Assembly: GCA_034190875.2 (NCBI GenBank)
Contig: CM067358.1
Coordinates: 47,570,951 to 47,634,950 of the forward strand
DNA length: 64,000 nucleotides
DNA from: Urechis unicinctus
Taxonomy: Eukaryota; Annelida; Polychaeta; Xenopneusta; Urechidae
Direction of reading: 5' to 3'
Part shown: in pieces, positions 1 to 64,000 of the stretch
Position numbering within the stretch: the stretch's first letter is position 1
Layout: each line of letters begins with the position of its first letter
The notes under the pieces: model-generated
Database searches by the model: none
What the model was told of the DNA's origin: nothing
The model's input: only the letters and a program-made list of their open reading frames with translations
Translations under genes and position numbers: made by a program

Positions 1-1601
1 TTACAAGAATCGTTCGCACGCACCTATTTAAGGTGATTATATGACAACAAGAACATACATCTGGCGATTTATCACCCAGTCCAACCCCGGGAGTCCAACC
101 AGGTTCAACAGCAGCCTGTGTTACAGCTTCACACCTGTTAATATACAGCCATGGCTTACTGGTTGCTGTAATTGAAATGCTGAGTATCTCCATTATTTGG
201 GGAAATATGCAACGACGTTCAGCTGTTCGCGTATGAGTATACGATCTATTCCGACGATCTGAATGAGCTATTCATGCAGACGAAACGTTAATCATATAGT
301 TTTTGCTTCCTATTCCAATGTAGGCAAGACAATCGCCCCTGATGTTTTGATGTCAGAGGCGAAGTTTCTTTGCCTTAACCCAATGCATAACCGTGTATTA
401 ATCATAACGTGGCTCGCAGTCGCAGAGTAAGCTGTTGGAGGCGCCTGGTAATGCACACGTGTGCCAAGCAAAACGGCTCGAGTTTACAGGTGTGAATCTT
501 CTCTGATTTAACGCTCGACTCAATAGCAACCCTAGACGTACAATAGGCCTATGGCAAACAGAAAGTGATAATAGTTAGGTCTGGTTACCGGGCTATAATT
601 GGTTTGTTTGTTGATAAGTTAGATTACCTGTTCGTACATATTTCACATTGGTTGCAGTGGTATCCAGGTTGCTATTCGGACGAGCCAAATTGTACAATGG
701 GATGTGAAAGCTTCACCAGGTGTTTACCACAGGTGACATGTGATTGAGCAATTATCAACCACAGATCGATATCTGAATAATAAAATAAACAGCCATGGTT
801 TCGATTTCTTTTCAAACTTTTCGTATTTTATGTTTACACATAGACATGTCTTCAATTGCGCCATCGCTTTGAGCTAAGATTGTTTTCGTTTCAAGGTAAA
901 TACAGTGGTAGGCGATTACTCTGTCAACAGACTCCAGCGATTGTAAAGGGTTCATCTTGGTGACAGCTATAATGCTCCTGTATCCATATCTGAAATGTGC
1001 ATTCTTTAACATTTTGAATTAATGTTCTTTGTGAAGCTGATATGTAATGGTAAAAATCATGCCAATTGATGCATAGTTATCTTTTTAAATAGATGTAAAC
1101 AGATAAATGAATTATTCATAATGATTGGCAATAATGTCATTATTTATGATCATCTGTAGGTAACTATCATTCAGTAAAAATATTTGAGACCTGTTAGACA
1201 TAAGTATTGCTGTAACATCTATCATGGAGTCATTTTTATGAGCTGGATGCTTAGCGACGTAGTTGTACATTCATGAATGATGTACAATGGCTGATCCTCT
1301 GATTCATCTCTGTTCATTGGAGGCTGACTATAATCATGTGATATATATATGTATAATTTGTCATCATTTCAGCCTTTATCAGATGACTGTTCTACGCTGT
1401 GATATAGCTTGGATGTCTCTCACAATCACAACGTCACATCCATAACGTGTGTCACTATGAACATTATCTACATCTTGAATGATGAAGAATTGCTGGACTA
1501 CACCAATGTTTATCTTTTATTCCCTAGTTATCTCATTCATACATATGCATTATGTTTAATGAGGTAAATGCATCCAAATAAAGGGGAATCATTCCATTAT
1601 G
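1..1601. repeat. Direct duplication, copy A (reaches the window edge)
   Basis: This segment recurs at 4076-5679 in the same orientation. I found only three differences: one C/T change near 135, a 2-base insertion near 4626 and a 1-base insertion near 4861. Copy A begins at the first base of the window, so its left end is unknown. The copies part company after the shared motif tccattatg. I see no terminal repeats, poly-A tail or convincing coding capacity. A 60-codon ORF at 565-747 is identical in both copies, which says nothing about function because the copies are nearly identical throughout. Confidence 0.95.
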
Positions 1602-2300
1602 GAAATCCATGGTTGGTCGTTAACATATTTGATGTTAATCAGTTATTTTCATATAATAATATTTGTTATGTATCAGATGCTTAGTTATATATATCAGTCA
1701 TTGGATTATTCAGTTATTGTTTTGAACTTTGTCCATTGCCTAAATAACACTAAACTCATAAACTATTCCCAACTTATAATTATTCTATAAATAAACTTCT
1801 GTCAGCTACAGCAAAACATTGTGAAATCACAAACAAACCCGCCTAAACTGGACATACTTAGCATAATCATGAATGCAGACAAGTGAGATGCATACTGTAT
1901 GGAATCTCGGACAATTGAATGTAGTTCTGGGTGTGTATTTGTAGATCAAATTGTCATCTTGTAGGGACCGTGTCAACCATGCTATGTACATATAAGGTGT
2001 ATATGTGTTCTAGTCACAGGGTCTGTAAATAAAGGATTGTGAAAAAAATGGTTGTATTTTTGTATTTTGCTGTTTGGTACTTGAGTTAGGGTGTTTAGGA
2101 ACCTAAATAACACCAAATCGCGAGCACTGATGGGGTGAAGCTGGATGCAGATAGCCGAATTTATCTGAAGGCGTTAAGTTCATTTTCATTTCCATTGTCA
2201 TGATTTCCCAGGTCCTGGCGCTATCAGCATGGAAAAGGGGATGATATACTTTGAAGATCATGACTGCGCAAGGCCATGAACACTTGTCCACACTAAGAAC
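1602..2300. other. No gene seen
   Basis: AT-rich sequence between the duplication and the first minisatellite. It has only short chance ORFs and two poly-A-like stretches near 1790 and 2040. I recognise nothing in it. Confidence 0.5.
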
Positions 2301-2303
2301 CGA

Positions 2304-2620
2304 TGACCTACTTACAGTATGAAAGTCTGTCTGACCTACTTACAGTGTGAAAGGCAGTATGACCTACTTAGTGTGAAAGGCTGTCTGACCTACTTACAGT
2401 GTGAAAGACTGTCTGACCTACTCACAATGTGAAAGGCTGTCTGACCTACTCACAGTGTGAAAGGCTGTCTGACCTACTTAGTGTGAAAGGCTGTCTGACC
2501 TACTCACAATGTGAAAGGCTGTCTGACCTACTTACAGCGTGAAAGGCTGTCTGACCTACTTACAATGTGAAAGGCTGTCTGACCTACTTACATTGTGAAA
2601 GGCTGTCTGACCTACTTTGA
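2304..2620. repeat. Minisatellite, about 25-28 bp unit
   Basis: A tandem array built on gtgaaaggctgtctgaccta followed by cttaca or ctcaca. There are about 12 imperfect copies, and some lack 4 bases of the variable tail. It is noncoding. Confidence 0.9.
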
Positions 2621-2679
2621 TGCTGTTCCATAAATATGTTTAAAACACTTTTTTTTAATTCATAAAGAAATTTTTCTTT

Positions 2680-2800
2680 TCCACACTCACTCACTCACCC
2701 ACCCACCAACCCATCTTCTTGTCCACCAACCGTCCACTCACTTACTCACTTACTCACTCACTCACTCATTCCCTCTATCAATCACTCACTCATTCACTCC
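2680..2800. repeat. Degenerate (CACT)n microsatellite
   Basis: Interrupted cactcactcact, cacc and cattcact units. Such CACT tracts often follow SINE tails in gastropod genomes, but I cannot define a SINE body here. Confidence 0.75.
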
Positions 2801-2904
2801 CTCAAATATTTCACATGGCATTTCGAATTTCTCTCTTAATTATCATATAAACTGGCAACTGGAATTTATGCTATCAATTTCCATCATATCGCGAAATTCT
2901 CTCG

Positions 2905-3180
2905 ACGTGAGGTCACGGCGGGTTTAGGGGGATCAAAGTGAGGTCACTGCGGGGTGGGTGGATCAAGGTGAGGTCACGGAGGTGTGGGGGATTAAAGTGA
3001 GATCACGGCGGGGTTGGGGATCAAGGTGAGGTCACGGCGGGGTGGAGGGATTAAGGTGAGATCACGGCGGCGGGGTAAGGGGTGGATTAAGGTGAGGTCG
3101 CAGCGGGGTTGAGTTAAGGGTGGGGTCAATACGCGGATAAGGATGGTATCACGGCGGGGATATTGGTTGGGATAAGGGGA
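2905..3180. repeat. G-rich minisatellite, about 32 bp unit
   Basis: Repeats of the form aaggtgaggtcacggcgggg with a variable G-rich spacer, about 8 degenerate copies. The 72-codon minus-strand ORF here simply reads the repeat and is not a gene. Confidence 0.85.
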
Positions 3181-3202
3181 TTCTGTAGTCAACTGCCGCG
3201 CT

Positions 3203-3499
3203 ATGCTCAATAACCATGCCGAATATGCCTTTATTTTTGCAATTTTTTTGCCATTTATAGCTATTTCTCAGCCACACCAACACCGAGAAATCGAACATAA
3301 ATGTTTGTGTAAGAAAGAATATATCCATCCAGAATTACCATACAAGTATTTGGGGTGTTTTCTTTTCACCAAAAATCTTTATTTATCGGTCATCAGCGGG
3401 TGTCCTACTGGAGAAAGGATAAACGTTCAATGGGCACAGTCTGTTTGCGGTCTGTCAGGCGTTTTGTTAAATGAAATATTGGCGCAGTACCTCACTTAA
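3203..3499 (+). CDS. Doubtful 98-codon ORF
   Basis: Its first 22 residues are hydrophobic and could pass for a signal peptide. The rest has five cysteines and a YKYLGCF motif, which vaguely recalls the start of WSC or apple-like domains. It follows the G-rich minisatellite directly, has no neighbours and shows no clear splice sites. It may be a chance ORF, or an exon or relic of a secreted protein. Confidence 0.15.
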   Translation: MLNNHAEYAFIFAIFLPFIAISQPHQHREIEHKCLCKKEYIHPELPYKYLGCFLFTKNLYLSVISGCPTGERINVQWAQSVCGLSGVLLNEILAQYLT

Positions 3500-4075
3500 A
3501 GCAAGCGGCATGTCTGGTAAGGTTTTTGTCATGATGTAATGTAGGCAATAGCACAAAAACCATTCCCGACCTAAAACAGGTCTCTATGCTGTTGACTCCA
3601 ACATTGGCTGAAATTGTGACCTGGTTATCATCTTCATCATCATCATCAAATTGTCTCGAAACCAGTGATGTCGTTGATTTCTGTCAATTTTCTGATTGCT
3701 AAAATTCATCAATATCCATTTGTTATCAAGTTATGATGATATTCAGACCTTTATTTACCAAGCCCTACAAGACGTCTGGGTATTTATATTATCGTTCAAC
3801 CGGAGCTATTATTGACCATCTTATACACAAGGAAAATTTCCACTACGACTTCATTGTCGCTGGGAGAAACTATAAAATTACCTTCAAACATTGGTTTGAA
3901 TGACAGCATTCCCGCAATTCAAACATAAACAGTTTTTGCATTTCCCATAACATCGACCAAGAACGACAGAAAATTCCGATCTGTATCAAAAGAATTCGCC
4001 AAGTTAACAAATGAACCTATCTACGAGAAAGGCGAACCTATCTAGGTGATACCCGGGGTGATACCATTCGCCAAG
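3500..4075. other. No gene seen
   Basis: Unique sequence before duplication copy B. The phrase attcgccaagtta occurs near 3993 and again at the left edge of copy B near 4067. This could be a short boundary duplication, but it is too short to be sure. Confidence 0.4.
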
Positions 4076-5679
4076 TTACAAGAATCGTTCGCACGCACCT
4101 ATTTAAGGTGATTATATGACAACAAGAACATACATCTGGCGATTTATCACCCAGTCCAACCCCGGGAGTCCAACCAGGTTCAACAGCAGCCTGTGTTACA
4201 GCTTCACATCTGTTAATATACAGCCATGGCTTACTGGTTGCTGTAATTGAAATGCTGAGTATCTCCATTATTTGGGGAAATATGCAACGACGTTCAGCTG
4301 TTCGCGTATGAGTATACGATCTATTCCGACGATCTGAATGAGCTATTCATGCAGACGAAACGTTAATCATATAGTTTTTGCTTCCTATTCCAATGTAGGC
4401 AAGACAATCGCCCCTGATGTTTTGATGTCAGAGGCGAAGTTTCTTTGCCTTAACCCAATGCATAACCGTGTATTAATCATAACGTGGCTCGCAGTCGCAG
4501 AGTAAGCTGTTGGAGGCGCCTGGTAATGCACACGTGTGCCAAGCAAAACGGCTCGAGTTTACAGGTGTGAATCTTCTCTGATTTAACGCTCGACTCAATA
4601 GCAACCCTAGACGTACAATAGGCCTCTATGGCAAACAGAAAGTGATAATAGTTAGGTCTGGTTACCGGGCTATAATTGGTTTGTTTGTTGATAAGTTAGA
4701 TTACCTGTTCGTACATATTTCACATTGGTTGCAGTGGTATCCAGGTTGCTATTCGGACGAGCCAAATTGTACAATGGGATGTGAAAGCTTCACCAGGTGT
4801 TTACCACAGGTGACATGTGATTGAGCAATTATCAACCACAGATCGATATCTGAATAATAAAAATAAACAGCCATGGTTTCGATTTCTTTTCAAACTTTTC
4901 GTATTTTATGTTTACACATAGACATGTCTTCAATTGCGCCATCGCTTTGAGCTAAGATTGTTTTCGTTTCAAGGTAAATACAGTGGTAGGCGATTACTCT
5001 GTCAACAGACTCCAGCGATTGTAAAGGGTTCATCTTGGTGACAGCTATAATGCTCCTGTATCCATATCTGAAATGTGCATTCTTTAACATTTTGAATTAA
5101 TGTTCTTTGTGAAGCTGATATGTAATGGTAAAAATCATGCCAATTGATGCATAGTTATCTTTTTAAATAGATGTAAACAGATAAATGAATTATTCATAAT
5201 GATTGGCAATAATGTCATTATTTATGATCATCTGTAGGTAACTATCATTCAGTAAAAATATTTGAGACCTGTTAGACATAAGTATTGCTGTAACATCTAT
5301 CATGGAGTCATTTTTATGAGCTGGATGCTTAGCGACGTAGTTGTACATTCATGAATGATGTACAATGGCTGATCCTCTGATTCATCTCTGTTCATTGGAG
5401 GCTGACTATAATCATGTGATATATATATGTATAATTTGTCATCATTTCAGCCTTTATCAGATGACTGTTCTACGCTGTGATATAGCTTGGATGTCTCTCA
5501 CAATCACAACGTCACATCCATAACGTGTGTCACTATGAACATTATCTACATCTTGAATGATGAAGAATTGCTGGACTACACCAATGTTTATCTTTTATTC
5601 CCTAGTTATCTCATTCATACATATGCATTATGTTTAATGAGGTAAATGCATCCAAATAAAGGGGAATCATTCCATTATG
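4076..5679. repeat. Direct duplication, copy B
   Basis: The second copy of the 1-1601 segment, over 99% identical by eye and in the same orientation, separated from it by 2.47 kb of unrelated sequence. Its left edge is seen against the unique flank aatgaacctatct...ccaag. At its right edge the sequence departs after tccattatg into ttgttcacaac. Confidence 0.95.
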
Positions 5680-6520
5680 TTGTTCACAACGATCTGTCAA
5701 TGCAATGTGTACATATAAATAAACATAAATAAATAAATCTGGGTGACGATAGGTGATGCTCTTACCGTCGAGGTAAGATGTCGATGTATCAGGGGATTAT
5801 GATTATACCTCCACGATTAGATTAACAATTTTACTGAAGGACGTATTTAAAACACCCCTTTATCCGATGTCCATCCAAATTTCTAGAACCTACAAGGCAA
5901 AGCAACTCGACCAAGGGGTTGTTTAAGTTTATGTAGGTTACAGCGTTTGATATGGAAGCTCAAAATAAATAAATAGCCTCGGACTTTTCGTAGGGCGAAG
6001 ATTCGTTGCCCATGGCCGCAGCAGGCATTCTAGGCGATCCCAGATAACGGGTCGACTCGAGAGGGTCCGCACCCGAAGGTCAGATATCATGCAAGGAATC
6101 TTTACATTTTAGTTAACCTCGAATATCGGCCGTGGAATACTGGGCAAACTGACAATCACGCATACTACATCGGCCTTAAAGACAATTGCGACAGTTCTAA
6201 ATTCGTGCATAGATTTTCACGATGTTTTGCAGAGAGTAAGCTCGTATATAAAACTAACGAAATGTAAAATAAAAAGTATAGGTCACTGGTGTAAATTTCT
6301 GAGTATGGCGAATTTAAGATCCACATGTTAAGCCAATGGGAATTATGATAATTTGATAATATTTCGGTTCTACAGAAAAGTTCATACAGCGAATTGCATT
6401 ATATTTAACATACAGACAGCACAATATCTGCTTTACAAAAAATCAAGAAAAAAATGATGTCTCGCCGCACCCTACGGCAAGCCGTTTATGAATTTATTGT
6501 TATTTTTTCTCTAGAATGGT
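5680..6520. other. No gene seen
   Basis: Mixed-composition sequence with no ORF over 60 codons and no recognisable repeat, up to the satellite array. Confidence 0.45.
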
Positions 6521-6526
6521 GTACAT

Positions 6527-7376
6527 CCTCCATAAAAAAAAATTTGACCGATCAGTTTTAAACTAAACTTGGTAATATTGTGCAGTGGTATATGTACTAT
6601 GAGCAGAAATTTAAAAAATGATAGGTCCACGTAGTCTATGGGAAGCCACAATGGATTTTCGGTTGTATTCCCTGAGTGCGGTGTATTACAATATTCGAAC
6701 CTCCATAAAAAAAATTGACCGATCAGTTTTAAACTAAACTTGGTAATATGTGTGCAGTAGTATATGTACTATGAGCAGAAATTAAAAAAAATGATAGGTC
6801 CACGTAGTCTATGGGAAGCCACAATGAATTTTCGGTTGTATTCCCTGAGTGCGGTGTATTACAATATTCGAACCTCCATAAAAAAAATTGACCGATCAGT
6901 TTTAAACTAAACTTGGTAATATGGTGCAGTAGTATATGTACTATGAGCAGAAATTAAAAAAATGATAGGTCCACGTAGTCTATGGGAAGCCACAATGAAT
7001 TTTCGGTTGTATTCCCTGAGTGCGGTGTATTACAATATTCGAACCTCCATAAAAAAAATTGACCGATCAGTTTTAAACTAAACTTGGTAATATGGTGCAG
7101 TAGTATATGTACTATGAGCAGAAATTAAAAAAATGATAGGTCCACGTAGTCTATGGTTAGCCACAATGGATTTTCGGTTGTATTCCCTGAGTGCGGTGTA
7201 TTACAATATTCGAACCTCCATAAAAAAAATTTGACCAATCAGTTTTAAACTAAACTTGGTAATATGGTGCAGTGGTGTATGTACTATGAGCAGAAATTAA
7301 AAAAATGATAGGTCCACGTAGTCTATGGGAAGCCACAATGGATTTTCGGTTGTATTCGCTGAGTGCGGTGTATTAC
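6527..7376. repeat. Satellite array, about 172 bp monomer, five copies
   Basis: The marker gaccgatcagttttaaacta occurs at 6546, 6717, 6890, 7061 and 7233 (the last with one mismatch), giving periods of 171-173 bp. Each monomer also has a poly-A block, gataggtccacgtagtctat and cggtgtattacaatattcg. The monomers are very similar to one another. Short satellite cores of this size sit inside Helitron-like elements in bivalves; whether this array belongs to one is not shown. Confidence 0.93.
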
Positions 7377-7412
7377 ATTTTTTAAATGACATAAAATGAG
7401 TGGTATTGATTA

Positions 7413-7793
7413 TTACAAAATATATATGTTTATTTGTATAACACTTAACTTCAAAATTGACGTACAAAATAGCATATCATCGTCATATACATAGTCAACA
7501 ACATAACTGTATAAGAGTCCTTCTGTTTCTGTTGTGTTGTGCCGTGTGAGTGAAACTACCCCATGGTGATCGTCAGTCTGTTGACTACACGACACATCGT
7601 CACCACATTCATCAGATCGAAGATCATGCTCACAACTGCTGATAACTGCTTTATTTAGATTCACCATCCGAGCTGCAGTTGCTCTTCGTCGCTCTAGCAC
7701 GCTCGCCTTGACAAATTTTCCTTTATATTTCATCTTGATTATGCGTAGCACAGGCCAGAGACCAAGTGGAAGTATATTTTCTTTCTGAACCAT
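7413..7793 (-). pseudogene. ORF of 126 codons, possibly a transposon-derived relic
   Basis: The reading frame opens with a basic stretch containing KFVKASVLERRRATAARM. This resembles a short basic motif I associate with uncharacterised transposon-encoded proteins of marine invertebrates; that recollection is weak. The rest has scattered cysteines (SSCEHDL, ECGDDVSC) and no catalytic motif. It directly abuts the 172-bp satellite, so it could be part of the same mobile element. No intron structure or conserved domain is visible, and a chance ORF is possible. Confidence 0.25.
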
Positions 7794-10700
7794 AGGTCAT
7801 TTATATTTGAACTTCGATTGTGTCCACTTCAGGGTAGATATACTTTTGCTTTAGCATAGGTTTTTTGTTCAGTTATTGAAGTAAGCATCTGATGCACATG
7901 GCCAAAAGATTTTAAGTTTTTAAACGTAAGCGGCCAGTGAGCGAGGACAGCCTGTCAAGAATCGTGTGCTCTTATGAGTTAGTTTCACGAAACCCGTTCC
8001 AACTCAACGATGCATCGCTGTAGACGAAATCACCACCTACGTATCCTGTCATGGCTGCCTGAGTTTACGATGAACGAACGATTAAACTGCGTTGACGATG
8101 GGAAGGTGTCAAGCAGAAGTAACATTTGGCTAGGGTCAGTTATAACTATTTTCAAATAAATTTGTTAACGATAGCAACGTCTTCCAGACACATATATTGT
8201 TTACAGTCATGTTATAAACTAAATATAACCGATAGGCGACACGATTGTTTTCTGTAAACCAAAAGGGGGTGCGCAATTTTGTTTTTCTAAATTTAGGCAT
8301 ACTTTACCTACAAGGTGTCACGAACGGTTTAACATTAATTCATGAGCCATGAGTGATAACCAATATAATGGATGCTGCTACCAAAGTGTTATAATTGCTA
8401 GTAATAAAAGGAGGCTTGATAGTATGGTGTTACAATAATAGAATATTAATAACTGTCTAGTACATAATAAAAATTTCTCTCATAAACTGTGAATTGTACT
8501 TAAATCATTACAATAACATGTGTTAACGGTACCTCTTTGTCACCTTGTATTATAGTATTTCGTTTCATCTTCATCTATAATCGTGTGTCTTCATTGACAA
8601 TACATTATGATACATTAAATCAATCTGAGCCGTCGCTCTACATTGTAATTTTTCAAGGTGGTCCCATAGACCAAATGACAAGATACATTTGCTAACATCA
8701 TAACTACTGATCAGACCCGCAATGGAAGAAATGTATAATTAACTTCACACTACTAGTAATTGTAATCCACAATAAATAAAAGAAATTAATAATATATAAA
8801 AGAACTGTCAATCATTTTAAATCAATGTCGATCACTGTATGCGCATTACTCCTACTTCTTTCATCTAACAATAATTCATATATACTTCGTTCATTATATT
8901 TAGAGATTTTCATATCGTAGTATACAATCAGAAGCGTCTAAAAAATATATCAATCACACAACAAAGCATTATATTTACTGTCAATTAAAATACAAAATAT
9001 AGTAATAACCTTCGATTTGCTTGTCTCTGTGTCCGGAATTCCTTGTTTGTCGTCATCTGGTAGGCCTCGTTTATCCTCCTCGTCACTGGAGTGTCATTCT
9101 TGTGTCTGCACTGTCCAATGTGGCGACTTGAATTTCCTTCTTTGGGCGAGCGGAATTCTTTTTCCCGTTCGCGTGGCACTCCATGCTCGGAGATGGGGTG
9201 AGGGCGGGTGATTAATGTTCTAAGACGGAATGGGCTGCTCTGTTTCCAAAGTGCAGATGCACTCTTAACTCTGTGTGTCGATGAAAATATTTCGCCGTTA
9301 TTCGAGGGGAACTTTGACGATCAGCCTAAACGTGATCGCGCCGGACTATCCGCCAATTAAAACCGGGGATTACGATAGTTGTGTTGACCAGCTGGAAAGT
9401 GGTCAAACCGCGAATTCTCCACCAATTATGAATTTGATAATCTTGGACAATCATTGTTCCCCTAGCATGACCGCAAGTGATAAGCTGGCTTGATCCTATT
9501 AGGGAATTCGAAGCGACCCGCTAATTCCTCGTTCCTATTCGCAATAAAACATATGAAAATTGCGTCAAACATAAACAATCCCTAGATGCAATTTTATCAT
9601 GATATGCAATTTTTAGAAGTGAATATTAATGTACACACGTGGCTTTATCTTCAGCATGGAAGTCAGGAAATTCTTCAATACCAAGGCAAGCATTACTATC
9701 CCTGTCGAAGGCGGAAAATTAAAGGGCGGATTCGTTTATATTTGAAGATTCTTCCTATCATTTAATTTATAGGGATGGATATTATATTTCTACCGCCTTA
9801 CTGCTCTGATGTTGCCGATGAAACACGGACCGATGGAGCCGAATTGACGAGAAGCGACCACAATTATCCAACGACGAAACTTTGGAAGAACCTTTCACGG
9901 AATGGGCGCCGATGAAAGGGACGAGAGAGAGACTCACTGACAAAGAAATGCAACCGGCGCGCCATGTTATACATAGATGGCTAACAAGACTCTTAACAAA
10001 ATAACTTAACACCATCTTCAACGGAAGGCGTATTTCGTGACAGTTACTAGGGTGACCCCAGCGCCACGACGACCTGCTCTGGTGGACGGCCTACCACCTT
10101 CTTTTCGCTTCAACATGTTGCCTTTTTCTTTATCGAGTCTTCGTGAGGCCTTTCCCCCTCGCCGCTTATGCGGTCGTGCCAATTTTCATGGTTACGATTT
10201 GTTGAAAATACCCATCTATAACATTAAATTGCGACACCTGCGGGCTGTAATATTCAACAGATCTTCTGGCGAGTTTCCGCTCGATTCGCACACTTCTATC
10301 TCTGCCACAAGCTTGTGGAAGTATATTCGTCCCAAAATGTTGAAACGCTCTTTGCAGTTAAATTCATAATGTTTGTAACAAGTGATAACCACGTGTGATT
10401 TATCCCCCTTTATGGCACCAACAGAATTACAATAAGGACGTACGTATATGTGTTCTTGTAACTATTTAAAGTCAGTGTCAGCGTTAGAATGCGGTTTTAA
10501 CATTTCCTATGACCTTGACCTTATTGTAACGTCACAATACAACCTGTCCGATATGTCTTTACACCATGCCGTCATTCTGTCAAAATATGAGTAATAAATT
10601 CTAAAAAAAATGCGATCTATATCGTGGTTCATAATTTCTTTTACATATATACTTGCATATTCATTATTAGTTGGAAATGTGTTGAAAGGTTCGACTCTAA

Positions 10701-11744
10701 GGGGCCCTTCTTTCCATCATGTAATGCAAAATCAAAGAAGCTCGCTTCTATCTATTTTGCTCGATTCCATCATCTGTATAACCAACGGGACGTAGACCTC
10801 ATAGCAATTTCATGATATATATTTGTATAACGACATCAATATTGTTACATGGTCACCAAGTAAAATATATAATTAATTATACATGCCCTTTTAATAAACC
10901 ATATGTTATCATTGTCAATAAACAGCTAAAAATGACAGGTTGTTTTCATCGTGTAATTGCTTGGGGACAAACGTGCTAGTCAATCTTATCGGATACAATT
11001 ATATCAGGTCCTCGGCTCTGATTTTAACTGGTTGTGATTCAGTTAAAATTACAACCGAGGATTCTTGCATGCAATAAATGTTATAGTTCAAACAAATATT
11101 CAACGGTTGATGAAGTAAAAGGAAGACAATATCTCGCGGAGTTTCAGTTTTTGTAATGGGCAGTCAAAACTTGATGATAAAGAGAGAGCTACAAGTTCTG
11201 TCTGCGTATATGTTTCCAACAATCTTTTCATAATCAACTAGATTGACATAAACGCCAACGGATGTCTTCCAACGGCAACGACCAACTATATGGTATCAAT
11301 AAGATGCGACACAACTTGAGCTACCGGCACTGTGATTGCGCCTTGCTTACATAACATGGGATTGTTGTTAAGGTACCATATGTGTCGCACACGTTCCCGG
11401 TAGATACCTGCGAGGGGAGTCTGTGATGCACACGATAGACGCAGCCGCTTGTGTAATTCACACGTCGAGCGCTGAAACAAATACAACTGGTCGGACGACC
11501 AACAAATTTGACAAAATGTTAAGATTAGCGCAGCTTTCTATACTTAGCTACCAATCACCAAATCACCGCATCGACTTAGATCTGGCACAAAAGACCCGCT
11601 AATGACGCCCCACAATGTTGTACTTTTAGCTGCACGATAGTATGTTTACGTAATAGTCAGTTAAAAAGAACCAGTTGTGTGTCTGTGTCTGCCCACTGTG
11701 TGATTAACGGTCCCACTAAGCGTGAAACAACAAATCGGAGTGTT
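7794..11744. other. Long gene-free stretch
   Basis: Only short unrelated ORFs occur. The largest (10037-10369, plus, 110 codons) has no domain, no cysteine pattern and no credible splice context. No tRNA or rRNA is recognised. AT-rich blocks lie around 8140-9000 and 10800-10920. Confidence 0.5.
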
Positions 11745-12260
11745 GTAGAATGTGTGTCCGGCTCATAAAAATCACTCGTCCAGTTGGACAAGTTCTTCGG
11801 AACTTGTAGAACTAACCAATGAGAGACAACGACTCAAAAGTACCCGAGAGTGACCGAGAGACACGGCTTGTGATTGGAGCATCCCAAATCTGGGATGCCT
11901 GTCCAGTTCATGACGCTATCGTCCCCTAGACCTGAAGGCGAGACTATTGAATATCAGTAACATGTAAACAGCGCCCGCAGCCATCAGGCTAGGGGACCTT
12001 GACTAACCGAAAGACAAATTAACAATGCCCAACCGCAACTGTTACGAGCAACGGCGCCCACAAAAACAGTACCACTTATGGTACTTACCACAAGCGATGT
12101 TATTCCGACTAATCAGAATAAAGCTGGCGCTGGGTTCGTCCGACTAATCGGACGATTGGTGAGGCTTCTCCAACTTGCTCGGAGACCGACTAATCGGAAT
12201 CTGCCGCTAACTTCTTCTTGTTGTTGTTGTCTAGGAATTTGACGCTAACGGGCTCATGCC
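11745..12260 (-). repeat. Dispersed repeat with internal palindromes
   Basis: The reverse complement of about 11920-12005 matches 41005-41075: both share agtcaaggtcccctagcc, ggctgcgggc and tgatattcaatagtct. Several short palindromes cluster here: gtccagttggac, atcccaaatctgggat and repeated ccgactaatcgg. This is typical of a small nonautonomous element. Exact ends are not defined. Confidence 0.6.
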
Positions 12261-12907
12261 CCAGCTTAAATACAGTTAAAGTGGGTCACGTGACCACACC
12301 ATAACAAACGCCATATATTAAAATTATTACAATCAAAACAATAGAATAAGTTGGCAAAACACATTAAACAGCGAAATACATAACGAAAACCACCAACAAA
12401 CCTTTGCCAATAAAAAAATACAGAAATCATAAAAATACAGGTACAGCCGCACAAACGGTAATCCCCAAAATGATAAAACCCATGTGCGTCACACTTTCAC
12501 AAACGTTCAGCCAGAACTGGCGCCATAAACATTGTTTTGCAGTTAGTTTCAGTTTGTTCTTATGAAGCTACTACCAACGTTTATTGAAGATGGGACAAAT
12601 ATTAAAGATTTTGTAAACGATCGAAATGCCTGTTCTGTCCAATTTCATCCTCGTGCTATTGTGAAAACTAAGCCTATTACATGGTAACATGCATCGTGTG
12701 ACAGAAGGCAATATACTGGAAATGCTAACTTTTTCGAAATCGAACCAATATTGACGAAGCTATAATGAGTGGTAGGTATTTTACTGCACAAAAAGTAATT
12801 TTTTTTATCCCGTGACCTTGCAAATGACTTCAGGGTCAACGATGATGAAGCCAGTAGTAGAAATTTATAATATGACAAAATGGTCACGCAAGCTTTTGTA
12901 CTCTTTC
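12261..12907. other. No gene seen
   Basis: AT-rich sequence with chance ORFs on both strands. Nothing recognisable up to the inverted-repeat arm. Confidence 0.4.
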
Positions 12908-13185
12908 GTGAATCATTCAGCCTTTGATATTGCATATTCATATGTTGCAACTGATCGGGTTGCCATGGTTATACGGAGACTGATACTGCGTGCGTGCCAC
13001 TGACAAGTAATGGAATGCTAGCACATGCGGTGTGCTCACTATTTGTTTTATATGAGTGCAGTCCAATCTTAACAAAATTGATATTAATAGAAGAATTGCA
13101 ACATTGAAATCAACCCGTCATAGTCGGCAGCTGATTGGCAGAATGACTAGTTACTATGGACTACAGTTCAGTCGTCAGCCGATCA
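12908..13185 (+). repeat. Inverted-repeat arm, left
   Basis: This segment, starting cgtgaatcattcagcctttg, is matched in inverse orientation by 16585-16876 at roughly 85% identity by eye, including gccactgacaagtaatggaa and gatattaatagaagaattgc. The arms bound about 4 kb that includes the proposed first coding exon of the channel gene. Confidence 0.85.
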
Positions 13186-15076
13186 AGTTTTAGTAAATAA
13201 AAAAGTTTTGACAGTGACCTTGAAATAAGGCCAAGGTCATCAGAGGGACGTTCTTGTAGTCATCTTGGTCAGGATAACATTGCAACCAATCGTACATCCA
13301 GCTAGCTGCATTAGTTATGGAACTGTGTAGAAAACGTAAAAATGTTTAAAATGGCCGCCAATCAATGTCCACAAAGCGCACGCGCACCAAACCTTGAACT
13401 GTCCATGGCCAAAGCTTGGCACAACTTCGTATTTAATCCCACGTTCGTGCATTAAGCGATTTCGGAGAAGTTAGAGTCAGAAAATTTCTGAACATAAATA
13501 ACTAATTTCTGAAACAAACAATAGTTTGAAGATATGATAAATCATGAAATGGTATATTGTTGGTTGATAACTTGTTTGTTAACTACCAATTTGCCAGCCA
13601 TATTTGACAGGCTATTATGCAAACAAACCGAACTGCGAACAAGATGTATTAACTACAGGTTTTTTTACCGATTCGCCATGTCAATGCAATTTGTCCTCTA
13701 CTGAGATATCCCTGGGGACGTCTCGCGGGATGCTCGCTGATCGAGTAAGCAATGTGGTGGGGCTGCAATATATCATGTTAACAAACACGCTTTGTCAACT
13801 GCACTCACTTCGCACCATCACCAAAACGTGTCAATATTTCTCATTGTCACATTTATTGCGTCTCATTACATTAGTACATTGCCGGGCATAATCCAATCAG
13901 TCATAAAATGATTGTTGGTCAAGCACCTATGGAGAGAAGCCGCATAATATCCCCAATCGCTAACATTATAAACTTGGTACCGTGTAATTCCCAGGCAAAT
14001 CCGTCGAGGCAATTCTGTAGTGCGTAAATACAAACGTGGGTTCCGGGTTCGAAACGCAGATATGTGTCTTGAGGGAAATAATCGGCCGTCTATGATGATG
14101 GGTGGATTTTATTTTTATGATCAAGCACTTAAACATATGTAATAAATTGTTCATGCTGCCAAATGTCTGATGCATTGGAATGCCACAAGCTATTTATTGA
14201 CATTTATCGAGAACCAACATTCTATATAACCAGCAATACCATATTGGCTGTGTTATAATTTCATGTAGCTTCACCTTATGAAGCTCGCGCCAAGCTGGAG
14301 CTGTATGTTTCGAGCTGCATTTAGTGGCACTATGGGCCTGTATAGTAATCAGTTAAAGGGTCGAATGCATCATGATTGTTTTGGAAGGTCCAACGCAACA
14401 GACAGCAACATGGTCCGGTTATTGCAGGTTCGATCATTGTCCGCATGGGGACGCTACCTATACATATGTCATAGCGTAATCTCCTAATGGCCAAGCGCGG
14501 TCGTTGCACCCAACTCGTGTACTCTTTTCAACATTGATCAATGTCTGTTCGGAATGATGTATGCTACTTAAGCGAATAAAATTTCCACCATCCTACTTTG
14601 GGTTTTCTCTGTGAGGCAGGGGATAGGCGTTTATAAACATGGTGATGGCGGACATTGTGGATTTTACGACAATTGACGCCGGCGTCGTTATCGTAATTAC
14701 TACCAATTGTGGCGTTATTGGTCAATGCAATTGTCATCGTAGACTTTTTAAAACGACGATACCGCGTGTGTCTTGTTGTAAACACGGATTTCGTTCAATG
14801 CTCACCGTACCTTACACGGGGCCACGTCAACAGTAGCAGCAAATATCGATGTCAGCATTTTTCTCTTATATATTATTGCTATTGTCAACAAAATGCTGGT
14901 TTAATCCACCGCGTAATACAAACAGGTGTCTACAAATGCTCCACGAACGGCATTTATAATTTGCGTTTCCGTTTGTATGTGAACGTAAGCATGTTACCTC
15001 AGAGACAACAGGTATAGACGCTCCACGTGGCAGCTATGATAATCATCATAAAGATACGTGCCCCACTCAAAGGTGA
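13186..15076. other. No gene seen between the inverted-repeat arms
   Basis: Short ORFs on both strands overlap one another without conserved features. A B-box-like gggttccgggttcgaaac near 14038 could be a tRNA-derived SINE trace, but no A-box or tail is seen. Confidence 0.4.
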
Positions 15077-15343
15077 ATGTTCTCATATGGACACGACGCT
15101 CTGACACGATCATCGATACACGATGGTTTTGCTCGGATTATGAGTGTTGGGAAGCATATTGACACAGCGCGACATTTCCCTAGCGGTCTATACTATCTGT
15201 CACTCAGCCTGGGCGACTACGCCTCGCTCTGCGGGTTCTGCATTGTTATCCTCGACGACGCCAGCGCTGAAGGAAATATTTCCTCCGGGCCCAGGTCAGT
15301 CCCGAACCATCCACACAAGGATAGCAATCAAAACTGGGGTAAG
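15077..15343 (+). other. Possible upstream exon or 5' UTR of the channel gene
   Basis: A GC-richer stretch ends at a strong donor (actgggg|taagtg or tgggg gtaagt context near 15340) and is open in two frames. It lies about 580 bp upstream of the first exon I can tie to the channel gene. The encoded residues are not recognisable, so if it is an exon it may be untranslated. Confidence 0.2.
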
Positions 15344-15550
15344 TGATTAGTTAATTAAATATTTCTGCATGTATATATAAAGTGAAGCGAATGTTTTACA
15401 TTTATCAAATTAATTAGTTTTTGTCAATAGTACATACATATTTCGAACAACCTAGAATCGTATGTTAATGAGTTATAAGACCTGGCTTTGCTACCAGGAG
15501 AATATCAGAAAGATTCTCTCTAAAATTAAAGTTAAATTATTAAAATCACC

Positions 15551-15614
15551 ATCTGATATAAACAAGATAATATCAGATTAGACATTAACTGGTGATCATA
15601 AGATTATCACCAGT
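15551..15614. other. Pair of adjacent perfect hairpins
   Basis: atctgatat pairs with atatcagat (15551-15579), and immediately after it actggtgat pairs with atcaccagt (15588-15614). They lie upstream of the first coding exon of the channel gene. A role is not evident. Confidence 0.8.
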
Positions 15615-15925
15615 CCATCAGATCAGCGCAAGATTCGTTTATTCCCTCTAATTATTTCAATATCTCAATCATTTCATGCACTTAAACCTTGAATAATCAA
15701 TGCCAAGTAATTACTCCTGTATATTGTCAGAATTGTATTTATCTTAATGCAAAATGCCTCCACACCAACCTATTACATTGTTTATATGCTGCAGATTAAT
15801 AACGAAAGGAAATCGAAAAATCGAAATGAAGTCGAAAGAAAAGGGCAAGTAACAAACAATTCCTGTCTCTAGGTTTTTTAGCGAGCTACAATTTTCCTTA
15901 ATAATCTGCCGTTTGTAATGTGCAG

Positions 15926-16025
15926 AAGAAGGCCAGTGGAAACACCTCTTCTACACATTTTCCCAGGAGACGACTCTCCATGGAGTCCGTTATATCACAG
16001 GCGAAACGCGCTTCATGCTACGGAG
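15926..16025 (+). CDS. Candidate N-terminal cytoplasmic exon of the DEG/ENaC gene
   Basis: An acceptor (tgtgcag) precedes and a good donor (ggag|gtaagg) follows. It encodes a Ser/Thr- and Arg-rich stretch, then [19 protein letters not shown]/ENaC proteins carry a gating-related His-Gly motif in a small-residue context just before TM1; ASCYG sits in the right place with Tyr for His. The exon ends in phase 1, while the TM1 exon needs phase 2 (or 0 with an alternative acceptor at 17420). A small exon is therefore probably missing between them, or this exon is wrong. Confidence 0.45.
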
Positions 16026-19000
16026 GTAAGGTTCTCCATCTTCTATTTAATATAGAAACTCCATACTACCCTAAATTTAGCTCGGCCTTTGACGAAATTT
16101 CCGCGACATAACTGCAAAATGCAGCAATGCACGCGATCCTAAAGTTGTTTTCGTAAAGCGGGTTTATTGTGTTGAACATTTGACAGCAATAACCCTCCCT
16201 CGATTATGATGACGTAGTTATTTCCATACAATTTGCCATATCGACTTATCGCTGCATTTTTCGAATTACCCTTTGTGATGAATTTCTCAGTGGACACACA
16301 GTGAAAACAAAGCCGCGTACGGAAGTCAGTACGCAAGATATTGTGGCAACCTAAACCCAGTCTGCCGAACCAGGGCGTGTACGAAATATTACAATACAAG
16401 CCCGAACTGAACTGTAGAAACACGATCAGTTGACGACTAAACTGTAGTCCACAATAACTAGTCATTCTACAGAAACACGATCAGTTGACGACTGAACTGT
16501 AGTCCACAGTAACTAGTCATTCTACAGAAACATGATCAGTTGACGACTGAACTGTAGTCCACAGTAACTAGGTATTCTACAGAAACACGATCAGCTGATG
16601 ACTGAACTGTAGTCCACATTAACTAGTCATTCAACCGATCCGCCGACGACTGATTTAGAAATATTACGGGTTGATTCCCATGTTGCAATTCTTCTATTAA
16701 TATCAATTATGTAAAGTATGGACTGCACTTGTACAAAACAAATAGTGAGCACACCGCGTGTCCTAGCATTCCATTACTTGTCAGTGGCACGCACTTGCAT
16801 CAGCCTCCGTATAACCATGGCAATCCGATTAGTAGCAACATATGAATACGCAATATCAAAGGCTGAATGATTCACGGAATATTCGCTTGGAACACTGAGT
16901 CCATCATTTCGTAGGTACAATCTCATGCTAAATGGAACAATGGAAAGGGATCCCTCTCAAATATCTACTTCACCTACGACAAAGGACAATATGGATTCAT
17001 ATATCATAGTGTTTATTCCAACGAACCACCTGAATCACCACTTTAATTTATATATATGCTATTATATCAATTATTGTAATCAACTTTGGCATTTTTTTAA
17101 TGTGAATGACCTGCAATGCCGAACAAATTACTTAATCGCATATCTCAATTACAGGAATACTGAGTGCATATATAATATGCTACAATGTTTTGTGGTCCGA
17201 CAAAATGGACCTACAATACAAACACACTGTTAGCCTGATGTTACAAACTGCCTTCACCATTCCGTCGGAAATACACGCCGGAAACGGAGCAGAGATAGTC
17301 TATATATACAATCTCTGAGCAGAGGTCGAAAATATTCAAATGAGTTAAATCAAAACATCGCGACATCACAATTCTTGGTCCAGCCCGGTATTTTAACAGC
17401 TGCAACATTGTCAACACTAGTTTTTGCACTCCAGGGTGCTCTGGACTATAGTGGTTCTGGCAGCTACCGGTTTCTTCATCTGGTTCATGACAGATCGTCT
17501 TCTCTACTTGTTGAGTAACCCCAAAGCTGTCGACGTCGAAGTCATTTACACCGACAGCGTTGACTTCCCTACAGTGACCATTTGCAACCAGAATCTCTTC
17601 AAGTTGGTCATTATGATCTGATTGGATCTTATCCTGGCATCGTTTACATTCCATTTTAGTCATTTCTATTCTTTCTACATATATAAAACTATCAGATACT
17701 GATATCATTCAAATTGGACCATATTTTCGAAAACTGATTTTCAGTAAATCCTGGTATTGTTCGGGTGACAGTAACTCAACATCACTGATTTCATGTACTA
17801 TATGTTCCCGGTCGCATTGAGCCATTCGCTATGAATATCATCTTTATGTAACCCAGGACATTTTATTCGACCATATCTTTAAAATTTGATAACCAGGGTA
17901 TTTATAATGGATAATACGTGAGTATAACATGTTGTTGGATCCCATTGCAGGACGTCCGCTAGCCACCAGCTGGCACTGCATGACATTGTTGAAGACAGCT
18001 TCCGTAGTCTACAACTGGGACACGCAGGTATGAAAGCATCAATTATCATAATTTACTGGTTGGTATCATTTTACGAAATAGGGACGCAAATCCAAAATAT
18101 TACACGGTTCATTGCGCATGTGCGAACCCAGCACCGGACAATTAGGTGGACGATGTTGACCCACATTGCCGAAGACGATGTGGGAAGCGCGTAGCCCGAA
18201 GTGGTAGGGGTGGGGCGGTTGTTGGAAAGGGACCATCTTAACACCAGGAACATTTTTGAAAAATCAGATGCATTCTGTACACTTTTCTACAAGTCAATTT
18301 ATTGTACCAAAAACTCCAATAATAACAGATATAAAAATCGACCCTATTAAAATATTTTATTTTTTTATACATGACAAAATATAAGAAATTGACATTCGGC
18401 CATTAAAGTGAGCATTTAACCGACCAACAACATAGTTTATACAAGGTTACTATTATGGGTCACCAGAGGGCGATTTCGAGAAGATCCCGGACAGTCACCT
18501 GGCCGGACTCCGACAAGCCCACGCTGTCTACGTAGATATCGGCGTACAGGTATGTCAGCTGGCGTGTACGCGTCTCCATGGCGACTCTTGCTGTTCCGTC
18601 ATTTACGACCGCACCACGCGTACATGTTCCATCACCCCCCTGGCTACTAACTCGCTCGGCGTGTCTCTCCAACCGATGAAGCATTCTGATTACTTTCGGC
18701 GAAAACAATGCGAAGGTCAGTATCTGTGTGTAATGTTTATGTACGTGTATTTGTTATTTTTGTCATATCAAGTCAGTGCGTATTATTATCTGCTATGTAA
18801 CACCGTGGAATTCCATATCAAATCAATCTGGTTTGCACCGCGGCACAATATGGACTTTGAGACATAACACACATCTTATCTTTCGTTTTGAACAATTACT
18901 CATTTTAATGTGCTATCTATAACCTATTTATAATTAGCGTACATCTGTCAATCATGACGTCTAAAGGAAACACACCTTCAATTTTGACATTATAACCATC

Positions 19001-22000
19001 GCCATGATAAACCAATGGTTTAAATACACGTTACAGAATATCGTTGATGTTATTTTTCATATTAATTTGTGTAAATAGTGCAACGAGCTGCAAATTGCTC
19101 GTTTGAAGATGGGGTCTGTACCAACTTCGTGCTGGATTTTACGCAAGCATCGTCTTGGCTACTTGTGCCTGAGGATGACAAGAAGTTGGATGTGCCGCAC
19201 CCGGAGTTTGACCACACCACAATGACAAGTAGGGGTACTCCCCTACAATGGAAGTTATAATCTGGTTGCCATGCAACATAAATACGTCAGCATAGATACT
19301 AACTATATAGGTAGAGAGCGGGGGAGTATTGTGTTAGCTTGTATCTGACAGTGTGTTTGGTTGTTCGTCTGTCTGTTTATCTGTCTCACTGTCTTTCTGT
19401 CTGTCTCTCTGTCCACCACACGTAGACTTTGTGGCTGTCTGTCTTCAGAATCTGGCCACTACTTGTTAGCTGCTACCAAGTTTGTCCAGCCCGCTGCGCG
19501 TGCGCATCTGATATCGCCGTTCATTCTAGCGGAAGACAACACCTGTCTGACATTCTACTTCCAGGTCAACCATTCAGTCATTGTTAGATGAATCGTAACA
19601 GTCACATTAAGAACATGTTTTGCCGACGAGCACGTGGAATCATAGCGCTCACGATTTATATCTCTTGAGATACAGGGATTTATTTATACCGCAGGTTCAA
19701 GGAGGGAGCATTCGTATCCTTGTGCGCTCCCAAGACGAGGCACTCGAGATGGTATGGTCCCACGAATCTAACCCGGAACCAACATGGCGTCGAGCGTCCC
19801 AGTCACTTCCGGCTGGGTATTACAGATTAGTATTTGAAGCGGCTACTGGGACTTCGTCTGATCCGCTAAGCGTAGCTATAGATGACGTCATGATTGGACC
19901 ATGTCTCCCGGGTAAAATTGTTTACGATCTTTATGTTGCGTTATAGAAAAAAGTAACGAGATTATATGCATATATTATCCCCTACAACATATGTTGACAC
20001 CTTGTTGTTATATTGTGCTTCACCAGAACCATTATGTAAGGAGAATGCAGCAGGTTATGGGTTTCGCGGAGGGCTGTCACAGACCATCCATGGCAAATCC
20101 TGTCAGCCCTGGGACCTCTTGGAACCATTCCTACGGCCTCAGCTGTTTTCTTCCCAAAACGAGGAAATAAGGGAATCCTTGTTACCGACATTAGAGAACT
20201 TCTGCAGGAATCCCGATAATGACGTCAGAGGTCCATGGTGCTTTACAGAAACTCCCACAAAGACGATGGAATATTGTGATATTCCCTATTGTGGTAATAA
20301 TCTTTCTGTGTGTTTGTAATATCATCATATGTTATGGGAAATAATTTGTTTGGAACGTACATGTTGTATTCAGTTGTTAAATAGGAGGAGAACAGCAAAG
20401 CGTTCGTAAAGCTTTTCTGATAATGTTCCGTCACATCTCCCAGAACGCACTGTAATGCTATCCAACATTCCACACCCCTCCGCCAAAATTACCACAGCCC
20501 AAGCGTGACGTCACTTTTGAACCATTGTCATGGATAATATACGCATGGGTTTTGCTGTTGCTTTTATTTCTTGTTTGTAAGTCATAAAGTAATAAGATAG
20601 TTGAGTTGTCATGTAAATTCGTTCATGTTTAATCAATAGAATGCCGTGATGTGGAATTCGCATGTGGGAATGGGAACTGTATCTCCCCCGGCCTGCTGTG
20701 TGATGGGAAAGATGATTGTGGTGATATGACAGATGAAGTGCAGGGCTGCAGTAAGGCATTAACGATAATACAAGTCGTGACAATAGCCATCCTTATATGT
20801 AATGTAATGAAACCTCGCTATATACCCAACGCATTAACGCCGAGTGGTTTGGATTCAACGCACTCACGGACAATACCATGTTTTTTCACAGATTTAACAG
20901 AATCCGTGACCTGCGCATTTCTGGGGGATTGGATGTGTGGATATAGCACCTCGAAAGATTCCAAATTGCAGTGGAGTCTGGGACAGGATGGAACAGACTA
21001 TGGTTAGATGACTTCCTGTAGATTAATGAATCAATAAACGTCTCTGTGACATCAAAAGCATGTCATAGTGTGTTGGTATTAGGGACAGTCCGCTCGATCT
21101 CGTGCACTTAATAGGCATCGAATACATGCATGTTATCTTAGGGTGTATGTGTAACCTACTCCCCATCGCGTTTGATCAACTGCCTGATCAAAGGGACCCC
21201 GAATGAGTCGGGGATTTAAGTAGAGACACTGCGTCCTGACCGGAGCAAAGTTTGCTGAAGTGTCTAATAATCTTCAAGTGATGGATGACTATTTAATCAA
21301 ATACTATATACAAATTTATAGTTATGTAATGATTTCATATTTCGTACTTTTTAAAGATTAATCACCTTTATGAACTAACCTCAGGGGAGAACTTTATCCA
21401 CGTCAACATGGCTAATGCTTCACCTGGAGATGTCGCCACCCTGGTTTCACCTGTCCTTGACCCCACTGTGACCCCGGCCTGCATCCATATAGACTTCCGG
21501 CTCACAGGAAACGTTCAACTCGATATCTCATTAGCGTTATCAAATCAGCTCGTGGAAAGGGAGCTTCTCTGTATGTTGAGCCCGGGTATCACAGCGGACT
21601 GGATCTCCACCGATATCCCTCTACCTCGAGTCAGCGGCAACTTCTCTATTCAGTTGGACGCCATTTTGATGTCGCTGGAGGGGGCTTCAGTTGATGTAAC
21701 AAATATCACAATGTTGGATGACTACTGCGACCTGTATACTTATCAAGGTTGGTTTTTGTGAAATGTGGTGCTCAAGTACCACGACAGAGTTATTTACCGA
21801 AATGCCAAGGGGTAATTCAGCTGAATGCAAGACGTACAACCCCTATTACGAATTATTCCATTCGATTCCTTCCCGACGTCATCGACGACAAGGAAAATTA
21901 AAACCACATTTAGCATGGGATTAAGTATTTCAATATATACTTCGTCTTTTTACTATTCTCAAAAATCCATCGCCAAATAAAGCTTCACCAATAATGTTTT

Positions 22001-23915
22001 TCATACAGTTGTAATCATCAACGAAACTTCGAATATAACGACTAAAGCAGACACAGTTACGCCCGCCAATGCCACCGGTAGCGACAGCACGATGGTGGAA
22101 TCCGTCGACGATTACTCTATTACGGCTAACTCGGAAGCCACTATCAATACGTCCCAGCAGTGGGTGGTACGGGAGTATGTCAAGTATGTCACGTTACATA
22201 GCAAGGACGATCATGGAATCTGCACGTCCAATGCAACATGCAAAAGCTGCCATCTGAGACTAGCACCAATGCAGGGTGAGCTGTAGCTGTTTTGTACACT
22301 CACCTGAATAGAAGAATGTGCAGCTTTTACTGGAACTTATACTTTCATAACACGTTTTGTGAATAACTGATTACCCTAACCCAGTTAAACTTATGTCCAA
22401 AACATAACCTCACATACGTATGTGCTGGGTAATCGTCATTTCATATTAAATAAGTATTTGCTATAAAATTGTTAGCTATTATATGTTTTGCATTTGATCC
22501 CATAGCTTGCCTGCCGAAGTTCATACAAAAATACAACCAATCCTTTGGCGCGTCTAGCAACTGTCGCCACCTTCCGGGCGGAGGTGAAGATTTCGGCTTT
22601 AGGTCTTGCCAAACGGAAGCGTTCGCACAGGGCGCCAATGTGGTTAATTTCAGAAACAGAAGTTGTTACGTCAAAAAATGTGACAGCCTGGATGACGTCA
22701 TGTTGATCAACACGAGAGGTGGCTGGGATGTGTGGATCATAGAAGGTAAATCCCGTTACATGGGTACGTTATGATGACATCATCCCCCGACCTCTCATGA
22801 AATGTATCTTTTTTGTTATCATTATTGCTGGTGTTTTAGCAAATTATGAGCCTGAAGGGATTGAGTGTTCGTTTGATGACGACTGCGCGTGTGGATACCG
22901 CGCGCTCTCCAGTAATATCAACGATAAATGGTCGCGCGAATACGACTTCAATGAGGCCGACAACAACAACAACAACAACAACAACTCAGCCAACAGCACC
23001 AACAGTACCATCAGCACCACACTGCCCTCAAGTAAGCTGATGCACTGCGAAACGCCCGATCAACAGGATCGTGACAAAACAATTCGCGTATGAATATCTC
23101 TGTTCAGGGTTGTGTTAAAGTATAGGAAATTCACCTCTGCAAACTACGAGTTCAGGCTATGTTATTCACACGGCCTTGTGGGGGGTATGCGTGTGTGTTT
23201 CCCCAGATAGCTACTTGTCTGTACACAGGGATGGCTCCCCTCGACTGGGTGAGTGGACGCGACTTGTCTCTCCGGTCGGTCACGTGACAGTTGACAGCTG
23301 CCTTGTCTTCCGCTACTTCACGTATTTCATGGACATCCGGGTAAGGCGCTGTCGAATGAAATCATTTGGTAGTAAATCCAACTGACAAAACACACAGTTT
23401 TAACATGAAAGTTGAGTGAAACCGTTAAAGAAACCGGGCTTAAATAGAGGGGTTATTGAGATGTACACTTGAAAAAATCGTTGAAGCTGACCGATAAATA
23501 TTTAATGGCCTTGGAGAGTTGATATGTCATTGTATATCGCGTGATTGGATGTAAGTGGTAAAATGGGCTAGTTGATGGAAATACCTTGCATCGTGTAGGT
23601 ATACCGCGTCACAGAAGAAGCCATCGAACCCCTTCTTGTTATACATCATGACGGCCAGGATCTCGACTGGCATACCGTAACCAGTGACGTCACGGCCGGG
23701 CAGATAGCGCTGTGGTTTGAAGTCCGGTATGGGGAGAACGTGGTGTCCAATAGCATCGGCTTTGATAGCATTCGATTAAGAGAAGGAGCATGCCTACACG
23801 AAGGTATCGTGTTTCATGTAATGGTTGTGTGTGGATTTTGAGAGATGGTGGAGAACGGTAGGGAGAGAGATAGGTTGGCTGATAAGAAGAATAAAATAAT
23901 GAGGAGTAAGTTAGG

Positions 23916-23958
<43 letters not shown>

Positions 23959-24273
23959 GTGGTGTCCAATAGCAGAGTTGTCGGCTTTGATAGCATTCGA
24001 TTAGAGAGAAGGAGCATGAGAGAGAGAAGAGAGAGAGAGAGAGCTCTGGGAGCGGGAGAGCTCTTTTTTTTTCTAAGGGAGAGAGAGGAAGAGAGAGAGA
24101 GAGAGACGAGAGGGGAGAGAGAGAGAGTTGGGAGGAGAGAGAGAGAGAGAAAGAGATTCAGAGAGAGGAGGAGAGAGAGAGAGATGGGGAGAGAGCTCCT
24201 CTCAGAGAGATTCCCCTAAGAGAGAGAGAGAGAGAGAAGAGAGAGAGAGTGGAGAGAGAGAATAGATTGTGAA

Positions 24274-24321
<48 letters not shown>

Positions 24322-26583
24322 GAGAGGAGAGAGAGAGAAAGAGAGGAGAGAAAAGAGAGGGAGAGAGAGAGAGAGAGGAGAGAGAGAGGGGGAGAGAGAG
24401 AGAGGGAGAGAGAGAGACCGATGGAGAAACGGAGGGAGAGTGAGAGAGAGAGAGGGGAACATACAAGAGCGCGAGAGAGAGAGAGAGAGATTGAAGAGGA
24501 GATATAATGAACATACAAATGAAGGGTGCAGCAAATGCGCATGAAAGGTTATAAGATATATGGAACTTTCTTGGTTTTGGTTTTCCAGTGGTGTCTCCAT
24601 TCGATTGCAACTTCACACAAGAGAACATATGCCATTACCAGGATGACAGTCATGGTCCGTACAAGTGGATCCGGAGCAAAGATTACAACGGTGCATCCTC
24701 AGGTATGTTTCAAGGAATCCCTGTTCGTGCCTGTTGCCGACGACGAGTAGTATATAAACTTGTGGTTCTGGGCCCCTATTTCTATGTCCCACAACTTCCC
24801 GTGTCCGCGTCTGTTATCAAACAAAATGATGGGCATTGGAAGGTGAGGGGATGGAATTTCTTAAAGTAACTTAACCTCACATTACATCTACCATTCCTAC
24901 GTGTTTTGGGAATTGCTTATGTTCGTGATGGTTTTTCCTCATGTTGAATTAAGGTAATTTCTTCATGCGAACCAGTGACAAGCTAGCTGGGAAGGGCTCA
25001 GTCGCTTTGTACACGCCGTATTACCAGTACAACAACTCGTGTGTCAGCTTCTCATATTTCATGCAAGGGACATCCAAGGACCCAATCAGCACTCTGTCAC
25101 TATCTATCGTCCTCGCTGACGAAACCCGTGACGTCATTTGGAAGGTGCTTGGAATAACAGACGGCAAATGGCACCATGCCCAAGCGCACGTTGTGCCCGA
25201 TATGCTGGAACTTAAATTTGGCTACTGGGTCAATGAGTTCAAAGTCAATGGCACTTTGAGATTTCGCCTCATGTTTGAGCTGAATGGAAATGACGTCAGA
25301 GCAGGAATTGATGATGTGTTGGTGACGTCAGGCGATTGCAACAATGAGCAAAGTATGAATTTGATATTTTCACTGCCGTCTTTTTGATAAATGGTACTTA
25401 TTCTGTATCAGGAATTGTATCATATTTATTACTTATTTACCATTATAAAGATATGTTTTAATCATGTTTCAACTGACAGATTGTTCTGATGACGAATATA
25501 AATGCCTGCCTAGTTTCGCCTGCATCCCGACTTCGAGCAGATGCGATGGCATCTCCAACTGTGAAATGGGTGAAGACGAATCATGCATTTCAGGTGCTAG
25601 TCCCTGTTTAATTCACTTTAACCAGAAATACACATAAGTCATTACTTACATTTCATTTTCAACCAGAGAGATCTGGGTGGCATGATGAGAGAAGTAGCAG
25701 ACAGGAATGTTTTGAGCAGATAACAGAACCTGGGTGGATGGAGGCGCGGTTATGACAGAGAAGCCCCTTGAGCATAAGCCCACAGCTGGTCCCATTAAGG
25801 ATTTCAGTGATATTGGTGAGTACCAGGTCATCTCGTGTATATCATGGTAGGTATTCAGTTAATTTGGGAGGATGCTATTTTTTATACAGTTCTTAGGGTA
25901 AAATATGTACAATTTTTTTTTGCCCAGTTATAAGTAAGTGCTATTTCAAGTATAGTTTGTTGATCAGCTACTTAAAAGTGACTTAAATATTCATATGTGA
26001 TTGCTAATTATATCAGGTGATAGAAAACACATTAATTGTTACCTGCAGTCCAGTTTCCTGTGTAATCACCGTTGATAAGCTTAAGTATCAACTATATATC
26101 AGCTTACCATTTTTTTAACAGGATCAGCACTTAACCTGACAGAGATATATCACAGATTAGGTCACCAAGGAGAAGACCTTATTTACAGGTGCGGTATCAG
26201 AACGTATGAAGACCTTATCTACAGATATGATACCAGAACAAAAAGCATCCTTCAGTAGGAATACATGGGTACATCAAATTGTTTTTTTACATGTGTTTAG
26301 CTGCGTATGGGAAGGTGAACCGTGTTCCCACCTGAACTTCACCAAGAAAATTACAGATTATGGCCTGTGCTATATGTTCAACTCAGGCGAGCAACACACG
26401 CTACGTACAGCAAAGACGGGTAGGAATCGTTCGCAACCCGCTTTATTGTTACAAGTCTAAGTATTAGGACCATAGCATTGATTGGGGTAAAGAGAGGGAG
26501 GGGGTGGTGTCCAGGCAGTCGAGCATTTTCTAGCAGCTGCTAATTTTATGACGAACGGCCCTCTCATAACCCCCCCCCCCCCC

Positions 26584-26614
<31 letters not shown>

Positions 26615-29600
26615 ACACACACAACCAACCCCCCCCCCCACACACACACACACACACCACATTTCACCCACACCACATTCCTCCACGGAACCCTGTTTAC
26701 GGGTCTCATATATTGCCATTGTTTGTCATTGCGTAATGCTGATTATTTCGTAATGGTAAATTGTGCTTTTTGTTAGCGAACAACGGTTGCACTTTATGAA
26801 TCACTGGTATGCCATTTCCGTCACATGTTCTATGTATACACGTGTCTTTTCTTTGTAATTAATATGTTTTTTCTTTTTGTTAAAAGGGTCGAGATTCGGG
26901 CTAAGTTTGACCTTGAACATAGAACAGTATGAATACATGAGAGGTCCTCAGAGTGATGCTGGAATAAAGGTAAACATTTACCTTAAAAACACGGAAAGAA
27001 TAAAAGAACACCTACATGGCAATGTTGTATCTCTGTGCTGCTTTTCGGGTTATTCATTAGAGTGACCTTGCTGTTGTCATGTAGATGTTTCTGCACGCCA
27101 AGCACGAACTCCCTCAGGTCCGTGACCTTGGTTTTGCTGTGTCACCAGGACTTCATTCATTGGTCGCCATCAGGCTTAATGAGGTCAGGTTATTATTGAC
27201 AAACATAGTTGATTAAAAGGTTGATTTTCTCTTACAAGATCACATCAAATACATAAAGTACTCATAAGGGGAATAAGGCACTTTTCCAAGGTCGGTCAAG
27301 CTACATTCAAATAAAGATCAAAAATGCATTACTTGGTAAGCCGATATTTTTGCTTTCTATGCTCATTTTGCAGTCTATTTTTGTCCGACATTAAACCAAA
27401 GAGTTTATAGCTACCAAGCTATAAACTCTTTCATTAAATCATCATCAAATATTATAATTATTGATTTCCAGGCCGAGAATCTGCGTCCTCCATGGGGAGA
27501 CTGCGCTGAGAAACCGCTCCGCTATTCGGATACGTACGTCTACTCCAAGTGTATGCGCGAGTGTGAGACGGATGGAATACTCTCCAAATGTCACTGCCGG
27601 GATGCCTACATGCCTGGCTACACTGATGGTATGTTGACTGAAGTCATCAGTGCTATTCTCCTTATCATTCCATATCACCTGTATCATCATGTACTGTCGT
27701 GTATAATCTTGGCAGTGCTAGAGCTGTATACGTCATAAACTCATGTGTAGACGTGACGTATCTTGGTTGATATGTAAAGCGGTTAATTCTTGACCAGCGG
27801 AGACTTGCTAGTGTTTGTATCGTTGTGTATTTGTTTATTTTTGTCAGAAAAGCCTCCTATATGCTCACTCAGCAAATACTTCTCCTGTGCCATACCTCAC
27901 ATCAGTAAGTTATCTTATTATTGTACCTTAGTGGAAAGTTTCTGTGGGATGAATAAGTGGAGATGACGGGATCCTTATAAAGGAAGGCACCTTAACTAAT
28001 ACTGAAGCATATTATTATCATAGAACGAAATTGCAATCATAAGAGTATCTCGTACCTTGTAATATATTTTTCAGATGCGCATATTTATATCAATATTCTA
28101 AAGCTTTCCACCATTTTCTAGGCTTTTATTTGGTATTTTATTATGCAACATCGCAATATACAATGTTGCATCATTTGGCAAACAATTTAATGTCGCTGTG
28201 CTTGACAGATTCCGTGAACTCAACCACCAAGCCATGTCCCTGCCCTAAGCCCTGTCACCAGACTATATTCGAACCTGCCCTTTCCCAGGCCGCTCTCTCC
28301 TACCTCTCAGTGGACAACATTCTCAGCGCCAACATCGACCAGCTCGTACATAAATACCACTCAGCTTTAGAAGCCCGTCAGCGCGTCGAACAAACCTTCG
28401 TCGAAGACTTATCATGGTTGAAAAACATCCAGAAACGCTACGTCGACCTTCGCCGATTTACTAAAACCTACCTGGGAGATTTCGACCGGTCGAGCTTTGC
28501 TAAAATCTGGACAGCGTCACAGACTTTGGTCGAGATATTCCGATCGGACATCAGGGAGTTGATGGGGGATGTCCCTCACCACCTGGCGGCGTACAGACGC
28601 GAATTCGCTGGTCCCGTTGAACAGATGGTTGTGTACCAGGCTGACTTGACAAAGACAATGCAGTCTGTGAGTCAAGTGCTCGGCGGTATTTTTGACAGGG
28701 ACGAAATCGACGAAGCAGCTGTGGACATCCTGCGCCCTCTACTGGACGCCGCGCACCTCAGAGGCGCTCTAGCGACCGCAAGCTACAAAGTGGGTGTGAT
28801 TGAATTGATTTATGTATTGATATGGATGTAAAAGGAACTACTTTGTTGATAAAATGCAATAGAGGGGTGAATTTGACGTGCCTCATATGAAATGGTCGGA
28901 TGTAGCGAGTTGATGCTGCGGTTACTGCAGAAATTCTGGGGGACTCTGAATCCGCCCGGAAATGGCAACACCGGAAGCGAATCTTCGCAGTACCTTCCGC
29001 GTCATTTCACTGTGACCAACCGAGGCTGCAGCAACTTGCTGGGGCGGATGTCACAGGAACTGGATTGGCTGACACAAAACATCTCCGGCTACCGTGATGT
29101 ACATATACGTTCCCTAAACCACCCTGTTTGGTGTGCTTTCTGGCGGGAAATTAATTGTCATTTCTATGCAAGAATAATAAGCGTGGATTTTACTGGTTTC
29201 AGAATGACCCAGTTTCAAGGAACGCCTCTGTCGACGATCGCAGGACGATGACGACGATTTTACTGGAAAGCGTGACGGCGTACACTGAAAATTCCGACGG
29301 TGTCGCCACGTGTCTTAGCGAATACCGAGATGCCTTAAGTCAACTGGAAGAGTGGACGAATGACGCTGAAGCGCTCGCCTCAAGTTACATGGAAGAAGAA
29401 TTCTCCTCGAACATCTTTAATTACACGGACGAAATCTCTGAAATCGAAATTGACGAGCAGTCAGTGGACCAATTGCTTTACGATTACGCCCACGCCGAGA
29501 TCTCGCGCCTGGACATGCTAAATCATTTCGACCCTGAAGGCCGCAGTTCCGACGTGCATGCGCACATAACAAGTTTCATTGGCAAAATCGAATCGCGCCT

Positions 29601-30709
29601 TACTAGTCCCTTACGAAAACGAATAGACAATGCCCACAAAGATTTACTGACCTTTTACAAAGCCGCTTTCCAGCGTGCTTGTCTATTTGAGAAATTTATT
29701 GGCGAAAATGCATTTTATACAAAGGCAGCTAACATGAAAATCTGGCAGCTTCCGCGGCCCAATCTGGAGCATCCAACTCGATTCGCTGAAACGGCACGCG
29801 AATTTTGGCGAGTTTGGAATCGCGATGTAACGATCAATAATTTTGCTACCAATGTGGCCGGGCGATATATCGAGGAAGGTCTGGATTCCTTTTGTCGACC
29901 TTTGGTGAATATTATTGAAGATTTTGACGACCAATTGATAGTCTCAAGACAGAAGCTTCTGATGGCGCTGGAAGCCGTGACAGATGTCGAGAAAGATTAC
30001 ATCAAACTCCGCGCCATAGATCATCTCTTCATACTGTGAGACCAACTGATTTCGTATAATCTGACCTACTTAAATAAATAACCCCGATTTTAAGCTGCCA
30101 GAGGTTATTGAAACTCAATTTCAGTAGTCGATCAGGGGTCATGATATAAATATGTGATTGTGGGTGTGTTGCAGGAAGAATTTTCTGAACATGGATGTAT
30201 ATTTTGCCCAGTTGAAACATCAGAATGTTAAGCAGCAGGAAGCATATAGTGTCACCCAGTTCCTCGGTAGGTGTAAGACATTACAAAGCAGGGATGCTGA
30301 AATCAATCTGGAAATAAACGTTTTTGTCAGTTTCAACATTCTGAATGATTTCAAATAACATGAACCTGCATTATACACATAGAATGTTTTTTAAACATTC
30401 GAGATACTTGCGTTTTTGTCAAAACAAACAATATTGTGAATTTCAGGTGATATTGGAGGTTTTATGGGATTGCTGCTCGGCGGAAGTGTCCTCACTATGT
30501 TTGAACTCTTTGACCTCGTTGCATTTCACCTGCTAAAGAACCTCTTCCGGTCCGGCGTTCCTAACGGCAAGAGCGAGAACGACCCGGATGATCAAAAATC
30601 CATGGCTGATTCTGGTCTGAATTGTGTCACCCCCGGCCTGACGCCAGATAAGGACCGAGACAGAAATATGGTATTGATGCAACGGTATTTAATACTTAGC
30701 ATCTACTAG
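15926..30709 (+). CDS. Giant multidomain DEG/ENaC-family sodium channel subunit, about 30 exons
   Basis: I joined exons wherever an AG acceptor, a GT donor and the reading phase agreed. From the TM1 exon to the stop at 30707-30709, 29 exons chain without a phase conflict and give about 2,003 codons; an N-terminal exon at 15926-16025 is less certain. The family forms trimeric cation channels with two membrane helices and a large ectodomain. Diagnostic parts seen are TM1 followed by [10 protein letters not shown], the GLCYMFNSG segment, [18 protein letters not shown] and TM2 with [15 protein letters not shown], including the G-x-S filter. Usual family length is 500-700 residues. The excess is about 1,080 residues of PAN-like, MAM, kringle and LDLa modules in the finger region and about 510 unrecognised residues before TM2. 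The exon joins are inference from sequence; the family call is firm. The ligand, partners and cell type are unknown. Confidence 0.9.
16410..16635. repeat. Minisatellite, 54-55 bp unit, four copies
   Basis: The marker gaaacacgatcagttgacg recurs at about 54-55 bp spacing near 16418, 16472, 16527 and 16581, each followed by a tagtccaca block. It forms the inner end of the right inverted-repeat arm. It lies in the intron after the proposed first coding exon. Confidence 0.88.
16585..16876 (-). repeat. Inverted-repeat arm, right
   Basis: The reverse complement of this segment matches 12908-13185. Its outer end is ggctgaatgattcacg. I see no clear target duplication at the outer ends. Confidence 0.85.
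17435..17602 (+). CDS. DEG/ENaC TM1 exon
   Basis: Acceptor ctccag, donor aa|gttggt (weak, but it is the donor that keeps phase with the next exon). It encodes TM1 ([18 protein letters not shown]) and then palm strand beta-1 with [14 protein letters not shown], one of the most conserved segments of the family. An alternative acceptor at 17420 would add four codons. The upstream join is unresolved. Confidence 0.93.
17951..18027 (+). CDS. DEG/ENaC post-beta-1 exon
   Basis: A 77-bp exon with acceptor cattgcag and donor cgcag|gtatg. It takes two bases from the TM1 exon to complete Lys and ends in phase 1. It encodes [20 protein letters not shown], the start of the finger region after beta-1. It has no ATG and is too short for simple ORF finding; phase agreement on both sides supports it. 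Confidence 0.75.
18467..18715 (+). CDS. PAN/apple-like module 1 exon
   Basis: A single phase 1-1 exon of 83 codons, acceptor gtcaccag, donor gcgaag|gtcag. It has a PAN/apple-like cysteine layout: VCQLAC, seven residues, [15 protein letters not shown] and a closing FRRKQC. PAN modules bind proteins or glycans extracellularly. The gene frame opens from 18467, although its first ATG is late in the exon. The longer minus-strand ORF over 18460-18708 is its shadow. The domain name is by pattern only; MANSC-like domains are an alternative. Confidence 0.75.
19079..19911 (+). CDS. MAM domain 1 (three exons)
   Basis: Exons are 19079-19228, 19449-19564 and 19695-19911, with phases 1-1, 1-0 and 0-1. The order [42 protein letters not shown], then [10 protein letters not shown] is the full MAM signature. 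MAM domains mediate extracellular protein-protein adhesion. The complete module enters and leaves in phase 1. Confidence 0.93.
20027..20293 (+). CDS. Kringle domain exon
   Basis: One phase 1-1 exon of 89 codons. It shows the kringle order: [39 protein letters not shown], then YCDIPYC. The six kringle cysteines are present, as is the RNPD-x-PWC core. The segment between CQPW and FCRNP is somewhat longer than in plasminogen kringles. Kringles bind proteases and other proteins through lysine pockets. I know of no other DEG/ENaC with a kringle. Confidence 0.95.
20640..20750 (+). CDS. LDL-receptor class A repeat 1 exon
   Basis: A phase 1-1 exon of 37 codons with the six-cysteine LDLa pattern: [20 protein letters not shown], then [12 protein letters not shown] and GC. 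The acidic Ca2+-binding [12 protein letters not shown] box is intact, so the repeat should fold. Confidence 0.95.
20892..21747 (+). CDS. MAM domain 2 (two exons)
   Basis: Exons are 20892-21002 and 21385-21747, both phase 1-1. The start reads [14 protein letters not shown] and continues [14 protein letters not shown]. The second exon has [27 protein letters not shown] and [11 protein letters not shown], and closes with [13 protein letters not shown] Gly-poor variant of the MAM C-terminus, but the order is right. Confidence 0.85.
22009..22275 (+). CDS. Ser/Thr/Asn-rich linker exon
   Basis: A phase 1-1 exon of 89 codons between MAM 2 and the second PAN-like module. It has many N-x-S/T sequons ([20 protein letters not shown]) and repeated Thr/Ser/Ala, suggesting a glycosylated stalk, then [11 protein letters not shown]. 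No domain recognised. The acceptor is tcatacag and the donor gcagg|gtgag. Confidence 0.75.
22506..22745 (+). CDS. PAN/apple-like module 2 exon
   Basis: A phase 1-1 exon of 80 codons with the run [48 protein letters not shown] and GGWDVWIIE. The cysteine spacing and the closing aromatic strand resemble PAN/apple or MANSC-type modules and parallel the module at 18467-18715. Domain family by pattern only. Confidence 0.72.
22841..23803 (+). CDS. MAM domain 3 (three exons) with a polyasparagine tract
   Basis: Exons are 22841-23031, 23207-23340 and 23599-23803, phases 1-1, 1-0 and 0-1, the same pattern as MAM 1. It opens [16 protein letters not shown], has [38 protein letters not shown] and closes [12 protein letters not shown]. 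An (AAC)n run near 22960-22985 encodes about eight Asn inside the domain, followed by NST sequons; this repeat is likely to vary in length between individuals. Confidence 0.88.
23860..24510. repeat. Large (GA)n microsatellite in an intron
   Basis: About 650 bp of interrupted GA repeats between the MAM 3 and MAM 4 exons. The many ORFs on both strands (RERER or SLSLS peptides) are artefacts. A fragment resembling the end of the preceding exon is embedded at 23960-24018. Confidence 0.95.
23960..24018 (+). repeat. Partial copy of the MAM 3 exon end inside the GA tract
   Basis: It matches exon positions 23741-23792 (tggtgtccaatagc, then tcggctttgatagcattcga, then gaaggagcatg) with a 7-base insertion after tccaatagc. 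It is flanked by GA repeats on both sides. Confidence 0.92.
24589..25352 (+). CDS. MAM domain 4 (two exons)
   Basis: Exons are 24589-24702 and 24954-25352, both phase 1-1. Start: [20 protein letters not shown] with KWIRSK. The second exon has [32 protein letters not shown] and [15 protein letters not shown] complete MAM with the expected DNFT/E-type start and IDDV end. Confidence 0.92.
25480..25593 (+). CDS. LDL-receptor class A repeat 2 exon
   Basis: A phase 1-1 exon of 38 codons: [20 protein letters not shown], then [15 protein letters not shown]. Six cysteines and an acidic box are present, though EMGEDES is a slightly altered Ca2+ box. This is the last shuffled module before the channel core resumes. 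Confidence 0.93.
26122..26419 (+). CDS. DEG/ENaC core resumes: GH and GLCYMFNS exons
   Basis: Exon 26122-26188 (67 bp, no ATG, phase 1-2) encodes [19 protein letters not shown]. It joins in phase to 26301-26419, which encodes [27 protein letters not shown]. The Y-x-R-x-GH and C-x4-GE-x-C spacing and GxCYxFN are hallmarks of ASIC-like ectodomains. Seeing them directly after the LDLa exon places the module array within the finger region. Confidence 0.93.
26569..26657. repeat. Poly-C and (CA)n microsatellite
   Basis: Runs of 10-17 C alternating with (ca)n in an intron of the channel gene. ORFs here are artefacts. Confidence 0.95.
26887..27183 (+). CDS. DEG/ENaC palm-domain exons
   Basis: Exons are 26887-26969 (phase 1-0) and 27085-27183 (phase 0-0). 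They encode [15 protein letters not shown] and SDAGIK, then [33 protein letters not shown]. This matches the conserved order GLxLxLN ... G(I/V)K(V/M)xxH ... P ... V.PG ... of the palm. Confidence 0.9.
27398..27431. other. Perfect 15-bp stem, 4-base loop, intronic hairpin
   Basis: aaagagtttatagct pairs exactly with agctataaactcttt around the loop acca. It lies about 40 bases upstream of the acceptor for the exon at 27472, so it could affect splicing, or mark a MITE relic. Confidence 0.9.
27472..27904 (+). CDS. DEG/ENaC thumb cysteine-rich exons
   Basis: Exons are 27472-27628 (phase 0-1) and 27848-27904 (57 bp, phase 1-1). They encode [42 protein letters not shown] and then [17 protein letters not shown]. 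The P-W-G-D-C start, the C-x3-C ... C-x-C ladder and YMP are classic for the thumb disulphide ladder. Confidence 0.94.
28209..30035 (+). CDS. CPCPKPC exon followed by a 510-residue unrecognised helical insert (three exons)
   Basis: Exons are 28209-28789 (phase 1-0), 28931-29098 (0-0) and 29203-30035 (0-2). The first opens [20 protein letters not shown], the last cysteine motif of the DEG/ENaC thumb. In ordinary family members TM2 follows about 50-80 residues later. Here about 510 residues intervene, rich in Glu, Leu, Arg, Lys and Ala with few Pro or Gly and many heptad-like stretches (for example [20 protein letters not shown] and [18 protein letters not shown]). It looks alpha-helical, possibly coiled coil. 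I recognise no domain. It stays open and in phase across three exons, so it is coding and not an intron read through. Cellular side: extracellular by topology. Confidence 0.85.
30175..30709 (+). CDS. DEG/ENaC pre-TM2 and TM2 exons with C-terminus
   Basis: Exons are 30175-30266 (phase 2-1) and 30447-30709 (ends in tag). They encode [40 protein letters not shown] and [19 protein letters not shown], then a short polar cytoplasmic tail of about 55 residues. GGS is the G-x-S selectivity filter and ELFDLV follows as in ASICs. I see no PPxY ubiquitin-ligase motif. A cryptic donor atg|gtattg at 30670 could splice to further exons instead of reaching this stop. Confidence 0.93.
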
Positions 30710-31202
30710 GCATTGACAATGGGAAGTTATTATGGGGTGTGTATGTGGGGGGGGAGTATCATATTCCATGCAGCTTGCTGAGTAACAAATGCACTCATGG
30801 CAAAGATATCATTCGAACAATGTCATATTACCTTCTTACTGGCCCAGCTAGTCTTTGTACAGACAATGATATCATATATAGGAGCATTCCAAGGTATATA
30901 TATGCTGTACAATACAACATGTGATGGATAACACGAAGCTCTAAATGGTAATTCGGAGGAGAGAGCAGGCACTGGTTAGCGTTTATATGTCAAGGCACGT
31001 CAAGTGTCCGCCAGAATTATTTAATATGTCGATAGACACATTTATACACCATAAGATATTAGTTGAAATATGAATATATATAACTGTCGCACATATTTTA
31101 ATATATAATGTGTGTCATATTTAGAAGCCACACTGGCTATCATTTTGTTCCTAGTTCGCTGTTGTGTTACATTTACGTTTTGGATGCGTCGCCATGCTTC
31201 CG

Positions 31203-31204
<2 letters not shown>
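30710..31204. other. 3' flank, no gene seen
   Basis: No canonical aataaa is evident close to the stop of the channel gene; the true 3' end is undetermined. Confidence 0.4.
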
Positions 31205-31289
<85 letters not shown>

Positions 31290-31290
31290 T

Positions 31291-31335
<45 letters not shown>

Positions 31336-31351
31336 CATATATATATATATA

Positions 31352-31405
<54 letters not shown>
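31205..31405. repeat. (TA)n microsatellite, about 200 bp
   Basis: Nearly pure TA with a few TAGA, TACA and TCTA interruptions. The YIYIY ORFs are artefacts. Confidence 0.97.
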
Positions 31406-31409
<4 letters not shown>

Positions 31410-32247
31410 TTATCTGTAGTTGTATTTACACTGTTCATCGTTCGTGAGTATTTATCCAGAACTGTTAATTTACACATCTTCATTTATCGACGGTCATAGG
31501 GTTTCGCTCGACCGGAGTCCAGCTGATTGGCAGTGATAGATGCAAATAAAAGTTGTGTGTCTAACTCAGCTTATTTCCTACAATAGACAAGGAGCTTTCA
31601 ACTAATAAGATATGTGAAAACGTCATTCATGTCACGTCTTAACTGTTATTACGTAAGTTAGACCGAGAGAGCTTGGTTCCGCGTCGCCCATTTCAGGCCA
31701 ATGTTCTAAGTACTTCTCTAAGTTCCATAGCGGTTAACTTCACTGACAAAGCACTGTTCTGCTTCGGTGAATAGGTTATCATCGCCGATATTTATTCGTT
31801 TACGGTCAGTCTATTATCCCGGCTGTGTTCTTGTACTCTGATGTGAACTGTGTCCTTCGATGTGTGTCTTTCCTCAAAATATTCCAACTAATTATTAACA
31901 GATATTGGTGAGGTGATTGATTTTGTATTTTATTCTGCGGCAGACACGTATGTTTTGTGGATAATAATAATTTCAATATTCTTCACAATACAAAGAAATT
32001 GGGAAAGGTGGCTTTCAGATTCTAAAGAAGATGTCATGGCTAATTGGTCTTATGTTAATGATCAATCCATAAAAATTTGGGAACGATGTGGATGTTTCGA
32101 AGTTCGATGGTCGCGTGCGAGGTGATGCAATGTTGACAGTTACATCTAGCGGCGGTGTGTGCCCCTAGCAAGTATCATTTTATTTGATCTCGTAATTGTG
32201 CACCCTGGTCTTGCATGAATATACCATGGTCCATGAATGGGGTGACG
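31406..32247. other. No gene seen
   Basis: A 70-codon ORF at 31913-32125 has a hydrophobic segment but no recognisable domain or splice context. Otherwise empty. Confidence 0.4.
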
Positions 32248-32253
32248 TCAATT

Positions 32254-32533
32254 CCCCGGGGGGGGGGCACTTGGCCTTATTCTGGATAGGGGTGTGCCGC
32301 GGGACCTAAAAAACCCGTACCCGTCGTACAAGGTCAAAATGGCCAAAAAGCATACCCCGTCGTACAAGGTATTATGCGAATGTATAACCCGTCGTACACA
32401 TTAAACCTGAAAAACATACCCCGTCGTACAAGTATGAGGCCAAAAAACCCGTCGTACAAGTCGAGAGGCCGAAAAAACATACCCCGTCGCGCGGCACATA
32501 TATACACTTAAGTGCCCCCCCCCCCCCCCGGGG
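32254..32533. mobile_element. 280-bp MITE-like element with C/G-run termini
   Basis: Terminal inverted repeats are CCCC plus a G-run plus cactt at the left and aagtg plus a C-run plus gggg at the right. It is flanked on both sides by tcaatt (32248-32253 and 32534-32539), a likely 6-bp target duplication. The interior repeats the phrase ccgtcgtaca at least five times, mostly in the form aaacataccccgtcgtacaa. No coding capacity. Family unknown. Confidence 0.8.
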
Positions 32534-32539
32534 TCAATT

Positions 32540-33925
32540 CGTTTCTCCGTGTGAAGAGCTCTATAGCTATGTAGTATATTACGTCCTGTTCTCGGGGTTT
32601 GCGTTCTTCGGGTCCCATTTATTTCTTCATACACGACCAATCGGTCAATATTTTCTACTTATCGCTACAATAACTGACCTGTTGGTCAATACTTATTGAT
32701 ATATTAAATGATACCATGAAGCTAATCCGTGATCAGGTCCGTAAGAGCAGCACACACTGGCCAGTCATGGTTCCATCGTATAATTAAGAGCTCTCGCTTA
32801 ACGTTCTGTCAGTGATCCACTTAAGCCAAGCCTCGTTGACTTTTCTGCTTTGAGACAACTTTAGATATAAAGAACGAAAACCAGACTCTCTGGACAATTA
32901 AGTCTAGGACTGTAGTGAGCATGCTTCAGAAACGATCCCGTAAGCTTCAATATATTTGTGTGTATTGTTCATTCAGCGACTTACGCCAGTCGTCAATAGC
33001 CAGAATCGACCAACCTTCTTATGGTGAGCCAGTCAGGTCAAATCGGTAATAAAATCTTGATTTCTAGATGATTTATAAATATTTGTTTTATATTATTTTA
33101 TTGTATTAGCTTGGCTCTGATCCGAGCTGACGGTGTTCCATGGATCCAACTGAATAGATGGACTCCTGGACGCGCGAGCATCGAACTTTCATAACTGCCC
33201 AGTGCTTTTACGGTGAATATCTTCAACAGCCCGCTACAACATTATTGAAACATTCGTCTTCTCTCATCTCTGACGTCATGATTCGGTTCTATGTTGCAAT
33301 CGTTGGTGAATTTAACTAACGCATACAGTAATGCATAAATGTTTATCTGTAAAAAAGCCATACAACTTGTGCTGCGAATAATGACTCGAATAACATATAC
33401 AACAAGATGACGATGAAAGTTGATACTTGCCATTTGTTAGGTCAGCAAATAACTAACAGTGCCAACAATGTTAAATATATTTATCACAGTCGCACATTTA
33501 CAATTGCATATAACATCACAATAGAAGCACAGTAACATCGAACATCTTTTTGGTTGCAGCAAATAACACACACAAAATGGTTAATTAACTTATCTACTCA
33601 ACCGTTCATTATTTAATAATCCAACAAGATGGAATTATCACAGTCACTTTAAAATATATCCTTGAAGACATAATCACAGTTATTAGATATTTTGGTATCA
33701 CAGATGCATTGCAGCAGACTTATAAATGCTGCCATTTTAGTAAAAGAAATAGTAAATAATATCACAGATAATAAAGTGAGCTGTATAAAATCAACACCAC
33801 AATGACAAGATTATTTGCACAATATTGGTTGAAAAGTTACAAAGCCAAGGATTGATTATCGAGACTACAATGTGCTGTTAGTTTGGGTGTGTGGAAAACG
33901 TCCTCATATTTTAAAAAGTACGATA
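32540..33925. other. No gene seen
   Basis: AT-rich flank downstream of innexin A. Several scattered atcacag words occur between 33480 and 33770 without clear periodicity. Confidence 0.4.
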
Positions 33926-35115
33926 TTACACATCCGCTATCTCACTCTTTTTCGTGTAACTTGGTGGATTCGTTTTGTAATAATCCCAGAGTTCGGCAGT
34001 AAGTTCGGATGCAGCCAAGTCACTTGCATTTATCGAAAGAAGCTTCAATACTAAAACCCCATCGTTACGGAGATAATCAAACACGAATCGTCTTGTGGTT
34101 TTCTTATCCTCACCCCGTCCGATCTTATCCATGTAGCGTAGATGCCGCCGGATGTATTCGAGCTGATCCCGACGAAAAAATGTCCTGGCGATCCAGGAGA
34201 TGAGGTTGAGCCCCGTATGATGCAGACGATGACCAGCCAGAACCAGATGACCATGAAAACTTTCTCGTTGAAGAAGTTGATGGGAAGGACGCATTGTACT
34301 GTATGCCGATGGATGTTACCTAGCTGCCGCACGTGGAAATCACAGAGCGTCACGCGCGGGAAAAGTCGCGAGGCCGGCCATTCCTCGTTTCGTGCCATAT
34401 ACTTAAGAATCTCAATTCCATAAAAATGATATTCATCCCCAAGAAAGAGATCCAGGAGGAATAGTTGACATACAGCGTTCACGAAGTACAGTATTTTATG
34501 GGTAATGTAAAGTGAGACGAGATAATTTCCATATTTGCGGCCGCAGAGAATTCGGCATCGTTTGTCGATGTAATGTTTGATTCGCGACCAGCATCCGTGC
34601 GTGTAGTCGCGATAATGGCCCAGAAAGCGATCCATTTGTCTCATCATATACCGAAGAGTTTTCTCTTTATTTTCGTTGTCATGGAGACCACGTCCGGCCT
34701 GTACCACATTCGCAATCTCTACTCCAGAACGGGGACTCAGTGAACGCCAAAATAAACATGGCAAGTAAAACATGATGGCTTGGAATAGCAGGATCATTGG
34801 TACCCACTGGTAGTACGTGATCATTCTCCGCGGAACTTCCGGCTTCGGGATATCCTCGTCGAAATTCTTATAATACGTATTTGATACGTAACACACTTTG
34901 TTCGTATATTCGGCGTAATTCGACGTGAAATGACCCGGCACCCAACAGTGGATTTGGTCACCGACGTATTGTTTCGTTGTCACTAAGATCGAGAACATGA
35001 CGAAGACGATGATGGTCGTGCTATGGTTGAGACGGTCGACGAAGTCGTCGTCATGTTTTGTGTTCGTGTTTCCGCTCAGGCCGAGCGGGGAGAGGAAGGC
35101 TAGAAGCTTAGACAT
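33926..35115 (-). CDS. Innexin A (gap-junction or hemichannel protein), one apparent frameshift
   Basis: Start ATG is at 35115 and the stop at 33928-33926, about 396 residues in one exon. Innexins form protostome gap junctions and nonjunctional channels. Seen in order: QYVGDQIHCW with the first extracellular-loop cysteines, the innexin signature YYQWVPMILLFQAIMFYLP, TM3, then FPRVTLCDFHVRQLGN and HTVQCVLPIN of loop 2, then TM4. At 34211-34214 (cccc on the plus strand) the frame breaks within TM4, and the correct C-terminus (SWIARTFFRRDQLEYIRRHL) continues in another frame. One extra base in that run would restore a TM4 of exactly the same length as in innexin B. This could be a sequencing or assembly indel or a genuine pseudogenising mutation; the otherwise clean ORF favours the former. 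Its relative innexin B lies on the opposite strand 18 kb away. Confidence 0.92.
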
Positions 35116-36627
35116 GCTGCGGAGTAGCGGGAAATGACGTAAACTTGTCGCTGTGTTGTCGACGTCAGCAAACGAAATGTAGAGAAAGTTCGCTGTTTGT
35201 CACTCTGAGAGTAGCGAAATGACTGAGCTTGGTGTGCAGTGGACGAGGGTAGCTCAGTGACTTACTTGGTGGTGTTTGCGGTAGATTTCTTAACTGTTTA
35301 CTTAGTTTCCTCTTGGTAACTGACGAATTCAGCTTAGCGGCGACGAAAAACCAAAGATGTATGCAACTCTGATCGACCTCATCGAGTTATGAGTACTTCC
35401 CGAGGGGCGTAAACGCACCGCTACCTCGCTTGGGTTACAGTCACACAAAAAGTTCTCCTTTGTTGACAACGAAGCTCTTGTTTTTTCACAAATCGCAGAG
35501 CAGCTCAAATTCATAGGACGCGGTAATTCAAACTGACCACGACATTGTTGTGGTCAGTCGACTTATATTGGAACCCACGGCAAGTTTTTCACACTTTGTA
35601 TTTACATCGCCTCGGCAGATCTAAGGTAACATGTGCAGAGTTAAGGCGCAAATCCGGATCAAATCGAAACGACGGTTACAATTAGATCACATTCACGTAT
35701 AAAGGCGTTCATTTGCGAGTTCTCAATAGCGTGAGTTCGAGATTACTCGTTATGGGGCTTAAAACCAACGGCTATTGAGGATTATCAAATGAGAGCCCTG
35801 GTCGTTAAAGGTGAGTTCCATGAGCAGGTATGAAACCGTTATAATCATGAGTTGAATCATTGTATATTGGTCACGCCCACCGATGTAAATCGGTCTCTTA
35901 TGCGGCCCGTAATCGCCCAATCAGAACGCGTCTTGTGTTGGTATTATGGGTGGGTGAGGAAATGTATGAATGTGAATTGTTTGTCATTCGATATTATCAC
36001 GGTATTATTCAGTATATAACATGCCTGGTTTTTGCTGTCTTCTGAATAGCTTGTCATGAAACCTGACAACAGAGATTTTTGGTTGTTAAAAAGTACAACC
36101 ACAAAAGACATTACTTTTTTTCTCGTTAAATGACTTATCCCCTTGCTTTTATCTGGAGGTTCCTAATTTACACTATTAGCCTTTTAGCAGCAATCGCTTA
36201 TATCCAACAAGAATGTACTAGTTCTGAATCATCGTCACACATTAGGCGTATTCAATCAACCGTTCTTCCCTCTCAGTGGGCAGTGGCCTCGAGCCTTGAG
36301 TGACCCTAAAGCTGACCAGGCCGATGACAATGAGATCCGTAAATGACGTCACAATTCCAAATATTGCAGAAATACTTACTCGATGCATAGTCATGTAACG
36401 TAATACTTAGACCTACCATATGGGCATATTAGTAGTCAGGTCAATGTTACGTCCCTCCAGGATCCTACCTCTGATCTTAGCCACGTTTCTCCCCTGTTTC
36501 AATAGTCTCTAATGATTATCAGGTGAATACAGGTATCACCAAATTATTGATGTCAACATGAAATTGTGGATTTGTAAGAATAAAACTTTGGATGATTGTT
36601 GAGAGTCATGGACGTGGTGAGGGGAAG
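35116..36627. other. Upstream flank of innexin A, no gene seen
   Basis: No coding exon recognised. This region would hold the innexin A promoter; no clear TATA or initiator stands out. Confidence 0.4.
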
Positions 36628-36712
36628 GGGGGGGGGGGGTAGATCCCCGTTAGAGGGGGTGTGGTTTGAGGAGAAGATGTCCCGGGGGGGGGGGGAGGGG
36701 AGGGGGGGTGGG
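36628..36712. repeat. G-homopolymer-rich tract
   Basis: Several runs of 7-11 G within 85 bp, enough for G-quadruplex formation on the plus strand. The 90-codon ORF across it is an artefact. Confidence 0.85.
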
Positions 36713-37590
36713 ATGTTGAGGTGTGTAGGGGCTATTAACGTGAAGTGTTTTCACGAGCACACAATCTCGGGGATTGTTTTGTTTCGATTAATACAAACAA
36801 TCCCGACACAAAGCGCGTGTAACGCCAGCAACCCAGAACACACGGCGCTTTCTATACCCTCAAAATGAAGAAAGCATTATTCATTTCCTCATACTGGTCG
36901 CGTATATGGGGAATCACAAATCGGCCTGCTGAATGATACATTGATGTCATGTGAATATAACTATACTTGGAACACATGCCAATTGAGCTCAAAATGGGAT
37001 CACAAACATCCCTATTTGATCGTCCATAATGACGGTTTCACTACCTTTAACGCACGCCTCTGACCTCCGTCACTCTGAGACTTGTTTGTTACGTTCCAAT
37101 TGGTGTGACAATCGTTGTTAGCGATTTAACCAATCCCAGTTACAATTCATCGCTAAATATTTCATTAATCTTAGCAACAGTCTGATGATTGAAAGAGGTA
37201 AATATAAGCTCATATATTTAAGCTTATTTCATTAATCTAATCGGATGGCGTTAATCGAGCTATCGCGAGATCTCGAGAGATAAGACCCCCTGCCTGTTAA
37301 ACGGGACCTCATGATGTTAAATCACTCTAATGAATGCCTCGGTATTGTGGTGTCTTAATTGGCATCCGATCAAATATATTTACGTGACGGAACTCTGAAT
37401 CATGCTCGAGTAAATGGGTTTTATTGTGGGTACATCTGTCAAGGAAGCCATTGAATAAGATTAGATAATTATTTGATTCCAATGACTATGATGAACATTT
37501 ATCGAATGATATTAGTTACGGTGAATTATGGCATTTCCCACGACAGTTCTTCAGTTCTCTAACTTTCGCTCTCGTTCATCTCTCCCTCTT
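36713..37590. other. No gene seen
   Basis: Unique AT-rich sequence with no supported feature. Confidence 0.4.
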
Positions 37591-38068
<478 letters not shown>

Positions 38069-39040
38069 ATAATAAAATATTATGATTGTCTATCCGCTGT
38101 CTACAATTGAACAAGAAATCCCCTGTATAGGTTGGACTTGACACACATTGTCACAAGTCTCTAAAGCAACATTTACTTAATGAATCGCCTATGCGGCGAC
38201 ATGGCAAATTTCATGAACGGATGGTTTGTTCAAAATCCTGGATCCTTCTTTGGGTGGAAATATTTTAGGCAATATTTCACCCAAAATTTGCGACGAAAGA
38301 CTTTGGAACTCCTGTTTAGGTTGATTCATGAATGTGTACTTTTCGATGATTTCGTGCAATTCGCATTATGTTGTTAAAACAGCTTAATAGTAAGCCCTAC
38401 TTTGTGTAGAGATCGTCTATAATGTATCGATATCGGCGCCTCACGCTCAGACTCAGAACCTGTTTTACAACAAGTGAAAATGAGCAGAGACCGGCTCAAG
38501 TAACTATGCTCGCGAAATTCAATCACTTTCTGATATTATCGCAATATTTCGACCTGGTCTCCGCTTCGGATGTCTACTGGCGCCTACCGCCTACCATATT
38601 TGGTTTATACGTCCCGCGAATAATCAACAATTGGATGTAGAAACGTCCTTAAAAAGTGTGAAGGTCACCGAGTGCGGATATCAATTCCACAAGTTGCAGC
38701 GAATCACTCAGTGTGAATCATTTAAAATGAATTTCTATGTTGTGTATTCGTGGTCAGTAGATGTTGTAATTTATTATATCTTTAGTTTTCTTGTGAAGAT
38801 GTGGTCAAATGATTTTCATTTCTCCCAATTTTAGGTAAACTGATCTCAGTTTTTAGATAACATTAATTTACGCGCTCTCTTTTGATAAAATACCTTTCTC
38901 AGTCTGTAGGCATTTCTTGGAATACCAAGTTTCGACCAGTGAATATGACTACTCTCAACAATGAGCTTATAGGGGTAAGAGTGCTCACTCTCAAATGCGA
39001 CTCAAATTTAAAAAAAACATGCTTTTATGACCCAAAACAT
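38069..39040. other. No gene seen
   Basis: Short ORFs at 38180-38377, 38422-38640 and 38631-38834 have no recognisable domain or shared splice logic. Confidence 0.4.
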
Positions 39041-39455
39041 GTTACCTCAGTAGGAAATTTACCTCATGACCCCCGCTGTGGGTCCGGGGGTAGAATAGGC
39101 CCATTGTAACCTCCTGTCGTAAGATGCGATTTAAAAGAGGCAACCTGTTGGCCGTGAGTTGCGGTGGTCAATGGGATCCAAGTGTCTGAGTGGAGCGGTC
39201 CTTGCGAATGCCATATCAGCATCACACCCCTTCGGCCCGAATATCACCTACACGAGAGGCTGGAATGGCCTGGTCCAGTCAATCGGATGGTGGCGACTTG
39301 CACTAGGATAATTTTTCCTATTTGATTTTTTTATCTCCATTCACGTGTATTTGTTTGTCCAAGAAGGCGGCTGCTTAATCAGATCAGTCTTATTTATTCA
39401 CCTTTCTGGCCACCATATAACACATGGTGGTGTGCCGTTAAACCCTATACTTAAC
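39041..39455 (+). mobile_element. SINE-like interspersed repeat
   Basis: It contains gctgtgggtccgggggtaga, cctcctgtcgtaagatgcga, gagttgcggtggtcaatggg and, near the end, acatggtggtgtgccgttaa accctat. These phrases resemble interspersed repeats I associate with gastropod and bivalve genomes, including the gccgttaaaccc-type 3' tail. I rely on memory of the phrase pattern, not on a search. No clear poly-A tail or target duplication. Confidence 0.5.
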
Positions 39456-39485
39456 TTACCTATCTACCTCATGAGTTAAGACAAA

Positions 39486-39521
39486 CCAAGGAGTTACATA
39501 TACATATATATAACTCCTTGG
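39486..39521. other. Perfect hairpin
   Basis: ccaaggagtta pairs with taactccttgg around an AT-rich loop that is itself nearly self-complementary. Confidence 0.88.
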
Positions 39522-39840
39522 ACAAACTAAGGAAGACCGTTAGTCATGAAGTTTTCGTTCATCCATCAATAGGCGCCATACAGGAATCTTTAACACAGTG
39601 TCGTTTTCATACTTGCGGTTTTATATAATTCTTTGACCATCACCAGCAATATTCAGTGATCGATTTTTTTCAACCAAACAGCCTCGGCAAACCCCTGAGT
39701 GAACTATGAACATTATGATTCTTAGATACGTTATGATTGCTCCCAAAATTCAACGCTATGACTACGAGTCAGTCCGAGTAACACAAAGCATAATGCTCAA
39801 ATAATTACAAATTGGTTTCCTTTCACTTACAGGTGCTCTG

Positions 39841-40456
39841 TTCCCGATGCCAAGTTTCCGAGCACCTAGCCGCTTCCGAGTGCTGGGTCATTATCTTTAT
39901 ATAACAAGAAGGTATGAAACCAATGGATCCTACAACCTCACCCTTCCCTCACTCAAACGCGAAATCTACGAATTTCACTCTTGACATCATATATTGCGAA
40001 TAATGATTCGGATGCTTAATGGAATATTTTCGTCAGTTGAACATTCAGCCTTCGATGAACGACTTTCAAACGGCTAGTATTTCGCGTTTAATCATGGGCA
40101 CGTCCGTCGCAGTCCAAGAGGCATTCGGAAGTGTACCATTTACACGCGCGTAGATTAATTTTGGTAGCGCTGCCATTCGATGGGGTCACTCACAACTCAT
40201 AAAAATGCGGGGTCTATCATGAACCGATATTTTTCTACGTGTTACTGACTTTCAGGATTTTAAGATTTGATGTTTAGTTTGTGGCTGTTACCCAAATAAT
40301 TATGTAAAGATTTAGAATTGAGAAACCGGACATGACGTTACCTCTCTACATATTACCGCGTTCCGAAAGGGAGTAGAAGGTCATTCAGCGCCTGGCACCG
40401 AAATACGCCAGGTCAAACTCAGCTGACACGGCGCTCGGAAGCTTGGCATCGGGAAA
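39841..40456. mobile_element. Possible small element with inverted termini
   Basis: The left end ttcccgatgccaagtttccg matches the reverse complement of the right end (cttggcatcgggaa near 40443-40456) at about 24 of 27 positions, about 616 bp apart. A second internal inverted pair (tgctgggtca against gacc...cgcc) is weaker. No target duplication seen. Confidence 0.5.
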
Positions 40457-41004
40457 TTATATCACTCACAAGCCCAGTGGGATTTTTCCATAACGCCATT
40501 ATCACCGACAGAAAAAGCCACGAATGTTACGACTAAGATAACGCAATCACTCGCCCACCAACCGGAAACCGACATCAGGCGATGGGAAATTGATGGGTAT
40601 CTCCAGCTGCGATCTTGTTAAAATTTGGGTTTAGATGAAAGAAACGGATAATCAATCCGCCCTCTCAGTAAATGTTGTAAAATTATTTGCGTTTAACTAC
40701 GATGCTAACTGTTTCAGCCCTTACTGTGCTCTAGAATTTTAATACGGTTATATGAATTAACTCTATACCGATTCTGAAAAACCTCCAGCGTACACAAGAT
40801 GGACTCGATCGTATACCGTTCTTCGCAACGGGGTACAAAGTGTAACGTTATGATCCAAGAAAAATCATAGTTGGTACATTAAGTCAATTTTATCTTGGCA
40901 AATATGTCATCGATTTCTCTTATTCACCTCATGTCTTAAAGATCCAGCAGTCCACAATAATCACAGCTTTGCACTTTTTTACGTTCTAGTTCAAGAGGAT
41001 GACC
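40457..41004. other. No gene seen
   Basis: Unremarkable sequence; no ORF over 60 codons. Confidence 0.4.
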
Positions 41005-41125
41005 CTAGTCAAGGTCCCCTAGCCCGTTGGCTGCGGGCCCTACATACATGCTAATGATATTCAATAGTCTAGGGCGAGAAGCGTAGCGGAACCCCCGGAG
41101 TCTGGATCGCAGACTAGGGTGACCG
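41005..41125 (+). repeat. Second copy of the dispersed repeat at 11745-12260
   Basis: It shares agtcaaggtcccctagcc, ggctgcgggc and gatattcaatagtct with the reverse complement of the first copy. It also ends in an inverted pair, gaccctagtc near 41011 and gactagggtgacc near 41112, which may be its termini. Confidence 0.6.
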
Positions 41126-42393
41126 ACTATTTATTGTGATTCCGAGCTTTATCCATGTGGCACTTGAGATCCTCCTGGTGACATTGTGGCGTAGTACATT
41201 TCTCAACCCTTACGTGTAATGTCCATGTACTTGAGGCAAGTGTTTTTGCTGCTGCTCGTGAGGCAAACGCATGTAAAAAGGATGCGCGGAGTAAACAGAT
41301 GTACTCATAATGTGAACGCCAGATGGCGAGAGGCATCAGACACAGCGGTCATGACCATTCTAGAGTGCGCCTGATATCTTTGCCTTGTCAATTCTAACGG
41401 GGAGTGTTCATTTACAATGTGATTGCTCCGCTAAACAAAACAAAAACCTCCCTCTAATATGTGCTTGGGTACTTCCTTGGTGGTGACTTATTCATGGTTG
41501 TGTAATGGGCTCAATGTATGAGGAGGTGAAATTGTTATATATCAATATTAAATGGGAATTTAGATATTTTTTTCAAGTTCGGTCAAATTTGATAAGCTTG
41601 CTATCATTATCATATATCCGGAATCATTGTCGTTGAAATGATCATCGTTCTGATATGAATAGCTTAAAAGACAAGGCTTGACGCAAAGTCGCCGCCATGA
41701 CAGTTTTCGTGACGTCATTGATAGGTACAGTCGGTGTTTTGAGAGGAAAACAACATGTGTTGCGGATTAAGTAACCTTTTTCTTTACAGAACTAGGGTCG
41801 TAGATGTTGATAACACTGGCTGTTGCAATCAGTGACGTAAAAAAACTGGCATGGCGCTGCTATGGTTGAAAATAATTGAGAAAGGTTACGTTTTATAACG
41901 TATTTCAGGCGAACCGAAGATTTTGCGAAACAAAATTGGGATATAAACCACTATTGGAAGAAGGAATCAGTTGCTTAAACTTGTTGAATCATTGCAAGTC
42001 CCTTTCAATCACTTCGACTGACATTGCTTGCTCTGTTCTATTGTTAAGTTGTTCAGACCAGACACCAAGAACGAGATCGAGTTCAACAAAAGCACAGCGC
42101 ACAAAAACAATTGTCCCGACAAGATACCACAAATCACATCGTCAAGTAAACAGGATAATCTGATAAAACCTCCAGCAATTCACATTCAACGCACAGTCAC
42201 TCGCTTCTAGCGATGACATCCATGAACAACTGGTTACAACTCGAACAAACAAGGGCAAAGTCCGACGAAAATCTGTTATTTTGGTGAAGGAGATTGGCTA
42301 CCTTTAAAGCGTATTGTTAGCAGAACCTCTCCAAGCCATCAATAGGCGAATATCGACACTCACGCTGATAACAGCTAATGATCAATCCTGCCC
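41126..42393. other. No firm gene
   Basis: A minus-strand ORF (41127-41336) ends with a cysteine-containing stretch (VEKCTTPQCHQEDLKCHMDK) and an overlapping aataaa. It could be a terminal exon, but no upstream exon was convincingly joined. Otherwise empty. Confidence 0.3.
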
Positions 42394-42412
42394 AAAAAAA
42401 AAAAAAAAAAAA

Positions 42413-42484
<72 letters not shown>
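42394..42484. repeat. A21 followed by C70 homopolymer
   Basis: 21 adenines (42394-42414) run straight into 70 uninterrupted cytosines (42415-42484). Confidence 0.97.
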
Positions 42485-42485
<1 letters not shown>

Positions 42486-44127
42486 ACGACCAGTGGAGTC
42501 CGCTAAACGTGCAGATACAGCTAGCAACAGACTCTAACAACAGGGGACACTGTATCATTGCGGTGCGGTCTTTTTACGACTAGTAATCTGGTTGTTAAAC
42601 ACGGTCTTAACTGATCGATCATACGTGTATTTTGGTCCATGAATAATCAAGTCGTTGTCAGCGAAAAATTGGCTCCCAAATGTGACTAGAATGCAATGGA
42701 GGGGATGGCGCTAGAGAATCAGCGACGACCGTTATCAACGATGTTGACGACACACTTTGTAGCCCATTTATAATGTACATCTTCATTTCACGTTATGGAT
42801 GAAATTGCTTTCACCTTCACAGCGAGATTGCGTTTCGACCGAGAAGGAAGTAGTTGACGATATGAGTAATGTCTTTAATTATTCTAGTAATAGTAATAGT
42901 CAATTGTTAAAAAAACAGTGATAAAAGGCCTGATCAGGATGGTACATCGTACGATTTGAAACCACTTTGATAGATGATTAATTGCGGTGTATGCATGAGG
43001 CCAGTACATTTATCCGCCATTATTCATGGCACTGACGACATGAACGCTCAGCGCCCACTCACAGCAAGAATTTTATTCAGTCAGGAGATACTGTATCGTC
43101 TTACATTTTGACAAAATACGACAGCGTTTTCTTCCGTGAAATTTTCTTTAAAAAACAACCGTGTGTGTAAAATAGACAGCTTGTCATCGTCACGTGACGG
43201 TTATCAGATCGCGATCGTACCAGGACGACCACGATCTATATCCGGATGTGAAATGTTTTCATATTATGAATGATTCACCCAAACCACTTGATCACGTTGT
43301 GACGATACATTTTATGTTTATTGCCTGTTAATATTCAAACGATACTCGTTTACAGAGAGTTTGTTTTTGGCTGCGAAGCATTCGCAAAAAGGGACAAAAA
43401 TGATCTGAACGCGCTGCTCGACTCAGGCCAGGCGTGACATCATAAACGCCTGACCGGATTCAAACCTCATCCTTTCAGACAGAGTAAATGTCAACAAAGG
43501 CAGTGTCACTTTCAAACATCTTTATGGGTTAAATGTTACAATATGAAAGTATGTCAACCGTAAATAGTTGCTTTCAGTTGTGTCGTTATGTAAGGAATGT
43601 GTGTCTTGTAAGAGATCATTTTACAATCATACTTGTAAAGTTTTGGAAGTTTTCACTTTGTCACCAGTTTCCTCGTCAGGGCCATCGCAGTTGCGTGCCC
43701 CTGTAACGATCAGAGAGAGTATCCCAGCAGCATGCCCCAATGTTCTGCTTTGCTTTAGTGACATACCAAGTGACGTCATAAACCACGCCAACCGACAGGT
43801 GAATAAAAAACATTCGGCGAGATGACGCACATAGCCGTAAACCCTACGCAACACCAGTTAGTTATAGCAGCATTCACCTGAGTCGCTAGACCAGAATTAA
43901 TCTCTGATTTTCTACCTTCCAGCTTCATTTTCAACCTAGCAATGATTTTTCCTTATTGGATTTGACCTTGATATTTGACACGAAGAAAACTGTTTAAACG
44001 TTTCGTAGAATTCTCCGGTTGTAGATAAAGAAAAGTTTATCTGGCAATTGCTATTCGTGGTGACAATCCAACCTGCTGGAGATGTTATCCCCAGGACATG
44101 AATTCTGGTTTTTCCATGAAATGCTAT
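42485..44127. other. No firm gene
   Basis: It holds a copy of a short dispersed repeat at 42717-42790 that recurs at 50307-50375. Overlapping short ORFs at 43568-43854 on both strands are not supported. Confidence 0.4.
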
Positions 44128-44451
44128 TCACATGAAGCAGGATACTCTCCTGTCATACAGTGCATGACGGACTAATTTAACCGTAACATACGTGACTTGT
44201 CGCACGCTGTAGGGTGTCTCCACCGAACCGCGCGCACTCCTGACCTCAAATAGGAGAATCGAACAAATCAACAAAACAAGACACACTTGGAACTCCATCT
44301 CCGCTTTCCGAGGGGCGACTGAATTTGTACATAAATGCTGCAAAATAAAACGCATTTTAAGTGTACAAACTCTGTTATCTATTGCACAGTGAGTCCAGCC
44401 TACTGAGTACCAGCGAATAAAACAATGACAAACAAAGATGTCTGGCTGCAA
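44128..44451 (-). CDS. Possible signal-peptide-encoding first exon
   Basis: Within this minus-strand ORF an internal Met begins MEFQVCLVLLICSILLFEVR, followed by SARG: a basic/acidic start, a Leu-rich core and a plausible cleavage site, as in a secretory signal peptide. Possible donors follow (gag|gtcagg or caa|gtcacg). I could not join it in phase to downstream minus-strand exons; a candidate at about 43630-43710 (GARNCDGPDEETG) has the wrong phase. It may be the start of a secreted-protein gene or chance. Confidence 0.2.
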   Translation of the reverse strand: MQPDIFVCHCFIRWYSVGWTHCAIDNRVCTLKMRFILQHLCTNSVAPRKAEMEFQVCLVLLICSILLFEVRSARGSVETPYSVRQVTYVTVKLVRHALYDRRVSCFM

Positions 44452-44754
44452 ACGTACCCGGCCAACACAAAACAGCTCGTCTTTTTCAAATGTCTTGAGC
44501 GCTGCCCGTTGGAATTTATCGCAAAGGAATAAAGAACACTACAGCTGTTGTTATGATTGTCTTAGAAACCGTTCTGGAAGTGACGCACAACATTAAGGGC
44601 GTTTGACCTCGTCTTATTTACTGCTACCCTAGCATTGCACGACGTCTTATTGGTATATATTTATATTACCGTCTTGCGCTGCTACTGCTAGCCACGAGAC
44701 TCAAGTGAGATGTGTCAGAAAGTTGGCATCTGTAGCTTGGTTCTGTGGAGCTAT

Positions 44755-44800
44755 TCCTGTGCACAGATTCGAACGAGCGACCTTTCGGTTATGGTTCAAT
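44755..44800 (-). repeat. tRNA-like (B-box) SINE trace
   Basis: The minus strand reads taaccgaaaggtcgctcgtt followed by cgaatc, close to a tRNA T-arm/B-box. No complete cloverleaf is seen, so this is probably a tRNA-derived SINE remnant beside the TA tract. Confidence 0.45.
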
Positions 44801-44872
44801 CCCACCGGCACTGGATCAGTGCATCCCCACGCCTGAGATCAGAACACACATCACAATTATCAGTACCAATCG

Positions 44873-44994
<122 letters not shown>

Positions 44995-45070
44995 TACACG
45001 CATTGTTGGAGATAAAGGACGTCATTTATTAACAGCGTTTATTATTATGATTTGATTCCAGGACATCATT

Positions 45071-45125
45071 TGGGGGGGGGGGGGGGTGTGCTTTGCAATC
45101 CAAAGGTCGGAGATTCGAAACTCAT
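45071..45125. repeat. G17 homopolymer and tRNA-like trace
   Basis: A run of G is followed by caatccaaaggtcggagatt cgaaactc, resembling a degenerate tRNA anticodon-to-T-arm segment. With the trace at 44755-44800 it brackets the TA tract. Confidence 0.5.
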
Positions 45126-48100
45126 TGTGAGTACTAGTCCCAAGCAAGTGGTCTTTTTCTCCTCAAACAGCTTAGTCCAATTATCGTTGTCTTTTGCACC
45201 CGCACTATCTTAAGTGTGGATATCAGTTGTGCGTCTTCGCATGATCGAGCAATATATCAAACCCGAATAAACTCGACTCAGATCTGTCACAGGTAATGAC
45301 GCGCCAACCATATCTTCTTTCCTCTCCGAGTCAGCGTTATTGATGGATTCACCACACTTTTAACTCAACCCTGCCATTCTATACCCGAGGAAATACTCAA
45401 CCCACGTACTATACCCACATACCACCCAATCCCTAGCCGAGCGGCCCCACCCCACTTAACATCCCCAACTTCTACCCCATAATATCACCCAACCATGACT
45501 ACACCTCACCTAACATCACAGAACCCCCACCCCCTCACACCCACTCTATCTCGAGTCTTGGATGACAGCACGTATCAGAGTGACGCCTCAAATCTTACCT
45601 TTCAAGAAGGACTCCTCCTCGAGGTTTAAACATCGCTGTTGTCCTGCCACTTGATGGTTGGTAGTATGTTCAACTTAAAGGCCCACAACGAGCGCGACAG
45701 TTCCTTTGTCAGAATCCTACCCGGATAGTGTGTTGTCGCGAATCAAAACAAATACGTCACTTCAGTATGACAAGTGACGCTGCGAGAGCAGCAGTGTTTT
45801 TGCTTCAATGGTGACTTTGAATTTACTGGACTGATGATAAACACGCTGGATTTATTTTGACGCTGCTGATTGTGTAGCTTTGGTTATCCATCAATTCCTG
45901 GATTATATAACGGTAAGTTTATCATTTAAAGCTTTTGTATTGTGTTTTTAGCTTACTGCCACGGTCGCCATTAAATGTCACGATTTTAGACGTAGAATTA
46001 TAACTTCCACGTTGTGTTGATAGTGAGGGGAACAGGCGTAGCTGTTGATCCTTTGTGACATAATAACCCTCTCCAGCGAGGATACGTCTCTCAGAGCGAG
46101 CACGCAGAGAGACTTCATCATGATCATGATGATCATACGGAGTTAAAACCATACATTAACTACATACTAGTTCCAAATGCCTCCTTTAACATGGAACGTA
46201 AATCCTCCTCATTATAAGGAGTGGCGAATTACTGTTGTTCTGATTGAGAGTGTAAGTCGGTAGATAGAGCACGGTGTTAAGGGCTTAACTCGGTTACGTC
46301 AATAAAATCAGGCTTCATCATGTTGACAAAAATAAGAGAGGTGGTCGACTGCGCCGGCGAATCGCGATGAAGAGTTGACTTTTCCCTCCATGTCAATAGG
46401 ATTAAGTTTCATTTGGTAGAAACGTCACAATGGGTAGAAACGTCACAATGATTCGACGGAAATTGTCAATTAATCGACGTAATCACAATTTACTGTGATC
46501 ACTAGCTTGGTCATTGATGTATTCTCGCTACCACGCATGCCGCAGAACACGCATAAATAAAATTGCTATGTTTTATTGTCGGCCAAACCGCTACGTCAGA
46601 GTTACATTAGCTCCAAATGCCTCCTTTAACGTTAGACGTGATGTGTATCTCTGACCTCTAAGTAGGTCATGTTGATTTCTCCATGACCTTGCTGATTTCT
46701 ATGACGACTATGTTGATTATCTGACGGCCATATGATATATCTAACCTTAGGTGTAACGCGTAACTGTCTTTGACCTCTAAATGACCCCAAGTATTTCTAA
46801 CAACTTCAGGAACCCTCTGAAGGTATCTGACCCCCTGATGAACCATACAGCTTTATTTGACCTCTGTATAGCCGAAAAGCGTGGCTTTCAAACCCGACAG
46901 GCCTGACAGGGGCTTGTGTTGGTCTACATCTCGCTTGTCTGACCTCTTTAGAACCAAATAGCCATTTCCAATTCTAATTCATCCTTTAACGTATTATCAG
47001 CATCATTCTTATCATATATTATCCCCCAGGAGCCAAATGAGATAGATGACTGTCATGAAACAGGGGTCGTAGGTGGCATGCGTAAGCTAACCCTCAGGTG
47101 GTGGACATATAACGCGTAAATTTAATGGTCGTCTTTATGGGAACATAATGGCAACGTTACCTGTCGTAAAACTTTCTATTGTTGGTTCACAGCTCCCATG
47201 TGTGAAATGGCAGATTGTCTATGTTATGGGAAAGTCGCGTTAAGATAACGACTGATTGATAAGCTATTTTGAGCGGCACTAACCAAGGCCACAGCAGTTG
47301 ATATATCAACCCGCACTACCTGAAATAACTGTTCCTGCATTCGTATTAATGCGCCTTGAAAAAAACCCCACAAATAGTCTTCTTCATATAGGCCCATATT
47401 CGTGACTCTTCATACACTATCAACAAAAACTGTCGTTGAAGCTTACATGTTTATGCAAGTTTTCCACTCACATGTCACGAATAAGAGAATCTGTGGACAT
47501 GAAACTCATTCAAATATTATCTGCTGTTTGTGGTGGTTAAAAGTTCAACCTAAATAACCTGAAAAGCACGGCGATTTTAGGGTTAAGGTTACTTTCATGC
47601 AAAACCATAAAGCTAAGTGAGTCGGAATTCAGATATTTGTTTTATATCAAGACTAGTTCTTATTGATATCAAGCTAGAGATAATTCATAACTTTCCTTTC
47701 TAGAGTCAGGACGTATGTGTTTTTTTAGTCACATTTTCCAAAGCTGCGCGTAAGATACTTACCATTCAGTGTTGGGTTGGCAATATGACCCTTGCTCTGC
47801 CAACCACACACGTCTGTTGAAGTTCCACATTCGCCCCTTTGTCTTTGTGCCAGCTTCTAACCTCAATTGATATGATATTTTTGCAACATAAATCTGTATC
47901 AAGATGGGTGAATGATATCAAGATACGTATTATGGGATGGTGACAAGAGGATTCATCGTGAGAACTCTCTTGACAATGCATATACGTTATTTAATGAAAG
48001 TGCCCCCTCCCGCGTGAAGTCATTAAAAATGAACCATGGTCTCGTGTCGTACGATGTGTTCCATCGAACGACAGAGCTCAAGATATCATTCCTTCGTTCG

Positions 48101-48600
48101 TCAAAAGTTTAAAAAGCAGTCATGTTGGCTATCAAGGACAGGTGACGGACAAATTGGGGTCTGCTCAAACGCTTCTTTGAGAAGACGACTTGGATTGTGT
48201 ACTGGGGCAGCCGTCTGGTGGTGCAAGGTAGGAGTTTGTGACTGGCGTTTTGGATGTTAAGCGGTTATGCTTTGCCTTCATGATCAATCCCACAGTTTTA
48301 AGTGGATGAGGTCTTTTTTCATTTGCTGAATGAGTTATCCAACGAAATAGATTTAAACCCATGTCTCGGTTCACATATATTTTAGTCATCAAAGCCTGTC
48401 AGCGTTAACTTGAGTTCAGCTGTCGCGAAAGGTGGACAGAACCATTATTAGCGGGTTGTTGTGCAATGTAACAGTCAGGTCCAGCATATATTGTCTCTTG
48501 TCCAGCTAACCACGTCATTAGTCTAGCATACTGTCTCTGGTCCAGCTAACCGCGTCTCAAGTCGGCGACCCTGAAGCAGCTTACGTCATCAGACTAGCAT
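45126..48600. other. No gene seen
   Basis: No recognised exon. A tccaaatgcctcctttaac phrase occurs twice (about 46171 and 46611), within otherwise dissimilar sequence. Confidence 0.45.
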
Positions 48601-48602
48601 AC

Positions 48603-49200
48603 GGTTTACAACCTCAACAGGCCGGCATACAGCGTCTCTGGTGCAGCTTGAAACCTCAACAGGCCGGCATACAGCGTTTCTGGTGCAGCTTAAAAACGTC
48701 AACAGGCCGGCATACAGCGTTTCTGGTGCAGCTTGAAACCTCAACAGGTCGGCATACAGCGTTTCTGGTGCAGCTTAAAAACGTCAACAGGCCGGCATAC
48801 AGCGTTTCTGATACAGCTAAAAACGTCAACAGGCCAGCGAACATGGTTTCTGGTACAGCTAAACGCGTCAACAGGCCGGCATACAGCGTCTCTGGTACAG
48901 CTTAAAACGTCTACAAACCAGCGAACAGGGCTTCTGTTACAGCTAAATACGTCAACAGGCAAACGTACAGGGTTTCTGGTACAGCTTAAAACGTCTACAG
49001 GCCAGCGTACAGGGTTTCTGGTACAGCTAAAAGCGTCAACAGGCCGGCATACAGCGTCTCTGGTACAGCTTAAAACGTCTACAGGCCAGTGCACAAGGCT
49101 TCTCGTAAAGCTAAATACGTCAACAGGCCGGCATACAGCGTCGCTGGTACAGTTAGATATGTCAACAGGCATACAGCGTCTCTAGACCAATTAACGTGAT
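48603..49200. repeat. Minisatellite, 42-bp unit, about 14 copies
   Basis: Unit phrase gtcaacaggccggcatacag cgtttctggt plus a variable acagcttaaaa. Because 42 is divisible by three, several frames on both strands stay open as 14-residue repeats (for example LKTSTGRHTAFLVQ). Openness on both strands and the lack of other gene signals argue against coding. Confidence 0.92.
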
Positions 49201-52200
49201 CGATTCGTGTATGCAGCGTCACCATTCTACAATGCAGCGTCTCTGGAACTAACACCGTTACTATTCCAGCATGCAACGCCCCTATACACACTTTCAGTAT
49301 AAACATTTCTTCGTTACGGCGTGTCACTTTCAGCTGTAAAAATGCGCCAAGTCCCCCTGTATAAGTTTTATGAGGATTAATTCGCGTCTTGAGGTTGAGC
49401 ATCGTGTAGCTGATGTATATGGGGAGGACTCGTAAACAACCTTCTGTTCGGGCGAAGACCGTTGTCGAGAGCTGAGCTAACGCCGCATGATCTCCACTCG
49501 TGGGTCTCCTATCACACACGTGATGATGACGCTCGTAATTGTCCCTAAATATCCGAGCAGATCTTGACAAAATTGCGACTGACGATGGAAATGCTGAGCT
49601 ATTTGCAGTAATTTTCGGGTGACGGACTGTTTCTGAAAGCGACATTACCACGCCATCTCCCTGGGTTCTTACGAATTTTACACAGGGGTCAAAATATATA
49701 ATACAAACCATCTAGTTGATTTGTTGTTGGTGATTTAATAAACCCGGAGGAAAAATTGCGCATTGATCACTGCAACGTTGAACAAGAGATTGTAAAATAT
49801 TTCATTTTTCGAAATTAAATTTATATTGATACCCTATTATTTATGATTAATTTGGTATAATATCCTCTTTTGCGAATTAATTTGGCTCGCGCGCCATGAT
49901 CTTTGTTCGTTGTTTATGACGTCATATTTAGTCTCGCGTGATTTATCAGTCGCTTGAGGTGCTTCTTACTGCCAACCCGGAACAGGATAGTTATTCATCC
50001 CGGCTGGGAAGTATACACCAAGCTTATGAATCATATAATTCATTGAGCATGTGATGTTACATTCTAAATCTTACCTTAGCATTTTTGCACAGAAGAGGGT
50101 ACCTTAAACATAGCTCTACAACATTCGGAGTTTTGACGACTAGCTTCATGTTTTTTTAAAATTTCTAACTAATGAATCGTCCATATGTTAAAGCACTAGT
50201 CATTCTCTAAATAACAATGTAAATTCGATTTTTATCCATTTCCTGGTTGCCGAGATATTACCTCCGCACATGGATAACAGGCTACAGACAGAACACATGA
50301 AAGAGGTAGCGACGACCGTTATCAGCGATGTGACGTCACACGTTGTACCCCTATATGGTACACGATACGTTTATATATACAAAAGCCTTCACTGAGTGTC
50401 ACTAATAGCTGAGTGTATTTTACACCACCAAGGTTTGACAGCTGGATGTTCATATCCGGCTTCTATGTGCGCGCATCAGAAAGCGAATCTAAGTGAACCG
50501 TTACTCAAAATTGGAGCAAGTGTCTAAATTAGCCTTGGGCTGACGCTGCAGGGAATTCCGGCAGTTTTGTGTACTTTTTGTGAAAAATCGACCCGGATAT
50601 AAACACGTCTGTATCCTTTTTTTTCCCGTCTGCACCGCTTTCTGTAGAACATAACTGAATTAATTCGCTCTAATGATTTGGCACTGAATCGCGTGGCTGG
50701 CTTCTCGGCTGATCTCGGTATAGCTTGATGGATTCACAGGGGACTACTCGAGATCATCACCAGTTTATCGCCCTCTATCTCGACGTCATTGTTCAGATCG
50801 GCGTATCATAATTATACCTCCTACCACAGAGGTAAAGTGAACGATTACTGTTGACATTTTCTAGATAAGCAATCTGATTGACAACTATATATAATCACTT
50901 GATATTGTGATAGGAAGGCCAGTGGGTGGTATACATGTCTTTGCATGCATATTTGCAACAAAACGAAGTGCTTGCTAAGTATTTTTCACTGCATCATCGA
51001 ATGGCGAGATACAAGTTCAAAGTCGAGATATGTATGTCTGCTGCGAAGTTCGTTATCGTTAACAACTCTGTTGTTGGCGGTGTATCGGAATACTACAGCG
51101 AACAAGTCTATATATCTAGTGCTTTTCAGGCAATAACGATATGGACTGCTATTAAACACAACTTCTAACATCGAAGGTCAGATCGTGCTGATGATGGATG
51201 CTCAATGGTTGATTCGATAAGACCACGCCCCTTTTGAGTTGACCCCGATTCTGCTCGCATGAAGCGTCCTGGCCGTGGTGCTGTACGAGAGATGTGAAAT
51301 TGACATACTCATGCTCCGATTGGTGGATTCTTTCACGTGACTGGTATTGTCTCTATGTAAGTCTAAACTTCCGTAAGAATTGGGTCGATCTGGTAAGAGT
51401 GCATGCAGAATATCACATTTTCCGCTGTCAAGTGTGGGTTGCGAGCACCGCCTTATGCAACTTTTGTCTGTCCTGAACACTCCTATCAAAACTGACGTGA
51501 TGCGACACGGCGGTAAGCGATTCGCAAGAAGCCTGATGTCAATATCAAGTGCGCCAAAATTGACACAATCTGACGACGATGGTATTTCCAGCTGCGGATA
51601 CAAAACCTCAAGAACGCTTTAAAACATCTAGTAGTTTTGTGGTTTATCTCAAGTACCGAGAATTTTTTGGTTTGATGTGTGGTGGGGGTGATTTTGGCTG
51701 AGCGATTAGCGATCGATTATCCAAGCATTTCTCGGTAACTAGGAAGTTCACGGTTTCTACGAGTATACGTGTCGCCCTCCACGTAAGCTGGTCGGATGTC
51801 TGCTGAAATTGCGCGACGTGGAGGATTGCTGCGAGGGCGCTTCATCGAATACGACAACTCTCACGAGCCAACTACCCTTCGTCTTATTTATATGATAGAT
51901 TGTAAATATTGAATTTCAGCTTAATCCTATTACATCAGACGACATAAGATAAGGTCGGCGAATGGATGTCAATAGTTTAGGGTAGTGTAGTATTTAGTGC
52001 CTCACAAATGGCACGTCTGCACCTAGTTTTGTATTGAACAGCTTGAAATTATGTGTTCACCGTTTATATGACAGGTTAATAATATGGACCGAACAAGATA
52101 TAATTTCAGCAGCCGAAACTCGTCCATCTTGCATTATCAATATAATTAACATTCATGTATATTCTGTGACTTATTATGTCAGTTAACTTGGGATAATATC

Positions 52201-52774
52201 AATTTCGTCAAAATGTTATGCATCAGCGTAGTATGGCATTCGCATACAATGCACATTGTCATTTCGTGTCGCTATGGCATATGTCATTATGTAACATAGG
52301 CACTCTACTTGTTTCAGGTTTTGTGCCACAATTGCTCACAATGAGTTGGTCTTGTCTATGTTTGCAGATAATTGGGCCTCGGGCAACGGATGTCAGTCGT
52401 AACGCAACAGCACAGCTAGTTGGATACACCACGGAACGTCGCCTGGCGCGCACACACACGCACAAGCCCAGTTGACGTGCAAGGTCTCTCAAGGTTATCG
52501 CTAACCGCCTGGTGGCGTTCTCATTGCTATATAGGAGTAATCTTGGACTGATATTTCACTAGACAAGTTTAGCGCGGCGCGTGACGCCTCAAGCCCATTG
52601 ATATATGAAGCGGATATATCTAAATAACTTTTTCGCGACGCTACACAAGACACAAAAAAAAGGAAACTGAACATTTCATAGGAATAGAAACTCACATAAA
52701 CTATTTAGTTGAAGATATTATCTTCCTTTCATGTGTTTTTTACGGCTTGATTTACACATCATTCGTTAGTCAAC
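49201..52774. other. No gene seen; upstream flank of innexin B
   Basis: It contains the 50307-50375 copy of the short repeat also at 42717. ORFs near 50.9-51.6 kb and 52.2-52.7 kb are open on both strands and unrecognised. Confidence 0.45.
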
Positions 52775-54013
52775 ATGGATAAGATCGTGGGAGTAGTGAC
52801 GAAAGCCAAAGGGAAGGCGAAACACGATGACGACTTCGTCGACCGCCTCAGTCATCGCTACACGTGTATGATTCTCGTCGTTTTCGCCATCGTCGTCTCC
52901 ATGCACCAGTATGTCGGCAAACCAGTCACATGCTGGGCTCCCAAACATCTCACCGGAAACCACATCAAGTTTATGAACAGTTATTGTTGGGTGAAGAACA
53001 CTTACTATCTTCCGTTTGATGAGAGAATACCGCGCCTTGGAGAAGATGACGGGAAACACTACATTCTCTATTACCAGTGGATCCCTTTTATTTTACTCAT
53101 CCAGGCCGTTTTCTTCTACCTACCCACCCTTTTCTGGCACGGTCTCAACGACAAAGCTGGTGTAGATTCGGATAACATTCTGGAAGCTGCTGGTACATTT
53201 CAAGCTACCAAATACGCAGAGACGAGGTCCACCATCTTAAAATTGGTTGTGAATCAAATTGATCGGTTTTTACACTCGCGTCAGGAGAATATCGCCGGCT
53301 GGAAATTGGGAATCAAGTCCGCTTTGAATTGTATTTTGTGTGGATGCTGTGGGAAGCGAATGGGTAGCTATTTAGTGGTGCTTTTCACACTTTCCAAGAT
53401 GCTGTTTGGAGCTAATGTGATCGGTCAACTGTTTGTCCTTAACTACATTTTGAAGACGAGTTATAATGTCTTTGGAGTCGAGTATTTCCAGCATCTGGAA
53501 GAGATGGATAGTTGGTGGTTAAATAATCCCACTTTCCCGCGCATCACTATGTGTGATTTCAACGTACGACGTCTGGGGAACGTGCATCGATACACCGTAC
53601 AGTGCGTTTTGCCTATCAACCTGTACACTGAGAAAATGTACGTCTTCCTTTGGTTCTGGATGGTTTTTCTAGCATGCGCCACATTTCTAAGTCTGGTCAC
53701 GTGGCTAGCTCGATTCTTCTTCCGTGGTGACCGCGTCCAGTTTATAAGGAACCATCTCAAAGAGTGTCAACTTTCTGAATACGAGACGAAAGTTCTGCTC
53801 GGCAAATTTCTGGACAACTATCTTCGACAAGATGGCGCGTTTATTCTGAGGTTGATCGCGCATAACACGAACACCATCACCACGACGGAAATCTGCGGTG
53901 CATTGTGGGAACATTGGTTGGAGAAGCGGAATAAAAGTAAGCGAGACACAGACGCGGAATCGTTGGTGTCTAATCATAGCACAAGCAAAGCTTTAGAAGC
54001 AGGCGTCATGTAG
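52775..54013 (+). CDS. Innexin B (gap-junction or hemichannel protein)
   Basis: An intact single-exon ORF of 412 residues. It has the four-helix innexin layout: TM1 around residues 29-48, QYVGKPVTCWAPKHLTGN and a second Cys in loop 1 (SYCW), the signature YYQWIPFILLIQAVFFYLP at about 106-124, TM3 near residues 195-225 (GSYLVVLFTLSKMLF), then FPRITMCDFNVRRLGN and YTVQCVLPIN in loop 2 and TM4 (VFLWFWMVFLACATFLSLVT). Two cysteines per extracellular loop, as the family requires. The cytoplasmic tail is about 110 residues with several Ser and Arg/Lys. The start is the first ATG, and the following KHDDDFVDRLSH matches the same position in innexin A. Innexin B is about half identical to A by eye, so the two are paralogues. 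Confidence 0.97.
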   Translation: MDKIVGVVTKAKGKAKHDDDFVDRLSHRYTCMILVVFAIVVSMHQYVGKPVTCWAPKHLTGNHIKFMNSYCWVKNTYYLPFDERIPRLGEDDGKHYILYYQWIPFILLIQAVFFYLPTLFWHGLNDKAGVDSDNILEAAGTFQATKYAETRSTILKLVVNQIDRFLHSRQENIAGWKLGIKSALNCILCGCCGKRMGSYLVVLFTLSKMLFGANVIGQLFVLNYILKTSYNVFGVEYFQHLEEMDSWWLNNPTFPRITMCDFNVRRLGNVHRYTVQCVLPINLYTEKMYVFLWFWMVFLACATFLSLVTWLARFFFRGDRVQFIRNHLKECQLSEYETKVLLGKFLDNYLRQDGAFILRLIAHNTNTITTTEICGALWEHWLEKRNKSKRDTDAESLVSNHSTSKALEAGVM

Positions 54014-55307
54014 GACTAATTATGGCATTGTCATTCCAATCAATTTTAGTGAAATACTGCCATTTGTTTGATATACCTGATGCGCACACAGCGTGCTATT
54101 TACTGGTGGGTAGAAGTTGATCGATGATATAATTTTCTCATCATTCCCGAAGTGATCGCTACAAACATTTGACAATGTATGCAGTGTTTCCTGTGGGAGC
54201 CGAGTTACTGCCGATCGCGCATGCTCTTTAACGTGTTCTCACCTGTCTACGTCACGAGCCGCGAATGATTGATTGGTGCTTAACATTATGCAACGGTATT
54301 TGGTGGTAAACTTGATGGGCACGGAATATATGTGTCCTTCTGCATGCGTAAGTGGTGTCTGCTGGAAGTCCTTGATATCGACCGCTATGGGCTGGCGTGA
54401 AGAGCTTGTACTACAGGCATTGCATTGTTGGTCCATTTTGCCATGCCTACAGGGGAACAACCGGACCCAATGCATTAAATAACCGTTCTTAAAAGACTAT
54501 ATGAAACATATATCATTACAAACTTTAGCTTCAAAAGCTCCATATATAAGAGGGTACAGCTATGATGACGCTATCAGTATTACGCATCTTGATTTCGCCA
54601 GTAACAATGTACCAGTTGAGAATTAATTTGTTATTGTTTATTCACATTTCTAGTTATAATCCTAGTTTAAGTCTTAAATTTAATTCTTACCTGCATATTG
54701 ATCATATTATGATTACCTGTATTTTGAGAGGTTATCTGTATTGTTTTTATTCACTCTAATTACATTTGAAATTGGAAGACAATTTATGACAGTGTGAATC
54801 TATATGAATGAATGAGGGAAATTATCTTGTCAATACTGCAAATGTGAAATGTTATGTTTATTGATATATGCAAATCAAAGTAGGATTTCATTCAAATAAA
54901 ATATGCAAACATATTAAACACATAGTTGGTTTTTTTGCTTTAAATGGAATACTTGTTGTTTACTCCAGTGAGTGGTGCATCAAAACTGACATATATGGCA
55001 GATGATAAGCACATTATTTGTCACAAAGACCTCTATTTCACAGCGTTATTGAAATGATGGTCGTACATTTCGCCTAGAAAAATTCGAATGTTATGAACAG
55101 TCATCGTAAAATTAATGTGTTACCCCTAGGGAAAGTGTGCAGCAATGGGTTAACATTGTGGAAATTTGTGTCTTGTTAATGGGGGATACTCGGTTACCCA
55201 GATACCGATGTGCAAAAACTTTATCAGTTTGATATATCAATTATTTATTGGCAATCTTGGCATCTAAAGTCTTTGAAGATGGTGCAGTTCGTAGTACGTA
55301 ATTATCC
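54014..55307. other. 3' flank of innexin B, no gene seen
   Basis: A possible poly-A signal (caaataaaatatg) lies at about 54894, which would give a 3' UTR near 0.9 kb. Confidence 0.35.
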
Positions 55308-55436
55308 GTGATACTTCACTAGCCTTGTCACTGTATTAGCTGTGATACTTCACTAGCCTTGTCACTGTATTAGCTGTGATACTTCACTAGCCTTGTCGGA
55401 TACACCACTAGCCTTGCCACTGTATTAGCTGTGATT
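55303..55436. repeat. Minisatellite, 34-bp unit, about 4 copies
   Basis: The unit tgtgatacttcactagcctt gtcactgtattagc is repeated, the third copy shortened and the fourth altered. Confidence 0.9.
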
Positions 55437-58400
55437 ATTAGCCATGTTACTTCATAATCTTTCACACTTCTTCTTCCTTGACCCTTCATTTACTGTGATA
55501 CTTTATTGACCTTGAGACGCCATTAACCTCAATTAACCTTGATACAACCGATATCTCAGAGTGATGAATCAATGTGATTCAAGAAACCACACACAGAACT
55601 CGTAATCAGTTATAACATCTCGCGGGATTCAATTTTTATAAATCATCTCGCCTCACAATCCGGCCTCTTACGCGTAGCAATTGTAACACAGAAACTACCA
55701 CATCCCGCTTTTTCCTGTATCGATCAATTGATGGACTCTAAACATTGGATGTTTTAGATTCTGAATTAACGAATTGATCACATCACAGATGGTCAGACTG
55801 TGGTCCTGTGTTGGTGAAATCTTCTTGGGTGGGTGGGGGTGATTATGTAATACCAGGAGACAAATAAATCCACTGCTTATCTAGCAGGTCCATTGCTTAT
55901 CTAGCAGAATGTCAGCTGCCATATCCTTTATCACAGCACAATCAAACCAACTGACCCAAGCAGAAAACATTGTTCAGGTATTCTGGTGATAGCGCAGGAT
56001 TGGGTGTTTTTTTTGGCATGGAATCCAGCTCGCTGATTTATTTTTGCTGCGCCCCTGGACGAGATGATGAATGGACAGGAGGCATGTTCCAGCGTAGACT
56101 AATCTCTCCAAAGACGTCACTCCAACAAAGACCGAATCGTAAGGTTTTGATACCAGTTAGTCCCTGTAGATAACTTTAATCTCGTTATCGCAGTCTTTCT
56201 CAAAACCAGTCCGGACAGGTAGCGCGGGCTTTGATCATAAGCTGCTGACATGAAGGTAGCTGGTTTTTATCACACCTGGATGCCCTCCTGCGTAGGTCAA
56301 GACCTCGTAGGCCTGCGGAGTGGGATCTTAGCTAGAACAATGATCGTTACATCCTAGCAACGGGGACATACGTACGTGATTGACTGAGGTGGGGTCCTCG
56401 TTGTGTGATTGCACTTAGTCGTGTCTTGAGTGTGTAATTGTTTGAGTAACGCACTGGGCTGAATGATTTACAGACATCGAGTTGACAATTGTATAAACAT
56501 ATTTCTCCCAGAATTAAGGGTGTGTACGTGGTTTTGGGTCAAGGTCAATAGCCTTTGCATCACGTAATACTCGCCAAGACTTTGTAATGCTTTCTGAAAC
56601 ATAAACCTTGTTTTAATGTCATCGGAACTCATGTGTAACAATGCCTTCACATCGAATAGCTGCGACTTATTTGTTGGTAACATTATATAGCCAGCTTTCA
56701 CATTCATCCATTGAATGTAATGTGACTCTGATGTACATCTCTTATGTTAGTCTCTGTAGCGCAATAAAAAAAAACCCAGTGAATAAGAATCACGTGGATG
56801 ACTTATGTACATTGCAACGTTGGACAAGCGACATGTCACAGGATATTAACACATTCATAATATTCACTTCTCAACTTACTCAAGCACATGATCACCAAGT
56901 TTTCCAAAAATACTTGGTCACTAGTTTTCCAGACCACATCAATATTCCCTTATATTACTAGTTTTTCTTAGTTTCTGATACAGTTCAATCAACAATTGTC
57001 TAATATCGTTACTTGATCAGTCAATTTCAAAATGGAGAACGTTTGATGTCATATTCAAAACTGCCTATCACTGAAATTGACAAATGCAGAGATGAACATT
57101 TGCCCCCAAAAAATCAGCAGAGTTCAAATTTAGAATGAGTTTTCCCTGAATCGAGTTCAAGACCTACATTCCATATTCTGAGCCAGCGTTTGTCCTACGT
57201 GAATGACATCACCACCGGTGCACGTAGCCCTACGTGCCGTTGTGTTGAGCACTCAGCGACAAGTCCTACATTGTTGCGTCACCTGGCACCGCAAGTTTTG
57301 TAACATTGACTTACAGAGAGCAGTTCGGAGAGTGTTGCCCTCCGGCGGACAAGTATCTAATAACGTGCACCGCGTGACCCGGTGAGCGCGCACGCGTACT
57401 GTGCTGGTTCCTGCGTTTCGGTAGTCAGGTGGTTAGTTAGTAGAAGTTTATTGACCACGCGCGGGGTAACAATGTACACGCAGCCACCTTTGTTGGTGGC
57501 ATTCTGCCGTGAGTTTCACCTGATATCCTTATTCAGTGTGGTGACCACAGGCGCTTTAGGAGCCAATCATCATGTTGTATATCATATTACTGGCAGTATA
57601 CCAGTCGTTGCTCGGTATACGAAGGTCTTTGTTTAAAAGGAAAATGTCCCAAAAACTTCTGGATTTATATTTTTTTTATCCCAACGCAACATTGGTGGTC
57701 GGATCATAATGGTCTGTCCCAAGCGCCCGTGCAGCTGATCAATGTTAAGCTTCAGGTTTGACCCTCAAGAGTCTGTTTCGTTATTTACAGTCTATTTTTT
57801 CCTTAAGTACTCTCTGAAATATATTCTGCCTGCAAATGTAAATATTCGCCTGGCAAGCGAAATATAAATAAAGGATGATTTTCAAATGAGAGACATTACC
57901 TCAACAAATCTATTTGTAACTCAAAAATAAATACATCATTGAAAGGCATTCCGTTGACAAGCGACCGCTGCTTCGCCCATTTGACAGGAGATGGATGTTT
58001 GACATTATGATTGCATGAAGAATCAACTGTTTGAAAATCATAGCGTTATTGTTCCTTCCAAATGGCACCTCCAGGTCCTTGAAATCTTAACTTACACCAG
58101 CCGAGCAGATGGGCGAATATAATGACTGGTTCGTTCAATGAGGGCTACTCGAGGGAGAGCACAACAGGCGTCTCCAAATTATGATTTTCTACTTGGATGT
58201 GGAAAAATGTAATCCCCAAGCATCTCAGAAAGCGAGATACGTGGGTACACCCGGTACACGGAGCGTTTTCATTATTTACGTAAGCTCAAGGCTCAGGACA
58301 AGAAGATTTGATCCTTTGTGTGACTGGGTTTTACCGGATGAGAGCGCCGATGTTCTAGCGACGAATCTCTCGTGTTTCTATTGTTAGAATGAATTATGCA

Positions 58401-59569
58401 AGTCTGTGTTGCGACCGACCGTCTATAACTCGAAGTATTTTTTTTTTTTGCCTTCGCTCGCAATGGGAACAGGCTTCTGAAGTAAGATCAACCATGGAAT
58501 ACAACGTCAAACGCCACACTGACCGGACGTAGGCACCTGATCTGTAAACCGCATGTTTCTATATCTACAATGCCGAGTAAATAGCAGAAAATGGCTTTAA
58601 TTATGCAAATGATATAGCAATATTCTGGGAGGGATTAGATGAAAAGTTTAAGGCATGAGTTCCCGCAATATCTGAGGTCAACAACAAATGACCCTGTCCA
58701 TATATGGATGGACATTTAGGGCCTATGGAAATTGAGGTCAGTTGAAATCTGTTTCGGCCGATGCCTCGTGAGACATGTCTGGCGAGTTGATCAATTCGAG
58801 TGTCTTCGCTGATGAACGCCTCATAAACCTGTCTGGCACTTGATTCGACCTCGCCAACCGTAATCTGGTCACAAGCGCTTTCATTTGTTGCTGGGTTTAG
58901 TCTGGGCTTATGACAGAGAATTCAGTAATCAATAATGAAGTCTTACTCGTCGGCTAATGGCGTCCACCTGCGCGGAAGACGTGGATCCTGTCAGTGATCT
59001 ACAGACTATTGGTGGTGATTGTATACAGGACACATTATCTCATCCTAAATATCCAAGGAAAGTTGCCCACTCTCTGCAGTCCTCCACCCTGGTGAAGTTT
59101 AGGGAAACGTGACATTCCTGTCTGTTATTTCCATCCGCTCCCCAATATCTCGCTGACCAGTTGACTGAGTTTGGTCTTATGCCATGTGAGTCACTAACTG
59201 GTCGGAGTTGGTGGTGGTGACTTCCGTCGGGGCTTTTGTATTAAGACATTTTTAAGAGATCCGCGCCTGGTATTCGATACTCGATATAAAAATTGTTTGA
59301 GAATTGGTGTCTTTAGTGGGTTCCTTACACGTGCATGTAATAATCGCCTCTCAAGCGAGAAGAAGGATTGCAAGATAATCCCAACAACAGTCAGAACTCG
59401 GCAAGGGACCAATGCATTTGGGTTCCTCGTGACCGACACAGACATTGCGTGGACAAGTCGCTACCATTCTAGCCGAGTGGCGGTCGGGAGTACATCGGAA
59501 CACACCTGAATAAGATTGATTTCCCAAAAATCGGATTTTTCCTTTCAATGGGGAGCTGAAAAGCTATGG
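55437..59569. other. No gene seen
   Basis: Scattered short ORFs (for example 56641-56961 plus, 57203-57636 plus, 59194-59509 on both strands) without domains. No RNA gene recognised. Confidence 0.45.
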
Positions 59570-61330
59570 CCAACCTAGTACAGCGCGTTATCAGTCCATG
59601 ACCAACCTAGTACCGCCCGTTATCAGTACATGACCATCCAAGTACAGCCCGTTATCAGTCCATGACCAACCTAGTACAGCCCGTTATCAGTCCATGACCA
59701 TCCAAGTACAGCCCGTTATCAGTCCATGACCAACCTAGTACCACCTGTTATCAGTCCATGACCAACCTACTACAGGCCGTTGTCAGTCCATGACCAACCT
59801 AGTACCGCCCGTTATCAGTCCATGATCATCCAAGTACAGCCTGTTATCAGTCTATGACCAACCTAGTACCGCCCGTTATCAGTCCATGACCAACCAAGTA
59901 CAGCCCTTTATCAGTCCATGACCAACCTAGCACAATCCATTATCAGTCCATGACCATTCAAGTACAACCCGTTATCAGTCCATGACCAACCTAGCACAAC
60001 CCGTTATCAGTCCATGACCAAACTGGTACAGCCCATTATCAGTCCATGACCAACCTAGTACCTAGTCCATGAACAAGCCCATTATCAGTCCATGACCAAC
60101 CTAGTACCGCCCGTTATCAGTCCATGACCAATCTAGTACCGCCCATTATCAGCCCATGACCATCCAAGTACAGCCCGTTATTAGTCCATGAACAACCTAG
60201 TACCGCCCGTTATCAGTCCATGACCAACCTAGTACCATCCGTTATCAGTCCATGACCAACCTAGTACAGCCCGTTATCAGACCATGACCAAGCCTACTTC
60301 AGGCCGTTATCAGTCCATGACCAACCTAGTACCGCCCGTTATCAGTCCATGACCAACATAGTACAGCCCGTTATCAGTTATCAGTCCATGACCATCAGCC
60401 CGTTATCAAGTACAGCCCGTTATCAGTCCATGACCAAGCCCGTTCTAGTACCGCCCATTATCAGATCATCCCATGACCATCCAAGTACAGCCCGTTATGC
60501 ACTGCCCTTTTTTCAGACCATGACGGACAGTCCCGTGTTATCAGTCCATGACCTTATTAAACCTAGTACCGCCCGTTATCAGTCCATGACCAACCTAGTA
60601 CCATCCGTTATCAGTCCATGACACACCTAGTACAGTACACATCTCAGGTTCCGTTATCAGACCATGACCATCACCAAGTAATTCACCACCCGTTATCAGT
60701 CCATGACCATCCAACTACAGCCCGTTAATCAGTCCATGAACAACCTAGTACAGCCGACTCCATCAGTCCATGACCAATAGTACAGCCCATCAGCCATGTC
60801 ACCTAGTAAAGCCTGTTATCAGCCCATGACCAATCCTAGTACAGCCCGTTATCTGTCCATGATCATTCATCACAGCCGTTATCAGACCATGACCAACCTA
60901 GTACAGCCCGTTATCAGTCCATGATCAACCTAGCACAGCCCGTTATCAGTCCATGACCAACCTAGTACAGCCCGTTATCAGTCCATGACCAACCTAGTAC
61001 ACCGTTACTAGTACAGCACGCCCGTTATCAGTCCATGACCAACCTAGCACCGCCGTTATCTCAGACGTTGAATTACTTGCAGACTCAAGTACAACCCGTT
61101 ATCAGTCTATGACCAACCCACCAGTCGTATACGAACCCGAGTATCAGATCCATGATTGACCTAGTACCGCCCATTATCAGTCTATGATCATCCATGTACA
61201 GCCCGTTATCAGTCCACGACCAACCTACTACAGCCCGTTATAAGACCAAGACCAACCTGGCACTGCCCTTTTTTCAGACCATGACGGACCTGGTACAGCC
61301 TGTTATTAGACCTTGACCATCCTGGTACTC
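59570..61330. repeat. Large minisatellite, 32-bp unit, about 50 copies
   Basis: Built on cccgttatcagtccatgacc aacctagtacag, with three common substitution sites (caacc/catcc, acag/accg, cagt/caga). Copies after about 60370 become broken by indels and stray words. ORFs here are artefacts. Confidence 0.96.
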
Positions 61331-62037
61331 TCCAATGAGGGACACTTCTTATTAAATATGCCTGTATGGTAATAGTTAATTACAACAAAGGCTGCCTCCT
61401 TTTACATCTACACCTCCTGTTACAGCCAGACACTTTAAAGGCCACCTCTTACGGCATCCGTATCTACGGTCAAGATCACCTTCTAAAACGACCTCCCTAA
61501 AAGGCCACCCCTAACACATCCGTCTGTGCATTAAAGACTACTCATCGCACGGCGAACGTGTACACATCTCAGGTTCTCAAAGAACTACTCATTCGAGGAC
61601 ACGTATGATGTAATGCGAAGGCATGTCAATATTCACATTGTCTAATGTAATGGTCGACCACCCTGTTAACTAGTTGTCAATATTTTCTCCAATTATCAGC
61701 TTCTGGGATTTCAGGAACTAAAAAGAATTGGGATGAGTAATTACCCGTGGCTGTTATGCGTATCCTCAATGCATGGCGACTTCGACAAATCACCAAAGAT
61801 AGCATAAATACCAACCCTGACTCCATTGCCAATCAGCAGCCTGACCGGTTGAGCATCAGGTCACAAACTGTGCAGCACTAAGGTCAGCTCATGCAGCACC
61901 AAGGTCAGACCCTACCGCACCAAGGTACCATTCGCATGAGACAGCACCACAAGACCTGTGATCAGAGGGTGCAAATTGTAATCAATGGCAGTTCTCCCCA
62001 GCCGCTATATGGCATTCCATACCATCCCCAAATAGCA
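61331..62037. other. No gene; short gcaccaaggtcag repeats
   Basis: Between two arrays. Around 61870-61930 the phrase cagcac(c)aaggtcag recurs three times. Confidence 0.5.
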
Positions 62038-62225
62038 GAACTGTGATCAGCAAGGTTCCATCCCTATTGGCAGCCTGTGATCAGCCAGGTTCCATCCCTA
62101 TTGGCAGCCTGTGATCAGCAAGGTTTCATCCCTATTGGCAGCCTGTGATCAGCTAGGTTCCATCCCTATTGGCAGCCTGTGATCAGCTAGGTTCCATCCC
62201 TATTGGCAGTCTATGATCAGCTATG
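62038..62225. repeat. Minisatellite, about 35-bp unit, 5 copies
   Basis: Units of the form ccatccctattggcagcctg tgatcagctaggtt. Related in sequence to the next array (shared tgatca and ccatcc). Confidence 0.92.
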
Positions 62226-62329
62226 TTCAACTGATGTGGGCATATAAACCAGACCAAGGATTTCATTGACAATTTTTCTGGGCCAGTTCGCCGTATATTG
62301 TACTTTTCATGTTGGAATGGGTTTCATCA

Positions 62330-62980
62330 TCCCTATTGGCAGTCTGTGATCAACCAGGTGCCATCCCAAATAACAGCCAATGATCAGCCAGGTATAGAAG
62401 TCTGTGATCAACAAGGGACCATCCCCAATAGCAGCTTTTAATCAACCAGGTACCATCCCCAATAACAGCCTATGATCAGCCAGGTATAGAAGTCTGTGAT
62501 CAACAAGGGACCATCCCCAATAGCAGCTTTTAATCAACCAGGTACCATCCCCAATAACAGCCTATGATCAACCAAGTATAGAAATCTGTGATCAACAAGG
62601 GACCATCCCCAATAGCAGCTTTTAATCAACCAGGTACCATCCCCAATAACAGCCTATGATCAACCAAGTATAGAAGTCTGTGATCAACAAGGGACCATCC
62701 CCAATAGCAGCTTTTAATCAACCAGGTACCATCCCCAATAACAGCCAATGATCAGCCAGGTATAGAAGTCTGTGATCAACAAGGGACCATCCCCAATAGC
62801 AGCTTTTAATCAACCAGGTACCATCCCCAATAACAGCCAATGATCAGCCAGGTATAGCAGTCTGTGATCAACCAGGGACCATCCTGCCAATAGCAGTCTG
62901 TGATCAACCAGGGACCATCCTGCCAATAGCAGCCTGTGATCAACCAGGGACCATCCTGCCAATAGCAGCCTGTGATTGCC
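62330..62980. repeat. Minisatellite with a 92-bp trimeric higher-order repeat
   Basis: The marker ggtata (or agtata) recurs at 62391, 62483, 62575, 62667, 62759 and 62851, exactly 92 bp apart. Each 92-bp block holds three related units of about 30 bp (ending tgtgatcaacaaggga, ttaatcaaccaggta, and atgatcagccaggta). After 62860 the array changes to a simple 35-bp unit with catcctgccaatagcag, about 3 copies. Confidence 0.95.
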
Positions 62981-63224
62981 CACTGACCATCACCTCGGCT
63001 GTTAACGTTCCACACCAATAGCTTCATGGACAGAGCACAAATAAAACCTCACTTTGGATAAACTCGGTCTATCAAACAACAAGCAGCTCACACACATCAA
63101 TGGTGAGGGATTAGTGAATACTTCTTCCACATAACTCACTGCAAACCATACTGTCCTAGATCACTGATGTCAACTTCAGCTAGTGGTTACAAACAATCCG
63201 CTCGACTCTAATATGTTTCTACCT

Positions 63225-63645
63225 ACACGGGAGCAAGTCTTGCCTACGTGATACTGAATTAGTCAAGTCTCACCTACGTGGAACCGAATCAGTCAAGTCT
63301 CACCTACGTGGAACCAAATAAGTCAAGTCTCATTTAAGTGATACCGAATCAGTCAAGTCTCATCTACGTGGTACCGAATCAGTTAAGTCTCATCTACGTG
63401 GAACCGAATCAGTCAAGTCTCACCTACGTGGAACCAAATAAGTCAAGTCTCATTTACGTGATACCGAATCAGTTAAGTCTCATCTACGTGGTACCGAATC
63501 AGTCAAGTCTCACCTAAGTGGTACCGAATAAGTCAAGTCTCATTTACGTGATACCGAATCAGTTAAGTCTCATCTACGTGGTACCGAATCAGTCAAGTCT
63601 CACCTAAGTGGTACCGAATCAGTCAAGTCTCACCTACGTGGTAGT
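63225..63645. repeat. Minisatellite, 30-bp unit, with 90-bp trimers
   Basis: The unit cacctacgtggtaccgaatc agtcaagtct repeats 13-14 times at exactly 30 bp. Variants follow a cacc, cattt, catct order that repeats every three units in the second half. Noncoding. Confidence 0.95.
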
Positions 63646-64000
63646 CTACAACTGTTTTCATTGCTAATGAAATTCTAAGAGATGTCATAATTGTTAATGA
63701 TCAATCAGTGCATGACATTGAATGTGGTTTGTGCGTGTTGTGTTGAGGTGATCAATTTCTAAATGTGTCTTCATTTGGCAACCACTTGCATATTACCAAA
63801 CGTTCGTTATGCAACATCAAAGCACAATTGACAAATGTTCCACAGAAATCTTTCGAGAGCAAATAATTCCCATCAATGCATTAAGCACTACACCTCGTGC
63901 CATCTGACTGAGGTAGAAAAAACAGAGTGAATAATTCTCCTTAAATTTCAACACTCGGACCACAGACGTAAACCCCACCTAGGCGTTCCTCAATGTTGAC
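63646..64000. other. No gene seen
   Basis: Unique AT-rich sequence to the window end. Confidence 0.5.

What the first reader, a model, noticed from the sequence alone, without database searches (positions are those of the whole stretch)
15926..30709. A giant DEG/ENaC channel carrying PAN-like, MAM, kringle and LDLa modules
The sequence directly shows, in one orientation and phase-consistent order, a DEG/ENaC TM1 and beta-1, then PAN-like, MAM, kringle, LDLa, MAM, linker, PAN-like, MAM, MAM and LDLa, then the ASIC-like [10 protein letters not shown] core, the thumb cysteines and TM2 with a GGS filter. The total is about 2,000 residues, three to four times the family norm. A pore-forming subunit fused to an adhesion and protease-binding array suggests a channel directly tethered to or gated by extracellular matrix or a partner cell; that role is inference. 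I recall no published channel of this make-up.
Basis: partly seen in the sequence, partly recalled or inferred. Interest (0 to 1): 0.95.

Follow-up and report, generated by a model that had tools for sequence, protein, structure and literature searches.

The report
Giant sodium channel with adhesion-module array
An animal gene, one of a family in its genome, appears to encode an acid-sensing-type sodium channel with a long string of adhesion and binding modules spliced into the part that controls opening in related channels, which would make it a channel built directly into a large extracellular receptor.

Summary
Spliced over 30 exons (15926-30709, +), the locus reads as one 2,037-residue frame (2,069 with a likely extra exon; the start-codon exon was not found). 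A gene finder with a paralogue-trained codon table recovers 27 of my 30 exons exactly. Pfam on the spliced protein: ASC 282.6 bits, four MAM stretches, kringle, two LDLa, PAN_1. Closest solved structure: ASIC2. The modules form a 1,083-residue cassette between finger helices alpha1 and alpha3; 15 of its 17 introns are phase 1, as in exon shuffling. Both inserts lie at the corner where FaNaC binds its gating peptide.

It is a family: the same order recurs about 100 kb away and on another contig, and 11 of 14 loci with the PAN exon carry the knuckle insert 6-10 kb downstream. Two relatives without the cassette have a large insert at the same place, so that insert probably came first. In one paralogue pair cassette and pore both show dN/dS near 0.35.

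That the array gates the pore is inference. My searches, limited to open-licence papers, found no such channel described.

The parts
15926..16025 (+). exon 1: cytosolic N-terminus with HG motif ([13 protein letters not shown]); enters in phase 1, so a start-codon exon should lie upstream (not found)
   Evidence: aligns to ASIC2 TLHGIRHI
17435..17602 (+). exon 2: TM1 and beta1
   Evidence: Pfam ASC 51.2 bits; hydropathy peak at residues 30-57; donor weak
17951..18027 (+). exon 3: finger helix alpha1 ([20 protein letters not shown])
   Evidence: ends in phase 1; helix name by comparison with ASIC, from recall
18467..18715 (+). exon 4: PAN/apple module, first of the finger cassette
   Evidence: Pfam PAN_1 33.4 bits
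19079..19911 (+). exons 5-7 (19079-19228, 19449-19564, 19695-19911): MAM module 1
   Evidence: Pfam MAM residues 205-357 over profile 1-157
20027..20293 (+). exon 8: kringle, with the NPDND..GPWC stretch of plasminogen kringles
   Evidence: Pfam 71.7 bits; plasminogen alignment
20640..20750 (+). exon 9: LDLa module 1 ([13 protein letters not shown])
   Evidence: Pfam 40.0 bits
20892..21747 (+). exons 10-11 (20892-21002, 21385-21747): MAM module 2
   Evidence: Pfam 40.1 bits on 21333-21758
22009..22275 (+). exon 12: Ser/Thr/Asn-rich linker with N-glycosylation sequons
   Evidence: no Pfam hit
22506..22745 (+). exon 13: cysteine-bearing PAN-like module
   Evidence: no Pfam hit; by cysteine pattern only
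22840..23803 (+). exons 14-16 (22840-23031, 23207-23340, 23599-23803): MAM module 3
   Evidence: taken as one of the four MAM stretches counted; single exons gave no hit
24589..25352 (+). exons 17-18 (24589-24702, 24954-25352): MAM module 4
   Evidence: Pfam 38.4 bits
25480..25593 (+). exon 19: LDLa module 2
   Evidence: Pfam 26.3 bits
25720..25815 (+). probable extra 96-nt linker exon (phase 1-1) before alpha3
   Evidence: gene finder; splice sites and reading
26122..27183 (+). exons 20-23 (26122-26188, 26301-26419, 26887-26969, 27085-27183): finger alpha3, palm and beta-ball
   Evidence: Pfam ASC 36.3 bits; ASIC2 alignment; 27085-27183 not found by the gene finder but its residues align to ASIC2
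27472..27904 (+). exons 24-25 (27472-27628, 27848-27904): thumb with conserved cysteines
   Evidence: Pfam ASC 38.6 bits; 27848-27904 not found by the gene finder but its residues align to ASIC2
28209..30035 (+). exons 26-28 (28209-28789, 28931-29098, 29203-30035): end of thumb (PCPCPKPC), then a knuckle insert of about 490 residues, perhaps helical
   Evidence: ASIC2 has 17 residues between the same aligned blocks (379 and 397); profile match to paralogue inserts E 4.9e-15 over 407 columns; helix only from composition
30175..30709 (+). exons 29-30 (30175-30266, 30447-30709): last palm strand, TM2 with GGS filter, short cytosolic tail, stop
   Evidence: ASIC2 alignment, core residues 833-898; hydropathy

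Best explanation
A real DEG/ENaC channel subunit (two TM segments, cytosolic ends, expected to form trimers) of an expanded subfamily. In these channels the finger domain was opened between alpha1 and alpha3 by phase-1 exon shuffling and filled with a receptor-like array (PAN, MAM, kringle, LDLa, MAM, linker, PAN-like, MAM, MAM, LDLa), and the knuckle alpha6 region was expanded by about 490 residues. Shown by computation: architecture, position of both inserts, family, order of origin (moderate tree support only), constraint on cassette and pore in paralogue pairs. Inferred: the array binds an extracellular protein or matrix partner, and this binding, or tension on it, moves the finger against the neighbouring knuckle and opens a Na+-selective pore, as FMRFamide does at the same corner in FaNaC. 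My probabilities: single-gene architecture 0.95; conducting channel 0.85; array acting on gating 0.5.
For: Spliced ORF, phases and controls. Pfam on spliced protein. Alignment with ASIC2 and ASIC1 in three blocks with two giant gaps; the 14 cysteines of the channel part line up, as do the HG motif and the TM2 G-x-S filter. 15 of 17 cassette introns in phase 1 against 4/4/4 in the other 12. Same order in two paralogues, Pfam-tested; PAN exon plus knuckle insert at 11 of 14 loci. dN/dS 0.33 cassette, 0.36 pore, 0.40 insert for one paralogue pair. Insert homologous to that of paralogues. Finger alpha1-alpha3 plus neighbouring alpha6 form the FaNaC ligand site, a corner also listed for ENaC modulation and proposed matrix tethering; ENaC GRIP segments sit between alpha1 and alpha2.
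Against: No transcript or protein evidence. Start exon not found. Three weak donors. The ASIC proton-gating histidine (H73) aligns to lysine, so no known stimulus is predicted. No structure could be predicted (tool off), so the helical nature of insert 2 and its nearness to the array are not shown. The window gene's own selection could not be measured. dN/dS of other paralogue comparisons is higher (0.42-0.62), and one in-frame stop was met in each of three cassette comparisons and three in one insert, so some copies are decaying. Tree support for the window gene grouping with the cassette family is 81, below the usual 95.
Confidence: 0.6

Rival explanations
1. Passive anchor: the array only clusters or positions the channel (at matrix, synapse or cell contact) and does not move the gate.
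For: MAM, PAN, CUB and LDLa are general binding modules (recalled); a Ser/Thr/Asn-rich linker and 19 sequons in the cassette fit a stalk-like spacer.
Against: The array is not at an end but inside the finger, between alpha1 and alpha3, where movements reach the thumb in FaNaC; a mere anchor needs no such site.
Confidence: 0.25
2. Protease-docking regulator: kringle, MAM, CUB and LDLa recruit a protease that cuts in the finger, a scaled-up GRIP mechanism.
For: The cassette is at a place comparable to the ENaC GRIP segment; the kringle is closest to plasminogen and keeps NPDND..GPWC.
Against: Kringles of the two tested paralogues are below the curated cut-off (23.5-28.7 bits against 34.3), so it is hardly a family-wide function; no inhibitory tract identified.
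Confidence: 0.15
3. Non-conducting receptor: the channel fold only serves as a trimeric membrane mount for a recognition array.
For: Family expansion, module turnover and clustered partial copies resemble recognition receptors.
Against: HG motif, TM1, TM2, GGS filter and 14 cysteines all kept; in paralogue pairs the pore parts have dN/dS similar to the cassette.
Confidence: 0.08
4. Two genes, nested or adjacent: the module exons belong to a separate gene lying in an intron of the channel.
For: Exons 3 and 20 join in phase without the cassette and give a 954-residue channel with ASC 296.9 bits, so a cassette-free transcript is possible.
Against: No ATG exon with a scored phase-1 donor at 16030-18460 and no AATAAA/ATTAAA at 25590-26121; same arrangement in a paralogue on another contig; gene finder joins them unasked.
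Confidence: 0.04

Closest known systems
ASIC2 and ASIC1 (6l6p, 6ave; acid-sensing ion channels)
   Same: TM1, beta1, palm, thumb, TM2 and the 14 core cysteines align (E 4.4e-63, 216.8 bits); HG motif; K at what I take to be the K211 position.
   Different: 1,083-residue array in the finger and about 490 residues at the knuckle where ASIC2 has about 50 and 17 residues between the aligned blocks; K instead of H73; GGS instead of GAS filter.
ENaC alpha/gamma with GRIP segments
   Same: Extra sequence in the finger after alpha1, extracellular control of gating at that corner (passages of PMC10178586).
   Different: ENaC finger inserts are 70-87 residues and not made of shuffled modules; here about 1,083 residues in ten units.
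FaNaC, FMRFamide-gated channels (7yvb, 8on7)
   Same: DEG/ENaCs of molluscs and annelids whose ligand pocket is finger alpha1-alpha3 plus neighbouring alpha6, the two places expanded here.
   Different: No modules known to me; weaker sequence match (101.4 and 75.7 bits against 216.8 for ASIC2).
C. elegans MEC-4/MEC-10 touch channel with matrix proteins such as MEC-5
   Same: DEG/ENaC pore for which tethering by extracellular matrix is an attractive model (passages of PMC10148893).
   Different: There the tether would be separate proteins; here the array is covalently part of the pore subunit.
Paralogues in the same genome (C17:47.707-47.7265 Mb, C2:61.3025-61.322 Mb)
   Same: Same order of TM1, PAN, MAM, kringle, LDLa, MAM, more MAM-type exons, finger, thumb, insert, TM2.
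   Different: 43.4 and 40.9% identical in the channel core; a CUB module in the C17 copy; kringles below cut-off.

Membership tests
DEG/ENaC (Pfam ASC) | Whole-protein match to the family profile | tested here: met
   282.6 bits spliced, 296.9 without cassette, cut-off 23.6
DEG/ENaC (Pfam ASC) | Exactly two TM segments flanking one large extracellular domain | tested here: met
   Only two regions with 19-residue hydropathy over 1.4 in 2,037 residues
DEG/ENaC (Pfam ASC) | HG motif before TM1 | tested here: met
   TTLHGVRYI aligned to ASIC2 TLHGIRHI
DEG/ENaC (Pfam ASC) | Seven conserved disulfides (14 cysteines; the seven are stated in PMC10178586) | tested here: met
   14 cysteines in the channel part (1 + 13), each lined up with an ASIC2 cysteine by my reading; the bonds themselves are not testable here
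DEG/ENaC (Pfam ASC) | G/S-x-S filter in TM2 (recalled) | tested here: met
   GGS at residues 1962-1964, aligned to ASIC2 GAS
DEG/ENaC (Pfam ASC) | Trimeric Na+-conducting channel | not testable with these tools
   needs expression
ASIC proper | H73 and K211 proton-gating residues | tested here: not met
   H73 position aligns to K; K211 position to K (alignment; residue names from passages of PMC10507113; their placing in the alignment is mine). Not filed as an ASIC
ENaC with GRIP | Short inhibitory tract with protease sites between alpha1 and alpha2 | tested here: inconclusive
   Position is comparable; I made no search for cleavage sites
Exon-shuffled extracellular module array | Modules on symmetric phase 1-1 exon units (recalled criterion) | tested here: met
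   15 of 17 cassette introns phase 1; the other two (phase 0) lie inside MAM modules

The most novel reading that the evidence does not exclude
A lineage-expanded family of receptor channels: trimeric DEG/ENaC pores that carry, inside their own finger domain, a swappable array of adhesion and binding modules plus an enlarged knuckle, so that ligand binding or tension on the array acts directly on the finger-knuckle gate. Module turnover between paralogues (CUB gained, kringle kept or decayed) would tune each channel to a different partner.
Probability: 0.4. Interest if true: 0.92.

Novelty: new variant of a known kind. Interest (0 to 1): 0.8.

Why it matters
How force or extracellular proteins act on DEG/ENaC channels is unsettled; tethers are proposed but their nature is poorly known (PMC7958617, abstract and passages). 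A pore subunit with a covalent array at the very corner that gates its relatives would make the tether question directly testable: remove the array, pull on it, or move it to an ASIC. It also suggests that an ion channel can be turned into a large modular receptor by exon shuffling into a loop, in two steps whose products can still be seen side by side in one genome.

Tried and rejected
Nested-gene reading: looked for a first exon and poly(A) signal for the cassette, found none in the stretches scanned. Chance reading: rejected by Pfam E-values, the slid-frame control and gene-finder controls; the two highest control scores, 31.0 and 28.0, fall on stretches and strands that hold the two innexins. 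One-off fusion or assembly error: rejected by paralogues. Second insert against the PDB: no match better than E 0.33. Sub-threshold Pfam hits on it (DUF5344 17.3 and 20.2 bits, cut-off 27; spectrin-like 11.1 and 13.2, cut-off 35) treated as noise. Knuckle inserts of the C15 and C9 relatives match the window's insert only in about the first 60 residues by profile comparison (probabilities 95.5 and 80.1), and the C2/C17:28 inserts hardly match them at all (6.7 and 0.9), so one origin is suggested by position but not shown along the length. Start exon: weak candidates only. Haemocyanin as a mollusc marker: no hit, and no control rang, so uninformative. Kringle count: 150 matches genome-wide, so a kringle is not rare here. 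First tree attempt failed because of strand, repeated.
Full report
WHAT IS THERE. The window is C17:47570951-47634950 of an unnamed 1.19-Gb genome in 926 contigs. Pfam on single frames finds ASC, PAN_1, MAM, kringle, LDLa, MAM, MAM, LDLa, ASC, ASC and a sub-threshold TM2 piece; the third MAM and the second PAN-like exon gave nothing frame by frame. I drew a 30-exon model with GT-AG borders; every junction is in phase and the result is one frame of 2,037 residues to the stop at 30709 (an off-by-one at exon 25 was mended in 15). On that protein Pfam gives ASC 282.6 bits, MAM 201.7 (four stretches), kringle 66.1, LDLa 43 (two), PAN_1 26.6. The first exon enters in phase 1, so the start codon should be in an exon further upstream that I could not identify.

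CONTROLS ON THE MODEL. In the model frame there are 0 internal stops, against 84 and 122 in the shifted frames and 71 or more in each of 681 slid placements of the same exon pattern. A gene finder with no anchors, using a codon table from a paralogue, returned 29 exons, 27 of them identical to mine out of my 30. It missed 27085-27183 and 27848-27904, shortened 19449-19564 and added 25720-25815. The last has good splice sites and stays in frame, giving 2,069 residues; I hold it to be real. The best score on the gene stretch is 184; on its other strand 19; on four other, partly overlapping stretches, both strands, 2 to 31; on three shuffles 5 to 12.

WHERE THE INSERTS SIT. The channel part, pasted without the cassette, aligns with ASIC2 (6l6p, E 4.4e-63) and ASIC1 in three blocks separated by two gaps. 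The first gap, between ASIC2 residues 102 and 153 of the construct, is the finger after beta1. There the gene has alpha1 in exon 3, then 16 exons (3,249 nt, 1,083 residues) of modules, then alpha3 in exon 20. The second gap, between ASIC2 379 and 397, is the alpha6/knuckle stretch; here the gene has about 490 residues in exons 26-28, with no PDB match better than E 0.33 and a composition that leans only slightly to helix (crude). Helix names on the ASIC side are from recall and from the papers below. The HG motif, TM1, TM2, a GGS filter and 14 cysteines in the channel part are kept. Only two membrane-like regions exist.

HOW IT AROSE. Of the 17 introns that bound or lie in the cassette, 15 are phase 1 and the two others, phase 0, lie inside MAM modules; the remaining 12 introns are 4/4/4. 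Symmetric phase-1 units are the classic sign of exon shuffling (recalled). Exons 3 and 20 would also join in phase, so a cassette-free isoform is possible.

IT IS A FAMILY. A search with insert and TM2 gave 43 matches: the window's own exons, further loci on C17, C2, C12, C9 and C15, and TM2-only matches on C7, C11 and C3. Twenty stretches were fetched. tblastn and Pfam show the same order in C17:47.707-47.7265 Mb (TM1, PAN, MAM, kringle, LDLa, MAM, CUB, MAM, finger, thumb, insert, TM2) and in C2:61.3025-61.322 Mb. Several of these hits are below Pfam's curated cut-offs: C17 kringle 28.7 (23.5) against 34.3, PAN 24.7 as a single frame but 20.7 against 21.4, two MAM halves 13.2 and 15.4; C2 kringle 23.8, PAN 20.3, MAM 25.4 against 26.4, TM2 23.3 against 23.6, and three of its ten frames had no family at all. 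With the paralogue PAN exon as query, 19 matches group by hand into 14 loci, the window's own among them, plus one C3 hit that I left out (40% over 48 residues). In 11 of the 14 an insert match or 55 lies downstream on the same strand at about 5.6 to 10.3 kb; the three others (C17:50940969, C17:50843388, C12:62715281) do not fit that. Several copies are broken or partial, such as a tandem of insert-plus-TM2 units at C17:59.76-59.77 Mb and a reduced or rearranged copy at C12:62.73 Mb. For C17:51.28 TM1 was not in the fetched DNA. The query did not recover the window's own, more distant insert.

SELECTION AND ORDER OF EVENTS. For the pair C17:47.7 and C17:51.28, dN/dS is 0.36 in channel parts (287 codons), 0.33 in the cassette (730 codons, one in-frame stop) and 0.40 in the insert (510 codons). 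The three other comparisons gave 0.42 to 0.62, with one stop in each of two cassettes and three in one insert. C15:32.04 and C9:36.91 Mb hold channels with a large insert at the same place; TM1 and finger exons are about 1 kb apart and no module was hit between them. A tree of 290 columns, with four plain channels (L001, L002, L003, L007 of the eight fetched) as outgroup, separates the window gene and the cassette family from C9, C15 and the plain channels with support 81, puts C9 nearer to them than C15 with 83, and groups the plain channels with 100; two of the cassette-family rows are a reduced and a partly read copy. Support is moderate. The order suggested is knuckle insert first, finger cassette second. 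The window's insert matches a profile of four paralogue inserts over 407 columns at E 4.9e-15; 20 shuffles of the C15 insert against that profile gave E 0.037 or more; the C15 and C9 inserts match only in about the first 60 residues, or not at all against the C2 group.

HOW IT MAY WORK. In FaNaC the peptide pocket is made by finger alpha1-alpha3 and alpha6 of the next subunit, and binding moves the finger and then the thumb; the authors list the same corner for ENaC ion and protease sites and for proposed matrix tethering (PMC11026163, passages). In ENaC the GRIP segment, between alpha1 and alpha2, is a wedge between finger and thumb with protease-sensitive sites; finger inserts are 70-87 residues (PMC10178586, passages). 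Both giant inserts of this gene lie in that corner. I therefore favour a channel opened or set by what its array binds. The kringle aligns best to plasminogen kringles 5 and 1 and keeps NPDND..GPWC; that this stretch is part of lysine binding is recalled. The two tested paralogue kringles are decayed, so lysine or protease binding would be special to copies like this one. Acid gating is not predicted: the H73 position holds lysine (residue names in PMC10507113 passages).

NOVELTY. Full-text searches of open-licence papers: ENaC + MAM domain + kringle, 0 papers; acid-sensing ion channel + MAM domain, 4 of 4 listed, 6 of 6 listed, 10 of 124 listed, 8 of 36 listed, 10 of 14 listed. None of those listed is on such a channel by title and start of abstract. 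In some searches the term 'deg enac' was counted 0 times in every listed paper, so they say little. The passages I saw of two DEG/ENaC phylogeny papers (PMC10507113, PMC9822975) mention no such modules; in the second the word kringle occurs 0 times. Preprints, subscription papers and protein databases were not searchable, so records of this architecture may exist. I rate it a new variant of a known kind: clearly DEG/ENaC, with an architecture I have not found described.

Noticed in passing
window 34057-35199 (-) and 52751-54007 (+): Two innexin genes in long single frames lie 3' of the channel gene (Pfam Innexin 284 and 324.7 bits).
   Followed up: partly
C15:32.035-32.055 Mb (L038-L039) and C9:36.9088-36.9188 Mb (L042): Channels with a large knuckle insert (C15: a 554-residue single frame) but no module cassette, likely the intermediate state.
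   Followed up: partly
L026 9293-10000 and L027 1-1137: In the C17:47.7 paralogue a CUB module seems to sit inside what reads as one MAM module; the C2 copy has the flanking parts without CUB. The split-MAM reading is mine, not Pfam-tested.
   Followed up: no
C17:59.759-59.771 Mb (L032, L033): Tandem units of about 3.4 kb carrying only the knuckle insert and TM2 of this family among the parts searched for.
   Followed up: no
window 23900-24510: Long GA-rich repeat inside the intron between exons 16 and 17 of the gene.
   Followed up: no
window 48522-49182: Minisatellite-like array whose frames read as repeated short peptides on both strands.
   Followed up: no
window 2-271 and 4041-4346 (-): A duplicated segment with the same 90-residue frame about 4 kb apart.
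   Followed up: no
whole genome G000: 150 kringle matches and 103 ASC matches (both lower bounds): large kringle and DEG/ENaC repertoires.
   Followed up: no
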